Positions 1 through 64,000 of a stretch of DNA of 64,000 nt are shown piece after piece (position 1 is the stretch's first letter; each line of letters starts with the position of its first letter). The position numbers were made by a program, and so were the translations under genes. A model generated the notes under the pieces. The model saw nothing but the letters and a program-made list of their open reading frames with translations, searched no databases and was not told where the DNA came from. Source of the stretch: Gymnopilus junonius (Eukaryota > Basidiomycota > Agaricomycetes > Agaricales > Galerinaceae); the NCBI GenBank assembly GCA_015501075.1, contig JADNYJ010000128.1, forward strand, positions 1 through 64,000, written 5' to 3'.

Positions 1-368
1 AAGCAAACGTGTACAAAAAAACATAGTAAAATCTGAAGAAGAAATATCAGACCAAGTACATTCAATGAAAAGATTGATAACATACCAACTGAGAGAGCAA
101 GAACATGTGCACGACAAAAGAATAAGGGCCATCAAAGAGGCTGAACATGAGGGATAGTCACTGCATGCCCAAAAAGCTCAAAAAAGACCTGGCAGTACAT
201 AGAATAGGCTACATGCTCCACCTGCAAGACCTGAGTTTCTGTCAGGTTCACCAAAAGCATCTTCTTGAGTTGATTAGCCTGATGCCAAGGCCATGCACAA
301 AGTATCTTCTGAAATGCTTCAACAAACTGCTTGCACTTATTCCCAGTACTTTTCAGTCCCCCTACCAT
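1..368. other. AT-rich flank with an unidentified minus-strand coding-like fragment
   Basis: Overlapping open frames occur on both strands at about 132-419. The minus frame contains CKQFVEAFQKILCAWPW and looks more protein-like. It would be downstream of the CxC gene on the same strand. It has no recognisable domain, and the left edge of the window cuts the context, so no function is assigned. Confidence 0.25.
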
Positions 369-531
369 TCCTATAGGACTGGCCTGAGTCCTATAGGATT
401 CCTGTAGGATTAGGGCCAAAACAGAATTCTGAGAGCAGTCCTACAGGAATCCTATAGGAATCCTGTAGGATTAGGCCTAAACCATATCAGAAACAGACTC
501 CCAAGGGCAGTCCTATAGGAATCCTGTAGGA
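369..531. repeat. Array of TCCTATAGGA-type 10-bp palindromes
   Basis: Eight copies of TCCTATAGGA or its one-base variants TCCTGTAGGA/TCCTACAGGA begin at 369, 389, 400, 439, 450, 461, 511 and 522. Within each sub-cluster the step is 11 bp (20 bp once), about one helical turn. The same word recurs at 20778-21101, on the other side of the interrupted CxC gene. The array lies just past the 3' end of that gene (stop at 631-633). It looks like subterminal or binding-site repeats of a mobile element, but that role is inferred. Confidence 0.8.
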
Positions 532-630
532 ATGACCCTAGATTATCATATATGAAGAGAACTATACTTGTTATGACATATTTTTACACTAATATACACT
601 TCTTTTATTACTATTCACCTGTTCCTATAA

Positions 631-691
631 CTACTCTTCATCAGATCCTTCTTCTTCCTCTGTTTCTGTCTCTTCATCAAGTCCAATATCA
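631..691 (-). pseudogene. C-terminal end of the CxC5/CxC6-like gene, cut off by the LINE insertion
   Basis: On the minus strand this piece reads DIGLDEETETEEEEGSDEE and a TAG stop (633-631). It continues exactly the frame that ends at 19827 with GDIGLD. The LINE insertion duplicated the 15 bases TCAAGTCCAATATCA (677-691 and 19827-19841), so removing 677-19826 restores the gene's acidic C-terminus. The N-terminal part is at 19827-20650. Confidence 0.8.
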
Positions 692-1138
692 TTGTAACCA
701 GAATTATGGTCATATCGATGTACTTCTCGACCATCTAAAAGACTCTTTTGATGTTATTTTCTTGCAAGAGCCGCCCTGGCGTGAGATACGACGTGCCCCG
801 TCTTCGAGTAATCGCGAAGGTGAGGCAGTTATTGGAGCACCGAACCACCCCGATTGGAAGGTGATGGTTCGGCCTGATCCTACTGGGCTCCGGCCTCGTG
901 TTCTGACCTACGTTTCGACGAGGTTGAACCCCTGGCGCCCTGCCATGCGACGAGATCTTATAGATCACCGCGATATCATGGTGTGTCCCTGTTTACCGGG
1001 GACACTGTTGTTAATTTACTGAATGTGTATTCTGATGATAAACACACAGCTATCGACTTGCTCACTGAGCAGGCCGACTTTCTTCCAATGTTTCATTACA
1101 TGGGGGGTGACTTCAACTGTCATTCGAATAAGTGGGAC
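692..1138 (+). pseudogene. LINE copy A: N-terminal part of the AP endonuclease domain
   Basis: The frame reads from DVLLDHLKDSFDVIFLQEPPW through GAPNHPDW, RPRVLTYVS and RRDLIDH. After a frame change it ends at GGDFNCHSNKWD, the metal and phosphate-binding region of APE-type LINE nucleases. LQEP carries the conserved catalytic Glu and GGDFN the Asp/Asn pair. The enzyme would nick genomic DNA to start target-primed reverse transcription. Frame changes near 970-1000 and the copia-1 insertion at 1139 make it non-functional. Confidence 0.8.
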
Positions 1139-1303
1139 TGTTAGAAGGACTGAAGTCCAGAGTTAAGAACTAACTAAATACAAGGAGAAACTATGTACTA
1201 CTCACCTGAAGTCCAGAGTTAAGAACTAAGGACTTCAGGAGGACTTAGCTACAATGTAACTACTCTGTGACATGTAACATATCATGTGAGAGTCACTCTA
1301 ACA
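1139..1303 (-). repeat. 3' LTR of copia-1
   Basis: This 165-bp LTR is bounded by TGTTAG and CTAACA. It contains a 20-bp direct repeat (CTGAAGTCCAGAGTTAAGAA) about 60 bp apart, and the complementary words CCTGAAGTCC/GGACTTCAGG. The purine-rich primer tract on the minus strand (ATGGGGGTA) abuts its inner edge at 1304-1312. Confidence 0.9.
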
Positions 1304-1374
1304 TACCCCCATGACTGAACATGTCTCTAAGTCTACAAACAAGAGAGAAAGAGAAAAACAAGACAAGAAAAGAT

Positions 1375-2900
1375 CTAAGATAACACACCCATTGATTCTC
1401 TGCAAAAGTGAACTTTGGGAGCAGGGAGAGACTTTGTCAAAGAGTCTGCAATCATGTCTGCTGTTGGAATGTAATCTGGAACAATCACACCTTCTTCAAC
1501 CTTGTCCCTGAGCCAAAAATGTCGAAGATCAAGTTGCTTCATCCTCCCATGATGTTCTGGATTCTTTGCAACTGTGATTGCACTTTGGTTGTCCATTTTG
1601 AGGGTTGAAGGTCCAGTAGCCAAATAACCAAATTCACCAAGGATGTTCCTCAACCAGGCAATCTCTTTACCAGCTTCAACTGCTCCAAGGTACTCTGCTT
1701 CAGTGGTGGAAAGTGCAACAAGAGTTTGCAACTTAGAATACCAACTGATAGCTCCTCCAGCCATGATTGAGACATAACCAGCTGTTGATCATCCTGAATC
1801 AATGCAGTCACCATGTGAAGCATCAGTGTACATTACAAAGGGCTCAGACATCGAATTGGTGCCAGAGTAAGTCAGCTTGTACTCCAAAGTTCCTTTGATA
1901 TAGCGAAGCAGGTGTTTGAGAGCCTGCCAGTGCTTGAAACCAGGATTGGAGTTGTAGCGAGCCAAAAAGCCCACAGAGTAAGCAATATCAGGTCGAGTCA
2001 TGGTGGCCAAATACTGAAGAGAGCCAACTGCAGACAGGTAAGGAATGGTTGCCATTTCTTGTTCCTCCTCAGGAGTGGAAGGGGACATAGAATGAGAAAG
2101 TTGGAGCTTGGGAGGAAGAGGGGTTTTGACAGGATGACATTTAGACATACCATACTTCTCAAGCATGTCCAGGATGAACTGGCACTGGTGGAGTGTTATA
2201 GTGTGCTTGGGGCGGTCTCTGCCAATGCCAATACCTAGTAGGAACCGAGTTGGGCCTAAATTGCGACATTTGAAGTAGGAAGAGAGTTGGGCAATGGTGG
2301 ACTCAATAGCAGACTGGGATTTTGAAGCAAGGGTGATATCATCAATGTAGATAGGCATAATGATGCGAACTTCAGAGTTGGAGTAGATGTAGACAGATCT
2401 ATCAGCTTGAATTCGCTTGAAGCCCATTTCCTCCAGAACTCCATGTAACTTCTTGTTCCACTGTCTGGCTGCCTGTTTGAGTCCATAGAGCGATTTGCGA
2501 AGTCTGCAGACTGCATTGGGTCCTCCTAGATGAAAGCCTTCAGGTTGCTTCATATAAATCTCCTCATCCAAGTCACCATTGGGAAAGGCAGAGGTGATGT
2601 CAAGAGAGTGGAGTTCTAGATCCTCAATGGCTGCCAATGCTAAAATCAAGCGCAGCGTTGCAGGGCGGAAGGTAGGTGCAAAGATCTCATTGTAGTCGAT
2701 TCCTGGACGTTGTGAGTACCCTTTGGCAACAATTCGTGCTTTGAATCGCTCAATTGAACCATCAGCATTGTGTTTGACTTTGAATACCCAACCAGATCCA
2801 ATTGCCTTTTGACCTTCAGGAAGATCCATAATTTCCCAAGTGTTATTCTCAACCAAGGAGTTGTACTCCTGTGTTGCAGCTTCACGCCATTGAGCTCCCA
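1375..2900 (-). pseudogene. copia-1 reverse transcriptase and RNase H
   Basis: The minus-strand frame opens with WVFKVKHNADGSIERFKARI and continues through LDITSAF (first RT aspartate), PEGF, SLYGLKQAARQW and IYIDDI (the YxDD box). The RNase H part carries STTEAEY, MDNQSAI and NPEHHGRMKQLD. An in-frame TGA at about 1787-1789 (after HGDCIDSG) splits it. The expected residue is Arg (CGA in related copies), so the stop fits C-to-T decay at a CpG. Order and motifs are those of Ty1/copia pol. Confidence 0.85.
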
Positions 2901-2966
2901 GAGGTGTCTTTAGTGCGTGTGTGAAGGAACGAGGTGTAGCATCATTTCCAGCAGCCAGAGCACCTT

Positions 2967-4490
2967 CTAAATCATCTTCATCATCTTCTGCCTCTTCAAT
3001 TGCTTTAGAGAGCGGTTTGATCTTCCACCATTCACCAGGGGGTCTAATAACACGAGTAGTGCGCCTAAGTGGCTGTGGAGTTGCAGGAGGCTGTATCTGA
3101 GCAGGAGGTGGTGGAGGTGAAGGAGTGCGAGGTGGTGGAGGGATTTCTGGACTAGGAGTGCGCTCAGGTGTAATTTGGGAACTGGATCAACTTGGGGCTC
3201 ATCTGGCTTCATATTTGTGTCCAAATCATCATCCTCCCCCCAGACCTCGAGTGGTGGTGCAAGGGGTGCAGGAACAGCATTAGGAGCAGGGAGAACCAGT
3301 GGGAGAGGTGAACCAGATGATTTGAAACCAGGACCAATGCCAGGAAATGACCTTTCATCAAACTCAGCTCTTTCAGAGATGATAAACTTCTTTGTGGTTG
3401 GATTGTAGAACTGCCAGCCTTTGTATCCAGTAGGGTAGCCCACAAAGATGCACTTCTCCATGTGAGGTCCAAGAGGGGTTCGCTTGTCCTTCTGAATAAA
3501 GACATAGGCTAAGCATCCCCAAACTCTGAAATGCGAAATGTCTGGTTTCTGGTGGTTCCAGGCTTCATAAGGTGTTGAATCTGATAGAGTGGATGTAGGG
3601 ATGCGATTCCAGACATGTATCATTGTTGCGAGTGCATAGGCCCAGAACCAAAGGGGCAGGCCAGCTTCAAAGAGCATTGCTGAGATATCATCAGACATAG
3701 TTCTGTTTGCTCTCTCTGCTACTCCATTCTGTTGTGGCCTATTCCTGGTGCTGTGTCGCCTAATTATCCCACAACTGTCTGTAAATGCGATAAACTCCTT
3801 AGACATGTATTCCCCAGCTTTATCATCCTGTAATGCTTTGATTTTTGCATCCAATTGGTTCTCTGCCCATGCTTTGAACTGTTTGAAGGCTGTAAATGTT
3901 TCGCTCTTTCGCTTTAGAAGGTAGGCAGCTCGGAGTGAAGTGCAGTCATCAATATAAGTGACCCAGTACCTATAGCCCTCAGGAGTTGGAGTACGAATGG
4001 GGCCATGCAGATCTGAGTGTACAAGCTCTAGAGGCTTGGTAGCTCTGCTGGGTGAAGTTGGGAAAGGATTGGAATGCATCTTGCCTGCTAAACAAGGCTC
4101 ACAAACTAAGTCAGGCTTTTCCTTCAAATCCAGAGTCATTCCAGTCACCAGACCATTTCTGTGCATCTTAGAGATGTCTGCATAATTTGGTGACAACAGC
4201 GACGATGCCAGAGTGTAGGAGTAAGTGGTAGTGTCGAAACCCAGTGTGCAGACTCTTGACTAAGTGCAGTGCGTCCTCCCAGAATTGCAGAGTTGTTGGA
4301 CTTCAAGGGAGCACAGAATAGGGTCTCATTTCACAGATTGAAGGCCATTTGCTCTGAATTAATGTGAATCTCAAAGCCCTTTACTCTGACAAGGTATAAG
4401 CATGAGAGAAGGTTTGATTGAAGTGCTGGTACATGAAGGACTCTAGAAAACTCTACTGGATGCATTGCCTGACCTCTACTGAACCCACAG
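2967..4490 (-). pseudogene. copia-1 GAG-pre-integrase and integrase
   Basis: Minus-strand coding sequence. The upstream part (about 4200-4480) reads VLHVPALQSNLLSCLYLV and LWHRR with frame breaks. The main frame from 4196 has the zinc-binding CEPCLAGKM and the integrase triad: Asp in HSDLHGP, Asp in LQDDKAGEY and Glu in PQQNGVAERANR. It ends in a proline-rich, frame-shifted linker before the RT. Integrase would insert the cDNA copy. The missing protease upstream and the frame breaks show that it is dead. Confidence 0.85.
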
Positions 4491-4491
4491 T

Positions 4492-7400
4492 TCCAATCTT
4501 AACGGACATGCCTTGCCATGATATGCCTCCCTCTGGGGACGCCCTTCATGGCACGTACAACTCGGCTTCTGACCGACCGTACGACATTAGTGGCCTCACC
4601 TCCCTTCCTGATATGGAAGTGCGAGAGTGGACCACCTTTTCACTGCTAGAGTTGGGGAGGCCTTGGCATCCTGTCTAACAACTCCGGCGCCGGGTCCTGA
4701 TCATATCAAGTGGTCACACCTTAAGGCGATTATTCGCGATGAACACTGTCTTCAGGTGTTCGTGCAGTTGGCTAACGCCTGCCTTCGGGTTGGGTATTGG
4801 CCGACTCATTTCAAGGAGTCCTTGTCGGTTATTATCCTAAACCGAACAAGCCCTCATATTCCACGCCTAAGGCGTTCAGGCCCATTGTGCTCCTGAACAC
4901 CCTTGGCAAATTGGTTGAGAAGATGCTTTCCAACCGCATTCAATTCGATGCTGTCAAGCACGATATTTTTCACCCCAATCAACTCGGTGGAGTGCGTCAG
5001 CGCTCCACTGAGGATGCAGGCTTGCTCCTCACGCACTTAGTGCGTGCCGGGTGGGCTCGCGGATTAAAGACAAGTGTCATCGCGTTCGACGTGGCACAGT
5101 TCTTTCCCTCTCTCAATCACGAAGTGCTGATTGCGATCTTAGGAAGCAGGGCTTCCCTCCCAACGTGGTGGAATTCTTTTCATCATACCTGGTCGGCCGT
5201 TCCACATCTTATGCTGGAACGGTTTTCAATCTGACCCCCGGCAAGCTGATGTCGGGGTGGGGCAGGGCTCTGCTTTGTCCCCGGTTCTTTCGGCACTCTT
5301 CCTCGCACCAGTGCTGAAACTTTTCATGCAGAATGCGTCGTTTCGACACCACTCTGCTTTCTTATGTCGATGATGGCACACTAATTGTGCAGTCAAAGAC
5401 CCTCGATGCCAACTGCATAGCCCTGAAAAGGTCCTATGCGGTGATCTTCGAACTTTCACAAAGTTCGCCCTCGCTCTTGAGCACGACAAAACGGAGTTGT
5501 TCCATTTTGATCGTCTCACTCGGAGTTCAATCCGTCCATGGATCTAGGGTACGCCCCCTACACCCGTGACAAACGTCTGACGCCCAAGCCGTTTTGGCGG
5601 TACTTGGGCTTCTTCTTTGACCGGAAATTGACATTCCACGAGCATGTCCGGTACTATTCTACCAAGTCCTTCACCACCGTTAAGGCGATGAGGATGCTTG
5701 GTAACTCATCTAGGGGGCTTACGCCCATGCAAAAGCGTCTGCTTTACAGGTCTTGTGTGTTGCCTATTGCAACATACGGCCTCCGCTTGTGGTTCTTCCA
5801 GGGTGCTAAGTGCCAGGGGACCATCAAACTACTGACCAGCATGCAACGTCATGCTGCGCTCTGGATTACTGGTGCATTCCGCACCTCCCCAACTGGAGGG
5901 ATCGAGGCCCTCGCTGGCCTGGTCCCTATCAACTTAGTCTGAAACGTGCTGCTGCAGTAGGTGTTCTGCGCATGGCGCCCTCTCGGACACTCATCCGGTG
6001 CGCTCTCTTCTGAGTGCGCCTTTTCCAAAGGAGCGACTCCTCACCCTCGCTCTGCTGCCTTTATGACTGCCCCACAACGCGCTAAGGTGCGGGGTACTGT
6101 TATGGACGTCGATGACACGCTCCATGTCGTCAGCGAGCCGCTGGAGCCTTTGCTCCGGAGGCTCGTCCAGGGGGCGATTCCTTGAGTTACATCATGGAAT
6201 TCGCTTTGATATCACTCCGGCCCCAAGGATAAGGTTGGGCTCCGGCGCGAATGGTTAGACCGCTTCTGGGAGGCCTCGAAGCGGGAACCGTCTACTCTGA
6301 TCTGTGTCGGCGACGGTAGTCGCCCCCTGATCGGAACAAGCAGGCTATTGCAGCTTCGCTTGTCTTTCGCCAGGGAGTTGAGGTGCATGCATCTCGCTAC
6401 GCGGCTGGGAGTGCTCTTGCAGAGGATGCGGAGCTTACTCCCTTCGTACTGCAATTGTCCGGGCTTGTGCCATGGACAATTGTGACTACATTGTTATCAT
6501 GTCGATTCCACCAAGGCTTGGGGAGTCTGCTTGATGCCTCCGTGCATTCCGGCCAGGGTCATTCCTTGGCTGTGATCCGCGCCCTTACAGAGTGGTGGAC
6601 CAGGGGCCTGGCCGCCACATCTCTCTTCATCATGTCCCATCTTCTCTGAAGTGGGGCATACACTATCAAGCTCATCTCATGGCGACTGAGCTTCTGTAGC
6701 GGTGGGGCCTAACACGCCACACTCACTTGCATCATGCGCAAAGCAGCTGACGATAATCCGGGGGAGGCTGGCAGAGTTGTTCCAGCAACCTTCGTACTCA
6801 GGGCGACAATTTTTGTTACTCACCGACCTCGACGGGGGTCGACTCGAACCACGGGCCAAACGAGGCGGTCCTGGCTTCAAGTCTGCAGGCGGCGACCTGA
6901 CTCTCTTTACAAGGGTCACTCGCGCCATCACCAACCATGCTCCCATTGGGGAGTACTACTCTCGATTCAACATTCCTGAATCCACCAGTTGCGAGTGCGG
7001 CCACCATACCCAAACTCGTGATCATCTTTCCGGACGTGTCCCCAGCACGACCGTCACGACTATCCAGTTCGTCTGGATCAGCTCGTATCCTTCTTGAAGG
7101 CTAATCCTACGGCATTCGCCTTCAACCGCCCCCCTCGGGGTGTCGGATAACTTGGTCGGGCAAGGTAGGTGTTGTTCTGTTGGCTGGATTCGGCGGTTTG
7201 GGGTGCGCTCAGAACAGGGTCCTAATACTTGGCGGGCTCGGCTTTGCTGGGTTGAGGGTGGGGGTCTGGGTTCTGGAGCTTCGGCGCTATCGACAGACAA
7301 GTGTGGCCCCCCGCTTCGGCGACCCGAAATGGTCTGCCTTCAGTGGCTAACACAGTATGCGCGCATCCTGGGCTGTCGGGTTTGGCTGGCGGGCCCCCTT

Positions 7401-7590
7401 CCGGTGCCCTTCTTTTACTTTGTTGGACCCCTCCCTTCGGTCGGGGCATCAACGAGAGTACGGGCCCATTGTTTTATGGTCCTAAGTGGCCCGCGAGAGC
7501 CAGTCTCCACTAGGCGTAGTTTAATGGTAGATTACTTGGGTGTATGTACATCTGCGACCGGACTGCTTTGCGCACCGGTATATAAATCCT

Positions 7591-7630
<40 letters not shown>
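4492..7630 (+). mobile_element. LINE copy B, 5'-truncated, inserted in copia-1
   Basis: This matches LINE copy A from codons just before the RT (copy A about 16690) to the 3' end, followed by 34 A residues (7597-7630). The RT (4680-5950), RNase H (6250-6700), CCHC region (about 6990-7030) and 3' untranslated region (about 7100-7596) are all recognisable but broken by many frameshifts. I find no target duplication: TTCCAATCTT on the left does not match GGTGGCTTAT on the right. The target also lacks copia-1 protease, so insertion probably came with a target deletion. Confidence 0.88.
4620..5950 (+). pseudogene. LINE copy B reverse transcriptase (broken)
   Basis: Pieces align in order with the intact RT of copy A: APGPDHIKWSHLKAI, FRPIVLLNTLGKLVEKMLSN, GVRQRSTEDA, VIAFDVAQFFPSLNHE, LLSYVDDGTLI (the YxDD box) and KPFWRYLGFFFDRKLTFHEH. 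They switch among the three plus frames at about 4680, 4830, 5135, 5320 and 5470. Each break is a small indel relative to copy A. The copy is inactive as read. Confidence 0.85.
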
Positions 7631-7632
<2 letters not shown>

Positions 7633-7639
7633 TGGCTTA

Positions 7640-8398
7640 TTGGCGCAGATAGTGCCTTGTTGGTTGCATACTCTGCTCCTCCTTGTATGCTCGCAATCCT
7701 TGATTCCATGCCTGGTCATTGCAGAAGATACAGGGACGCTTCCCAGAGTCAGAGGAAGCAGCCAGAGCCTCCCAACTGATATAGCTCATTTGCACGTCGT
7801 TTGCTTGTATATCCTCTGTAACAAATGCAGCTTGAAGAGTAGACTTGGAGAGGGAGTCCTTGAGAGTAGAGATGACACAAATGGCTTATTCATCAGGGAG
7901 GCCCTAATGAGTGCCATGCAAGCCAACTCCTCATCCACTTCTCCAGAGTGAAATCCTTCGTCTGAGGTCCCTAATTTGCTGCAGAGCAGTGTCAACTCGA
8001 TTGAGAAGGGCCTGCAGTGATTCCTCCTCTAATTTGCGAATGGAGAATAGGTCATCATAGGCATTGAACCTAGAACCTGGCTTCTTCTGCAAATGGATGT
8101 CCTCCAAAGCCTTCCACATTGCCACTGGATCGTCCCTGATTCCATTGAAATGCACTCTCTGTGGTGCCTCCACCATCAAGAACAGTATTCCAGCTGCCTT
8201 GTCTGCTTTCTGCTCCCAAATCTCCACTTTTTCGAGGTCTGAGTCGGTGGATGAGGTTGAAATTCTGGGCTTAACTTGCTTAGCAGACACTATGCGCCAC
8301 AGGCCAGTTGCACGGAACCAGGCCTCCATTTCACCGTTCCAGGTGCCATAGTTGGTGTCAGAGAGTTTTTGGAAGGTAGGAGTGGAGTTGGTGTTCAT
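7640..8398 (-). pseudogene. copia-1 gag with CCHC zinc knuckle
   Basis: The minus-strand start MNTNSTPTFQKLSDTNYGTW lies at 8398. The frame continues with GEMEAWFRATGLWRIVSA, MWKALEDIHLQKKPGSRFNA and YDDLFSIRKLEEES, the standard UBN2-type copia gag. The zinc knuckle near 7690-7720 reads CIFCND then HGIKDCEH across a one-base frame change. Gag packages the element RNA. Its 3' part runs into the A-tail of LINE copy B at 7630. Confidence 0.85.
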
Positions 8399-8949
8399 AG
8401 TGGGCAGAATGAGGCTGAAAAGGCGAAAAGGCAAAGTAGTAGAGTTGACACTTTATAGGAATAAGTGTTGATTGTGAATGACGAGGTGATCAAATGAGGA
8501 TGCAATGAAGCAGGCACGTCAAGGGTGTGACCCGTAACAGATAGTCCACATTGCAAAGAATGCGGCAAGGGCGTAGGCGAGGAAATGTGCAAAGATGAAT
8601 GAAGTGCTGATCTCACTGAGTTGAGATGCAAGACAATCTTCGATGATAACTCGAGGACCAGCAGTTGGAACGATGTGAAACAAGGCAATGTGAATAGCGG
8701 TAATACCAGTACTCAGTATGCGAAGTTGTGAATGTGTGCGAGAATGAATGGGCACGTTGTGAAGCGAAGTTGAATTGAGTCCTAATGGTCAAATTGAAGA
8801 AACGCAGTTTGCACGTTTGTCCGGGTAGCTATCTGCGTATAACTGCGTAGGCATGGCCGGGAACGTGTATGCGTGTGTGTATCGAAGTTGCGAAGCGGCA
8901 ATCTGCTAGAGTGCAAAGGAAATGAATAGAGTTGATTCCTGCAGTCTCA

Positions 8950-8968
8950 GATGCCGGGGCCCATAACC
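8950..8968 (-). promoter_or_regulatory. copia-1 primer-binding site (half initiator-tRNA type)
   Basis: Immediately inside the 5' LTR the minus strand reads GGTTATGGGCCCCGG. GGTTATGGGCCC is complementary to the anticodon stem-loop of eukaryotic initiator Met tRNA (GGGCCCATAACC), not to its 3' end. This is the arrangement known from Drosophila copia and yeast Ty5, where a cleaved half-tRNA primes cDNA synthesis. Copia-2 has the same site (13239-13257). Confidence 0.75.
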
Positions 8969-9133
8969 TGTTAGAAGGACTGAAGTCCAGAGTTAAGAAC
9001 TTACTAAATACAAGGAGAAACTATGTACTACTCACCTGAAGTCCAGAGTTAAGAACTAAGGACTTCAGGAGGACTTAGCTACAATGTAACTACTCTGTGA
9101 CATGTAACATATCATGTGAGAGTCACTCTAACA
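8969..9133 (-). repeat. 5' LTR of copia-1
   Basis: This 165-bp LTR differs from the one at 1139-1303 by about one base (TTACTAAA for TAACTAAA). Its outer flank, GGAC, matches the flank of the other LTR. Confidence 0.9.
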
Positions 9134-9137
9134 GGAC

Positions 9138-9655
9138 CTGGTGTCCTGCATCATCGGACGACAGCCAACAACCTGCTGAACACAGCAGCTATGCTGGGAT
9201 TGATGCTTTCTCTCCCAGTCAATCCGGGTCCCACTCACATCCCTGGCAACCCAATCCCTATGAGAGTCGGTCATCGACCTCATCTTCGTTCAATCCTACC
9301 GAGGAGCTGTCTGCAGGCACTCGGTGAGGGGAACTGTGGCGCGGGCCATCGGACCATGTTCCGTTGGCTTGTTCTATTTCTGTCGCTCTGGCGGCAGCCA
9401 CTGTTCCGATGCGCTCACTGCCACTGGATCAATTGGACAACTTCTTGTTGTCCATCATTGAGAAGCTCAAGGGCAATTGATCCCTTGGCGCCGATCGACT
9501 CCCCGGATCAGGTAGAGGCTGTGTCTTCGGATGTGGCTTCTGCCTTCTCGGATGCTTGGCGAAAGTATTCCAAGACGATTCGTATTTCTCCTCCTCCCGT
9601 CCCTGGTGGGACGACTCCTGTGAGGACTCTTTCGATGCTTATCAGCGGGATAACT
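9138..9655 (+). pseudogene. LINE copy A: C-terminal endonuclease and linker
   Basis: The sequence resumes the endonuclease interrupted at 1138. The frame reads GVLHHRTTANNLLNTAAM, LGLMLSLPVNPGPTHIPGN and, after a frame change, NPTEELSAGT. It then runs through a linker (PDQVEAVSSDVASAFSDAW) to AYQRDN at 9655. Copia-2 cuts in here, and the reading continues as YHDNHKTFRRAVKAAK at 16529. Small indels break the frame at least twice. Confidence 0.75.
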
Positions 9656-10163
9656 TGTTAGACTTGCACAAATAAGCAAGGATCTGTGTAGTTAACACAG
9701 CTCAACCAACTAGTATGCTCAAGTACAGCAATCACTGAGAATCACAGAGTATAACTCAAAATGCTTATAACTTGTTCAATTCAAATCGTAGTGTCTTGCT
9801 TTCGCTTGACATAGTAGGAAACATAGTATCTAATGTAGCTACGTGCCCAAAAACCGCGAGGCGTGACAAAACACCCAAAATGTGGACAATTCGAAAATGT
9901 CAAAACACAAACGTACTTTAAATGCCATGTATGCTATATCACTAGAACCGGATTTTCGACCTGATTTCAGATCTCAAATCCGTTTTCCGAAATTCTAACT
10001 CTACGCCGAGTAATTCGCAAAATACTAGAGAAAACGCGACCAAAAGCAGAAACTTAGTAAACTACAAGTGTCCAAATGAAGTGAAACTAATTCTAAGTCT
10101 ATTCTAAAGCTAATCTAATGTTTATAGAACATTGTTAGAAGTGTTTGATCACTACTTCTAACA
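9656..10163 (-). repeat. LTR of copia-2 (left, 508 bp)
   Basis: It starts TGTTAGAC and ends TTCTAACA. It is nearly identical to 13258-13766; I see two differences, GAAAATG/GAAGATG and one extra C. The low divergence implies a recent insertion. About eleven CpGs survive in the 3' two-thirds. Confidence 0.92.
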
Positions 10164-10213
10164 CAACCCCCTGATGAAACACTTCAACAATTCAAAAGGA
10201 GATGGAGCATCAT

Positions 10214-11700
10214 TCACTCCATATCTTCCACACAACCCCCTGATCGAACATCTCCCATTACCAATCCCATTAATTCTCTAAGCTTCTTCACTTGGGGCTT
10301 AGGCAGTGCCTTGGTCAACAGATCTGCAGGCATGTCCTCTGTTCGAATATAATGGGGCAGAATCCTTTTCATCTCTACCTGATCCCGCAACCAGTAAAAG
10401 CAAAGATCCAAATGCTTCATTCGCCCATGATGTTCTGGATTCTTTGCAACAGACATGGCTGACTGATTATCCATATACAACTTTGCAGGTGTAGTAGGAT
10501 GATAGCCCAATTCCTGTAACAGATTCTGCATCCATCTTATCTCCATGCCAGCAGCTCCTCCAGCAATGAACTCTGCTTCTGTTGTCGACCTAGTGACCAC
10601 AGGCTGCAGTTTGCTTCGCCATGAAACAACCCCTGAACCAAGCTTAACCATGTATCCACTAGTTGATTTGCCACAGTCCTTGTCCCCACCATGATCAGCA
10701 TCACAATAAGTTGCAAACAAGTGATTGCCAATCTCTTCATCAGGACCATACTCTAGCTTCATATCAACTGTGCCCTTCAAATAGCGGAACAGGTGTCTGA
10801 CAGCCTTCCAGTGGGTCATTCCAGGATTGGAATTAAAGCGGGCTAATACACCAACAGTGTATGCAATATCAGGACGAGTCATGGTAGCCAGATACATGAG
10901 GGATCCAACGGCGCTTATGTATGGGATGTCTTTCATTTCCATCACTTCATCCATAGTCTTAGGACTTTGCTCAGAGGTCAACTTTGAACCAGGCACCATA
11001 GGTGTGCCAATTGGTTTGCAATCAGCCATATTGAACTCTTCCAGCTTATTGATGATGTACTGGCGCTGAGCCAGGTACAATTTGCGATTCTTGCGATCTC
11101 TGGTTACTTCAACACCTAATAAGAAGTGGGTTTCACCTAAATCTCTTAGTTTGAATCGCTTGCCGAGTTCAATTACAAAGTTGTCCAGCAATTCCTTTGA
11201 CTTAGATGCCATAGTAATGTCATCAACAAAGACAGGTACTATGACTTTGATGCCATCTCGGTCATAGATGTAGAGTGAGGCATCACTATAGGTCTTCCTA
11301 AACCCAAGATCAGACAGCACCTTTCCTAAGGTCTCACCCCACAAGCGTGAAGCCTGCTTTAACCCATACAGGGACTTGTTGAGCTTACAGACATGATTCT
11401 TTCCACCCTGCTTGAATCCCTCTGGCTGCTGCATATAGATCTCCACATCAATATCACTGTTAGTGAATGCATAGGAGATATCTACTGAACGCAATTCCAT
11501 ATCCTCAATAGCAGCCAGAGCTAACACAACACGCACAGTTGCCTGACGCATAGTTGAAGCAAAGGTTTCAAAATAGTCCTGCCCAGGTCGCTGGCTAAAG
11601 CCCTTTGCAACCACACGTGATTTGAATCTCTCAATTGACCCATCTGCATTGTACTTGGTTTTAAATACCCATTTACACCCAATAACGATAGCCTTCGTGA
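10214..11700 (-). pseudogene. copia-2 reverse transcriptase and RNase H
   Basis: A long uninterrupted minus-strand frame of about 490 residues. RT motifs are WVFKTKYNADGSIERFKSRV, VDISYAF, EIYMQQPEGF, SLYGLKQASRLW and PVFVDDITMASKS (FVDD box). RNase H motifs are DADHGGDKDCGKSTSGYM, STTEAEF, YMDNQSAM, NPEHHGRMKHLD and DMPADLLTKALPKPQ. The N-terminal edge near 11690 is abrupt: integrase sequence EGYRYWV fuses to the RT entry GCKWVFKTK in another frame. That junction removes the integrase core and the start of the RT domain. Confidence 0.88.
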
Positions 11701-13118
11701 GAGATAACACCAAGATCATGCACATCAGAGTGAATTAATTCTAGGAGTTCTGTAGCTCGATGCTGTGAAGGAAGAAAAGGATTTGCATGCATCTTTCCAG
11801 CCAAACAGGGTTCGCAGATTGGATCAGGCTTTGCCTTGGAATCCAGTACCAAACCATCAACCATATCCTTAGATATCATAAGCTTGATATCATCATAGTT
11901 GTGGTGTCCAAGCCGTTTATGCCATAAAGACAAGTCAAGGGGCAGTGTAGAGGCCAAATGCACATTCTCCATTATATCTACTGTTGAACCATCTAGATAA
12001 CCAATATCATCCTCAGCAATAGAAGCACGGAACAATAGTTGACCTTTCTCAAGGAAGTCCATCTTTGCAGAAGAAATATGAACATCAATTCCCTTGTACT
12101 TAGTCAAATAGAGAACAGCAAGAAGGTTATTACGTAAGGCAGGTACATGTAAGACTCTAGTAAATAATACATCTCTATATTGTTTCCCATCTATTACAGG
12201 TCTAAATTTCACATAACCAACACCTTCAGAATAGATAACTCTATGATCCGCTAGTCTGATTGGGACTCTATAGGGGGTATAATTGCGGATCCAATTACGG
12301 TGTGGGGTCATATGAGAAGTGGCTCCTGTATCAGTGTTCCATTCAAACACATTAGAAGATGTAGCATTTGCCTCCAAGTCAGAAACAGCACTTGCCTTGC
12401 CAGCGCTCTCCATAACATTCGCTGCCCGTTCAACCTCTGCCTTTTTAGCACCCTCAATGTTGCTCTTAACCCTTCCTTTCAGCTCATTAAGGATAGGGCA
12501 GTCTGACATCCAATGACCCTTATCATGACAAAAGAAACAAGTGATGTCTTTTGCCTTCTTGTCTGAATTGCCACTGTGCCCACTTGAAACTCCATGGCTG
12601 TGATAGTTGTTTCCATTGCTTGGGCCACCCTTCTTCTTCTTCCAATTGTTGCCACCTGTCTTGGCAACACTAGCTGACTCCTGACGTTGACGATTTAACT
12701 CGTCACTTCTGAATGCTTGCAGAATTGTACCCTTGTCAAGTTTCGGCATCAACAACAATGATGATGACAAGACACGGTATTCCTCTGGTAAGGCACGGAT
12801 CAGTGCCATGCATTGGAGCTCTTCATCCAGCTCTTCAATAGTGAAGGTAGCTGGGCGCAGGTTCTGAATGGCCTGCATTGACTTCTCTATTCTGAGCCCC
12901 AATTGCATCAAGCTTTCATCATCCTGTTTTCTGATAGAAAACAGGTCGTCATATGCATTAAAGCATGCGCCAGGCTTCTTTGCCCTCATCTCACCACTCC
13001 ATTCAGGATAGTTTGAATTGGACAATGGCTTGATTCTAGCCATAGTGTCTGAATTGCTTGCAGACATAATTCCCAATTTGACAACAAGTGTAGTCAAGTA
13101 TAATTCAAGTGTAATCAA
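11673..13118 (-). pseudogene. copia-2 gag, protease and start of integrase
   Basis: The minus-strand frame starts near 13076 (MSASNSDTMARIKPLSN). Gag is internally deleted: GEMRA joins directly to KKPGACFNAYDDLFSIRK, losing the stretch that the fragment at 15883-16216 still encodes (WLMRNGLWRLVSGKE). It contains a CCHC knuckle CFFCHDKGHWMSDC, an aspartic protease active site WNTDTGATSHM, GAG-pre-integrase LWHKRLGHHNYDDIK and the integrase CEPCLAGKM and HSDVHD. The frame ends at EGYRYWV, where the integrase core is deleted. The element could move only with proteins supplied in trans. Confidence 0.85.
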
Positions 13119-13238
13119 TCACAGGTGTGATCAATATAATCCAACTTCAAGATTTGAACTAGGTTTAATAGTAGTTCAATATAAGCCTACAGAACACAGT
13201 TACTAGCAGTATGCAACTCAATCAGTTATGCCAAGTTA

Positions 13239-13257
13239 GAGCTCGGGGCCCATAACC
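13239..13257 (-). promoter_or_regulatory. copia-2 primer-binding site (half initiator-tRNA type)
   Basis: The minus strand next to the LTR reads GGTTATGGGCCCCGAGCTC. It has the same complementarity to the initiator Met tRNA anticodon arm as in copia-1, so both families probably prime with an internally cleaved tRNA. Confidence 0.7.
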
Positions 13258-13766
13258 TGTTAGACTTGCACAAATAAGCAAGGATCTGTGTAGTTAACAC
13301 AGCTCAACCAACTAGTATGCTCAAGTACAGCAATCACTGAGAATCACAGAGTATAACTCAAAATGCTTATAACTTGTTCAATTCAAATCGTAGTGTCTTG
13401 CTTTCGCTTGACATAGTAGGAAACATAGTATCTAATGTAGCTACGTGCCCAAAAACCGCGAGGCGTGACAAAACACCCAAAATGTGGACAATTCGAAGAT
13501 GTCAAAACACAAACGTACTTTAAATGCCATGTATGCTATATCACTAGAACCGGATTTTCGACCTGATTTCAGATCTCAAATCCGTTTTCCCGAAATTCTA
13601 ACTCTACGCCGAGTAATTCGCAAAATACTAGAGAAAACGCGACCAAAAGCAGAAACTTAGTAAACTACAAGTGTCCAAATGAAGTGAAACTAATTCTAAG
13701 TCTATTCTAAAGCTAATCTAATGTTTATAGAACATTGTTAGAAGTGTTTGATCACTACTTCTAACA
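13258..13766 (-). repeat. LTR of copia-2 (509 bp, internal copy)
   Basis: This is a full LTR with PBS on its gag side. Its right flank is copia-1 5' leader (GAAGTGCTGATCTC), not LINE, so it is the 5' LTR of a copia-2 that had entered a copia-1 copy. Confidence 0.9.
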
Positions 13767-14136
13767 CGAAGTGCTGATCTCACTGAGTTGAGATGCAAGA
13801 CAATCTTCAATGATAACTCGAGGACCAGTAGTTGGAACGATGTGAAACGAGGCAACGTGAATAGCGGTAATACCAGTACTCAGTATGCGAAGTTGTGAAT
13901 GTGTGCGAGAACGAATGGGCACATTGTGAAGCGAAGTTGAATTGAGTCCTAATTGGTCAAATTGAAGAAATGCAGTTTGCACGTTTGTCCGGGTAGCTAT
14001 CTGCGTATAACTGCGTAGGCGTGGCCGGGAACGTGTATACGTGTGTGTATTGAAGTTGCGAAGTGGCAATCTGCTAGAGTGCAAAGGAAATGAATAAAGT
14101 TGATTCCTGCAGTCTCAGATGCCGGGGCCCATAACC
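13767..14136 (-). repeat. copia-1 5' leader fragment
   Basis: Nearly identical to 8605-8968, the untranslated leader between gag and the 5' LTR of copia-1. It includes the PBS (about 14117-14136). It belongs to a second copia-1 copy whose body was lost in the copia-2 rearrangement. Confidence 0.88.
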
Positions 14137-14160
14137 TGTTAAAAGGACTGAAGTCCAGAG

Positions 14161-15728
14161 TTTTTTTTTTTTTTTTTTTTAAATCAAGGATTTATATACC
14201 GGTGTGCGAAAGCAGTCCGGTCGCAGATGTACATACTCCCAAGTAATCTACCGTTAAACTACGCCTAGTGCGAGACTGGCTCTCGCGGGCCAACTTAGGA
14301 CCATAAAACAATGGGCCCATACTCTCATTGATGCCCCGACCGAAGGGAGGGGTCCAACAAAGTGAAAGAAGGGCACCGGAAGGGGGCCCGCCAGCCAAAC
14401 CCGACAGCCCAGGATGCGCGCATACTGTGTTAGCCACCGAAGGCAGACCATTTCGGGGTGCCGAAGCGGGGGGCTACAAGGTCTGTCGATAGCGCCGAAG
14501 CTCCAGAACCAAGCCCCTACCCTCAACCCGGCAAAGCCGAAGCCCGCCAAGTATTAGGACCCTGTTCTGAGCGCACCCCAAACTGCCGAATCCAACCAAC
14601 AGGTAAACACCTACCTTGCCCACGAGATTTAGGGCACCCCTTGCGGGATGCCCTATTGGGAGATACTCGGGATTTCAGCAGGGAGTTATTACCCCACCTA
14701 CTTTGCCAGCCGGCGCCGAAGGGGCCGGGTGCCAGAGGGTCGGACTTGTGCCCTCCCTATTTGGTGCTGTGCCAGGGGCTTAGAGTGCCTGACATCTTAC
14801 AGCGGGGCCAGGGTCGTCTTACTAAGGACTCACACCAAGCGGCTTTGCCAGCATTTGCCAGCCAGGGTCGGCTTACAGGTTGTTGCGGCTTTGCGCCCTA
14901 CCAAGTAGGTACCTAGCTGTCCGGCACCCCTCATTGCCGTGACTCTTAGGACTACACTTTTCACTCCCAACACCCCGGATTCAACTTAAGCCAATGCTCG
15001 TGCTTATTATGCCGAGTTGACCGACAGAGGAGTTAGGTCTCTCGAGCCTGGATAGGGGGACTGCCCCGTCCAGCTACGGCCCATCAGTGTCTGGGTGTCA
15101 AACCAGTCTTTACTTCCCATCCCCAGGCATGAGGTTCGCTGGTGCCAACCGGCGCGGATCCCCCCATGTCCCAGGTCTCTGCCTTGCCACGTTCATAACC
15201 CAGATTGCCAATCCAGGAGTACAGATATGGTGACTAACGACCATGCTACAGTTTTCACATGGTGCCGGGTGCCCTGTCCCAGTTCCCACGGTGGCTTGCC
15301 TTAACCAAGGGGCAGCCAGGCCCATGGTGGCTAGGCCTTAACCAAGGGCCCAGCCCTATCGGGTCGGGTTGTTATCAGGTCCGCTTCCCGGTCATTACCG
15401 TGCCTTATCCTTTCGGACCCTTGCGGGCTAGGTCTGACTAAGCGATCCATGGAACCACCAGCCACAACCCTTAGGCTTTCACAGCTCAAATTGGTCCCCC
15501 AGTTATCATTGCCCCAAACCCTATGGCCTCCGGTCACAACCGGAAGTTTCCACTGGCCTATGACCCTAGGTTAGTCAGCAGCACAGTACCGCAGTGCCCT
15601 GTGACTTATACGCCACGGTCTGAACTTATGGTATTCGGTATTGTGAAGGAATCGAACCCTCAACCTCTTGGGTGTTGGCACAGCCACCCTTAAGCGCAAC
15701 ACAGTAGCCGCTAAGCCACCACGCCGCT
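14161..15728 (-). mobile_element. tRNA-headed, LINE-tailed non-autonomous retroelement (SINE-like, 1.57 kb)
   Basis: Read on the minus strand, the element starts at 15728 with a tRNA-like head and continues through about 1 kb of unique GC-rich DNA without a long frame. It ends (about 14626-14181) with the 3' untranslated region of the window's LINE. A run of 20 T on the plus strand (14161-14180) is its poly(A) tail. A 13-bp target duplication, CTGAAGTCCAGAG, flanks it. The tRNA-like promoter, shared 3' tail, A-tail and duplication together are the hallmarks of a SINE moved by a partner LINE. The length is far above the usual 100-700 bp. An alternative is a chimera made by template switching during LINE reverse transcription. 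Confidence 0.8.
15640..15728 (-). promoter_or_regulatory. tRNA-like head with pol III A and B boxes
   Basis: The minus strand carries TGGCTTAGCGG (A box) at about 15717 and GGTTCGATTCC (B box) at about 15653. The spacing is that of a tRNA with a variable arm. The acceptor and T arms do not pair into a convincing cloverleaf, so I read it as a SINE promoter head, not a working tRNA gene. Confidence 0.7.
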
Positions 15729-15882
15729 CTGAAGTCCAGAGTTAAGAACTAACTAAATACAAGGAGAAACTATGTACTACTCACCTGAAGTCCAGAGTTA
15801 AGAACTAAGGACTTCAGGAGGACTTAGCTACAATGTAACTACTCTGTGACATGTAACATATCATGTGAGAGTCACTCTAACA

Positions 15883-16216
15883 ATCACTAGGCACAGTCTC
15901 CTTGCCAGAGACAAGCCTCCATAGCCCATTTCTCATCAGCCATGCCCTCATCTCACCACTCCATTCAGGATAGTTTGAATTGGACAATGGCTTGATTCTA
16001 GCCATAGTGTCTGAATTGCTTGCAGACATAATTCCCAATTTGACAACAAGTGTAGTCAAGTATAATTCAAGTGTAATCAATCACAGATGTGATCAATATA
16101 ATCCAACTTCAAGATTTGAACTAGGTTTAATAGTAGTTCAATATAAGCCCACAGAACACAGTTACTAGCAGTATGCAACTCAATCAGTTATGCCAAGTTA
16201 GAGCTCGGGGCCCATA
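15883..16216 (-). pseudogene. Second copy of the copia-2 gag start and leader
   Basis: The minus strand encodes MSASNSDTMARIKPLSN and then GEMRAWLMRNGLWRLVSGKE, breaking off at 15883 where the copia-1 LTR begins. It preserves gag residues deleted in the copy at 11673-13118. The leader and PBS (about 16201-16219) match 13180-13257. Confidence 0.85.
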
Positions 16217-16219
16217 ACC

Positions 16220-16528
16220 TGTGAGGCGTGACAAAACACCCAAAATGTGGACAATTCGAAAATGTCAAAACACAAACGTACTTTAAATGCCATGTATGCT
16301 ATATCACTAGAACTGGATTTTCGACCTGATTTCAGATCTCAAATCCGTTTTCCGAAATTCTAACTCTACGCTGAGTAATTTGCAAAATACTAGAGAAAAC
16401 GCGACCAAAAGCAGAAACTTAGTAAACTACAAGTGTCCAAATGAAGTGAAACTAATTCTAAGTCTATTCTAAAGCTAATCTAATGTTTATAGAACATTGT
16501 TAGAAGTGTTTGATCACTACTTCTAACA
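16220..16528 (-). repeat. Truncated copia-2 LTR
   Basis: TGT is followed directly by GAGGCGTGAC, so about 200 bp after the LTR start are missing relative to 9656-10163. The end TTCTAACA and the outer flank TAACT are intact, which makes this the original right boundary of copia-2. Confidence 0.88.
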
Positions 16529-18137
16529 TAACTATCACGATAACCATAAAACTTTCCGCAGAGCTGTCAAGGCTGCTAAGCGCAAGTTCTTTGATGAATG
16601 CATCACTGAAGTTGCTACTACTAACAAGCGCCCCTGGGATCTAATGAACTGGATCCAGCAGCGTAAGTTACCATCCTCTGAGGCTATCCAATTCAACGGA
16701 CAGCCATGCCATGATATGCCCTCCCTCTGGGATGCCCTTCATGGCACGTACAACTCGGCCTCTGACCGAACGTACGACATTAGTGGTCTCACCTCCCTTC
16801 CTGATATGGAAGTGCGCGAGTGGACTGCCTTTTCACTGTTGGAATTGAGGGAGGCCTTGGCATCCTGCTCCAACAACTCGGCGCCGGGTCCTGATCATAT
16901 CAAGTGGTCACACCTTAAGGCAATTATTCATGACAAACACTGTCTTCAGGTGTTCGTGCAGTTAGCTAATGCCTGCCTTTGGGTTGGGTATTGGCCGACT
17001 CACTTTAAGGAGTCCTTGTCGGTGATTATTCCTAAGCCAAACAAGCCCTCGTACTCTACGCCTAAGGCATTCAGGCCCATTGTGCTCCTGAACACCCTTG
17101 GCAAATTGGTTGAGAAGATGCTTTCCAACCGTATTCAATTCGATGCTGTCAAGCACGATATTTTTCACCCTAATCAACTCGGTGGTGTGTGTCAGCGCTC
17201 CACTGAGGATGCAGGCTTGCTCCTCATGCACCTGGTGCGTGCCGAGTGGGCTCGTGGCTTAAAGACCAGTGTCATCGCCTTCGACGTGGCACAGTTCTTT
17301 CCTTCCCTCAATCACGAAGTGCTGATTGCGATCCTCAGGAAGCAGGGCTTCCCTCTTAACATGGTGGAATTCTTTTCATCATACCTGGTCAGCCGTTCCA
17401 TGTCGTATGCCTGGAACGGTTTTCAATCTGACCCCCGACAAGCTGATGTCGGGGTGGGGCAGGGCTCTGCTTTGTCCCCGGTACTTTCGGCACTCTTCCT
17501 TGCACCAGTGCTGAAGCTCTTCATGCAGAATGGGTCGGTCTCTGACACCACTCTGCTCTCCTACATTGATGACGGCACCCTCATTGTGCAGTCAAAGACC
17601 CTTGATGCCAACTGCTTAGCCTTGAAAAGGTCCTATGCAGTTATTTTCGAACTCTTCACAAAGTTTGCCCTCGCTCTTGAGCATGACAAGATGGAGTTAT
17701 TCCATTTTGATCATTCTCACTCAGAGTTCAATCCGTCCATGGATCTGGGGTATGCTCCCTACACCCGTGACAAGCGTCTGACGCCCAAGCCGTTCTGGCG
17801 GTACTTGGGTTTCTTCTTCGACCGGAAATTGACATTTCACGAACATGTCCGGTATTACTCCACCAAGTCCTTCACCACCGTTAAAGCGATGCGGATGCTT
17901 GGTAACTCATCTAGGGGGCTTACGCCCATGCAAAAGCATCTGCTTTACAGGTCTTGTGTCTTGCCTATCACGACATACGGCCTCCGCTTGTGGTTCTTCC
18001 AAGGCACTAAGTGCCAGGGAACCATTAAACTACTGACCAACATGCAATGTCATGCTGCGCTCTGGATTACGGTGCATTCCGCACCTCCCCAACTGGAGGG
18101 ATCGAGGCCCTTGCTGGCCTGGTCCCTATCAACTTAG
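16529..18137 (+). pseudogene. LINE copy A reverse transcriptase
   Basis: An open frame from YHDNHKTFRRAVKAAKRKFF, continuous with AYQRDN at 9655 once copia-2 and one TAACT are removed. RT blocks are PGPDHIKWSHLKAI, FRPIVLLNTLGKLVEK, STEDAGLLLMHL, VIAFDVAQFFPSLNHE (first catalytic Asp), ADVGVGQGSALSPVLSAL, LLSYIDDGTLI (YxDD box) and FWRYLGFFFDRKL, then the thumb (RGLTPMQKHLLYRSC). It would copy LINE RNA at a nicked target. The frame is lost at about 18070 by a one-base change before the RNase H region. Confidence 0.9.
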
Positions 18138-19325
18138 TCCTGAAATGTGCTGCTGCAGTCGGTGTTCTGCGCATGGCGGCCCTCTCGGACACTCATCCAG
18201 TGCGCTCTCTCCTGAGTGCGCCCTTTTCCAAAGGAGCGACTCCTCACCCTCGCTCTGCTGCCTTTATGACTGCCCCACAATGCACTAAGGTGGGGGTACC
18301 GTTATGGACGTCGATGACATGCTCCATGTAGTCAGCGAACCGCTGGAGCCCTTTGCTCCAGAGGCTCGTCCAGGCGGGCGATTCCTTGAGTTACATCATG
18401 GAATTGCTTTGATATCACTCCGGCACCCAAGGATAAGGTGGGGCTCCGGCGCGAATGGTTAGACCGCTTCTGGGAGGCCTCGAAGCGGGAACCATCCACT
18501 CTGATCTGTGTCGGCGATGGTAGTCGCCCCACTGACCGGAACAAGCAAGCTATTGCAGCTTCGCTTGTCTTTCGCCAGGGAGTTGAGGTGCATGCATCTC
18601 GCTACGCGGCTGGGAGTGCTCTCGCAGAGGATGCGGAGCTCTATTCCCTTCATACTGCAATTGTCCGGGCTTGCGCCATGGACAACTGTGACTACATTGT
18701 TATCTTGTCGGATTCCACCAAGGCTTTGGGGAGTCTGCTCGATGCCTCCGTGCATTCCGGCCAGGGTCATTCCTTGGCTGTGATCCGTGCCCTTACAGAG
18801 TGGTGGACCAGGGGCCCTGACTGCCACATCTCCCTTCATCATGTCCCATCTTCTCTGAAGTGGGGCATACACTATCAAGCTCATCTCATGGCGACTGAGC
18901 TCTCTGTAGCGGTGGGGCCTAACATGCCACACTCACTTGCGTCGTTGCATAAAGCGGCTGACGATAATCCCGGGGAAGGCTGGCAGGAGTTGTTCCAGCA
19001 ACCTTCGTACTCAGGGCGACAATTTTTGTCGCTCACCAACCTCGACGGGGGTCGACTCGAACCACGGGCCAAACGAGGCGGTCCCTGGCTTCAAGCTGCA
19101 GGCGGTGACCTGACTCTCTTTACAAGGGTCACTCGCGCCATCACCAACCATGCTCCCATCGGGGAGTACTACTCTCGATTCAACATCCCCGAATCCACCA
19201 GTTGCGAGTGCGGCCACCACACCCAAACTTGTGATCATTTGTTCCGGACGTGTCCCCAGCACAACCGTCACGACTATCCAGTTCATCTGGATCAGCTCGT
19301 ATCCTTTTTGAGGCTAATCCTATAG
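18138..19325 (+). pseudogene. LINE copy A RNase H and C-terminal CCHC finger
   Basis: After frame changes between 18070 and 18440, a 295-residue frame runs to 19325. RNase H motifs are LICVGDGSR (first Asp), DAELYSLHTAIVRA (Glu) and YIVILSDSTKAL (Asp), with HHVPSSLKWG near the end. The C-terminal CECGHHTQTCDHLFRTC is the cysteine/histidine finger common in Tad1-like elements. RNase H removes the RNA strand after first-strand synthesis. This end is largely intact. Confidence 0.88.
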
Positions 19326-19826
19326 CATTCGCCTTCAACCGCCCCCCTCGGGTGTCGGATAACTTGGTCGGGCAAGGTAGGTGTTGTTCCGTTGGCTGGA
19401 TTGGCGGCTTGGGGTGCGCTCAGAACAGAGTCCTAATACTTGGCGGGCTTCGGCTTTGCTGGGTTGAGGGTGGGGGCTTTGGTTCTGGAGCTTCGGCGCT
19501 ATCGACAGACCTTGTAGCCCCCCGCTTCGGCACCCCGAAATGGTCTGCCTTCGGTGGCTAACACAGTATGTGCACATCCTGGGCTGTCGGGTTTGGCTGG
19601 CGGGCCCCTTCCGGTGCCCTTCTTTTACTTTGTTGGACCCCTCCCTTCGGTCGGGGCATCAACAAGAGTACGGGCCCACTGTTTTGTGGTCCCAAGTTGG
19701 CCCGCGAGAGCCAGTCTCGCACTAGGCGTAGTTTAACGGTAGATTACTTGGGTGTATGTACATCTGCGACCAGACTGCTTTCGCGCACCGGTATATAAAT
19801 CCCTGATTTAAAAAAAAAAAAAAAAA
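19326..19826 (+). other. LINE 3' untranslated region and A-tail
   Basis: GC-rich, non-coding, nearly identical to 7100-7596 and, in reverse, to 14181-14626. It ends CACCGGTATATAAATC(C)CTGATTT plus A-run. The three-fold conservation of this tail, including in an element that otherwise lacks LINE sequence, suggests that it holds the reverse-transcriptase recognition signal. Confidence 0.85.
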
Positions 19827-20650
19827 ATCAAGTCCAATATCACCATCTTCTGTCTCCTGGTTTGACTGCTTCTTCTGCTGCTTCTTGATGGTGTATATAG
19901 TATGATAGAACAGCATAACATGAATAAACCAGTTGAAGTTTCCAGGAGTCATCCATTTGGCAATGGACTGATAGCCTCCAAGCCATGCATTGAGTTGTTC
20001 ACAGACTTGAGTATTGAAGGCCCAGTGACCATAAGGTTGTCCATTTGAATCATATTCCACAATCACAAAGTTTGGGGCCACATTGTTTGCTGGAGCAGGA
20101 TTGCAATAAGTCTGGCAGAGATAATCCTGAAGACAATGATTGATATAATGGTAGGCATCTACAATAAACTGAGATGTATGCTTCCATATCTCCCAGCTTC
20201 CATTGGTGACTGCAGTTGCAAGTACCTGACATGCTTTATTGATGCATATATAGTCAGGCCATGAGTCTTGGGTAGGATAAACTGATGCAAGGAAGTTGAG
20301 AATGTTGGTTGTTGATTCTGAATGAGCAAATTTGGTCCAAGCAATAACAACACCACAGGGTGCACAAATCATTTCAACACAGTAATAGTGGCCAGGGCTG
20401 AAGTAATTTGGTGGCAAAGGAGGATTGCTAGCAGGATCATCATGTCATTGAGGATTGGGGCCTCGGGATCTTGGCTGCCAAGCATAGCTTTCAGCTGATC
20501 TCTGGAGAAGTCAGTGGATACCTGACCAGACATTGTGACGGGAGTACTTCCTGAAGGTGTTCCAATCTGTCTGATGATCTTGGCAGGCAGAAGTTCCCTC
20601 AACACTTCAATTAGTGCAGTTATGCACCAAACACCATGATGCAAGAAGAT
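19827..20650 (-). pseudogene. CxC5/CxC6-like cysteine-cluster protein (KDZ-transposon-associated type)
   Basis: The main minus-strand frame starts PPNYFSPGHYYCVEMICAPCG (20430 down). It continues with VIAWTKFAHSESTTNILNF, PDYICINKACQVL, FIVDAYHYINHC, YCNPAPANNVAPNFV, FNTQVCEQLNAWLGGYQS and TPGNFNWFIHVMLFYHT. These paired Cys/His motifs are as I remember them for the CxC5/CxC6 proteins linked to KDZ transposons in basidiomycetes. An N-terminal piece (SGQVSTDFSRDQLKAMLGSQ, about 20560-20450) is offset by one base near 20435. The C-terminus is displaced to 631-691. The KDZ link is from family memory, and no KDZ transposase was found here. Confidence 0.65.
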
Positions 20651-20699
20651 GGTAGTGTTGATTGCATAAAGGGCTTACATAATATCAGAATAAACTGGT

Positions 20700-20962
20700 C
20701 CTAGCTATAGTTAACTTAGTTATACCCTAAATACCCTTAAAATTGATTAAAAAAAATCTAAATGGCCTTAAAGTGTTCTAGTCCTATAGGACTAGCAGGG
20801 GTTTTTGCATTTACACTTGTTTTCCATGTGTTTTTAGCTTGCATAATATACAGAAAAGTCGGTATTACCTATATTTAGCTTAGTTATACCCTAAATAGCC
20901 ATAAACATTGTTAAAACACATCAAAATAACCTAAATAATCCCAGTCCTATAGGACTACCAGG
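20700..20962. repeat. Two 95-bp direct repeats, each ending in an AGTCCTATAGGACT palindrome
   Basis: 20700-20800 and about 20866-20962 align. Both contain CTTAGTTATACCCTAAATA, then an A-rich stretch, then AGTCCTATAGGACTA(G/C)CAGG. In the first copy the palindrome extends to 18 bp, CTAGTCCTATAGGACTAG (20778-20795). They lie upstream of the CxC gene. Confidence 0.75.
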
Positions 20963-21006
20963 ACCAGTCCTCAGGATTGTACCAATTTGGCCCAATCCTG
21001 GTCCAA

Positions 21007-21101
21007 TCCTATAGGACTCTGGGCCTCAGCCATCTTAATATGGTGCACTATATGCCCAGTCCTATAGGAATCCTACAGGAATGGGCCCCAATCCTACAGG
21101 A
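21007..21101. repeat. Second array of TCCTATAGGA-type palindromes
   Basis: Copies start at 21007, 21060, 21071 and 21092 (last two TCCTACAGGA), after those at 20782 and 20945. With 369-531 they bracket the CxC gene. After removing the LINE nest the two arrays would lie within about 1.9 kb. Confidence 0.8.
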
Positions 21102-21102
21102 A

Positions 21103-22957
21103 TTACAGGGGGATAATAAAGACCTCCTTATTCCAATCTGCTGCACCCAAACCCATATCATTATTTGCCCAGTCTTGAACAATGACAGAATCCTGCAGGA
21201 AGCAATCACAAACCTTCGCATCACATTCTTGAGCATCATCCAAAGTCATCCAGTCTCTAGGGAATATGCAGTAGTCAACAGCCATGAATTTGAGGCAGAA
21301 GTTGTGCTCGCAAAGGTCCCAAATTATGTCACGCTTGATCTTGTCATCAAAATTGAATTTGTCAATGTTCATGTTTGAAATAGCATCAAATCTTGAGACA
21401 ATTTTGCAGTTCCATGTAAGGTAGATGGGGTTCTTTATGGCACCAAGGTCCAGAGCAAAGAGGGCTTCGAGCTTCTGTGACATTTTTGTCTTGCATCATT
21501 TGGCTGCATTTGCAGAAGCAGGCAGAGGCAGCAACAAGCCTAGAGCCAGCCCAATGCATTGAATAAGGTAGTTCTTCTACTCCTGTGGGGAAGGGAATGG
21601 CTCACTCAACTGAGCATCTTATGAAATGGCTTTATTCAGCCAATGACTCCTAATGAACAACCAGAGGGTCATGAAAGTGACCTGACGCCCCTGGTCTATG
21701 CTCCCACTGAAGACAAAGGGGTCAAGGACTGCATAACCATGAAAAAGGTTGAAGTTTGTGTGCTCCTTATCCTGGTCAGCCTATTATCAACACTTTGAAG
21801 TGTGAGTACCCAGGGTTGGATGGCATTCAGGAAAATGGTGTTGACAGGCATGCTGAATTTCTCTTTGTTGATGGCAATGCCTGACCTCATCATCAGCATG
21901 AAATTCATGGGGGTCAACCGACCTCGAACTGGAGCAGGAGCAGGAGCAGGAGCATGCTGCGATGGTAGTGGTGGCAGTGCAGAGGGACCCAATGCACCTA
22001 TTCAAACACATATAAGAAAAATGTAGAAAATACAAAGAAAACTAAAACCTTGATGAGGTGGGAAGGGACATGCAGGATGACTTCGGAGAAGATAGTCATA
22101 TTGCGAGACAAATCTTCCAGGTGGTGAACAAGCCATACTGGGACACCCTTCATAAAGAGCTCCTGCACTATGTTGAGGTGGAAGGTGACAGCACCCACAA
22201 GGTCTTGACGAAGTGGAGCCAGCTCATCAGAGGTGATATGCATGTTCCTCCAGAAGCTGAGGAACTCGAAGCAAGCGAGGGTCTCCAAAAAAAACTGCTG
22301 GAAGGTGGTGAGGGTGAAAAGTGTAAGATTGTAGGTTTGAGGCGCAAATGAGAGGAGGACACAATTGAGATGCATCCTGTTCTGGCAATGAAGGAGGTCA
22401 TTGTAGTCATTTGCATTGTAGTTGAAGACATTTTCTTGAATGAAGTCCCAAATTCACCTTCTGAGCTTATCACTCATAGCCCTCAACTCATCAACAAGGT
22501 CTTGATGAAGGAGGCTTATGTCTGAAAAAGCTGACCCTTCCTCATAACCAAAGTCTGTTCTCTTCATATCATACCAAGCCCAGGAAAATTCGTGAGTCTT
22601 GATTTTGTCATTGTTGGGCCTGGCTCTGATGTATGGCAAATATTCCATTGCTTTGTAGAACCACTGTGGCCAGAGAGACAAATCCCCAGTAAAAAACTGA
22701 CTATCCTTGTGAACCTGTATCTGCCTGGAATCTGTGTGGAAATCAGGAATCCAATCCATGTTGAGGGAAGTAATTATTGAATGGTAAGGCACCAGGTTCC
22801 CATTGTTGTCCTTCTTGTCTGTCGAGTGTGCTTCTCCACCTGTATGGTAACTGGGCACAGTGTATTTGAAACTGTGCAAAAGTTCTGCCATGGAAAGAGC
22901 ATCAGCAGCCATATAGCCAATGCATGTTGACAAGTCAGACATGCAGGCATGAACCAT
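21103..22957 (-). pseudogene. Decayed member of a dispersed basidiomycete gene family (unknown function)
   Basis: Minus-strand pieces read in order. 22957-22457 (MVHACMSDLSTCIGYMAADA, WPQWFYKAMEYLPYIRARPN) runs into an in-frame TGA at about 22454. It continues as IWDFIQENVFNYNANDYNDL, MHLNCVLLSFAPQTYN and DLVGAVTFHLNIVQELFMKG to about 22040. A piece around 21990-21650 (LNAIQPWVLTLQSVDNRL, DPFVFSGSIDQGRQVTFMTL) follows. The last is 21483-21103 (IKRDIIWDLCEHNFCLKFMA). The order resembles a multi-copy hypothetical family I have seen in mushroom genomes, but I know no function for it. Stops and frame breaks mark it as dead. Confidence 0.5.
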
Positions 22958-23385
22958 GGCGACAAGTCAGCCGTGGTTAATGTAGAGGTGATAAGTCAGC
23001 CTCCACTTCCCCCAAGAACCCACAACCCCCAAACCCAGGTGATAAGAGGAAGAAATTAGAGAAAAACTCACATACTGTAAGCTGGGCAGAAAGAATGGTG
23101 ATGGATTGGAGGGAAGAGGTGGCAGATGAGAAGGGAGAAATGAGGCAAAGATGAGAGATTAACAAAGAGACCATGGGTACCATGTGAGTACATGATGTAA
23201 TATTAATATCTGATAAGGTAAATCAATATTTGTAAGGGAAATGAAAAACAGCAAACAAAGGCAGTATAGAGGTAGTCTGCTGGACAAAATACATCAAATG
23301 ATTGTCTGAAAGAAAGCCCTCCATCTCGTCAACATGTCACTTGAGTCCCTGGAGTCAGCTACCAAACTGTTATCATGTAAGTTGG

Positions 23386-23867
23386 TCATGAAGCAATCAC
23401 AGGTTTGCTAGAAAGACTGAACCTATTCAACATTGAACACTGTACTTGGAGATGGGATTTCAGAAGTTCATGCCTTTCTAGCTGCTTATCAAGAGCAGTG
23501 TTGTTGAAGTTGTCAAAGCTGTCAATGGTATCACATAGAGTTTTGAAATCTTCTTCCTCAATGAAGAGATCATTATGAAAGTGATCAATCTGAACAATAA
23601 GGACGGAAAGGAGATTGGTCAATAAGGAGCATTTCTTGGATTTAAAGTTGATTTCTGGTTCACGTAATGTCTTGCAAGCCATTGGCAACTAGTGGCCAAG
23701 CTCATCATATTTGCCAGTGCAGTTGGATCTCGAAGACCTCCCCATGGTTGCTGCGATGTTGAGCCTGGATATAAATAGAAAATGTAAGTGATGTAAGGAA
23801 GAGCCATACACAATACATATACCAAATGAGGCAGTGATGTGGAGATCATCAAGTTGTGCCTATGCAA
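23386..23867 (-). pseudogene. Unidentified minus-strand coding fragments
   Basis: Two overlapping frames look coding: DPTALANMMSLATSCQWLAR (about 23740-23650), preceded by a plausible intron acceptor, and EPEINFKSKKCSLLTNLLSV through FNNTALDKQLERHELLKSHL (23660-23390). No domain is recognised. They may be upstream exons of the 21103-22957 locus or a separate relic. Confidence 0.3.
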
Positions 23868-23889
23868 GCCTACTCCACACTGCGGTGAT

Positions 23890-25165
23890 AAGTTTAGGTA
23901 GTTTGAAGGTATGAAAAATGAAATAGATCACTTTTATTTAACCCAACAAATATCCTTGACTTGTGTAAGTTCTGGGGAGTGTAAGTATCAATGTCTTTTA
24001 ATTAAGTTCGCTTTTATGGGGTTTTACAATGAATTGTAGGGGCTCTTTGGATAAAGGATCGCTTTAATTGACTTTCTGGCTTAGAACTTCTCTAAACTTG
24101 AATATTCTCTTCTTGAGATAAAACTAGACTCTGGCTATGCTTTTGGACTGAAATACTTCGTACTTTTGTAGCTGAGTGATGCTCTGTCTACTCCCAACTA
24201 CTCAACTAGGTCCTGACTTGTATAATAAAGCCTTTGCTTAATTTATCTCTATTCTGAGCTCAATTCTTAGTTTGTCTGAAGCTTTCTGCGCTTTTATATC
24301 AATCAAATGTCTTTCTATTATCTAGTTTAGAAGCCAGATGCTCGATTGTATTGCTATGACTCGAGGGGTGCTGTCTGCTTGCTTTTCTACACTAATTCTA
24401 CTGGGTTTTTATACTATTTTTCTGGGTGTCTTACTAAGCTAATTTGATAAGTGCTGTGTAATTAATTATCTCATCATTGGTCCGCTTCGGAGTGAAGGGA
24501 ATTATGCCATTGGCAGGGCATATTCATCAAGCACCGAATATTTAACTCATTGCCATTTAAGGCCTTTTATCGGATTAATATTCCTGCTGTTGCGATCTTG
24601 CAACCGCCGGTACATTATGGCATCTTCAATATTTTATCTACCTTGCAGAGGATTTTGTCTGAGCCCTCAGGGGATAGCTAATATGTCTAGGATAGGTGTA
24701 TACTTATTAGTTCTATGAAGTAGCACGAGGGGATGAGCGTCCTTGCTTCGCATCTTCATATTACCAAAAATAGCACCCGCTCCAATGTCGATCATCGTGG
24801 ATCATTTCATCTCCGGTTACATTCCTCCGGATGGTAAAAATAGATTACACTGCTTCGGAGTAATTGACTTGTTTAGTCTGCCGTTCCGCATTTCTATATC
24901 GGGTCAAAGGCTGTTCCCATTATCTGTGTGCATCTCTGCGCTCCCTTGGTATTAATTTTAAATAACTCGAGGCCCCTACTAGTGTGTAAGGACTGTAGTA
25001 ATTCGCTTCTGTATCTTATAATAAATGATTAATGATTACTAGGTTATCATAATCATTATATCTTCTGATATTAAGCTTTTAATGTTTTAATGTGGTTTTC
25101 TCGAGTATATTTGGGATGTCTAAGCTCGGGAAGGCTGTCAACAACCTATATTAATTTATAGAGAT
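23890..25165. other. AT-rich island of unlike composition, no gene recognised
   Basis: About 1.27 kb with no frame over 70 codons. It is AT-rich but sprinkled with short GC words such as GCTTCGGAG (24485, 24851) and CTCCGGTTACATTCCTCCGG (24812-24831), and it keeps CpGs that its neighbours lack. Such GC clusters in AT-rich DNA recall fungal mitochondrial DNA, but I found no mitochondrial gene or rRNA that I could defend. Confidence 0.3.
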
Positions 25166-25640
25166 GGCTGAAAATAATGGGGATGGCCTGTTTTCACACA
25201 TAACCATGTAACAGTCTCATCAGCAGGTTCATTGACCTTGGTTGCATATTTGAGACCATGGTCAATGGAGACTATATGCTCAACAAGGACATTCATACCA
25301 TAGTGTGCTGCTAATACATCTTGTAGATAGTTAGTGCTTCCTCATATAACCTACACTCCATCGTGATCGAGACATTATTGGAGTCTGCACTCAAATAGAG
25401 CAGTTGCGACAGTCTGATAACAAGGTGAGTCAATTGCAGGAAAAGCAAATATGAAAAAATCGCACTTGGTTAAATAAAGTGCAGCAGTGGATATTATCAT
25501 GTGTGAGATCTTGGGCCCACAATTGTGGATGATGATGCTTGACAGATAGCATGCTTGTGGCCTGAACATAGAATTGTCATTTGTAATGGCAATCAGCTCA
25601 TCTTTGCAAAGACTCTTGGCATATGCCAAGTGGTAAATAT
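25166..25640 (-). pseudogene. Unidentified minus-strand coding fragment
   Basis: Two stretches look protein-coding: FRPQACYLSSIIIHNCGPKI through CYQTVATALFECRLQ (25629-25375), and HYGMNVLVEHIVSIDHGLKY then NEPADETVTWLCVKTGHPHY (about 25310-25170), separated by frame breaks. The second resembles a transposase or domesticated transposon product in style only. No family is assigned. Confidence 0.25.
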
Positions 25641-27103
25641 GGCAGGTCTCATAGATTTACCGACCACTAAGGGGTTCATACATAGATACCTTGAATGTCT
25701 TCAAACTTTTGAACATGTGAATGAGCCTAACTGCTTAGGTTGTTGAAAGATTTGTCGCAATGTGGATAATGACACCCATCATAAGGCGGATTTCACGCAT
25801 AATGTCTCTGCAGGGGAATAATTGATTGGAATAATTGATGACATATTCAAGAGCAAGATTACCTTACCACTTCATCCAAACTGCCTCTCATCCTTCAAGT
25901 GGATAAAACAGTCGATTTCAGGGATCCAGGAACTTGGGGGATCGCTGATGGCCAGGATAAGGTGTGAGGGCCGCAAATGTATGCAAGAGGGGAGAAAAGC
26001 CTGTTTTAGCTGGAGTCGGATCATCATGGAGATAAGAGAGACAACGATGAAGAGGTGTTGAGAAGACAAACAGCAAGAATGTAGCAGGGTTGGCGAGTTG
26101 TCCATTATCTTGTCCATGTTGCTTGATGAAATGGATGAGCGACATGTCAGCTCAATGAGGGAGTAAATGACAAGTCAGTTTACTCCAATTGGTGACAAAG
26201 TCAGCCTTGGGACGAAGGAGAGGAGAAGCAAGGGGGAAGAGGGAAGACAATGGGAAGTCAGAGACAAAAGACTATGTGAGATAATTCTGTATCTAATCTC
26301 CAACCTCTGATATCTAATCTCAGCATGGCATGATCGATTACATAATGTGGATACTTCTCTCTGGTATCAACATCTGTTGCTCTTCCCCTTCCTGCTCCCT
26401 CTTACTCATGCAAATTCCCTGGCCCCTGCCCCTTATACTCATCCAGAGCAAGCTGACTTGTCACTTGCTCTTATGTGATCGGTTGACTTGTCACTGATCC
26501 TAAACTCACTACCTCTTGGCTGACTTGTCACCAGGATTGACCCAAATTCACATCCATGGCTCTACATATGTCGCCATCCAATTCTCCTGCTCCACTGTCC
26601 TCAATCACTCTGTCACATCTTGTTACTGGAATGGCCCTCCTATTATTGCTAAGCTGTAGCCTGAGCACTATTTCCGCCTTCTTGCTCAGGGTCACTTTGC
26701 ATCAATGACTGCTGATGTGTCTGCTTGACCTTACCTTATATCTATGGCTTATTTTCTTTCAAGTGCATTCATTATTTCTGTCATTTATCTGCCTTGTTCA
26801 TTTTTTTTGCATCTGTTACTTATTTTTTAGGGGTTTGAGAGCAAGAACAAACATACAACTCTGCGGCGACCCTACTTTTGACATAATATCATGGACGAAC
26901 ACCCCTTTAGGCTCTCCCAATTTTTGCATTCTTTGGTTAACAATGTGACCCTTTGAATAACTTATTTTGGGATCTCCTTGTCAATATAAAGGCCAACTTT
27001 GCCATGTCTCTGTTGCTCATTTTCTTTCTTTCTTCCCCTCACTTTCTTTTTTTTTTCTTCTTTTCTTTCATTTATCTCTTTCTTTGGCCCTTGTCTCTTG
27101 TGC
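25640..27103. other. Old repeat-derived DNA, no gene supported
   Basis: No convincing coding sequence. It contains GACAAGTCAG (about 26170) and TGACTTGTCAC (26455-26530) words, polypyrimidine runs (26990-27080) and short frames on both strands that lack recognisable motifs. Confidence 0.4.
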
Positions 27104-27520
27104 AATGGCCCACAAGTGCCAGGCGTCTGATGATGGTGGTTGTGATAGTAAGAGGTCAAAGCCATTGGTAAGCTGTGCTTCTGTTTTCTTTAGGATATGT
27201 CTCACATCATTTTCATAGAAGCATTCTACCACCACTGCCAAGTCTCCCCCTCTTCGCTCCAATGTCATAAAGGTATATTCATTTTTTTTTGGATATTTAC
27301 CTCAATTTTCTCTCTGACCAATTATTTTTAGAGAGGATGAGCTCGCCCTCATGAAAGCACCAGACAGGAAGACACTACATTCCGATCTACCTCTAGGTGG
27401 GTACTTTTATCTTCACCTCATTCCTATGTAGCTGGGTGGAGCAGAAATGGGCTGACTTGTCACCTGTATGGATTCTGTTGACTTGTCACGGAGTTCTTTG
27501 TACACTGGCACTGACTTGTC
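26452..27520. repeat. Dispersed TGACTTGTCAC motifs
   Basis: Plus-strand copies of TGACTTGTCAC lie at about 26453, 26484 and 26520, then 27452, 27480 and 27510. The inverted form GACAAGTCAG occurs at about 22930, 22958 (variant GATAAGTCAG at 22989) and 26169. Triplets with 25-35 bp spacing, inverted between left and right, resemble subterminal repeats of a DNA transposon about 1-4.5 kb long. Confidence 0.55.
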
Positions 27521-28216
27521 ACATCCAGTCACCCTCCTTCATGCCTATGCTGCATAGGCATTGTTCAAGTTCCTGATTTGGTCTTTCTAGTTCTGCTCAT
27601 TTGGCCAACTTCACTGCCAGCAGGCCTCCCTCAGAGAAGTAAGTATCCTCAAGTTCTTTACTTGCCATGAATGTTTCTAATGGTTATTAATTTCCAGACA
27701 TTGTGTAACAAGAGCTACTTCCAAATGTGACCCTGCTCCTTTGCCACTGCCTCATCCTCATCCACACTGGCAATTGGGTCCTCATGACCCTGTATATGAC
27801 TATGAAACTCATGGGCTCAACCTATGATTAGGCAGGGAACATGAAGTGCAGTGGTGCACAGAAGTCACAGAGAAATCTTCTGTGGTTTCTGCTGCAGCTG
27901 CTGCAGCTGCTGAGAGGTTGAGGCACTGTGATGAGCTTCAGGCAGCAGTGGCCTCTGCCTGAGCTGCCATTGCCTCGAAGGCTGACTTTGGTGAGAGGGT
28001 TGGCAAGGAACTGTCAGAAATTGCGAAGACATTTGGTGTGTTGGAATGTCATGTCGTTTGGGCATCTCACCTTGACTACATCCACCCTTGCTCCACTAAC
28101 TTCTGGAACAAACACCAGCAGTTCACTCACCTGACAGCACCAGATGATATTGTAACATTGGGAGGTATGTATTCTTTTATAATGTACATTTTATTATTTA
28201 TGCTTACTATTCTTTG

Positions 28217-31200
28217 TAGGGAAGAGCACGGGTCACCCGCGGGTATTCCGAGGCCTACCCGTACCCGTACCCGTCAAAACCCATACCCGTTCACCCGCGG
28301 GTCACCACGCCACGGGTATATGGGTCATGGGTATCTCCTCAGTCACACATAGGATACACGCAGATGTCAATTGTAAGCATATATTTGAGAAATACGTTAC
28401 AAGATGATGCTATCCCACCCATCCTCGAGCTCCTCCTCCTCTTCCTCATCAATATCTGGAAGCTTGGTGGCAACAAGGACATCCAAGTCCTTGACAATGA
28501 ATTCACCAAGCAGAGACCAGTTGCCAAGGCATAGGAGAGCGCGAGTAGACTGAGCCGAAAGGCGATTACGGATGTGGGAGAGAATGAGGCGTCCACGACT
28601 AAAAGCACGTTCAACGTCGACAGACATTGCTTGAAACCAAATGAAATAGTAGTCAGTGTTGTATAAAAAAGACAGAGGGCAACTCACCAGGAATTGTAAG
28701 GTAGTCCAAAGCCATACGCGATAAAGAAGGATATGTTGTTCGGCGCTCAGACCACCAGGCGATAGGGTCATCAATGGTCTCAGTGTCCGTGGAAAGGTAG
28801 CATTCGACCTTGCCGCGTGGATCTGCTGAGGGCTTAGTGGGCTTGAGGAGATTGTTGAACATGTTCTGCTTCTTCTTGGATGAAGCCTCCTTTCGCGAAG
28901 AGGTCGAGGGCTAAAGAAAAGAAAAGAGAACATTAGTAATAACTCATAATTTAATAAGGGCACTCACCGTTGAGTCCGTCTGAGACTGCATTGGGGTATC
29001 CTTCTCACCACTCGAAGCGAACTTGCGGTAATTTGCTTCGTATTCTGCCTGGAAAATGTCTTCAGCAGTGCTGATCCATGAAGACTCCCACTTTGCATCC
29101 TTGAAATACTGGAGTTTATACCGAGGGTGAAGAACTACATAGAGGTAAGTCATTAGAATTTCAGAGAATATACAAAACATACTCATAGCAATACGGTAAG
29201 TTTCCACCTCGTCCGTTCGAGAGTAGTAGTGGTTGAGCGTCTTTTTGCGAGTCCAGCGGCAGTACGAATCACGGGAGAGAGGGAGAAGTCATTCGCGGCG
29301 GTCATCAGGCGGTCGTTGATAATATCCATGACGGAAATGACATTGGCGAGGCTGGGCGTTGAGCAGGAAAAGAAGAGAGTTGCGTCCTTGAGAACCTGAA
29401 GTCCGACATAAGAAATGATTACATAATCGATCCGCGGATTGACACGCACCTCGAGAATCTCACACAACTGCTCAACGACCTTCCACTCCTCCTCATCCAT
29501 CTCGAACTCTCGCAGCCCATTACTGCCATCTGCGGTAAACCTTTTGTATGCCTTCTTGTGCTCAGGACGAAGCACAACATGTCGTAAGTCGAATTCCACC
29601 TCGTTCTGACATCACGCGGAATATTTCTGATTGTCATTTTCAGTTCTTCGAGGCAGTTATGCCACGCCGGCAGGAGAAGCGTCGTCGAGTTAATGGTCTT
29701 GTAAGCAAGCTTTCGGACCTGAATACAGAGTGAGTACAATGTCAAATTTGTTGACACTGAGAAACTAACCTTTGCTAGCAAAACTTTGACAGGATGAAGA
29801 CTTTCCAGCAAGACTTCGCGCTCTGCCTGGCTGAGCGCAGCCATTTCGTCGACCCACCCTTCATCGTCATCACTTTCAGGAGCCTCACCTTCTGCGAGGT
29901 CATTCAACAGCGCCTCCTGTGTCTCCCTTTCCTCAAGATCGATCTCCTCGGCAAGTCGATAAAGCTCATTATCTGGATCGTCGGGGTTACTGGAAGTTTT
30001 GGGTGCCTTTGGTGCGTCGAATTGCCATATGAACGTCTGCCCGACAAGGTTGTTAACATGCAGAAAAAAGCGCATATGGTTTAATTTTGAAAATCCGGCC
30101 AGCAAGTCTTCAAGTTCCGTAATCATTACATCATTATTGGTTGCATTATCACAGGTGATGCTCAGAACCTAGGTAAGTTATCAGTGCGAGTTCTTTTGGC
30201 ACTCATTGATTACTCACCTTATCCGACAGGCCAAAGTCTTTCAAGATGTTTGCAAATGCGATAGCCAGATTAACGCCGGTGTGGGACTGGCCAATGGTGA
30301 GCTAATCATTTTACTTATTTGCAATAACCACCCTCACCTTTGGCACTTCAATGAGGTCTAGGATCATCGAAATAGGCACCCCCTTGTGCTCCAGGTGTAC
30401 CGTAAGGCAAACGAATGCCCGGTGGTTAGGTGAAGTCCAAGCGTCGGTGGCAAAATGGATTTTGCCTTCATATTTCTGGGTATGTTGTTTAATTTATAAC
30501 TTTAGATTATCATACACTGATGAACGTACTCTCAGGATAGATGCTATACGTTGCCGCGACCGTGCAAAGACTTGGCGCACATCACGAGCAACGGTCGTTG
30601 GAGACGGAAGATAATATTCAGGCCAGCCAGTCTTCATCAAGGACTTGAAGCCGCGATCCTTCACGATGCTGAAGGGACGGACACTTTCAGACACCCATCG
30701 AACAATTTCGGCGCTTTGGAGGTTTATTAGACGAGCATGAAAAGATGATAGAGGGATCAACATACCGTGTTTGTTCGTGAGTATGTTGCCGTGGTGAGTA
30801 AGTAACCTTTCCTTTGCCTTTGACTTGAAATGCCGCAGCTATTGACCCATCTTTATGATTAGAAAGAACCTCACGTGCGCCGTCGAGGCTGCGTGCATCC
30901 ATTGCTGCCTGAATCGTCTCGACACCCCAGCAGGCCTTCGCATGCTTGCGCAAGTTACTGGTTGACCCGTTGTCCTTGGTGTCGGGATAACGCTTGACGG
31001 ATGCCTTGCAGGACTTCATGAAACAGTGGAATTTGTGATAAATGCGGCCGTCGTCGTCCTTCTCAATGGTTGGGACTGGGTGGAAAAAAGCATAGATAGG
31101 TGAGTTCCAGTTTTCCATCATACATTCTATTGACTGATTAGTTTACAGATTCTTCTCAAATGTTGCTGAGCTTACCGAGCTGGGCTTCCGGGGTTTCATC

Positions 31201-31934
31201 ATCCTGTTCATCGTCATCATCATCGTCGTCATCTGAAACCTCAATGATGGAAGGCTGATGGGCAGAGTCACGGCGAGAAGACTTCTCTGTTGGGGTTGGG
31301 GCAGTCGCTGATTTAACAGAGGCCTAGTGTCCACATAAAGAAGGTAAGTCAAACATTTTCTTATTTCACGCTGTGTTAACTGACCTCACTGACAGACTCC
31401 TTGTCGCTGTCTCCATTTTCCGAGGCTGACCCAGACACCTTCTTCATCCTGGGCAGAAATTTAAATAAACCCTTGCTCTTCTTCTTCGGCGGCTGCGACT
31501 TCAAGTCTAAAGTTAGTTGCATGTGCATTGTTTTTGACAGATCAATACTCACGGAAGTCATAGAAGCTTCCTCATCACTGTCAAGCACTGCTTTGCTGAT
31601 TCGTTTCCAAGTCTTTGGTGCGAGGGACTTCATAGCCGCGATGGCGATGTTTTTGATAGAAGGGACCCGACCGGACCATGTGGCATTGCCACTAGTCACG
31701 TCCTTGTCCTTCGCCATGCTGGAAGGAGAATTGACAAGCTGCCACTTAGATTAGATAGGTAGATATTTTTTTCTCGGTGGCGTGGTCCTGTATAGTTAGT
31801 TATATAAGATTTTCCCTGATATTTATACCTCGGGTATCTCGGGTCATGGGTCCAGTGGGCCATACCCGGACCCATACCCATGAGTACCCGTACCCGTGAC
31901 CCGTCTGGGTAGGCATGACCCATGCATTTCCCTA
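28217..31934 (-). mobile_element. hAT DNA transposon, nearly intact (3.72 kb)
   Basis: It is bounded by TAGGGAAGAGCACGGGTCA (28217) and the inverted TAGGGAAATGCATGGGTCA (31934). A perfect 8-bp target duplication ATTCTTTG lies at 28209-28216 and 31935-31942. Both ends carry clusters of GGGTA/CCCGTACCC words (28240-28340, 31830-31920), probable transposase-binding repeats. The transposase gene is on the minus strand. CpGs are retained, unlike in the flanking DNA, so the insertion is young. It occupies an intron of the host gene and is oriented against it. Confidence 0.93.
28397..31717 (-). CDS. hAT transposase with BED finger and dimerisation domain
   Basis: A multi-exon minus-strand gene from MAKDKDVTSG (31717) to a stop at 28397. 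Domains in order: an acidic, Ser-rich N-terminus; a BED-like finger (FHCFMKSCKASVKRY with NLRKHAKACW, about 31050-30950); a catalytic Asp in KIHFATDAWTSPNHRAFV; a second Asp in VLSITCDNATNND; RDVRTRWNSTYDML; a C-terminal hAT dimerisation domain with MSVDVERAFSRGRLILSHIR; and an acidic tail. The usual RCFAHxxNL reads RFFLHVNNL here, losing the Cys. Introns are short with GT-AG ends. Two one-base losses, in the T-run at 29242-29246 and near 29562, break the frame. Both are next to short runs, so they may be sequence errors; otherwise the transposase looks complete. Confidence 0.85.
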
Positions 31935-34189
31935 ATTCTTTGCAGGCCCCACAATCAGTCAGTACATTGCTGACACATACAATGCCTACAAACTACTATC
32001 TGCTGAAGACCAGGAACAATATGAAGCACAGGTTCATGCTGCCTTGGAGGAAATGGCAGGTGATGACATGATGCTGTGCAGTGCCTATGTCCACTTCAAG
32101 GAGGTGAAGCGTGACTTTCAATCCATGGTAAGTTCAGTGTATGTGTTTCATGACTTATACTTACAAATTTTTGTAGTCAAATTTGGTCTCAAAATGGCAC
32201 AAGGATATTATATCATTGACACTCCCTTGCCATGTTGGCAATGACAAGGCTGCCCAGCAGTTGTCTGGGATTATTACTGGTTCGGACGAGGTGCTGTGCT
32301 TATTGGATGAGCACAACATGGATATACAAGCTGTGGTGACTGGATTCATGGCAAAGATCCAGTAAGTATTTTGGGTCTTATGTGCAGTCAATTACTAACA
32401 CTTGGTTCTATTCTTAAGGTCTTCAATTGCTGACCAACAACTTGCTGCCTTGCATGGTGAAGCATCTGCTGCTCCCACGGCTGCTTCATCAGCTCCACCA
32501 CATCATCCTGCTGCTGCTGCTGCTGCTTCAGCTACTGTTCCACAAGAGCCTCTCATCAAGTTTCCACCACTGCATCTGCTCCTACTGTTGAGCCCACTCC
32601 TGTGGCAGGCTCTCATCTGCCTCCTGTCTCTGCCCCCACTTCTGCGGCAAGTTCTCATCCAGCACCTGCTGCTGCTGCTCCTCAGGCCCCTACATCATCT
32701 GCTAGTGCTTCTGTGGCACATCGTTTAACAGCAACCATGGCTCCACCACTTTCACCACCTCCTTCATCAGCAGCTCCTTCTTGTCGGGATGGGGCTGCTG
32801 CCTCTGCTTCCACAATACTCCTGGCAAGGTCAGAGAAGAAGGCCCAGGTTGCTAACAAGGGCAAAGCAAAGGAGACGGATGGTGCTTTGGGTCAAGGCCT
32901 TGACCATCATGTAAACTTTACTGCAATGCTAAGCCGGCAGCTAGGTGAGTTACATTTTTACTTATTTGTTAGAAGTTATGATACTAATTTGATTATATTT
33001 GCAGCTCATTATTCAGGTCAATGATGACAGAAGTTCCCTTTTGGGACACTTACTCTACATGCAGCAGACCATGGCTTCTGTCTTGTGGGCTGGCCTTCAT
33101 TGACTGTCCCTTGTATTCCTCACAATAAGGTTTTCATTCCAGGCAAGATCAATACTCATGAATGGAAGGTCTTGGATGACTGGGCTACTGAAGGCACTAT
33201 TAAGCTGGAACCATGGACTGATGGTAAACTTATTTTGTTTTTATTTTGAAGCTAGTCATTGACCTATTGTCTATACTTTAGAGGAGAAGGCATTGGCCAA
33301 AGGCAGTGTAGAGTATGGCAATATTCCTTTACTTATTGACATAGCTGGGACTGTTCTGGTTCACATTAATGATGTAAAGCCTTGTCATGCTCCTTCTGCT
33401 GTTCAAGCTACATCAGCACCTTCAGCACCCTTCACCTAGGCACCCTCTGCATCTATAGCCCCACCTGCATCTTTGGTTCCTACAGCTGCTGCTCCTTCTG
33501 CTGCTTCCTCTTTCACCACTGCTGCACCATCTTCCTCTACTATGTCAGCTACTGCTCCTCCTTCTTCCTCTGCCCCTGCTCTACCAGCTTCTTCTGAGGA
33601 GCTCAAACCTCCTTCTCACCCCTGTCCTTCTGAGGGAGAGATAGCTGATTTGGAGGCTGAGTTGGCAAGGCTTAACAGGAGATTGCAGTCTATGAATTCT
33701 GCCAGGGAGCTTCTGGCTGCATCTTTTGAAGGCTATGTGGCTGGTTCTAGCCCTCATCCATCACAACATCCTCAGGACTCTAGAGTGGGAAGAGCCTTTC
33801 AACAGGCTGTCCAGGCCAGATCTGCTGCAATCAGGGAGGAGAAGAAGCCTTACAGAGGAGAGCTGGGCAACCAGTCTCATCATTCTGCTGGTGTTCCTCC
33901 TTCCATGTTCTATAACAGCTCTACTTTGCCTCCTTCAAGGTGCCCTCATGCATCTGCTATGCCTCGCCATGTCTCCAATCCATCCACCTCATCACAGCCA
34001 GCTCATCAGGCCAGGCGCTTGGCATCTCAGCCAGACTCCACCATCTCCCATGTTGACCCCCGCTATCTTCCTGGTGGTTTGTTCTACCAGCAGAGATATG
34101 CTAGGGATGGTGTTGCAGGCCCAAGTCATGAAGTCTACATGGAGGAAGAAGACCAGGATATGGAGAACTGATTGGTTTGTTTTTGTCAT

Positions 34190-35640
34190 TGTTATATAGT
34201 CTCATTTTTACTCTCACTTTGCTATATACTCTTGACTCACTCTCCTATCATTTTCTCTCTTTACACTCATTTTAATCCCACATTCCTTTCTTGTTTCTTT
34301 GAATTCAACTTCAAAGTCCTTTACATCTTTCTCCTACTTTACCTAGATGTTTAGACTTTGTTTCCTTATTTCTAATTCTGGCCTGGTTCTATGGTAGCTT
34401 GGCAGTCTCTGTCACTCTTTTAATCACTCTGCACTATAGCTTTTTCATTCTTGCATTATAGGTTGCTTTCTATCCTCTTGTAGGTAGAACTTGGTCTAGG
34501 CAGTACTGGGAAGTACTATGCATTGTTGGGTTGGAAGGATCACATCACTCATCAGTAGGCTAGTATTAGATAGTTGTAGGTAGTTGAAACCCAGAAATAT
34601 ATCATTGTTTTGCATTTTTATACTTGCTTTTAAGTGTAGCCTATACTTTTAACTTACTAACCTTAATAACTAAGTTTGAATTCTAAATCTATTTACTAGA
34701 ATAATAAAGGTTTAGATTTTAATAATCAAAAGGGATTGCCAAGTCTAAAATATGAAAATTTAATATATATCCTTTTTTCTCCTACTTGTTATACTTTTTA
34801 CAGAATCTAAATTTTTATTTAGGGCTTTTTTTTAGGAGTTTGCAATTTTAGTATCCAAAGTTGTATGCTATTATATCTCTATAGTGAATATCATTTACCA
34901 AGTTTAAATAGTAAAAATAAAGTTCAGGTTTTTCTGGTTCTGGTTCTTCAATATAGTCTCCAAGATAGTGTATCATCAAATCTTGATAATCAGGATGATA
35001 AGTCAGGTGTTTAAGCTGCAGATAAAGTTCATAATAGTCCATTGTTTGCATTCAGTTATAATTTCAAAATGTGGATTCTTATGTAAGTTGTGAGATGATT
35101 TCTTAGGTAGAAAGGTTGTTCAGATTGTAATGCGGCTTTGACAGCAAGGTTTGAAATATATAGATAGTAATTTATTAGATTATCCTGTAGAATATTATCA
35201 TATTTTCCAGCTTGACAAAAATATTTTTAACCCTAACAAATATTCACAAGACATATAAATATTCTGAGAACATTTTAATATTATGAACACATATAGATAT
35301 TATGGAAACATTCTAATATTATAAACATATTTTGATATTGTAGAAATATTGAAATGTCAAAACATATTTTCAAACTGGGAGCACTCTAAACAAGTAGTCT
35401 AAGTCTATAATGAATTCTTGACTACTATTTAGTGACCATATTATAACTAATTATCTTTAACTGTATGCTATTTTGGTACCACTTACTGGAAGAGTTGCTA
35501 TGAGTCATTATTTTAAGAAGTCAGCACTATCTAAAAATTGTCATGCTAATTTAGCTGGCAATTTCTGATTCTATTTTTAATTTCAATTATTACTCATCTT
35601 ATCTTATCTATTTTGTCACATTATGTTTTTCTAGTTTGTG
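34190..35640. other. AT-rich intergenic DNA with one small minus-strand frame
   Basis: Mostly AT-rich with no conserved coding signal. A 67-codon minus frame at 34848-35051 (MQTMDYYELYLQLKHLTYHP, acidic middle EEPEPEKPELY) has the look of a real peptide. It has no family and could be a remnant of a transposon polyprotein. Confidence 0.35.
35252..35375. repeat. Degenerate tandem repeat of about 20 bp
   Basis: Six or seven AT-rich units of 17-21 bp follow the pattern ACATAT.GATATT.TGGAAAC/ATT.TAATATTATAAAC. Confidence 0.5.
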
Positions 35641-36270
35641 TAGTCCATCACATGCTTAATAATCACCTGACTAGCATCAGGAAAACATGTTTTAGGTCTC
35701 CGCTGATCTGAAAGCATGCCTGTGCTACAGCAACAGCAACTCTGAGGTGCTCTGTCCTTCTCTCAGCTGGTCTGAGCCGCTCTCTGGCTACTTCTAGTAG
35801 CACTTCCACTCTCCTTGACAAGTATTCCAGTAGGTAAATAAAATGAATTATATTCTTTACAATTTGATACATCACTGTACATACATGACTTGTAGACTAC
35901 AAAAAGCAAAAACAAAGAAGCAACAGGAGGAATATCCATGTTGCAGGGTAGGAAGAGGGATAATGGGGTAGTGGAAGGGCTGGTGTCAAGGGAATACAGC
36001 AATGAGAGGCTCGAGCTCCTGAGGAAGAAACATAACCTCACCTCCAGCCTGCATTCGCAAGCGGAGGTGGAGTGGCTGTGGGCTGTAGCATGAAAGCACC
36101 CAACCAAGATGCCCATGTCCGACTCGGTCTTGCAGACAAGGGTGTGGGGCATCAGCCATGATGCAACACTGCACGCATCTACCCAAACTCACACACAGCA
36201 AGAGGGCAGCGATGCAGTGAGGTCGAGGGCATACGTTGGAGGTAGCGGGTGTGAGAGCACCTGCCACAAA

Positions 36271-36368
36271 CCTAGTTCATCCTTTCGAATGAACTAGGAG
36301 CAGGGGGGCAGCCAAGCATAACCCTTGAGCATGCAGCCCACTCTCTCAGCTTGGTGACAAGCTGAGAG
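36271..36368. repeat. Two perfect 10-bp-stem hairpins
   Basis: CCTAGTTCAT (36271-36280) pairs with ATGAACTAGG (36289-36298) over an 8-nt loop. CTCTCAGCTT (36343-36352) pairs with AAGCTGAGAG (36359-36368) over a 6-nt loop. The stems differ in sequence but share length and geometry. Confidence 0.85.
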
Positions 36369-37135
36369 GACAGGGGCAGTGGTGATGATGGCCAAGCAGC
36401 CACCTCCGGCTTGCTCTTCAATGCGAGGAAGGTGGGGTTGGCGCTGTCGAGAGAGCATCAGTGGGCCAAGGTCAGATCTCCACCATGCCTCATGCTCATC
36501 TTCCCAACTGAAGAGGGGGGGAAGCTGGCAGCGGCGGCATTGGGCTGGGTCATAGAGGTGAAGTAACCCACCTCTGACTCACTCTTCCTCCTGAGGGAGA
36601 TGGGGGTAGGGTTGTTGAAATGAAAGGGAAAAATCCACCCCCATCTTGCTTTTGCATAGCAAGGGGGGCAGAGGTGGTGCCAGGGAAAGGGTATAAGCAA
36701 ATCTAAAGAAAAAGAAACAAAATCTGTTAGTAGAATATATGAAATAAGAAAAGATAACAAAAGAAAAAGGGTGTACACGCGTTCCGCACATGTATGCCCT
36801 TGTATGCACCTGATGGGCCTCCCACACCATGGGTCCCCCCTGTGTGAGCCCTACCCCACACCTATCTTGAAGGAGCCCACATCCTCATTGGAGGGAGGGG
36901 CGAGAGCAGTGGCAGAGAGGGAAGAGGAGGAGAGTGGGGGTCAGAGTGAAAGAGAGAGAGCAGGATCAATGATGGACAGGCCGTTGATCTCGTTCGGAGT
37001 TTGCCGGTCAGCCTATATAGGCTGACCTCTCACCCCAAACATGGCTACATGCATCGACCCCCCTTCTCCCAGCAAACATGAATCTATGTCGCATTGAATG
37101 CAATGCATGATTGTGTTTGTTGAATGGGAGGAGAA

Positions 37136-37237
37136 GTGGGAAAGTGCAAACGCAAAGTCAACTTTGCATTTGCACTTTCCCACATGTCACATGACGACCA
37201 TTAACAGAAGTTCAAACTGCACGTTCAAACTTCTGTT
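37136..37237. repeat. 23-bp and 10-bp near-perfect hairpins in tandem
   Basis: 37136-37158 pairs with 37161-37183 at 22 of 23 positions with a 2-nt loop; the single mismatch is a CG/CA transition. Next, AACAGAAGTT (37203-37212) pairs with AACTTCTGTT (37228-37237). Such arms are too short-looped for ordinary MITE ends. Confidence 0.85.
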
Positions 37238-37323
37238 GTCTTTATACCACCACCCCCTTCTCCTCTTCCCTCTCTCCACTTCCCCTCTACCTCTGCTGCC
37301 AGCTCTGGCATCCACGTTAACTT

Positions 37324-38335
37324 GTGGGTGCCAGTATTGGCTGGCCATCCTTCACACCGCGAGATGCACGGTGTGACATGGCAGCGGCCAATGCTGCTTC
37401 GTCCAACACAGCTGGCCAAGGTACGTGCCCCTCCCTTTTTTTAAAAAAATTCTCATTAACTATTTGTCTGCATAGGGATACCCGCCCACACTGTTGCCGT
37501 CAACACCATCTCCTCCTTCTGCATCTTCTAGGATGTGTCTACCCCCACCCTCTCATATGCCACACCACCACACCATTCTCCGCATTGGTGTAGATGCCTA
37601 CAAGCCCATCAATGGGCTGATCGCCGCAGGGCCCACGTTGTGATGTGGCTGCTGCTGCTGCCACTTCACATGCCCCCCCGGCACCTGTAAGTCCCTCCCT
37701 CCCTTTCTCATTTACCCTAGCACTAACAAATTCCTTCAACAGTATGTTCTGAGCTCCACGGGTGGCAACGCACCTCGATGGCAGTGCTCAGCTGCCACCA
37801 CCATCACATGCATATCTCCTGCAGAACCCATTGCCACCTCATTGCCACCTTGTCCTCCTGTGTCAGCATTTATGCCCACACTGGAGTCATAGATGCCATT
37901 CTGGTTATCAGCTCTACATTATCGGGCATGGCCTGTGATGTGATAGCTGCCTCTGCTGCTCTCTGCAGCCTTGCTAACCCAGGTATGCCCCTTTCCTTTT
38001 CTTGTCTATTGTGTAGCACTAACAACTTAACAGAGAAGGCCTTGATCATCCTTGACCAATGGGTCATGCAACCCGGATTTGCTAAGGTATGCCCCTCTTG
38101 CCTTTCTTTTCTTTCTAGTGCTAACCAGCTCCTTTGATAGGGTGTCCTGCTTGTCTTCCCATTGTCATGCTGCATTGTGCTAAAGGTATGTCATCATTGC
38201 TGTCTCTTATTAGCCCTTTCTAATCAAGCTTTTCATTCGTTATAGGTCTTTATTTCTGTATGGGGAGAGGAGAAGGGGAGATCATGCTGTTTTGCCAGTA
38301 GTTAGGATTGATTAGCCCTTGTCTGTACATACCCC
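37324..38335 (+). pseudogene. Candidate small multi-intron gene, unidentified
   Basis: At least five short intron-like segments follow one another on the plus strand, with GT starts at about 37421, 37687, 37983, 38084 and 38186. Three share a pattern GT(A/R)(A/T)GYCCCTYYC...CTAGCACTAACAA with a CACTAAC branch site and AG end. The exon-like pieces between them (DARCDMAAANAASSNTAGQ and others) are compositionally biased, and one contains a stop. No domain is recognised. It could be a decayed gene or a repeat that mimics introns. Confidence 0.3.
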
Positions 38336-39141
38336 ATGTACCCCTTATGTAGTCTATATATCCATTTTGAACTTCTTATTTGTCTTTCATGAGTTAATTA
38401 AGGCTTCAATCCAAAGTATCCCAGCCAAAAGCTGACTTCTGAGACACTCACAGGGATTTGCAGAGAAAGTCAGAGTAGCCCAGAGCAAAGGCTGCTTTGG
38501 ACCACAGTCAAGACTTTGCTCTGTGGCACTCTGAGTCTGATTGGCGCTCTTGCGGCTCTGAGGTTCTCTGAACAACTCTGGCCATCTTCTCACTTCTCTC
38601 TCCCCACCTCAGAGCCAAGACCCTTTTTCCTGATGAGTCAAGGCCAATGCCCAAATTGCAGACAAATAAACTTGTACTACTGTGCAAAGCAAATGACCTT
38701 CAAAGTAAGTCAAGTAGCATGACTATGATCTATGCTAGTATATATATCCATGAAGACCTATACCACATTGGAGATTTTTGCTAAGCATATCAAGCTTAAT
38801 ACTACTATTCACTAAAATCTATACCTTGAATTTTTATCTCCAAAGACCTGACTCTGTATATACATCCACAATACCTATACCTGCATTTGAGATCTCTACT
38901 AAGTATATTCAGCTTTTACTAAAATCCAGTTTAATAGATCAGCATATCTATATTTAATCTATCTCTACTATTGATAGCTGATCAGCAATTAAATGAGTCT
39001 TTATATCTATAGTAATTGAATAAAAATGCTAGAAAAACCCACCAGATATTCAGGTGGACAAAGACCCCAGACACCAGCTAGGGTTACAATCATATTTAAA
39101 TAACAAATCAACATTCTAAGTGTACAACAATAATCTGCTCA
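38336..39141. other. AT-rich intergenic segment
   Basis: No gene is supported. A short plus frame at 38630-38705 (MSQGQCPNCRQINLYYCAKQ) has a CxxC pair. It could be a trace of the N-terminal zinc finger of the Plavaka element downstream, but it is too short to claim. Confidence 0.3.
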
Positions 39142-39294
39142 GTCACGTGTCACTTGGGACAATATCTTTTATAAGTGATCAAAACATATAACAAAAAACA
39201 TCTGAGGTTGATGTCACATGTCACCCAGATTATTGTCTCAATGTTGAAGAAATATTCTCCAAGAAATGTGTTTGTGGGCTGTGTCATGTGTCAC
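39142..39294. repeat. Three GTCAC(A/G)TGTCAC repeats spaced 70-71 bp
   Basis: GTCACGTGTCAC at 39142, GTCACATGTCAC at 39213 and GTCATGTGTCAC at 39283. The even spacing and position 120 bp upstream of the Plavaka transposase suggest transposon subterminal repeats. Confidence 0.65.
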
Positions 39295-39412
39295 TCTTTT
39301 TATTTTGTAAATATTCTGTAAATGAAAAGTAAATATTAATTGTATATTATTTGTATATATAATGTCTTGAGGGTCCTCCTAGGTTAGTTGTGACACTACT
39401 AATTTACTAACC

Positions 39413-41098
39413 TTGGAAGGGGTAAGTTGGGGTAGACTGAAGTGCACATGCTCAAAATATGGGACATGCATCAAGTGTAAAGTCAAGGTGACAGAGTTGC
39501 AGGATCCTCAGCTGAAAGAGGCTTGGTCACAGACTTGGATGGAAAGTGTTTTCCAAGAAGCCCAGTTACTGGGAGGGCAGAATACACGTACTTTTTATGA
39601 CTACTGCAAGTCACATGAAGTTGCTGGAGGAGTTCCTCAGCCTTTTTGGACAGGTTTCCCTCTATGTGATATCAACAGAGCTATCACCCCAGACATCTTG
39701 CACCAGCTATATCAAGGAGTCCTCAAACACCTGATCAGTTGGTGCCAAAGAATTCTCACCCCAGAGCAACTGGACCAGCACATATGCTGCCTACCCCCTG
39801 GATATGGTCTATGACATTTTAAAAATGGCTTTTCTGCCCTGTCACAGGTCTCAGGTCTGGAGAGGAAAAATATGGTGAAGATTCTGCTTGGATGCCTGGT
39901 GGGGTCTATTCCATCAAAGGGTGTTGCTGCAGTAACAGCTCTTTTGGACTTCATCTACATTGCCCAGTATCCAAGTCACAACACAGAAACTTTGGATCTT
40001 TTAGAAGATGCCCTGAAATGCTTTCATAAACATAGGGATTACTTCATTGCAACTGGTGTCTGTGAAGACTTTCATATTCCCAAATTCCACTCTCTTCTTC
40101 ATTATTCTGAATCTATTAAATTATTTGGGTCAACATGGAAACATTTGAATACATTCATATTGATTTTGCAAAACATGGATGGAGAGCCTCTAACCATAGA
40201 GATGAATTCCCTCAGATGATATGTTGGCTTTCCAGAAGAGAGAAAATTGCTAAATTTGAAGAACACCAGATGTCATCTCAAGTTCTAAATGCAGATGGGC
40301 CCACAGAGCAAGAGACACCTCCCAGAAAGACTTTGCCAATATCCATTGCTAAAACACCTAATTTCCCTGGATGTGATCTTTCCTTCATTCACAATAAGCA
40401 TGATGTTCCTGATTTTAAATTTTACCTCAAGCAGTATCTCAATTGCTTTATGGAGAAGCCTATAGGACAATGCCTTCTTGATTGCACACCTCTTTCCTTC
40501 ACAAAGGTTGATGTTTACAATATGTTCTGATTTCACCCTGAAGAACTGCAAGATGATGAGGAAGAAAATGACCTTGTGAAAACAACCTCAAAGTCTTCAA
40601 AATATCCTCAAGGGTGCTTTGATACAGTGGTGGTTGTTATCAATGATGAAGCTGAAACAACAGGATTGAAAGGTATTTTTTGACAGTCTCATTTATTCAT
40701 TCTAACCATTCAACATCTAGGGACCAGAATAGGCCATGTCAAGGTCATCTTCACTCTGCCTAAGAAACTTGATACCATCCTTGGTCCTCAAAACCTTCCA
40801 CCCAGCTGGCCTCAGGGCCCTTTAGCATATGTGGAATGGTATTCACCCTTTGTGCCAGCTGCTGAAGAAAAACAGGGAATAATGTATTGAATCAAAAGGC
40901 AATGGACTGCTCAACAGACTAGAAGGCCAGGGGCCATTGTCCCACTTGGAAATATATACCAAAGTTGTATGCTTTTTCCTGCATTCTCCAAGGGAGATGT
41001 TCCTGCAGAGTGGAATTCAGAAAGTGTTTTGGATCTTGCAAACTCATTTTACATTAATAATTGGCTGAGTAAATACAGCTATCAAACTATTTGGTAAT
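39413..41098 (+). pseudogene. Plavaka-type DNA transposase, C-terminal two-thirds, decayed
   Basis: Plus-strand pieces keep the order of Plavaka (CACTA-related) transposases of basidiomycetes: ITPDILHQLYQGVLKHLISW, ALLDFIYIAQYPSHNTETLD, FHIPKFHSLLHYSESIKLFG and, after a one-base shift near 40140, TFEYIHIDFAKHGWRASNHR and DEFPQMICWLSRREKIAKFE. A C-terminal region follows (FTLPKKLDTILGPQNLPPSW, PLAYVEWYSPFVPAAE, INNWLSKYSYQTIW ending 41098). Stops at about 39814, 40528 and 40888 and the frame shifts show inactivity. CpGs are almost absent, which implies old methylation-driven decay. Confidence 0.85.
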
Positions 41099-41272
41099 AG
41101 GCAGGCAAATTTATTTTATAGAGGTTATTCTTTGTGTACATCTCCAGTAAATACATCCTTCCAGAATCCCTCAATAGCAAAACCCTCCATATCTTCATTC
41201 CCAAAAAATATCTTACCACACCATCTATGAAGGTTTTGACTTGAGGTGACCTAGATGTAGTCAATATTGTTA

Positions 41273-42030
41273 TTACAAGAAGTAATGTACCAGATGATCC
41301 TCCAACAAGGTCAAGTCCTTTTCAGTCACACTCTCATTCCTCATCACAACCTTCCTTAGCACCTCTTGCCTCCACTTGGGTGGAAAATTTGCAAATGCTT
41401 GTAGATACTCCTCATTGATGCACCCAAATTGAAGGAAGTGGGGCAGGAATTCTATCATAGATGGTTTGCAAGCCTCCAGGAATTTGTGCACAGCAATTTG
41501 GCTAGGAGAGGTGCTTTGATCAGGAGTAACATCATTGCTTGCTCAGAACCAGTAGGTCTCCATGTTGTGGATGTGAACCACAGCAGACCTCACAGATTGA
41601 AGTTTTTTGTGATACAAATATCCTTCTCCTCTATAGAAGAGGTCTGGACAAAGTCAGGTGAGCTGTTAAAAAATCAAAAAAGTTGATAAGCCATGAAATG
41701 TGGCATCCACTTACCTCCCTTTCAATTTCTGACAAAGCAAAGTCCTGACCCCCTGCTGTTCGGCTGACATCCAAATGTTTCTGGGCAAGTGATCTAAGTG
41801 TTTCCTGGGGGACCATTTTCAGGCTTCAGACTTAGGATACTTTGCAATGGAATAAAATGTGATTATTTACCTTGAGTCCTTGGAAAAGATGAGAAGTCCT
41901 AGAAAGACCAAGAGCAACCCTTAGTCTGATGAGCTGAAGGAGGGAGAGATGAATCAAAATAAAGATTGAGTCATAGGGTTGTTTAATTTGATGACTTACT
42001 CTGTCTCTGCTCCTGAACTTCCTGGGCATA
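41273..42030 (-). pseudogene. Minus-strand gene of a dispersed fungal family (helical C-terminal domain)
   Basis: Pieces on the minus strand are MPRKFRSRDR (42029), then a GTAAGT donor; GLSRTSHLFQGLK; MVPQETLRSLAQKHLDVSRT to FALSEIEREV (41816), then GTAAGT; and a final exon with FLEACKPSMIEFLPHFLQFG, EEYLQAFANFPPKWRQEVLR and VTEKDLTLLEDHLVHYFL (ends 41273). The last resembles a SAM-like helical domain that I recall at the ends of multi-copy hypothetical proteins in mushroom genomes. Function is unknown. It sits tail to tail with the Plavaka relic. Confidence 0.45.
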
Positions 42031-42767
42031 TTGGAGCTGGTGTTGATTGAGATAAGTTGAGGAATGGTTCAGGGCCTTCAGTGTACTTATATTGATATTC
42101 AACATCATCACATGGTCTTTATTGACTTCCATTCAATAAATGCAAGTTTATTCCTTGAGAATGACAGTGCTATACTTAGATTATGCTATACTTAGATGGT
42201 GTAGACCTGGGCCAATGATGACATCGAGCTTGGCCAGCATCAGTCTGCACATAATGCCTTGATATTTCCTTGTAATCTATACTACAACCCACCATCATCT
42301 TTCCCCCTACAGCTGACTATGGCTGCTACACATTGAGTACAGGACTCTGCCAGTGGTGGTCTTCGAGTTTATTTGCTGTTATGGACTTGGTGAGTTTTTC
42401 ATGAACCGCCTCCTCCTGCATCTGCAATGAATTCCTCTGCAGGGGCTGCTAGATCCCTATCAAGATCAAATAATCCTGAACACTCCTCGCCACCAATCTT
42501 TGCAAGATGGCCAAAACATACTGGTTTGGATGAAACCTAAACAAGTCAGAACCACACATACTTTCTGAAAGTGCTCATCTATCCCAAAATATCCACCCTC
42601 TCTACTATGGATATCAATGCCAATTTGGAGTATCCATACCAAAATCATAAGGCTCCTGCTGGATATGATCTCCCTATTTTGCACAATCTGAAAATGTGGG
42701 TATCATCAGTACTTCTGAGCAGCAGTGGAAAGTCCCAAATCCTTGCTGGGCCTTTTGCCAGTGTTGG
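42031..42767. other. No gene supported
   Basis: CpG-poor, AT-rich DNA with short frames on both strands (for example 42466-42684 minus) and no recognisable motif. Confidence 0.4.
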
Positions 42768-43229
42768 TAGTGATAGGCATAGGTTACTGTGGGTCACCAG
42801 AGCCCACCCATACCCATGCTCAAGGGTACAGGTTCCCACCAATATGGGTACAGGTTTCCCAAGGGTGATGACCCTTCATGGGTGCCATTGATGAGTGTGA
42901 GCCTGAACCATGCAGGGCATCTTGTATGCCTCGTGGCAGCAGTGAAGAAGCCAAATAGCATCTTCCCATATGTTGTGAGGGTGGTTAGACACCCCAAGAA
43001 CAGTAGTGAGGGTGGTGGTGGTGGTGGAGATCCTGCGAGGGAGGGGCAGCATAATGTAAAGGAGGTGGTGGTGGAGAGGAAGAAAAAAGATCAACAATGT
43101 CAACATTGTTGATCATTTTGGGATTTGGTATGGGTTTGGCTGAGGGTGAGTTGACACTGACCCAAGCCTGTACCTGCCTAACCCATACCAGTGACCTATG
43201 GCAGGTATGCATACCCATGTCCATCACTA
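42768..43229. mobile_element. 462-bp non-autonomous hAT element (MITE)
   Basis: The left end TAGTGATAGGCATAGGT (42768) and the inverted right end TAGTGATGGACATGGGT (43229) are imperfect terminal repeats. The flanks AGTGTTGG (42760-42767) and GGTGTTGG (43230-43237) are an 8-bp duplication with one A/G change. Both subterminal zones are rich in CCCATACCC/GGGTA words, like the full hAT at 28217. A perfect hairpin GATCAACAATGT-CA-ACATTGTTGATC lies inside (43089-43114). No transposase is encoded. Confidence 0.8.
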
Positions 43230-43709
43230 GGTGTTGGACATTCTTCATCACCTTGATTGTCAGGCCCAGGTTCATCAGCAGCATTATCAGGTTCTCTTCT
43301 GCCACCACTCCAGTCAGATGCAGTCATGAAGAATGGCACTGATAGACCTGCTTCACTAGACCTGCTTCATAGGGGTAGAGGCTGATATTGTGGTCCAGTC
43401 TCCACTGCTACTGAGAAGAAGGAGGCTACCTCCAAAGTCAATGGAGCTACTTCTCCATTGTCATCTCTTCAGCCTATCCAACTTGACACCTCACCTGCAT
43501 TTTGACCATGAAACATGAGAGATTTCATAGAGGTATTTTACACACCTTTGTAGCTTTTATCAGATGACAGTGTAATATAGATTATTATCAAAGCAAGAGT
43601 TTTCAAAATCTTCAATGTGTATCTAGCCACTGTCATGCTATGCCCTCAACTGCCTACTAGAGAACTAGGGTATATAGACATAATAGGTTAAAACATTAGT
43701 AATAATTGT

Positions 43710-43785
43710 ATAGTCTAGTGGTTAATTGGTAGTTATGGTTTACTTATGTAATCACTGCTAGCTGAGTGTTCAATTCCTACTAAGT
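43710..43785 (+). repeat. tRNA-like SINE relic
   Basis: TAGTGGTTAATTGGTAG resembles a pol III A box and GTTCAATTCCT, 50 bp on, a B box. A similar degenerate pair occurs at 45192 (CTAGTGGATAGAGCA...GAGTTTGCACT). Neither folds into a sound cloverleaf. Confidence 0.45.
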
Positions 43786-44137
43786 GTTCATTTTGGTTAA
43801 AATGTCATGTGACTTTTGATCCTGATGTTGTTACATTTTTGTATCTGAAGATATTACATGCCTATAGCATCCTCTATTCTCTGTTATGTTCCCTAAAACT
43901 CTTGGAAAGTGTACAGTGGATTTCATAGTTTGCAAAGAAGTAAGTACAATAAAGTCCTCTAAGGCCCTTAGAAAGTATATAGTGAATTTTGTAGTTTGCA
44001 AAGAATTAAGTATACTAAAGCTATACAAATCCATATAAAGCATTTTCAAAGTCTTTCAAGGACACCTACAGGCTCTGAAGTCTCTGTAAAGATTCAAATT
44101 GCCTGAGATGTCCAGAAGCAAAAAGTCCTTTTCCTGA

Positions 44138-44180
44138 TGTCCCACTCAGTCCCACTCAGTCCCACTCAGTCCCACTCAGT
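44138..44180. repeat. GTCCCACTCA short tandem repeat
   Basis: Four consecutive copies of the 10-bp unit GTCCCACTCA, followed by GTTCCAACTT. It is the same core as the minisatellite at 45640. Confidence 0.85.
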
Positions 44181-45639
44181 TCCAACTTATTCTAGCCAGT
44201 TTTGCAAATCACATAGATAGATATAGGGACTTTGATCAATCAGGCTACTTTAAAAAGTGCTTCTTAATAAATGTTGTACTTCTAGTGAGTCTTAGGTTCA
44301 ATTTACATATGTGCTATTCAGTTTTAATTTGCTGTATATAATACATTGATACACCTGATGTAGGAAGGTGTGAACAAAGCTTAAAATACACACCATCTTC
44401 TCTTGAATTTATTGCTTTGCATCTAGAGTATGGACTAGCTTATGTGTTTCTTGCATTTTGGCAAGAAAATAGTATTTTTGCTTTGAATCCATGCTAGGTG
44501 TGAATTTAGCAATGCCACTAGTTCATTGGATGTCTTCTGGAATAGGGAGAATACCAAGGACTTCAGAGGTACAATATAGAGGCTCCCATTAATCTACCCT
44601 GTGAGTTCATAAGAGTCAATAAACACATTGCAAAGAGTGCTTAAATGTTTCTAAATCTCATTTGTAGTCTATATAGAAAAATAACTTTAGTATCACAAAA
44701 TTTGAAATATACACCACCTTCTGTTGAATTTGTTCCTCATGCACAGCAATATATTGGTAGGCCACCAGCTTTTTTGGCCAAACCTATAGCTGTGCAGAGT
44801 GCAATACTAGGCAAATCAGATAAAAATCCATCTCTGATAAGGTCAAGGATACTGTGTGCTGTCTGCCATATGTATGAGTTTGTTGAACAGAAAAATACCA
44901 CTAGTTGCATCTTTGAAAAGTCTATAGGTTTTGGAAAACATTTGCAACCCTTGGACAAAGAATGTTAATCAAACCAGGCTATTGAAGCCAGCCTATTATC
45001 TACTTCTATAAGAAAATCTCAGTCTCCCAAGTCTTCATTTCAGACATTGTTAGCTATTTTGACTTTATATGTAAATTGTAAGGTGGACAAACCAAACTTA
45101 TTGAAAAACTCATCCTCATGGGAGGTGAATCAGCAACAGTCACTGGTAATACACCACAAAATAATTCTTTATCAATCAAAACTCTCTAGTGGATAGAGCA
45201 CAAAATTTAGAGCTAGGGTGAGTTTGCACTATGAAAAATGCCTCCAGAAGAGCAAATTTTATTTGTTAATCTATGAAAAAAACATACACAATTTCTTAGG
45301 CGGAAAAGGCACAGACTGATGATACTAAGCATTATGAGATTAGAATACAGATAATGTGATAGAGCTTGCACCAAAGACTAGAGAGGTTTCAAGAAAAAAA
45401 ATAATCTACCAAAAAATAAAAATCTCCAGTGAGCACATTCTATAAATGAGTGCCTGGCTCTACCTTGAAATTTTGATGAATCTCTGTAATGAGAAACTGA
45501 ACATACCTATGTGCCCATTACTGTCTCAATTATAATTAATTACTTTATTATCCTAATTTTCCTACCATGGTTTATTTATCTGCAGCCCAGAGTCTGGCCA
45601 TCATAGCTGTTCTGCACTATGGCAAACAAAAGTCCTACC

Positions 45640-45960
45640 TACATATTCTCAACCCAGTTCCAACCTAGTCCCATCCAGTCCAACCTAGTCCCATCCAGTC
45701 CCAACCTAGTCTCACTTAGTCCCAAGTCAGTCCCATCAGTCCCAACTCAGTCCCAACTCAGTCCCAGGGAGTCCCAACTCAGTCCCAACTCAGTCCCACC
45801 TAGTCCCAACTTAGTCCTATCCAGTCCCAACCCAGTCCCACTCATCCCATGGGAGTCCCAGGGAGTCCTAGGGATTCTATGGAGTCCCACTAGACTCCCA
45901 AGGAGTCCCACTAGACTCCCAAGGAGTCCCAGGGAGTCCCAGGGATTGTGGAGTCCAGAG
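45640..45960. repeat. GTCCCA minisatellite
   Basis: About 320 bp of irregular units built on (C)AGTCCCA plus ACTC, ACCT or GGG spacers of 8-14 bp. The second half turns to GGAGTCCCA. Long frames on both strands here are by-products of the repeat. Confidence 0.85.
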
Positions 45961-47050
45961 ACAATTTGGGTGGGAGTGCTAAGTACTGATGTAAGTCTTA
46001 TATCAAATCCTGAAATGGAAAGCACACCAGTTATTAAAGACACCATCAGTTTGGTCCCCAAAAGGACATATGCAACCTTGCCCAAAGATGAGCAGGGTTG
46101 AACTAGGGTACAGTCAGGAGTAACTGGTCATACTGGAGTCATGGGCTGCTGCTGGGTGTGTGGACCTTGCAGGGTAGGGTGAGGTTGGAGTAGTCAATAT
46201 GATCCCATTCAGATTGGGCACTTTCATTCCAGTAAGAATCAGTGTGATACAAAGGGGGCAAAGAGATGGTTCTTGATGCATTGGGCTCTGGAACTGTGAT
46301 CCATTAGGAGCTAATAGGCAAAGCCAAAGAAGAGAGGAAAGGGGGAGGTGGGGGTATTCAATAAGGTAATCTGAATTTGAGCACTTACCCGGAGGAGCAG
46401 CAGAACCAGAGCACTGTGAGTGAACAAGGGCCTGAAAGTAACTAGGAAATACTTTGTAGACCACTCATATTAATAAAGAAAAACCAACTTACAGGCATCC
46501 TCATCTTCATCTTCATCATCAGCATGGCCTTTCTTTTGGGAGTCTTTGGGAGGTCATTCTTGTCTGAAATCAATGATATGTGAGAGAACATCTGATGATT
46601 ATGGTAGACTCCTTACCAGACATTGCAGAGTGACTGGGAGAGTGAGTGGGTGGTGAAAAGTAACAAGGAATGTAAGTACACACAATGGTAATACTCATGA
46701 TTCTCAACATCAAGCATAACCATTAGATCACAACAATTACATGTGCAATTTAACAAACACATGTGCCATTGCAATTGACATGATATGACCTTTGTACATC
46801 TTTGATTCATTGTTAACTGAAGAATGTAATGTGTATTCTTTTTATTTCTGCATCTACAATGTCTTCTCCTCTTCATGTGGTCTCTGCTGATTCCTCGCCT
46901 CCTGTGATCTCACCTGCCCAACCTGCCTAGCTTAGTGATCCTCCTGTGGTTGAAGTAGTAGTCACAACCAAGGCATTGCCTTTGTCTCCACCTCCCTCGA
47001 CTTCCCCATCTCCCACCCCAAGCAGCTCTGTGTCTCCTGATGTAACTTTG
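45961..47050. other. No gene supported
   Basis: Short frames on both strands without motifs. A minus frame (46464-46114) is Pro/Ser-rich and unconvincing. Confidence 0.35.
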
Positions 47051-47054
47051 GCTG

Positions 47055-48596
47055 AAGTGAACAACATGCATACCAGCTAAACCCTGCAACCTATGCCAAC
47101 CATTACCCTGATTCTTTTGTGCAAACATCCAGGAAGCTCACAAAGCTTTCTGACACTCAAAAGGCCTTCAAGAAGCTTCAACAACAAATCAATCAAAAGA
47201 ACCATCAAAAGCTTATTGAAGAATTTGATATCCTGCTTGCACAACATGCTGAAGAGCAAGCAGAACTTGCAGAATGGCACAACATCAAAGCAGAATACCT
47301 CAAGAAGCTCAAGGGTACCTCAAAACACTTCAAATTAAAAAGATAAGTAAACATTGAAAATGCAAAGATACATTGGAAATCTCTGGAGATGAACACAGGT
47401 ATGTGAAACCTTGTGCTCTGCATGATGACTCAACTAATTTTTAAGCATAGATCATGACCCAGGCCGATGTCTGCAGATTACCAACCTCTGCCAGTTAGTG
47501 AAAGATGATCTGCCTCTTCAAAATCTCTCAAAGGTGAAGGAGAAAGAGCTCTGAGATGAGCTCCTTTCCTCTTGAATGGAGAAGAGGCATGGGACACGTC
47601 CTACAAACAGGTCAGCAGCACAGGACTACCAACATACTCTTGAGCAGGTGAACAATGAGGTGAGCATAATGACCTATTCAATTTCATAATACTGACTTGT
47701 TCTTTCTCAGATTACCTTCTTCTCCAAGTGTACTGGTGCCAGTACTGTATGTTTCTTTACAAGAACCAATCTTGAAGACAGCTATGAACTGAATTGGGTA
47801 TGCTCTACAAATGCTGCTAACTTCATAAAGGACAGTCTCGGCTGTAATATGTGGGACATCACAAGATTATTTAAACAGTGGGCATGTACAAAGGCAAAGG
47901 GTGAGTATGCTGTCTAGTCTGTCTTCAATTTCATTACCTCTCTGATATATCAATCTAGTTTACAAGCCAGACTCTTTTGCATTCCTCTGTGAGCAGTGTA
48001 GCAAGTTAATTAATGGCAGCCTCAGTACATTGACCCACTCTCACTCTCCCATCTACAATTTACTGACTGCAGAGGTAGAAACCACATCAAGACTGGAAAC
48101 CATAGCAATGAATTACCAAAACTATGACTGCCAGATTGTTCAGAGGTTAGGTGTTAAACTCATTGGTTGGACATATCATTCAATGGTCAGTCCCTTCAAC
48201 ATTCACACTGTTGATAATCTGAGGATCCTTTGGGATGCTCTTGTCTGCAGGGCTTGCTTTTGGATGCGCCTGTCAAAGGGAGAGATGACACATCATATGG
48301 CAGCTCTGGAGGAACATGAGGCAGCTGGAGAAATCATGAGGAAGAAGAGAAAGGAGCAGTCTGATAAAGGCATGCCAAAGGGACCAAGGAAGAAGGTGTC
48401 TAGTCAGGAAGATGACAATGATGATGATGAAGAAAGTAATGAGTTGGAAGCTGGACCATCAAAGAAGAGGAAGGTTGAAACCCACAAGAAAGGGAAAAGA
48501 AAGTCTGCAGTATCACACAAGGTCAACCCAACAAAGGCTAAGGCTCAAGTACCCCCCAGCAGAGAGTTCATTGAGGACAGTGACCTCAAGGGCTAA
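47055..48596 (+). pseudogene. Member of a dispersed basidiomycete gene family, Lys-rich C-terminus
   Basis: Plus-strand pieces are LSDTQKAFKKLQQQINQKNH with EEFDILLAQHAEEQAELAEW (47119-47346, coiled-coil-like), FFSKCTGASTVCFFTRTNLE with NMWDITRLFKQWACTKAKG (47708-47899), and an exon 47964-48596 with MNYQNYDCQIVQRLGVKLIG, WDALVCRACFWMRL and a basic tail (KKRKVETHKKGKRKS, likely nuclear). The order CTG..FF.TR, D..R..EQWA, NY..Y......GV.L.GW, AL..G.C.W matches a multi-copy hypothetical family I recall from mushroom genomes, function unknown. Exon joins between 47346 and 47700 are unclear and may be broken. Confidence 0.5.
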
Positions 48597-49038
48597 CCTC
48601 CTCTTTTTCCTTCATTGTTACCTAGTCACTTCTCTTCTCATGTACACACCACTATAACATTGTCATTATATTTCTACATAATACATCTACTACTAGTCAA
48701 AATCTTGAAGGGGATGGATAATTATTGAGGGAGATAGTTGAGCTTGCTGTTGATAATGATGGTGGGAACAATGATATGGTGGGACAGCCCTGTAACATCA
48801 TTGACAGGTGCTGACAGGTGTTTGATGAAGTGTGGAATCAATGTTAGAGTCTCAGAATGATAGCCTGCATGGTCCCATGATAGGAAGGAACACAGCTTAT
48901 GAAGAGGACAAGAAATTCATGCAAAGTCCATACCTAGCTAAGGTAGCTATTGACCATAGCAGAGGGAAAGTGTGTGTCAATCAAATTAGATGGGAACTAA
49001 GGTATCTTGTTCCTGTCTTACTGTTGCATTTCATTCAG
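48597..49038. other. No gene supported
   Basis: AT-rich. A plus frame at 48832-49053 lacks motifs. Confidence 0.4.
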
Positions 49039-49066
49039 TTAATAACCCCTTAGAATACAACACTGT
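49039..49066 (-). mobile_element. Solo 28-bp hAT terminal repeat
   Basis: The reverse complement reads CAGTGTTGTATTCTAAGGGG plus 8 more bases. It matches the left end of the hAT at 49451 with one mismatch. TTCA occurs on both sides. A related sequence without the insert exists, inverted, at about 52824-52850. Confidence 0.7.
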
Positions 49067-49294
49067 TCAATTCACCAGTCATGGGTCACAGGCCCTCCAA
49101 AATCAGTGAAATGTCACAGTTGTCCATGGTCACAAGGCTGAGTGGTGAAACCATTTGATGGCCATAAATTTGGTCATTTTTGTGCTTAAAATTGCAAAAA
49201 ATCACCCCAGAACTGGTAAACTGCCACTCTGGCATTCTTAAATTACTAGAAATAAAAGTTGTGAGACTGTAATTAGTTAAACTAAGTATTTTGT

Positions 49295-49440
49295 GGCTTA
49301 GAGGTCAATGTCCGAGTCTTCATAACTGGGTTTGATATCATGCTACCAAAATCAGATAGATGATTGCTATGTAAGTAGTCAAAAAAGAATACATCAGGTG
49401 AGAATTGAACCCACTGCCTAGAGCAGTCATTGAACTACTT
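49295..49440. repeat. tRNA-like motifs in both orientations
   Basis: On plus, GTGGCTTAGAGG...GGGTTTGATATC (49293-49340). On minus, GGTTCAATTCTC (about 49408) is preceded by a CTGCTCTAGGCAG arm. Both look like decayed tRNA-derived SINE heads. Neither forms a full tRNA. Confidence 0.4.
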
Positions 49441-49450
49441 TGATGCATAC

Positions 49451-52400
49451 CAGTGTTGTATTCTAAGGGGTTAATAACCCTTGAAATCATTCTTAAGATT
49501 TAAGGCCTTAATATTGATTTTAATTAAGGGTAAATTAAGGTATTATTAAGGGCAAGCCCAAAAAAGGTAAGCGTGAGGTCAGCCTTTGAAGTCGTCACCC
49601 GAACCCTCTAACTCACCATCATCTGGCGTCGGATCCTCATCTGCTTCCTCATCAGCAAGCAGCTCCATCAGCCTCACCTCTTTTGTATAGGCCTGTTGCC
49701 TCCGGAGGCACCGTGTTTGTTCCTCTGCACTTGTCTCTTTGTGTCCTCCAAACAGCAGGTCCAATGACCTTGGCAGCCACTTCGACCTTCCCTTACCATA
49801 CACCCTAGTCGGTAGCTCATCCTCATCAGATTCCTCATCATCATGCTCACCCTGCTTTTGTACCCACTTCACCATCTCCTTCTGCCAACTTTCACGGGTT
49901 TTAACCAGCCCTGACTGAGCCCTCAGTGACGACTCCTCACCTCCATCCTCAGATACTCCAACGCCCTCCTCCAACAAATCGGCATATCGCGGAATGGTAA
50001 GCAGCTCTGTACCTTGAGTTTATCATGGTTTTGATGTTTTGCACATTCTTCAAAGAATCCGGCCTCTTTATGTGAGGCTCGAATGTCTGCTCCAACCTAT
50101 CATGAAAATGTGTGAAGATCACATCAAGGATTGAGGTAAAGTACATACCTTCACCATTTTCTCTAGCCTTGGTAGCTTAAGATGATTTTGCAGCCTTGTT
50201 TTCTTTATTTTTAGATTGGAAAAATTATGTTCCAACCCTGCCTGGTTTATGGAGAGTCCAAGGAGGAGAAGCATGAAGTCAGCCAGTTCAGCAATGGATG
50301 TTCTCAAAAGGGACTTCCACATGGTGATTGGATTATTGCCCTTGTACTCAGGTGAGTAGTTATCAATAAGATATATATCTGAACTCACATGAACTGCATA
50401 AATATTCCTTGTTCTTCACCCAATCCTCAAAAATATCTGTCAATCCAAGGTATGCTAAAAAGGCTGCAGAAACTTCGGTCTTCTTTTTCACCATTGTTTC
50501 TTGATATTTCTTTTCTTCATCTTCAGTTCTAGGAACTTTGGGAGGGCGAGCATATGCGCTCATATATCTGAGAGATAATTAGGATGAATTAAATAGTATG
50601 GCATCGACTCACCTGTAGAAGCAATGTATTAAGTGTAAATGGACTGACCATTGCTGCATCCCCAAAACATGAAAGGCCTTCGAACGGATTGAGGACAAGT
50701 GCCAGTACAAATATAGGCTGGTCGAGGGCTTCCACCGCTTCTCGATCCTCTGTGTCATTCCAACCCTGATGCCGTAGTCAGGATACTTTTGGAAATACAA
50801 AAAAATGCCCAAAGGTCAACAGAGCTTGATCTGGGTGCATGGAATCTGACTGATTCATATTGAGCCCAAGACATATAGGCTCAGGTCATCAACAACACCT
50901 TTCAAGTGATGCCAGAAGCCAGAGTTCAATAGATCACAGTGAGTGTTGGCATTGTTTTCGAGCTTCTTCTTCTTTTGGTGATTTTTCTGGCACCAACCTG
51001 TGCAGAGACGATGTTTTCACAATGTGAAAATACTGCATGATGCATGGGATCCTTCAAGTCACAAAGATGATCAAAAGCAAAGAAATGTGTTCCCCAGCAT
51101 GTCAAGTTACCAACAAGTAATGACAAGACTTTGCCTGGCGGAACTGACTTTGCAGCCTGCACTTCTTCAAAAATTGTCCGGACTCTTCCATGGTTGTGAA
51201 CCCAACCGATGAGGCCCATCACCTCTTCTGCTATTGCAGCGGCCTGCTTATTGATATCAAAATAATCTCCGAGGATTAACTGGAACTGGATTACTCAGGT
51301 TAGATACCTGTTCATTAATTTGGATGTCTTGTCTCACCTGATGTGCACAGCATGCAGAGCCAAATAGCCATGGCCATTCTATAATCAGATCCTTTCTTCC
51401 ACGTTGACTCCCACCATCATTGTCACAGCAGAACCCGATAATCTGTATGCTATAAGTCTCCTCAGCTTTATCTATCATGTTCCCAAAGCTTTGCACATAG
51501 CTGTGCCATCCTTTCTATGACCAGTTGTGAGAATCAAGTCAATGAGGTACATCTATTGAGGATAGTGGGTGTCAGTGCAAATTTGCCAAAAGAACTGACT
51601 CACCTTTCCTCTGACAGATAGATTCACACCGCTTATTGCATTTCTAGATGAATCTTTCCAACCATCCAATGTAAGAACAGCATATTCACCCCCCAACTTC
51701 GCCCTTAAGCTGTCCATCACCATGTCATTGGCAGAGTCAAGCAGGCATCCAGAGATATCTTGATGAGAAGGAAGAGCACAGTCTGCTTGAGAGCAGAAAA
51801 GAAGGAAGAGGATAATGACTTTGGGATCCTCTATCCATCAGAATGGGAGGTTGGCCGAGATGGTTGCACGAAGGACTTGCTGTTGTATGATCTTGATCTG
51901 CTCCTCTGAAAAAGGTATGTCAATTCCTCGGAAAACCTTCAATTGAGTTTGCTTCATGGATGACTTAATGTTGTTTAGCAGCTTTCTCTTGACTGTTTTT
52001 GAGGTGCTACCCTCATCATCTCCCTCTTCATCTGAATCCTCACGGCTCCACTTCCCCTTCCTCTTTTTCCAAGCTGCCTCCTTATCTGATGCCCTCAGCT
52101 ATTGTGCAAATGCTCGTGCCTCTTCTGATGCATTCGGGCAAGGAGAGACCTTGTTTTTCCCAAGGATATGAGCTAGCATCGAGTCTTTTACACCTAGGAC
52201 ACCACCAACATCATTTTCAAAGGCTATTTGAATGGTAAGCATTGTTTTAAGCTCAGCAGGACATGGATCTCACCATCAACAAGCCAGGACTGCCCATCCA
52301 GTTGGGGATGTCCATTTTCATCCAACTTGAGCTTGGCTCCTGGAGGACATATCTCGTCAAGGCATCCACGACAGTGAGCTTGGTCATGTGATCCATTCTG

Positions 52401-52703
52401 CTTCTTGCCAGGGATGAAATACTTCCATATAGGCTTCCTTGCTGCAGGCATAGAAGATGAGGACACACACAAGTGCTCATTGGTAGGAAAGATGGTCTGA
52501 TAAATTTGCTTTTCATTGCCCTCCCCAATTTCAAATTATCCATGTGCACATCATTCATGCAATGACCATTGGTAATATTACATTAGTCATTTTTAAGGCC
52601 TTAAGTTAAGGGTTAGGATCATTCATCGCTGATTCTAAGATTTAACTTAAAATGTAATTAAGGCTTAAACATTATTAACCCCAAGGCCTTAGCTTCAACA
52701 CTG
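49451..52703 (-). mobile_element. Second hAT element, decayed (3.25 kb)
   Basis: The left end CAGTGTTGTATTCTAAGG and inverted right end CAGTGTTGAAGCTAAGG share CAGTGTTG and an internal GGGGTTAATAA block. The flanks ATGCATAC (49443-49450) and ACGTATAC (52704-52711) look like an 8-bp duplication with two C/T differences. Subterminal zones at both ends are rich in TTAAGG/CCTTAA words. The transposase is on the minus strand. Confidence 0.75.
49579..52472 (-). pseudogene. hAT transposase (decayed) with BED finger and C-terminal dimerisation domain
   Basis: N-terminal KPIWKYFIPGKKQNGSHDQ with AHCRGC (BED-like, 52472-52380). Next come LLDSANDMVMDSLRAKLGGE with AVLTLDGWKDSSRNAISGVN (about 51760-51640, DUF659-like core), IQIIGFCCDNDGGSQRGRKD (51440-51400, second Asp region) and HCENIVSAQVGARKITK. 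The hAT C-terminal block is IAELADFMLLLLGLSINQAG with LEHNFSNLKIKKTRLQNHLK (50320-50160), followed by an acidic tail to 49579. In-frame stops (near 52110, 51840, 50930-50800) and shifts break it. Confidence 0.8.
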
Positions 52704-52850
52704 ACGTATACTACCAGTCCACCATGACAACTCTGTAAGACCAGTGAAATTTTAGGTAGGTCACAGGTCCCAAGCCTACCTGGTAAACCTGGCATTTCAC
52801 TGGGCAGGTCACAGGTCACAGGGGGTGGTGAATTGAATGAAATGCAACAG
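52704..52850. repeat. Foldback repeat flanking the second hAT
   Basis: CCAGTGAAATTT...AGGTAGG (about 52740-52762) is complementary to CCTACCTGG...GCATTTCACTGG (about 52774-52802). GGTCACAGGTC-type words repeat inside. The segment 52795-52850 is an inverted, related copy of 49015-49120 on the other side of the hAT. Confidence 0.65.
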
Positions 52851-52855
52851 TATGC

Positions 52856-52945
52856 AGTCCATATGGACTCTATATAGACTCTATGTGGACTTCTACTCCA
52901 TATGAGCTTCACATGGACTTCACATGGACTCCATATAGAGTCAAT
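52856..52945. repeat. Cluster of TCCATATGGA-type palindromes
   Basis: AGTCCATATGGACT (52856-52869) is a perfect 14-bp palindrome. Related words (GACTCTATATAGAC, CTCCATATGAG, ACTCCATATAGAGTC) follow to 52942. The form TCC-WWWW-GGA parallels the TCCTATAGGA arrays at 369-531 and 20778-21101. Confidence 0.7.
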
Positions 52946-52964
52946 AGGGAACAGTAAAGTACAG

Positions 52965-53249
52965 CAAAATGTGGACAATTCAAAAATGTCAAAACACAAA
53001 TGTACTTTAAATGCCATGTATCCTATATCACTAGAACCAGATTTTCAACCTGATTTCAGATCTCAAAATTTCTTTCCAAAATTCTAACTCTACGCTGAGT
53101 TATTCGCAAAATACTAGAGAAAATGTGACCAAAAGCAGAAATTTAGTAAACTACAAGTGTCCAAATGAAGTGAAACTGATTCTAAGTCTAATCTAAAGCT
53201 AACATAATGTTTATAGAACATTGTTAGAAGTGTTTGATCACTACTTCTA
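52965..53249 (-). repeat. Old truncated copia-2 LTR
   Basis: It aligns with 9880-10160 of the copia-2 LTR. Of eleven CpGs in the best-aligned 160 bp of the young LTR only two remain; most of the others became TG or CA. The LTR start and final CTAACA are missing. Confidence 0.85.
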
Positions 53250-55003
53250 CCAAATTTATGCATCCATTGTGTTCTCAAGTTGAGAAGATGTGTTTATCTT
53301 CACATTGTTATGCATGTTTCTGAGCATATCATCATCAACCTGCTCATTGAGTTGTTTATCACTGTGATGCTTGGCAGTTGCAGGACTTTGGTGCAGAGGC
53401 TGGCATCCCATAGGGAGCTACCTGAAGGTGCATCAGACCTAAGGGGAAAGGAGGGAGCAGCTGGAGAGTGCATCAACCTCCAGAAAGAGGGAGGAGCAGC
53501 TACCTAAGTAGGACAACTCCTCAGATAGCCTTGTAACTCTAGGCAGAGAGATCATGTCACCCATGACTGGGAAGCAGATGTCTGGGTGCTTAGCCAGCAA
53601 GGTTAGAGGAAGGAAACCCTCAGGCAGGGTAAGAGAGCACAGCCAGATGGGAGAACAGGACAAAGGTTAACTATATTCCAAATAAGGCAGAGTCACTGCC
53701 TTAGTAGGTAACAGTAAACAAGTACAAATTGATGACTACTATCTGGCCTCTAGGCATGTATCTAATCTATCCACACATTATCACAATCACCTAAATTGAC
53801 TATTTACTCTAGAAGATACAGGAATAAGGCTTACTTAGGATACAGGGTAAACAAACATAGTTGATATTGCTTGAGACTACACCTTAACAAACTGCTAATT
53901 TTTACAAAGGGAAGAGAAGGATAACTTAGTGTCAGTAGGGGCCAGTGAGTATGCTCACATGTAAATGAAGCACCAGTGACTATTATTTGTAATGAGGTCC
54001 TGCAGCAGGGAGATATTTAGGAAATCAATTTCTAATTTTTTTCCAGTGCTGAGCAATGTCCTAGGGGCTCAGCTCCTAGCTTATGTCTTGCTCAGTGCAT
54101 GACTCCTTTTCTGCTTATTTTGTAAATAGCCAAAATCCCTGATCAAAATTGAATGTTTTGCACCAGCAAAAGTGCAAAGCAAAATACCAACATTTTACCA
54201 AATTTTAAATTTATATGTTTTCACAATTGTTTGCAAGTCACTAAAATGTTAGCAAAACCTCAAACCTTGCTGAATTTTTGGCAGTAGCAAATCATGTAAA
54301 TTTGCTGCTTGGAAAATGTATGGAAAAACTGGGCAATCCAATCTATTTTGCATGGTTGAAAATAGCAGGAAAATGTATGATTTTGAACAAGGTATGAATA
54401 CAATCTAAATTTATCATCATGCAGCACATTTGCCTTAGATGGAGTATCAAATATAAATTAAATTCTACTAATTGCAAAATTGATATCCAAATTCAAACAG
54501 CTTGCTATAAAATTTGACCTCCCCTCAAAATAGTTGGGGTACAGCAGTGCATGTTATTCTGCATTTAGCAGAGGGTCAAATTCTGAACTTTCCTATATTT
54601 AGAAAGAATTTTGTATGTTAATTTGACTCTACTTATTGTAAGATAATAATAAAGGCCAAATTCTGCCAAAAGCAGACCCAATCAGGTTCTAATTATGTAT
54701 GTCCTCCTCATAGCAAATCCAACACATAATTATTCATTTTACCAAATTCGGAATTTTGTGCTACTTACAATAAGTATTGCAAGGAATCTGCATCCCGCAC
54801 AATTAATCCTTACCAGCAGTGTAAGCATTCTATTTTTTGAATGATAAATTCCAATAGCAAATATCAAGTAAATAATATCATTAACAGGTATGATCAATAT
54901 ACAGATCAAATAGATAGATTATATCAACTATAATTATATAGTCTAAATGCCGGGTATAGAACAAGCTAGAAAAACAGAAAATAACAAGAAGACTTGGAGC
55001 CTA
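53250..55003. other. AT-rich intergenic DNA between repeats and the MAP kinase gene
   Basis: No frame over about 75 codons with motifs. The first 450 bp are moderately GC-rich with short frames on both strands; the rest is strongly AT-rich. This is the boundary between repeat-rich and gene-rich DNA, and it includes the 3' flank of the MAP kinase gene. Confidence 0.5.
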
Positions 55004-56555
<1,552 letters not shown>

Positions 56556-56686
56556 GGTTTGAACAAAAGGAAAGTGAAAGCGGAGACGGATTGGATGTCA
56601 GTCGGAATTTGCCGTACTCTTTTCCTTCCGTCATATATAGTCAGTTCTTTCCATGGTTTTCTCTTGTCTTGCCGACACCCACCAGA
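56556..56686. promoter_or_regulatory. 131-bp divergent promoter between the MAP kinase and EthD genes
   Basis: The two start codons face away from each other with 131 bp between. The segment holds pyrimidine-rich stretches toward the EthD gene (CTCTTTTCCTTCC, TTCTCTTGTC) and CATATATAG at about 56632, a possible TATA-like element. The genes may be co-regulated. Confidence 0.55.
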
Positions 56687-57431
56687 ATGGCAGAGGATCT
56701 CGGTCTGCTTTTTGTCTTTGGTGAACCAGCACCAGACGCAACTGAGGACGAGTTTAATGGTATGTCCATCTTGCGTATCCAAGCTCTCTGGGTCCCTAAT
56801 TATTCTAGATTGGTACGACAACGAGCATGCCCCGCTGCGTCTCACGGTAGAGGGTTTTCACAACGCCCTCCGCTACAAGGCCACTGACAGCCAGACCCCA
56901 TCTTGGCTCACACTGTATGATCTTGCGTCTGCCTCGGTGGCCAAAAGCGAGCCCTACAAGGCACTTGCCGCAAAGGCGTCCGCCAGAGAGAAAGCTCTCG
57001 TCCCTCGCCTTGCCACTCTCGACCGCAGGATCTACGAACTCATCTCCACAAGGTCGAGACCCGACCTCCCAGCGACCGCCCTTCCCGGCAAATACATTCT
57101 AGTCGTCTGCATGCTAGTTTCTCCCGCCGTCGATGAAGATTTCAACAAATGGTACGAAGAGGAACACATCGACGCGATCGCCAAGACACTCAGCTGGCAG
57201 CGATGCAGGCGTTACAAGCTTGTCGACAGGGTCGAGTTGACTGGCAAGATCGACCCCGCCAAGAAGATACACAATTACCTTGCAGTGCACGAATTCGACA
57301 GCAATGACTACAACACAACGCCAGAATTTATTGCCGCTGTCAGCACACCCTGGAGCAAGAAGATTAGGGAGTCGGTGGATGATCGCTACTTGAGAAACTT
57401 TGGATTGTACAAGACTATCCAGAAAAGCTGA
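56687..57431 (+). CDS. EthD-type dimeric alpha-beta barrel protein
   Basis: The start is ATG 56687 (MAEDLGLLFVFGEPAPDATE). One intron (56760-56808, GTATGT...TCTAG) joins DEFN to DWYDNEH, and the product is 231 residues. Two tandem ferredoxin-like halves are visible: LLFVF...FNDWYDNEHAPLRLTVEGFH in the first, and ILVVCMLVSPAVDEDFNKWYEEEH with WQRCRRYKLV in the second. Both carry the (F)N(D/K)WY(D/E)(N/E)EH signature of EthD-like barrels. The family is named for a gene needed for ether degradation in Rhodococcus; fungal members are mostly uncharacterised and may bind small aromatic or polyketide ligands. It is not secreted, with no signal peptide. A broken paralogue lies 700 bp downstream. Confidence 0.8.
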
Positions 57432-58129
57432 TTCCATTAGTAGGTCCCGATTTTCCAGCTCAGTGTCGTCTGCTGAATGCGTAAGGTTTGCAGATGTAGA
57501 ATGCGATTGTACTATCCAGGAAATATATTCTCTTCGCTGGCATTCTCCTCAATCGTAATGGTGCGGCCATGCAATCTTTGCTCGATACACACTCCTTGAT
57601 ATAGATTTCGAGTCTGACAAAGAACGAGACTGTGCAATGCGTACTGCGTCCATCCTCTCCTTCTCACCCTTTGTCAGACTAATACGTATTACTAAATCAG
57701 GGAATATCTCGACTAGGAAGGCTAAACTTCCCTCAATTGACACTCAATTCTACAGTAATGGTCTTCCTCCGTGTTAAACTCCAACAGTTTGTTGTCAATC
57801 CCTTTTTTTCTCATGCACGCCTCAGATAACTTGACGCAAAAATACTCCAATTCGCATGGCCTGGTCTCGTGGCAATCTTTACACGAATCCCATGCGGACT
57901 TGACCTCAACAGATTGGCGGTTACATTAATCGGGAAATCGATTTTAGGCTCAGCGAAGCAAACCATGTGAAACCTTCGGGAACACGTTCACCATGATTAA
58001 ATTGATTTTCCGTACCTACGCACACCCGTCGATCCGCCCCAACCCCTATTAAGCCATCAGACCTTCCATGCCTTATAAAAACAGCTCCATTGCAGTCCCA
58101 CCATCTTCCTACTTATAACACTCCCAACA
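57432..58129. other. Intergenic region between EthD paralogues
   Basis: No coding signal. It holds the 3' flank of the first EthD gene and the likely promoter of the second; CTTATAAC at 58112-58119, close to the start, could be a TATA-like element. Confidence 0.5.
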
Positions 58130-58883
58130 ATGTCGACGACCAAGGTCTCCTTCTCGTCTTTGCTGAGCCCGGACCAGATGTATCTCTGGATGAGTTCACC
58201 GGTACGTCTGCACACCACATTCCAAATTCCGTTAGCATTAACATCTGATGAGGTAGATTGGTACGATAACGAGCACGCCCCCCTCCGCCTCACCGTCCCA
58301 GGGTTCCACAATGCCATCCGTTACAAAGCCACCGACGCCCAGGAACCAGCTTGGATGGCCATCTACGACCTTGCATCCCCCTCCATCGCTCAAACCCAAC
58401 CTTACAAAGCTCTCACAGCCACCGCCTCCGACCAGAAAAAGCGCTCATCCCCCGGCTCGCTTCTCTCGACCGCAGACTCTACCAATCCCTCTCCTTGAGA
58501 ACCAAACCCAATCTCCCATCCACCGACCCTCCCAGAAAATACCACTACCTCCTCGTCGTCTGCCTCCTCGTCCCCGCCGGAGCTGACGAAGAATTCAACA
58601 AGTGGTATGAGGAGGAACACGTAGGCGAGATCGCCAAGGTCCCAGGATGGCAGCGGTGTAGACGTTACGAGCTCGTTGACCAGGTCGAGGTGACGGGCAA
58701 GGTTGATCCTGCGAAGAAAATCCAGAACTACCTTGCGCTGCATGACTTTGATAACGATGACTATATGACGGATCCCCAGTTCATCGCAGCCTGTAGCACG
58801 CATTGGACCATAAGATGAGGGAGGTGGTGGAGGATATTTACATGAGACGATTTGTGCTTTACAAGCAATTTCAGAAGAGCTGA
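58130..58883 (+). pseudogene. Second EthD-type gene, frameshifted as read
   Basis: A tandem paralogue of the gene at 56687. The coding order is kept: GLLLVFAEPGPDVSLDEFT, an intron at the same place (GTACGT...GGTAG before ATTGGTACG), DWYDNEHAPLRLTVPGFHNA, EKALIPRLASLDRRLYQSLS, EEFNKWYEEEHVGEIAKVPG and a C-terminus ending FVLYKQFQKS (stop 58881-58883). Three single-base losses relative to the paralogue occur at about 58140, in the A-run 58436-58440 and near 58808. The protein would be intact without them, so they may be sequence errors rather than decay. Confidence 0.75.
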
Positions 58884-59116
58884 ATGCCTTTTAACGGAAT
58901 GAGTAAGTTTCTTGGCTTTTTTTCGATGGGCCTGTACTGACAACCACGTTACAGTTGCAATTTAACTTGTAAAGTAGTCGTAACCTTCAAAATTTGTCAA
59001 TGTACTTCTCGTCAACTCTCTAGTCTATACAATCCCTTCCGCCAGGAGTCGACACCGGCAAGACGAGTTATGGACCGACTCTGCTCATATCAAATACGTT
59101 CTCCATAACATGGCTA
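58884..59116. other. Convergent 3' region
   Basis: Short spacer between the second EthD gene and the ribokinase-like gene, which converge. No further feature seen. Confidence 0.5.
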
Positions 59117-60415
59117 TCAACTTCTTATCAACATCCTTTCCTCGACTTCTGCTCTTGACGGAATACTATCAATAGTCCCCCTTTTCTCAACACACATCCC
59201 CGCCGCCTATTTCCAAACAGGTCAGCCACCCGAGGGCTAATGACAACACAACGGGATGACTTACATGAACACAAGTCTTCAATATACGAGCTACCCCATC
59301 CTCCGTGATCTCCCTGCCCACATGTGCACGCGGCCCAAACTCCATCAAACCGGCTACAAATATCCCATGAAACAATCCCCAGCACCCGTCGTATCCCGAA
59401 CGCCATGCACCAATTTCGCTGCAGGCTGATACAGCGCCGACGGTGCATCCTGCGAGTTTCCAGGGCGATGGAAAGGGGTACAAACGCAAGGACACCCTCA
59501 GCGCCCAACGTGCACACGACATTCGTGCCTTCAAATGCTGGCTCGGCCGACAAGTGGAAGAGGAGTTCCTTGGTTGTCATTGACGAGAGGGGCTTGGCGC
59601 GTGAGCCAGCTGCTGCTTGGTACAGCTCCTGAGCTTCGGATTCGTTCACGATCAGCCAGTCGAGCTTGTTCCATGGAAAGTCGCGTATTTCGGATGGGGA
59701 GGGAAGGGCGAGGGGTTCATAATAACTGTGGCGTTCTTCGCGTTCTGCAGTGCGTACAGTGTCGATCGCAGTGGGATTTCGTTTTGGAGCAATAAATGTG
59801 TCGTCTCGGGAAACCATCCTTCTCCGTGCTTCGTAAACCTCTCCTCATGTAGTTCACTAAAGTTAGCACCTGGAAACAGAACTAGGCCGCCTTAATTAGC
59901 ATTGATCCTGGAGTATTTGAAGAAATACGGTCTGCTTACTGATACTATTTTCTCCCTTCTCATCCACTTGAATAATTGCACGACCAGTGGGTTCCTCAAC
60001 GACAATCAGACCGCCAACATCAATCCCGTACCCAGCCACCTTATCTCTAATCCACACCCCATCCCGTCCAATGCTTCCAAAAAACCGAGTCTGACCACCA
60101 GCTCGAGCAATGGCGACTGCCTGATTGGCACCCTTTCCTCCCACTCGGCTTTCATGCGCATGAGACGAGAGCGTCTCTCCTGGTCGGACGATATGCTGCA
60201 CTGATGGAAATTTTTTGGAATATGAGACCCGTGCTCAACTCATGGGTCTCAGGTTTGACCCCCCGAAAACGTATGAACGGACCATGAAAGTATTCATCGT
60301 GATCTGTAAAAAAAAAGACCATACATAAGTCAGAGAGATAATTCCATATTTAATGAACAACCAAAGACTCACTGATGGAACCTCTCACTGTGCAAGTGCA
60401 CTGGTTATCTGCCAT
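59117..60415 (-). CDS. Ribokinase-like PfkB sugar kinase
   Basis: Transfers phosphate from ATP to a sugar, probably ribose, in the cytosol. The start is the ATG at 60415 and introns lie at 60304-60372, 60201-60282, 59882-59939 and 59207-59264. They join MADNQCTCTVRGSINHDEYF and HVQHIVRPGETLSSHA, VGGKGANQAVAIARAGG (PfkB signature 1, substrate binding), VVEEPTGRAIIQVDEKGENS, LFPGANF, WLIVNESEAQELYQAA, VCTLGAEGV, RDTTGAGDCFMGY (signature 2, catalytic Asp) and AAGMCVEKRGTIDSIPSRAE near the C-terminus. Three single-base losses near 59703, 59475 and 59358-59360 shift the frame as given. Placement next to homopolymers suggests sequence error, but a recent pseudogene is possible. Confidence 0.85.
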
Positions 60416-61102
60416 ATCGAGGGAGCGTGAGGGGTTTGTAAGTAGGAAACAGAGGAAGCGTCCATGTGTAAACTGTTCAAGCTTATATGATCATGAGCAA
60501 GCATGATCGTTTCCAAAAATACCTCTATAGGGGTCACAGACCAAAAAACGAGAATCCTACGTACATATATCGTACATAGTGATACAGGATGTGCACATAA
60601 ATATGAGGCTCTGTCAGAGCTTATAGTCCGTTTTTCTAAAGCTATGGAAGGGGGCCGTTAGTCAAATAATAAATTATACACCGCATGTGAGAGATTGTCC
60701 CTCATGAAACGGAATGAAGCAGCAAAACGTATTACAGCATATAGATACTACCAATTGCTTTGATGCTTAAAACCGAAACCACTTGAAACGGAAAAAAAAA
60801 TGAAATGTTGCAACAACACGTAATGAAAACAGAGGAGAGGAGTTAGATTTGTGCCTAAGTAATAAATCAAATAATCTGCTTTTGGGGGGTGGTGATGGGG
60901 CGTTCAATGGATAGTCTGTTCGTGCGTGAAAAAAAAAAAAAAGTACGTTAACGTTAACAAGAGGAAAACAAAGAAAAATAGCAAGAATAAAACGTGGAGA
61001 TATAGCCCCGATTGCGAAAAAAGAGGTGACAAAAAAGTAGTAGTAGTAGTAAAAATAAACCACAACGAAGATAATTTTAGGCGAAAAAAAAAGTGGATTG
61101 GG
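60416..61102. other. Promoter side of the ribokinase gene and 3' flank of the CCCH gene
   Basis: AT-rich, no gene. A-rich and T-rich runs at 60930-61140 give spurious Lys- or Phe-rich frames on the two strands. Confidence 0.5.
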
Positions 61103-63910
61103 TTAGGCAAAAAAAAAGAAAAAGCAAAAAAAGCAAAAATAAAATTTGGAATATTCGATATCCCAACCGAAAAGCTTCCCAAGAAAGAAAGACGCCACAC
61201 GCTCATTTTCCATGTCGAACAAATCGTCGTCGTCGCGTGTAACCACTGGTCCGCTCAGAGGGCTCAGAGGGCCTCCTTGTTGTTGAGGGTACCGTCCACC
61301 GCTCACATTCCTCGACAAACCCGGGGGAACACTAGGAACCGTACTACGAGCCGCCGCAGAATACGATAACCTCGAAAACATGCCCTCCAAACCCCCTCCG
61401 CCCTCAATACCAGAAGTCGCCGCTGCATCTGGTTTTGTGAAGGGGGCCAATCGCCTAGGGCGCCTCGTTGATGGTGGTGATGCCGTTGTTTCCTGCAGCA
61501 ATTCCTGCGCCAGGTGACGAGCCAGGTATGAAAGAGCCGGACGTGGGAGACGATGCGATGTTCGTCAGAGGAGGGAGGGCGTGGATCCTGGAGTACCCAG
61601 CGGCTAGACCTTGCGGAAGACTTTGCCCTGGCGCGTGCTGTTGGAGCGCACGCGCACTTGGAGAAAGCAGGTGAGGCGCCAAAAGCGGGTCTTCGACCTG
61701 ACTGGTGAGATTGGAGGGTATAGGTCTCGCCGTCTGCGGGTTTTGGTTTTGGTGGAGAGTCTGAGTAAGATCAAAGGGAGACGGAGTAGTACGATAAGTC
61801 GTCTGTGTGTTTCCATGAGTATGCGTGTGGAAGCCCGAAGTTGAAGCTGATGAAGGTAATCCTAATCCTCCAAGAGGTTGAAGATAGTTGCTGGCGATGG
61901 AATTGTTGTTGGTCGTGCCTGTAGTCGCGCCTGGGAACAATGGATTGCTGGCTCCGCGTAATTGTCGACCGATACCGCCATGGCCGAGCTGTGCTTGTTG
62001 AGCCTGAGCCTGCTTGGCTTTGGCGTTCAGGTAGTGATGGTGCAAGCCCGGCAAGAAGGCAGCACTGGCATTGCTTGGGCTCATCATTCCCAGCGACGAA
62101 GGCGTTCCTGCACTGCCCATGCTCATGCTCAGGCCATCGTCTCCAGGGTGAAGAGAGTTGCTATATTGGTCGAAACGCGACGCATAGCTCGCAGACGGTG
62201 TGCCTCGATGGGTTGGAGGAGAAGAAGGCATAGCAGTCGAGGCATCGGCCCATATAGACTTGATGTCACCCAATAAACTAGGAGCCGGAACAGAGCGTGA
62301 ATAACGATGCCCTAAACCCGAAGTTCCGTTCCCAACGCCATTACCAGCACCAGCACCGGTCCCCAAGTCATTTGTAGCCTCCGTCGCCGCAGCATTAGCC
62401 AAAGCACTCGTCAAATGACTGATACCAGGTCTTTGACCAGAGTTGCTCCTCGACATCCTACGGCTCCTCTCTTCCGGCGTCAAAAGATCGTTCAACGAGC
62501 TCGGCAAAAGATCTCCAAATCCTCCTCCTCAACCGCGATCTCCGCTGCCACTGACGACTTCCTAGTTGTCCTCGTGCCAGTGAATTCATCATACTCGATG
62601 CTGATGTCGTATTCACCACGTGAGCCGAAACCGTTCATGCCAGCAGAGCGCTGCTGAGAGACGGAAGACGACAGTTGGGAATTGAGCAGTCCGCTGAAAG
62701 AATTTGCGCCCACGTTCGGAGAGCCGGCATCGGAGTCCCCCCAACCTCTCCGTCCGCCCATCATGGCCAAACCGCTGCCTAGACTAGCGGCAATTCCAGC
62801 GGTGTTGTAAGAGGAAGGATGGAAGATGTTCTGGTTCCCAGGAGCTGAGAAAGGGGAGGATGGAAGACCCGCGTTATTCGATGGAGAAGAACTCATGTTG
62901 ACCCCATTGATATGAGTTTGACCACGTGGGGAAGTACCTGGGGTGAAAGCACCACCGTTGACACGGGATGGTGAGATAGGTTGGCCAGGACGATAGTTAG
63001 GGGGAGAACCGATAGGACCAAAGTCGTTTGCAGCCGTATTTGCTGGCGGGCGGGGTGCAGACACAGGGACCACATTAGTGTTTGCGGTCGTTTGATATTG
63101 GGAGGGAGACGAAGTCTCCGCATTTGGGGAAGCACTTTTGGAAGCCTCATCCAAATCGGCGTGGCGAGGTAGATTTTTAGGTGTGGAGGGCTGATGGACA
63201 CCTTCCATTTCCTCTAGAGAGGCGAATGCCGCGAAATCGGTATCTTTCAGGGGCGGAGCTGGTGCGGAGGGTGATATAGTAGCCTTCAATGACAGGTTCA
63301 TGGGTGGACGGCCAGAAGGCGAAGTGCCTGACGACCCAGAATTGACGAGGCGTGTAGGAGCAGTAGCGCCTCCAGCCAAGAGAGGGAGCCTGCTGCTTAC
63401 GCCGTTCGAGCTCAAAGTGGGCTCTCTCTTGCCTCCGCGGCTCGATTTTGCTCCCTTATCCCCAGAAGCATTGGAAGCAGCGGCAGCGGCAGCCTGCGCA
63501 GCTTTCTTGTTCTTCCTATCCATCGCCATACTCTGCCCCGGAAGCACATGTGCGAGGGCACACTTGTGGCCAAACTTGCAGTTGCCCTTCACAAACCATG
63601 TACAGGTCTCTTCTGCCCAGGCTCGGGCGTTGAGTGAGAGAAAGGGCAGGATGCGCCAGCTGTGCAACCGCCAACCTTGAAGAATTTGCAAGGCACATGA
63701 GAAAGATCCTTCGCTATGGTGAAAAAGAGAGAAAAAAAGAAGGATAAGATTAGATCGAGCGAAAAAAGAGTTGCAAAGAAGAGGCGTACTTTTTGAGCAG
63801 CAGATTGCTTCTGCTTTGACCCCTGCCTCTGTCAGCTCGGTCAGAGTCTCTGTCCCGTTCTCTTTCCCTATCGCGATCCAAATCGTGGTGGGTGCGGTGT
63901 CTGTGGGCAT
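61103..63910 (-). CDS. CCCH zinc-finger protein, Cps3-like
   Basis: Probable RNA-binding regulator. The start is ATG 63910 (MPTDTAPTTIWIAIGKENGT) and one intron is at 63714-63789. Two C-x7-C-x5-C-x3-H fingers follow: CKFFKVGGCTAGASCPFSH (about 63690-63635) and CTWFVKGNCKFGHKCALAH (about 63605-63550). This pair resembles fission yeast Cps3. The remaining 800 or so residues are low-complexity Ser/Pro/Asn/Gly-rich with Gln-Ala and His runs, probably disordered. One-base losses at about 63610, 62513 and 61459 must be bridged to read from finger 1 to QKETCTWF, from DLE to LLPSSLNDLLTPEE, and from NEAP to RRLAPF. The last frame ends DDDDLFDMENERVASFFLG and stops at 61103; the exact stop is uncertain. 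Confidence 0.78.
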
Positions 63911-64000
63911 GAGGGTAGTAGACTGAGAGTAAAAGGATAAATAGGACTGAGGAAGAGGATATGTGGGCAGTCACAAGCAGGAACGCCGCCAAGAAAAGAC
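63911..64000 (-). promoter_or_regulatory. 5' leader of the CCCH gene
   Basis: Pyrimidine-rich on the coding strand (CTCTTCCTCAGTCC, TTTTACTCTC) close to the start, as is common for fungal 5' leaders. The window ends here. Confidence 0.4.

What the first reader, a model, noticed from the sequence alone, without database searches (positions are those of the whole stretch)
14161..15728. A 1.57-kb element with a tRNA-like head and the tail of the resident LINE
On the minus strand it starts with A-box TGGCTTAGCGG and B-box GGTTCGATTCC. It continues with about 1 kb of unique non-coding DNA, ends in 445 bp nearly identical to the LINE 3' end plus 20 A, and has a 13-bp target duplication (CTGAAGTCCAGAG). 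These are textbook signs of a SINE mobilised by the LINE, but it is two to ten times longer than known SINEs. The body may hold something of its own, such as a structured RNA.
Basis: partly seen in the sequence, partly recalled or inferred. Interest (0 to 1): 0.78.

Follow-up and report, generated by a model that had tools for sequence, protein, structure and literature searches.

The report
LINE-RNA chimera, not giant SINE
In a mushroom-type fungus, a selfish LINE element appears to have switched repeatedly, in mid-copy, from its own RNA to the end of a separate, unidentified 1.1-kb RNA and pasted the fused copies into the genome, much as described earlier in the rice blast fungus.

Summary
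On the minus strand, 14161-15728, 1106 nt with A- and B-box motifs near the 5' end are followed by 442 nt of LINE 3' end and 20 A, within a 13-bp target duplication; the empty site is in the window. It is not a giant SINE. The 58-Mb genome search found 7 copies of head+body. All 7 are fused to the same LINE, at 6 different LINE sites, while the body ends at ...CTAAATCTCG (in 3 of 7 only if one decay transition is allowed). Four copies begin at the same base after four different target duplications; a fifth is a tripartite LINE-body-LINE. The full-length LINE lacks the body. So the body is best read as a discrete ~1106-nt RNA onto whose 3' end the LINE reverse transcriptase jumps, as published for Magnaporthe MINE/WEIRD (WEIRD: 1113 nt, also without a solo gene). 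Two 20-nt WEIRD primers do not match the body. No solo source gene was found, although U2, U5 and U6 were; 5S and 5.8S rRNA were not found either, so the source may lie in an unassembled array. A post hoc GGN pattern precedes the switch sites (6 of 6). The RNA's identity stays open.

The parts
15729..15741 (-). target-site duplication, 5' side of the element (reads CTCTGGACTTCAG on the minus strand)
15634..15728 (-). tRNA-like head; its first base is the fixed 5' end (AGCGGCG) seen in 4 of 7 copies
   Evidence: 21 of 25 bases around the B box match a tRNA gene of this genome; Rfam tRNA model does not match
15708..15718 (-). A-box-like motif TGGCTTAGCGG
   Evidence: consensus recalled
15648..15658 (-). 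B-box-like motif GGTTCGATTCC
   Evidence: consensus recalled
14623..15728 (-). copy of the inferred ~1106-nt acceptor RNA (head plus body), ends ...CCCTAAATCTCG
   Evidence: 7 copies found in the genome
14623..14662 (-). predicted 3'-terminal hairpin with GCAA loop, followed by a short tail
   Evidence: last 40 nt fold at -22.0 kcal/mol
14181..14622 (-). 5'-truncated LINE 3' end (LINE positions 5946-6387)
14161..14180 (-). poly(A), 20 nt
14148..14160 (-). target-site duplication, 3' side

Best explanation
The element is a LINE template-switch chimera. Target-primed reverse transcription started on the poly(A) of the resident LINE RNA, stopped at LINE position 5946, jumped to the 3' end of a separate ~1106-nt RNA, copied that RNA to its 5' end, and the fused cDNA was closed into an older repeat with a 13-bp duplication. 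The same has happened at six LINE sites in this genome with the same acceptor. Shown here: anatomy, fixed acceptor ends, variable LINE stops, duplications, absence of the body from the full-length LINE. Inferred: that the acceptor exists as a free RNA, that it is made by RNA polymerase III from its A/B boxes, and that its gene sits in DNA missing from the assembly. The LINE encodes a reverse transcriptase by Pfam; an APE-type endonuclease is suggested by PF14529 in some of its listed relatives; its RNase H is my reading of motifs, and Pfam found no family there.
For: 7 of 7 genomic copies found for the body are joined on their 3' side to the same LINE, at LINE 5946, 5035, ~5126, 4403, 4884 and, twice, 4062/4063. 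The body ends at CTCG in 4 of 7 as read, and in the other 3 (C6, C137, C90) if one C>T or G>A change is allowed. Four copies are complete at the 5' end and begin AGCGGCG directly after different duplications of 13-15 bp: CTCTGGACTTCAG, GATTGACTCTTGCCA, CCCTCAACCCAGCA, CCATTAAGGCGATG. C90 is LINE(4187-5108)-body(from 57)-LINE(4884-6387)-A within one 14-bp duplication, GATGAGCCCCAAGT. A full-length LINE (6387 nt, duplication GGGAAAATTATAC) and three more copies with the same 5' start carry no body. LINE bases before the junctions are not AG. Of 10 other LINE boundaries, 0 have GG there; Fisher p 0.002 for 6 of 6 against the 6 that look like simple truncations.
Against: No RNA data. C211b begins inside the body (base 506) with no duplication found, and C6 begins at a contig end, so 2 of 7 copies cannot be shown to be single insertions. 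No solo gene was found. The comparison boundaries were not checked for duplications. At the window's junction the LINE just upstream resembles the body end somewhat, so a little homology cannot be excluded there.
Confidence: 0.92

Rival explanations
1. A long tRNA-derived SINE: the unit transcribed and mobilised is head + body + LINE tail, amplified as one element.
For: A/B-box motifs, LINE 3' end with poly(A), duplications.
Against: The 7 tails begin at 6 LINE sites and differ in length (442 nt to ~2.3 kb) while the body end is constant. Only C6 and C211b switch within 1 nt of each other, and they differ at the non-CpG site 732, though C6 is an error-rich copy.
Confidence: 0.03
2. The head and body are an alternative 5' end (promoter/UTR) of the LINE, and the copies are internally deleted or spliced LINEs.
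For: Body lies upstream of LINE in the same orientation in 7 of 7.
Against: Four LINE copies with a common 5' start lack it, one of them between exact duplications; LINE stops vary and are not at AG; C90 has LINE on both sides of the body within one duplication.
Confidence: 0.03
3. Mechanism as in the best explanation, but the acceptor is not from a host gene: it is an extrachromosomal replicon or viral/satellite RNA, which would explain the missing solo gene.
For: No solo copy found in 58 Mb although U2, U5 and U6 genes were found; WEIRD also lacks a solo copy in print (PMC2104539).
Against: Three exact probes find nothing in IMG/VR (a weak test); Rfam gives only two chance-level matches, SNORD93 E 4.3 and Prion_pknot E 7.9; A/B-box motifs point to a cellular gene; 5S and 5.8S rRNA were not found in the assembly either, so the absence has a simpler reason.
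Confidence: 0.12

Closest known systems
MINE (WEIRD-MGL chimeras) of Magnaporthe grisea/oryzae (Fudal 2005: seen only as a citation; Gogvadze 2007, PMC2104539: parts 1-4 of 5 of the text read)
   Same: ~1.1-kb non-coding 5' part (WEIRD 1113 nt; here ~1106 nt), joined to a variably 5'-truncated LINE; target duplications; recurrent; one tripartite example; no solo copy of the RNA found in the assembly; a short sequence preference at switch points (GCC before the switch there, GGN here).
   Different: Different kind of fungus; the two WEIRD primers printed in PMC3978060 match the body no better than shuffles; WEIRD was shown to be expressed, this RNA was not tested; A/B-box motifs here, none mentioned for WEIRD in the parts read; the published tripartite contains Mg-SINE, here LINE stands on both sides of the body.
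U6-L1 and related LINE chimeras of mammals, lizard and platypus (PMC4476161, passages read)
   Same: Acceptor RNA followed by a 5'-truncated LINE, flanked by duplications.
   Different: The acceptor is an unknown 1.1-kb RNA, not U6; none of the 5 U6 places found here has this LINE within 1.5 kb.
tRNA-derived SINEs with a LINE 3' end (recalled); Alu-like megB1 of Tricholoma (named in PMC10627285, passages read)
   Same: A/B-box-like head, LINE 3' end, poly(A).
   Different: No fixed tail; body ~1 kb; the repeated unit itself lacks the LINE tail. megB1 was not compared by sequence.

Membership tests
LINE template-switch chimeric retrogenes (criteria as listed in PMC2104539) | 5' part is a full-length copy of another cellular RNA | tested here: inconclusive
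LINE template-switch chimeric retrogenes (criteria as listed in PMC2104539) | 3' part is a 5'-truncated LINE | tested here: met
   7 of 7
LINE template-switch chimeric retrogenes (criteria as listed in PMC2104539) | truncation points differ between copies | tested here: met
   6 sites among 7 copies
LINE template-switch chimeric retrogenes (criteria as listed in PMC2104539) | parts joined directly in the same orientation | tested here: met
   7 of 7
LINE template-switch chimeric retrogenes (criteria as listed in PMC2104539) | flanking target duplications | tested here: met
   5 of 7; none found for C211b, contig end for C6
WEIRD RNA family | sequence homology to WEIRD | tested here: inconclusive
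   Only two 20-nt WEIRD primers and one MINE primer were available; none matches above shuffles. The full WEIRD sequence was not obtained
tRNA-derived SINE mobilised by a LINE (features recalled) | copies share head, body and the same LINE-derived tail | tested here: not met
tRNA-derived SINE mobilised by a LINE (features recalled) | transcribed as a unit from a pol III promoter | not testable with these tools
   motifs only; no transcript data

The most novel reading that the evidence does not exclude
Fungi of different phyla possess an abundant ~1.1-kb polymerase III-type RNA, encoded in a tandem array that assemblies drop (rDNA or similar), and this RNA is the preferred second template of their LINE reverse transcriptases. 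WEIRD of Magnaporthe and the RNA described here would be two members of one unrecognised RNA class, visible only through the chimeras.
Probability: 0.25. Interest if true: 0.75.

Novelty: new member of a known kind. Interest (0 to 1): 0.55.

Why it matters
In the papers seen here WEIRD is an oddity of one fungus: an expressed RNA with no gene in the assembly. A second RNA of nearly the same length, without visible similarity to it, behaving the same way in what looks like a basidiomycete would turn the oddity into a pattern that can be tested: find the source gene in complete assemblies of both fungi and ask whether it is the same class of RNA. The possible switch-point preference is also a handle on how LINE reverse transcriptases change templates.

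Tried and rejected
Considered and dropped. (1) Giant SINE: tails vary. (2) LINE 5' UTR or splicing: full-length LINE lacks the body, junctions are not AG. (3) Twin-priming inversion for the C137 copy: suspected from the output, but one search shows an ordinary insertion with its own 14-bp duplication next to antisense LINE. (4) Known RNA families: nothing at gathering level; below it only SNORD93 (E 4.3) and Prion_pknot (E 7.9), both chance-level. No telomerase-like template, assuming a TTAGGG telomere (recalled): longest CCCTAA-register match 6 nt. (5) Structured RNA by folding energy: z -0.58 sense, -0.72 antisense; 1 of 21 local windows below -2. (6) Lack of TTTT in the body as a pol III argument: 232 of 500 shuffles lack it too. 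(7) Two body groups as proof of two source genes: 22 of 25 shared base differences are at CpG/TpG sites and can recur; only sites 271, 732 and 882 are not. (8) Two LINE hits that seemed to start inside the body (C515, C594) are ordinary LINE. (9) Literature: the listings seen (9 of 9 papers; 20 of 34; 20 of 94; 20 of 70; 10 of 2,230) showed no basidiomycete report of such chimeras; most subscription journals are not held.

Full report
WHAT IS THERE. On the minus strand the element runs from 15728 to 14161. Bases 1-1106 are a head with A- and B-box-like motifs and a body without coding signs; bases 1107-1548 are the LINE 3' end; bases 1549-1568 are A. The 13-bp duplication is exact, and the joined flanks align to the repeat at 8786-9170 with one copy of the 13-mer, the empty site. 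The A/B-box pattern is not expected by chance in 64 kb (0.01). Around the B box 21 of 25 bases match a tRNA gene of this genome, L069 (local score 30, 0 of 200 shuffles reach it). That test covered 10 of the 63 tRNA places, and 6 of those 10 loci lay on the wrong strand for it; of the other three, L061 and L062 scored 20 (2 and 1 of 200 shuffles reach it) and L066 15 (43 of 200). ARAGORN and the Rfam tRNA model do not call the head a tRNA.

THE HOST. The window lies in a 58.0-Mb, 898-contig genome. The LINE's reverse transcriptase is closest to proteins named from Cyclocybe, Candolleomyces, Psilocybe, Leucocoprinus, Galerina, Coprinellus and to Tricholoma matsutake Pol-2 (985 proteins with E up to 0.001 among 7998 scored, best 120 listed). 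These are Agaricales by recall, so the host is probably an agaricomycete; the species was not determined.

COPIES. A genome search with bases 1-1106 returned 7 places, 7 of 7 first-look candidates scored: this one; C211 10497-11600 (C211a); C137 40065-41169; C620 3649-4750; C90 357885-358932 (body from base 57); C211 22520-23120 (C211b, from base 506); C6 1-495 (from base 585, at a contig end). Pairwise identity is 96.5-99.0% among six of them and 93.1-94.5% to C6, which has 24 private substitutions and 25 private indel columns. Each of the 7 continues on its 3' side into the same LINE in the same orientation, at positions 5946, 5035, ~5126, 4403, 4884, 4062 and 4063 of a 6387-nt LINE copy from C160. 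No copy found stands alone.

ENDS OF THE BODY. The complete 5' ends (window, C211a, C137, C620) begin AGCGGCG directly after four different duplications of 13-15 bp. The 3' end reads ...CTCG in 4 of 7 copies and, in C6, C137 and C90, if one C>T or G>A change is allowed. Such changes are the main decay of the window and C137 copies: 11 of 15 and 9 of 13 private changes are CpG transitions. C211b has no duplication that I could find, and C6 cannot be checked.

A TRIPARTITE COPY. In C90, LINE 4187-5108, body from base 57, and LINE 4884-6387 with poly(A) lie within one 14-bp duplication, GATGAGCCCCAAGT. A double switch explains this. A body-LINE unit nested later into a LINE would be expected to leave a duplication at the LINE-body boundary; none of 9 bp or more was found there.

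WHY NOT PART OF THE LINE. I fetched six regions upstream of LINE copies. Four (C137, C292, C195, C160) share one 5' start (ATCCTTCTTTCCC...) with different flanks and no body before it; the C579 copy begins some 70 nt further in, and the C37 region showed no LINE 5' end. The C160 copy lies between exact duplications.

SWITCH SITES. If the body ends at CTCG in every copy, the LINE bases before the retained part are GGT (window), GGT (C211a), GGT or AGT depending on the LINE copy (C211b and C6), GGA (C620), GGC (C137) and GGA (C90): GG at -3/-2 in 6 of 6 sites on the reference LINE. One search shows 10 distinct other LINE boundaries (14 rows, three near-identical loci counted once for each of their two boundaries); 0 of 10 have GG there. 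The Fisher test used the six that look like simple 5' truncations (L026, L025, L027, L037 first row, L031 group minus-strand row, window 691) and left out L021 (two rows), the second L037 row and the L031 group plus-strand row; none of the boundaries was checked for duplications. PMC2104539 reports GCC before the switch in Magnaporthe. I read the pattern as end-to-end jumping from defined LINE RNA ends, an inference.

THE RNA. Rfam gives nothing but two chance-level matches. Global folding is not better than shuffles; 1 of 21 local windows, starting at base 1001, has z -2.72. Non-CpG private changes number 4 (window), 0 (C211a), 4 (C137), 1 (C211b), 0 (C620), 3 (C90) and 20 (C6, error-rich), so apart from C6 the copies stem from a nearly uniform source. 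No solo gene was found. Other small RNA genes were: U6 at 5 places, U2 at 4, U5 at 1. But the 5.8S and 5S models found nothing (39 of 1949 and 47 of 2411 first-look candidates scored), so tandem rDNA seems to be missing; an RNase P search was uninformative. The source may therefore lie in rDNA or another dropped array. None of the 5 U6 loci has this LINE within 1.5 kb.

COMPARISON. Gogvadze et al. 2007 (PMC2104539; parts 1-4 of 5 read) describe 31 MINE copies: WEIRD, a 1113-nt non-coding RNA expressed in mycelium and spores, full-length, fused to 5'-truncated MGL LINE, with no solo copy found, one tripartite copy, and a switch-site motif. The present system meets the listed criteria apart from proof of the RNA. 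Two WEIRD primers from PMC3978060 (passages) match the body no better than shuffles; 40 bases are a weak test, so homology is neither shown nor excluded. In mammals, platypus and a lizard U6 plays the acceptor role (PMC4476161, passages).

VERDICT. A recurrent LINE template-switch chimera with an unidentified ~1.1-kb RNA: a known mechanism, a further fungal case with a new acceptor. The interesting open question is the RNA, not the chimera.

Noticed in passing
G000 assembly: 5S and 5.8S rRNA models find nothing in the 58-Mb assembly (part of the first-look candidates scored), so rDNA arrays appear to be missing.
   Followed up: partly
LINE positions 4062/4063 (C211b and C6): Two chimeras whose bodies differ at a non-CpG site switch within 1 nt of the same LINE position, a possible hot spot like those reported in Magnaporthe.
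   Followed up: partly
window 14238-14264, minus strand (LINE 3' end): The stretch GCGTAGTTTAACGGTAGATTACTTGGG looks, by recall, like a tRNA D-arm, so the LINE tail itself may carry a tRNA-like piece.
   Followed up: no
L049 2153-2212 and 2359-2418: A LINE 5' end has an inverted copy of its own first 60 nt about 150 bp upstream; origin not explained.
   Followed up: no
L031, L030, L023: Three near-identical loci hold two LINE pieces head to head (LINE 1897 on one strand, 5282 on the other), which may be a twin-priming inversion.
   Followed up: no
window 1-20000: Nest of retroelements: LINE pieces among elements whose minus-strand ORFs (1789-4196, 10214-13118) look copia-type by recall, with shared repeats near 1138, 8968 and 15717.
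   Followed up: partly
body copies, window and C137: Private changes are mostly CpG transitions, as expected if inserted copies are methylated and decaying (inference).
   Followed up: partly
window junction at 14622/14623: In this copy the LINE just before the switch point (GGGGTGTCGGATAACTTGGT) resembles the end of the body (GGGGTGCCCTAAATCTCGT); possibly chance.
   Followed up: no
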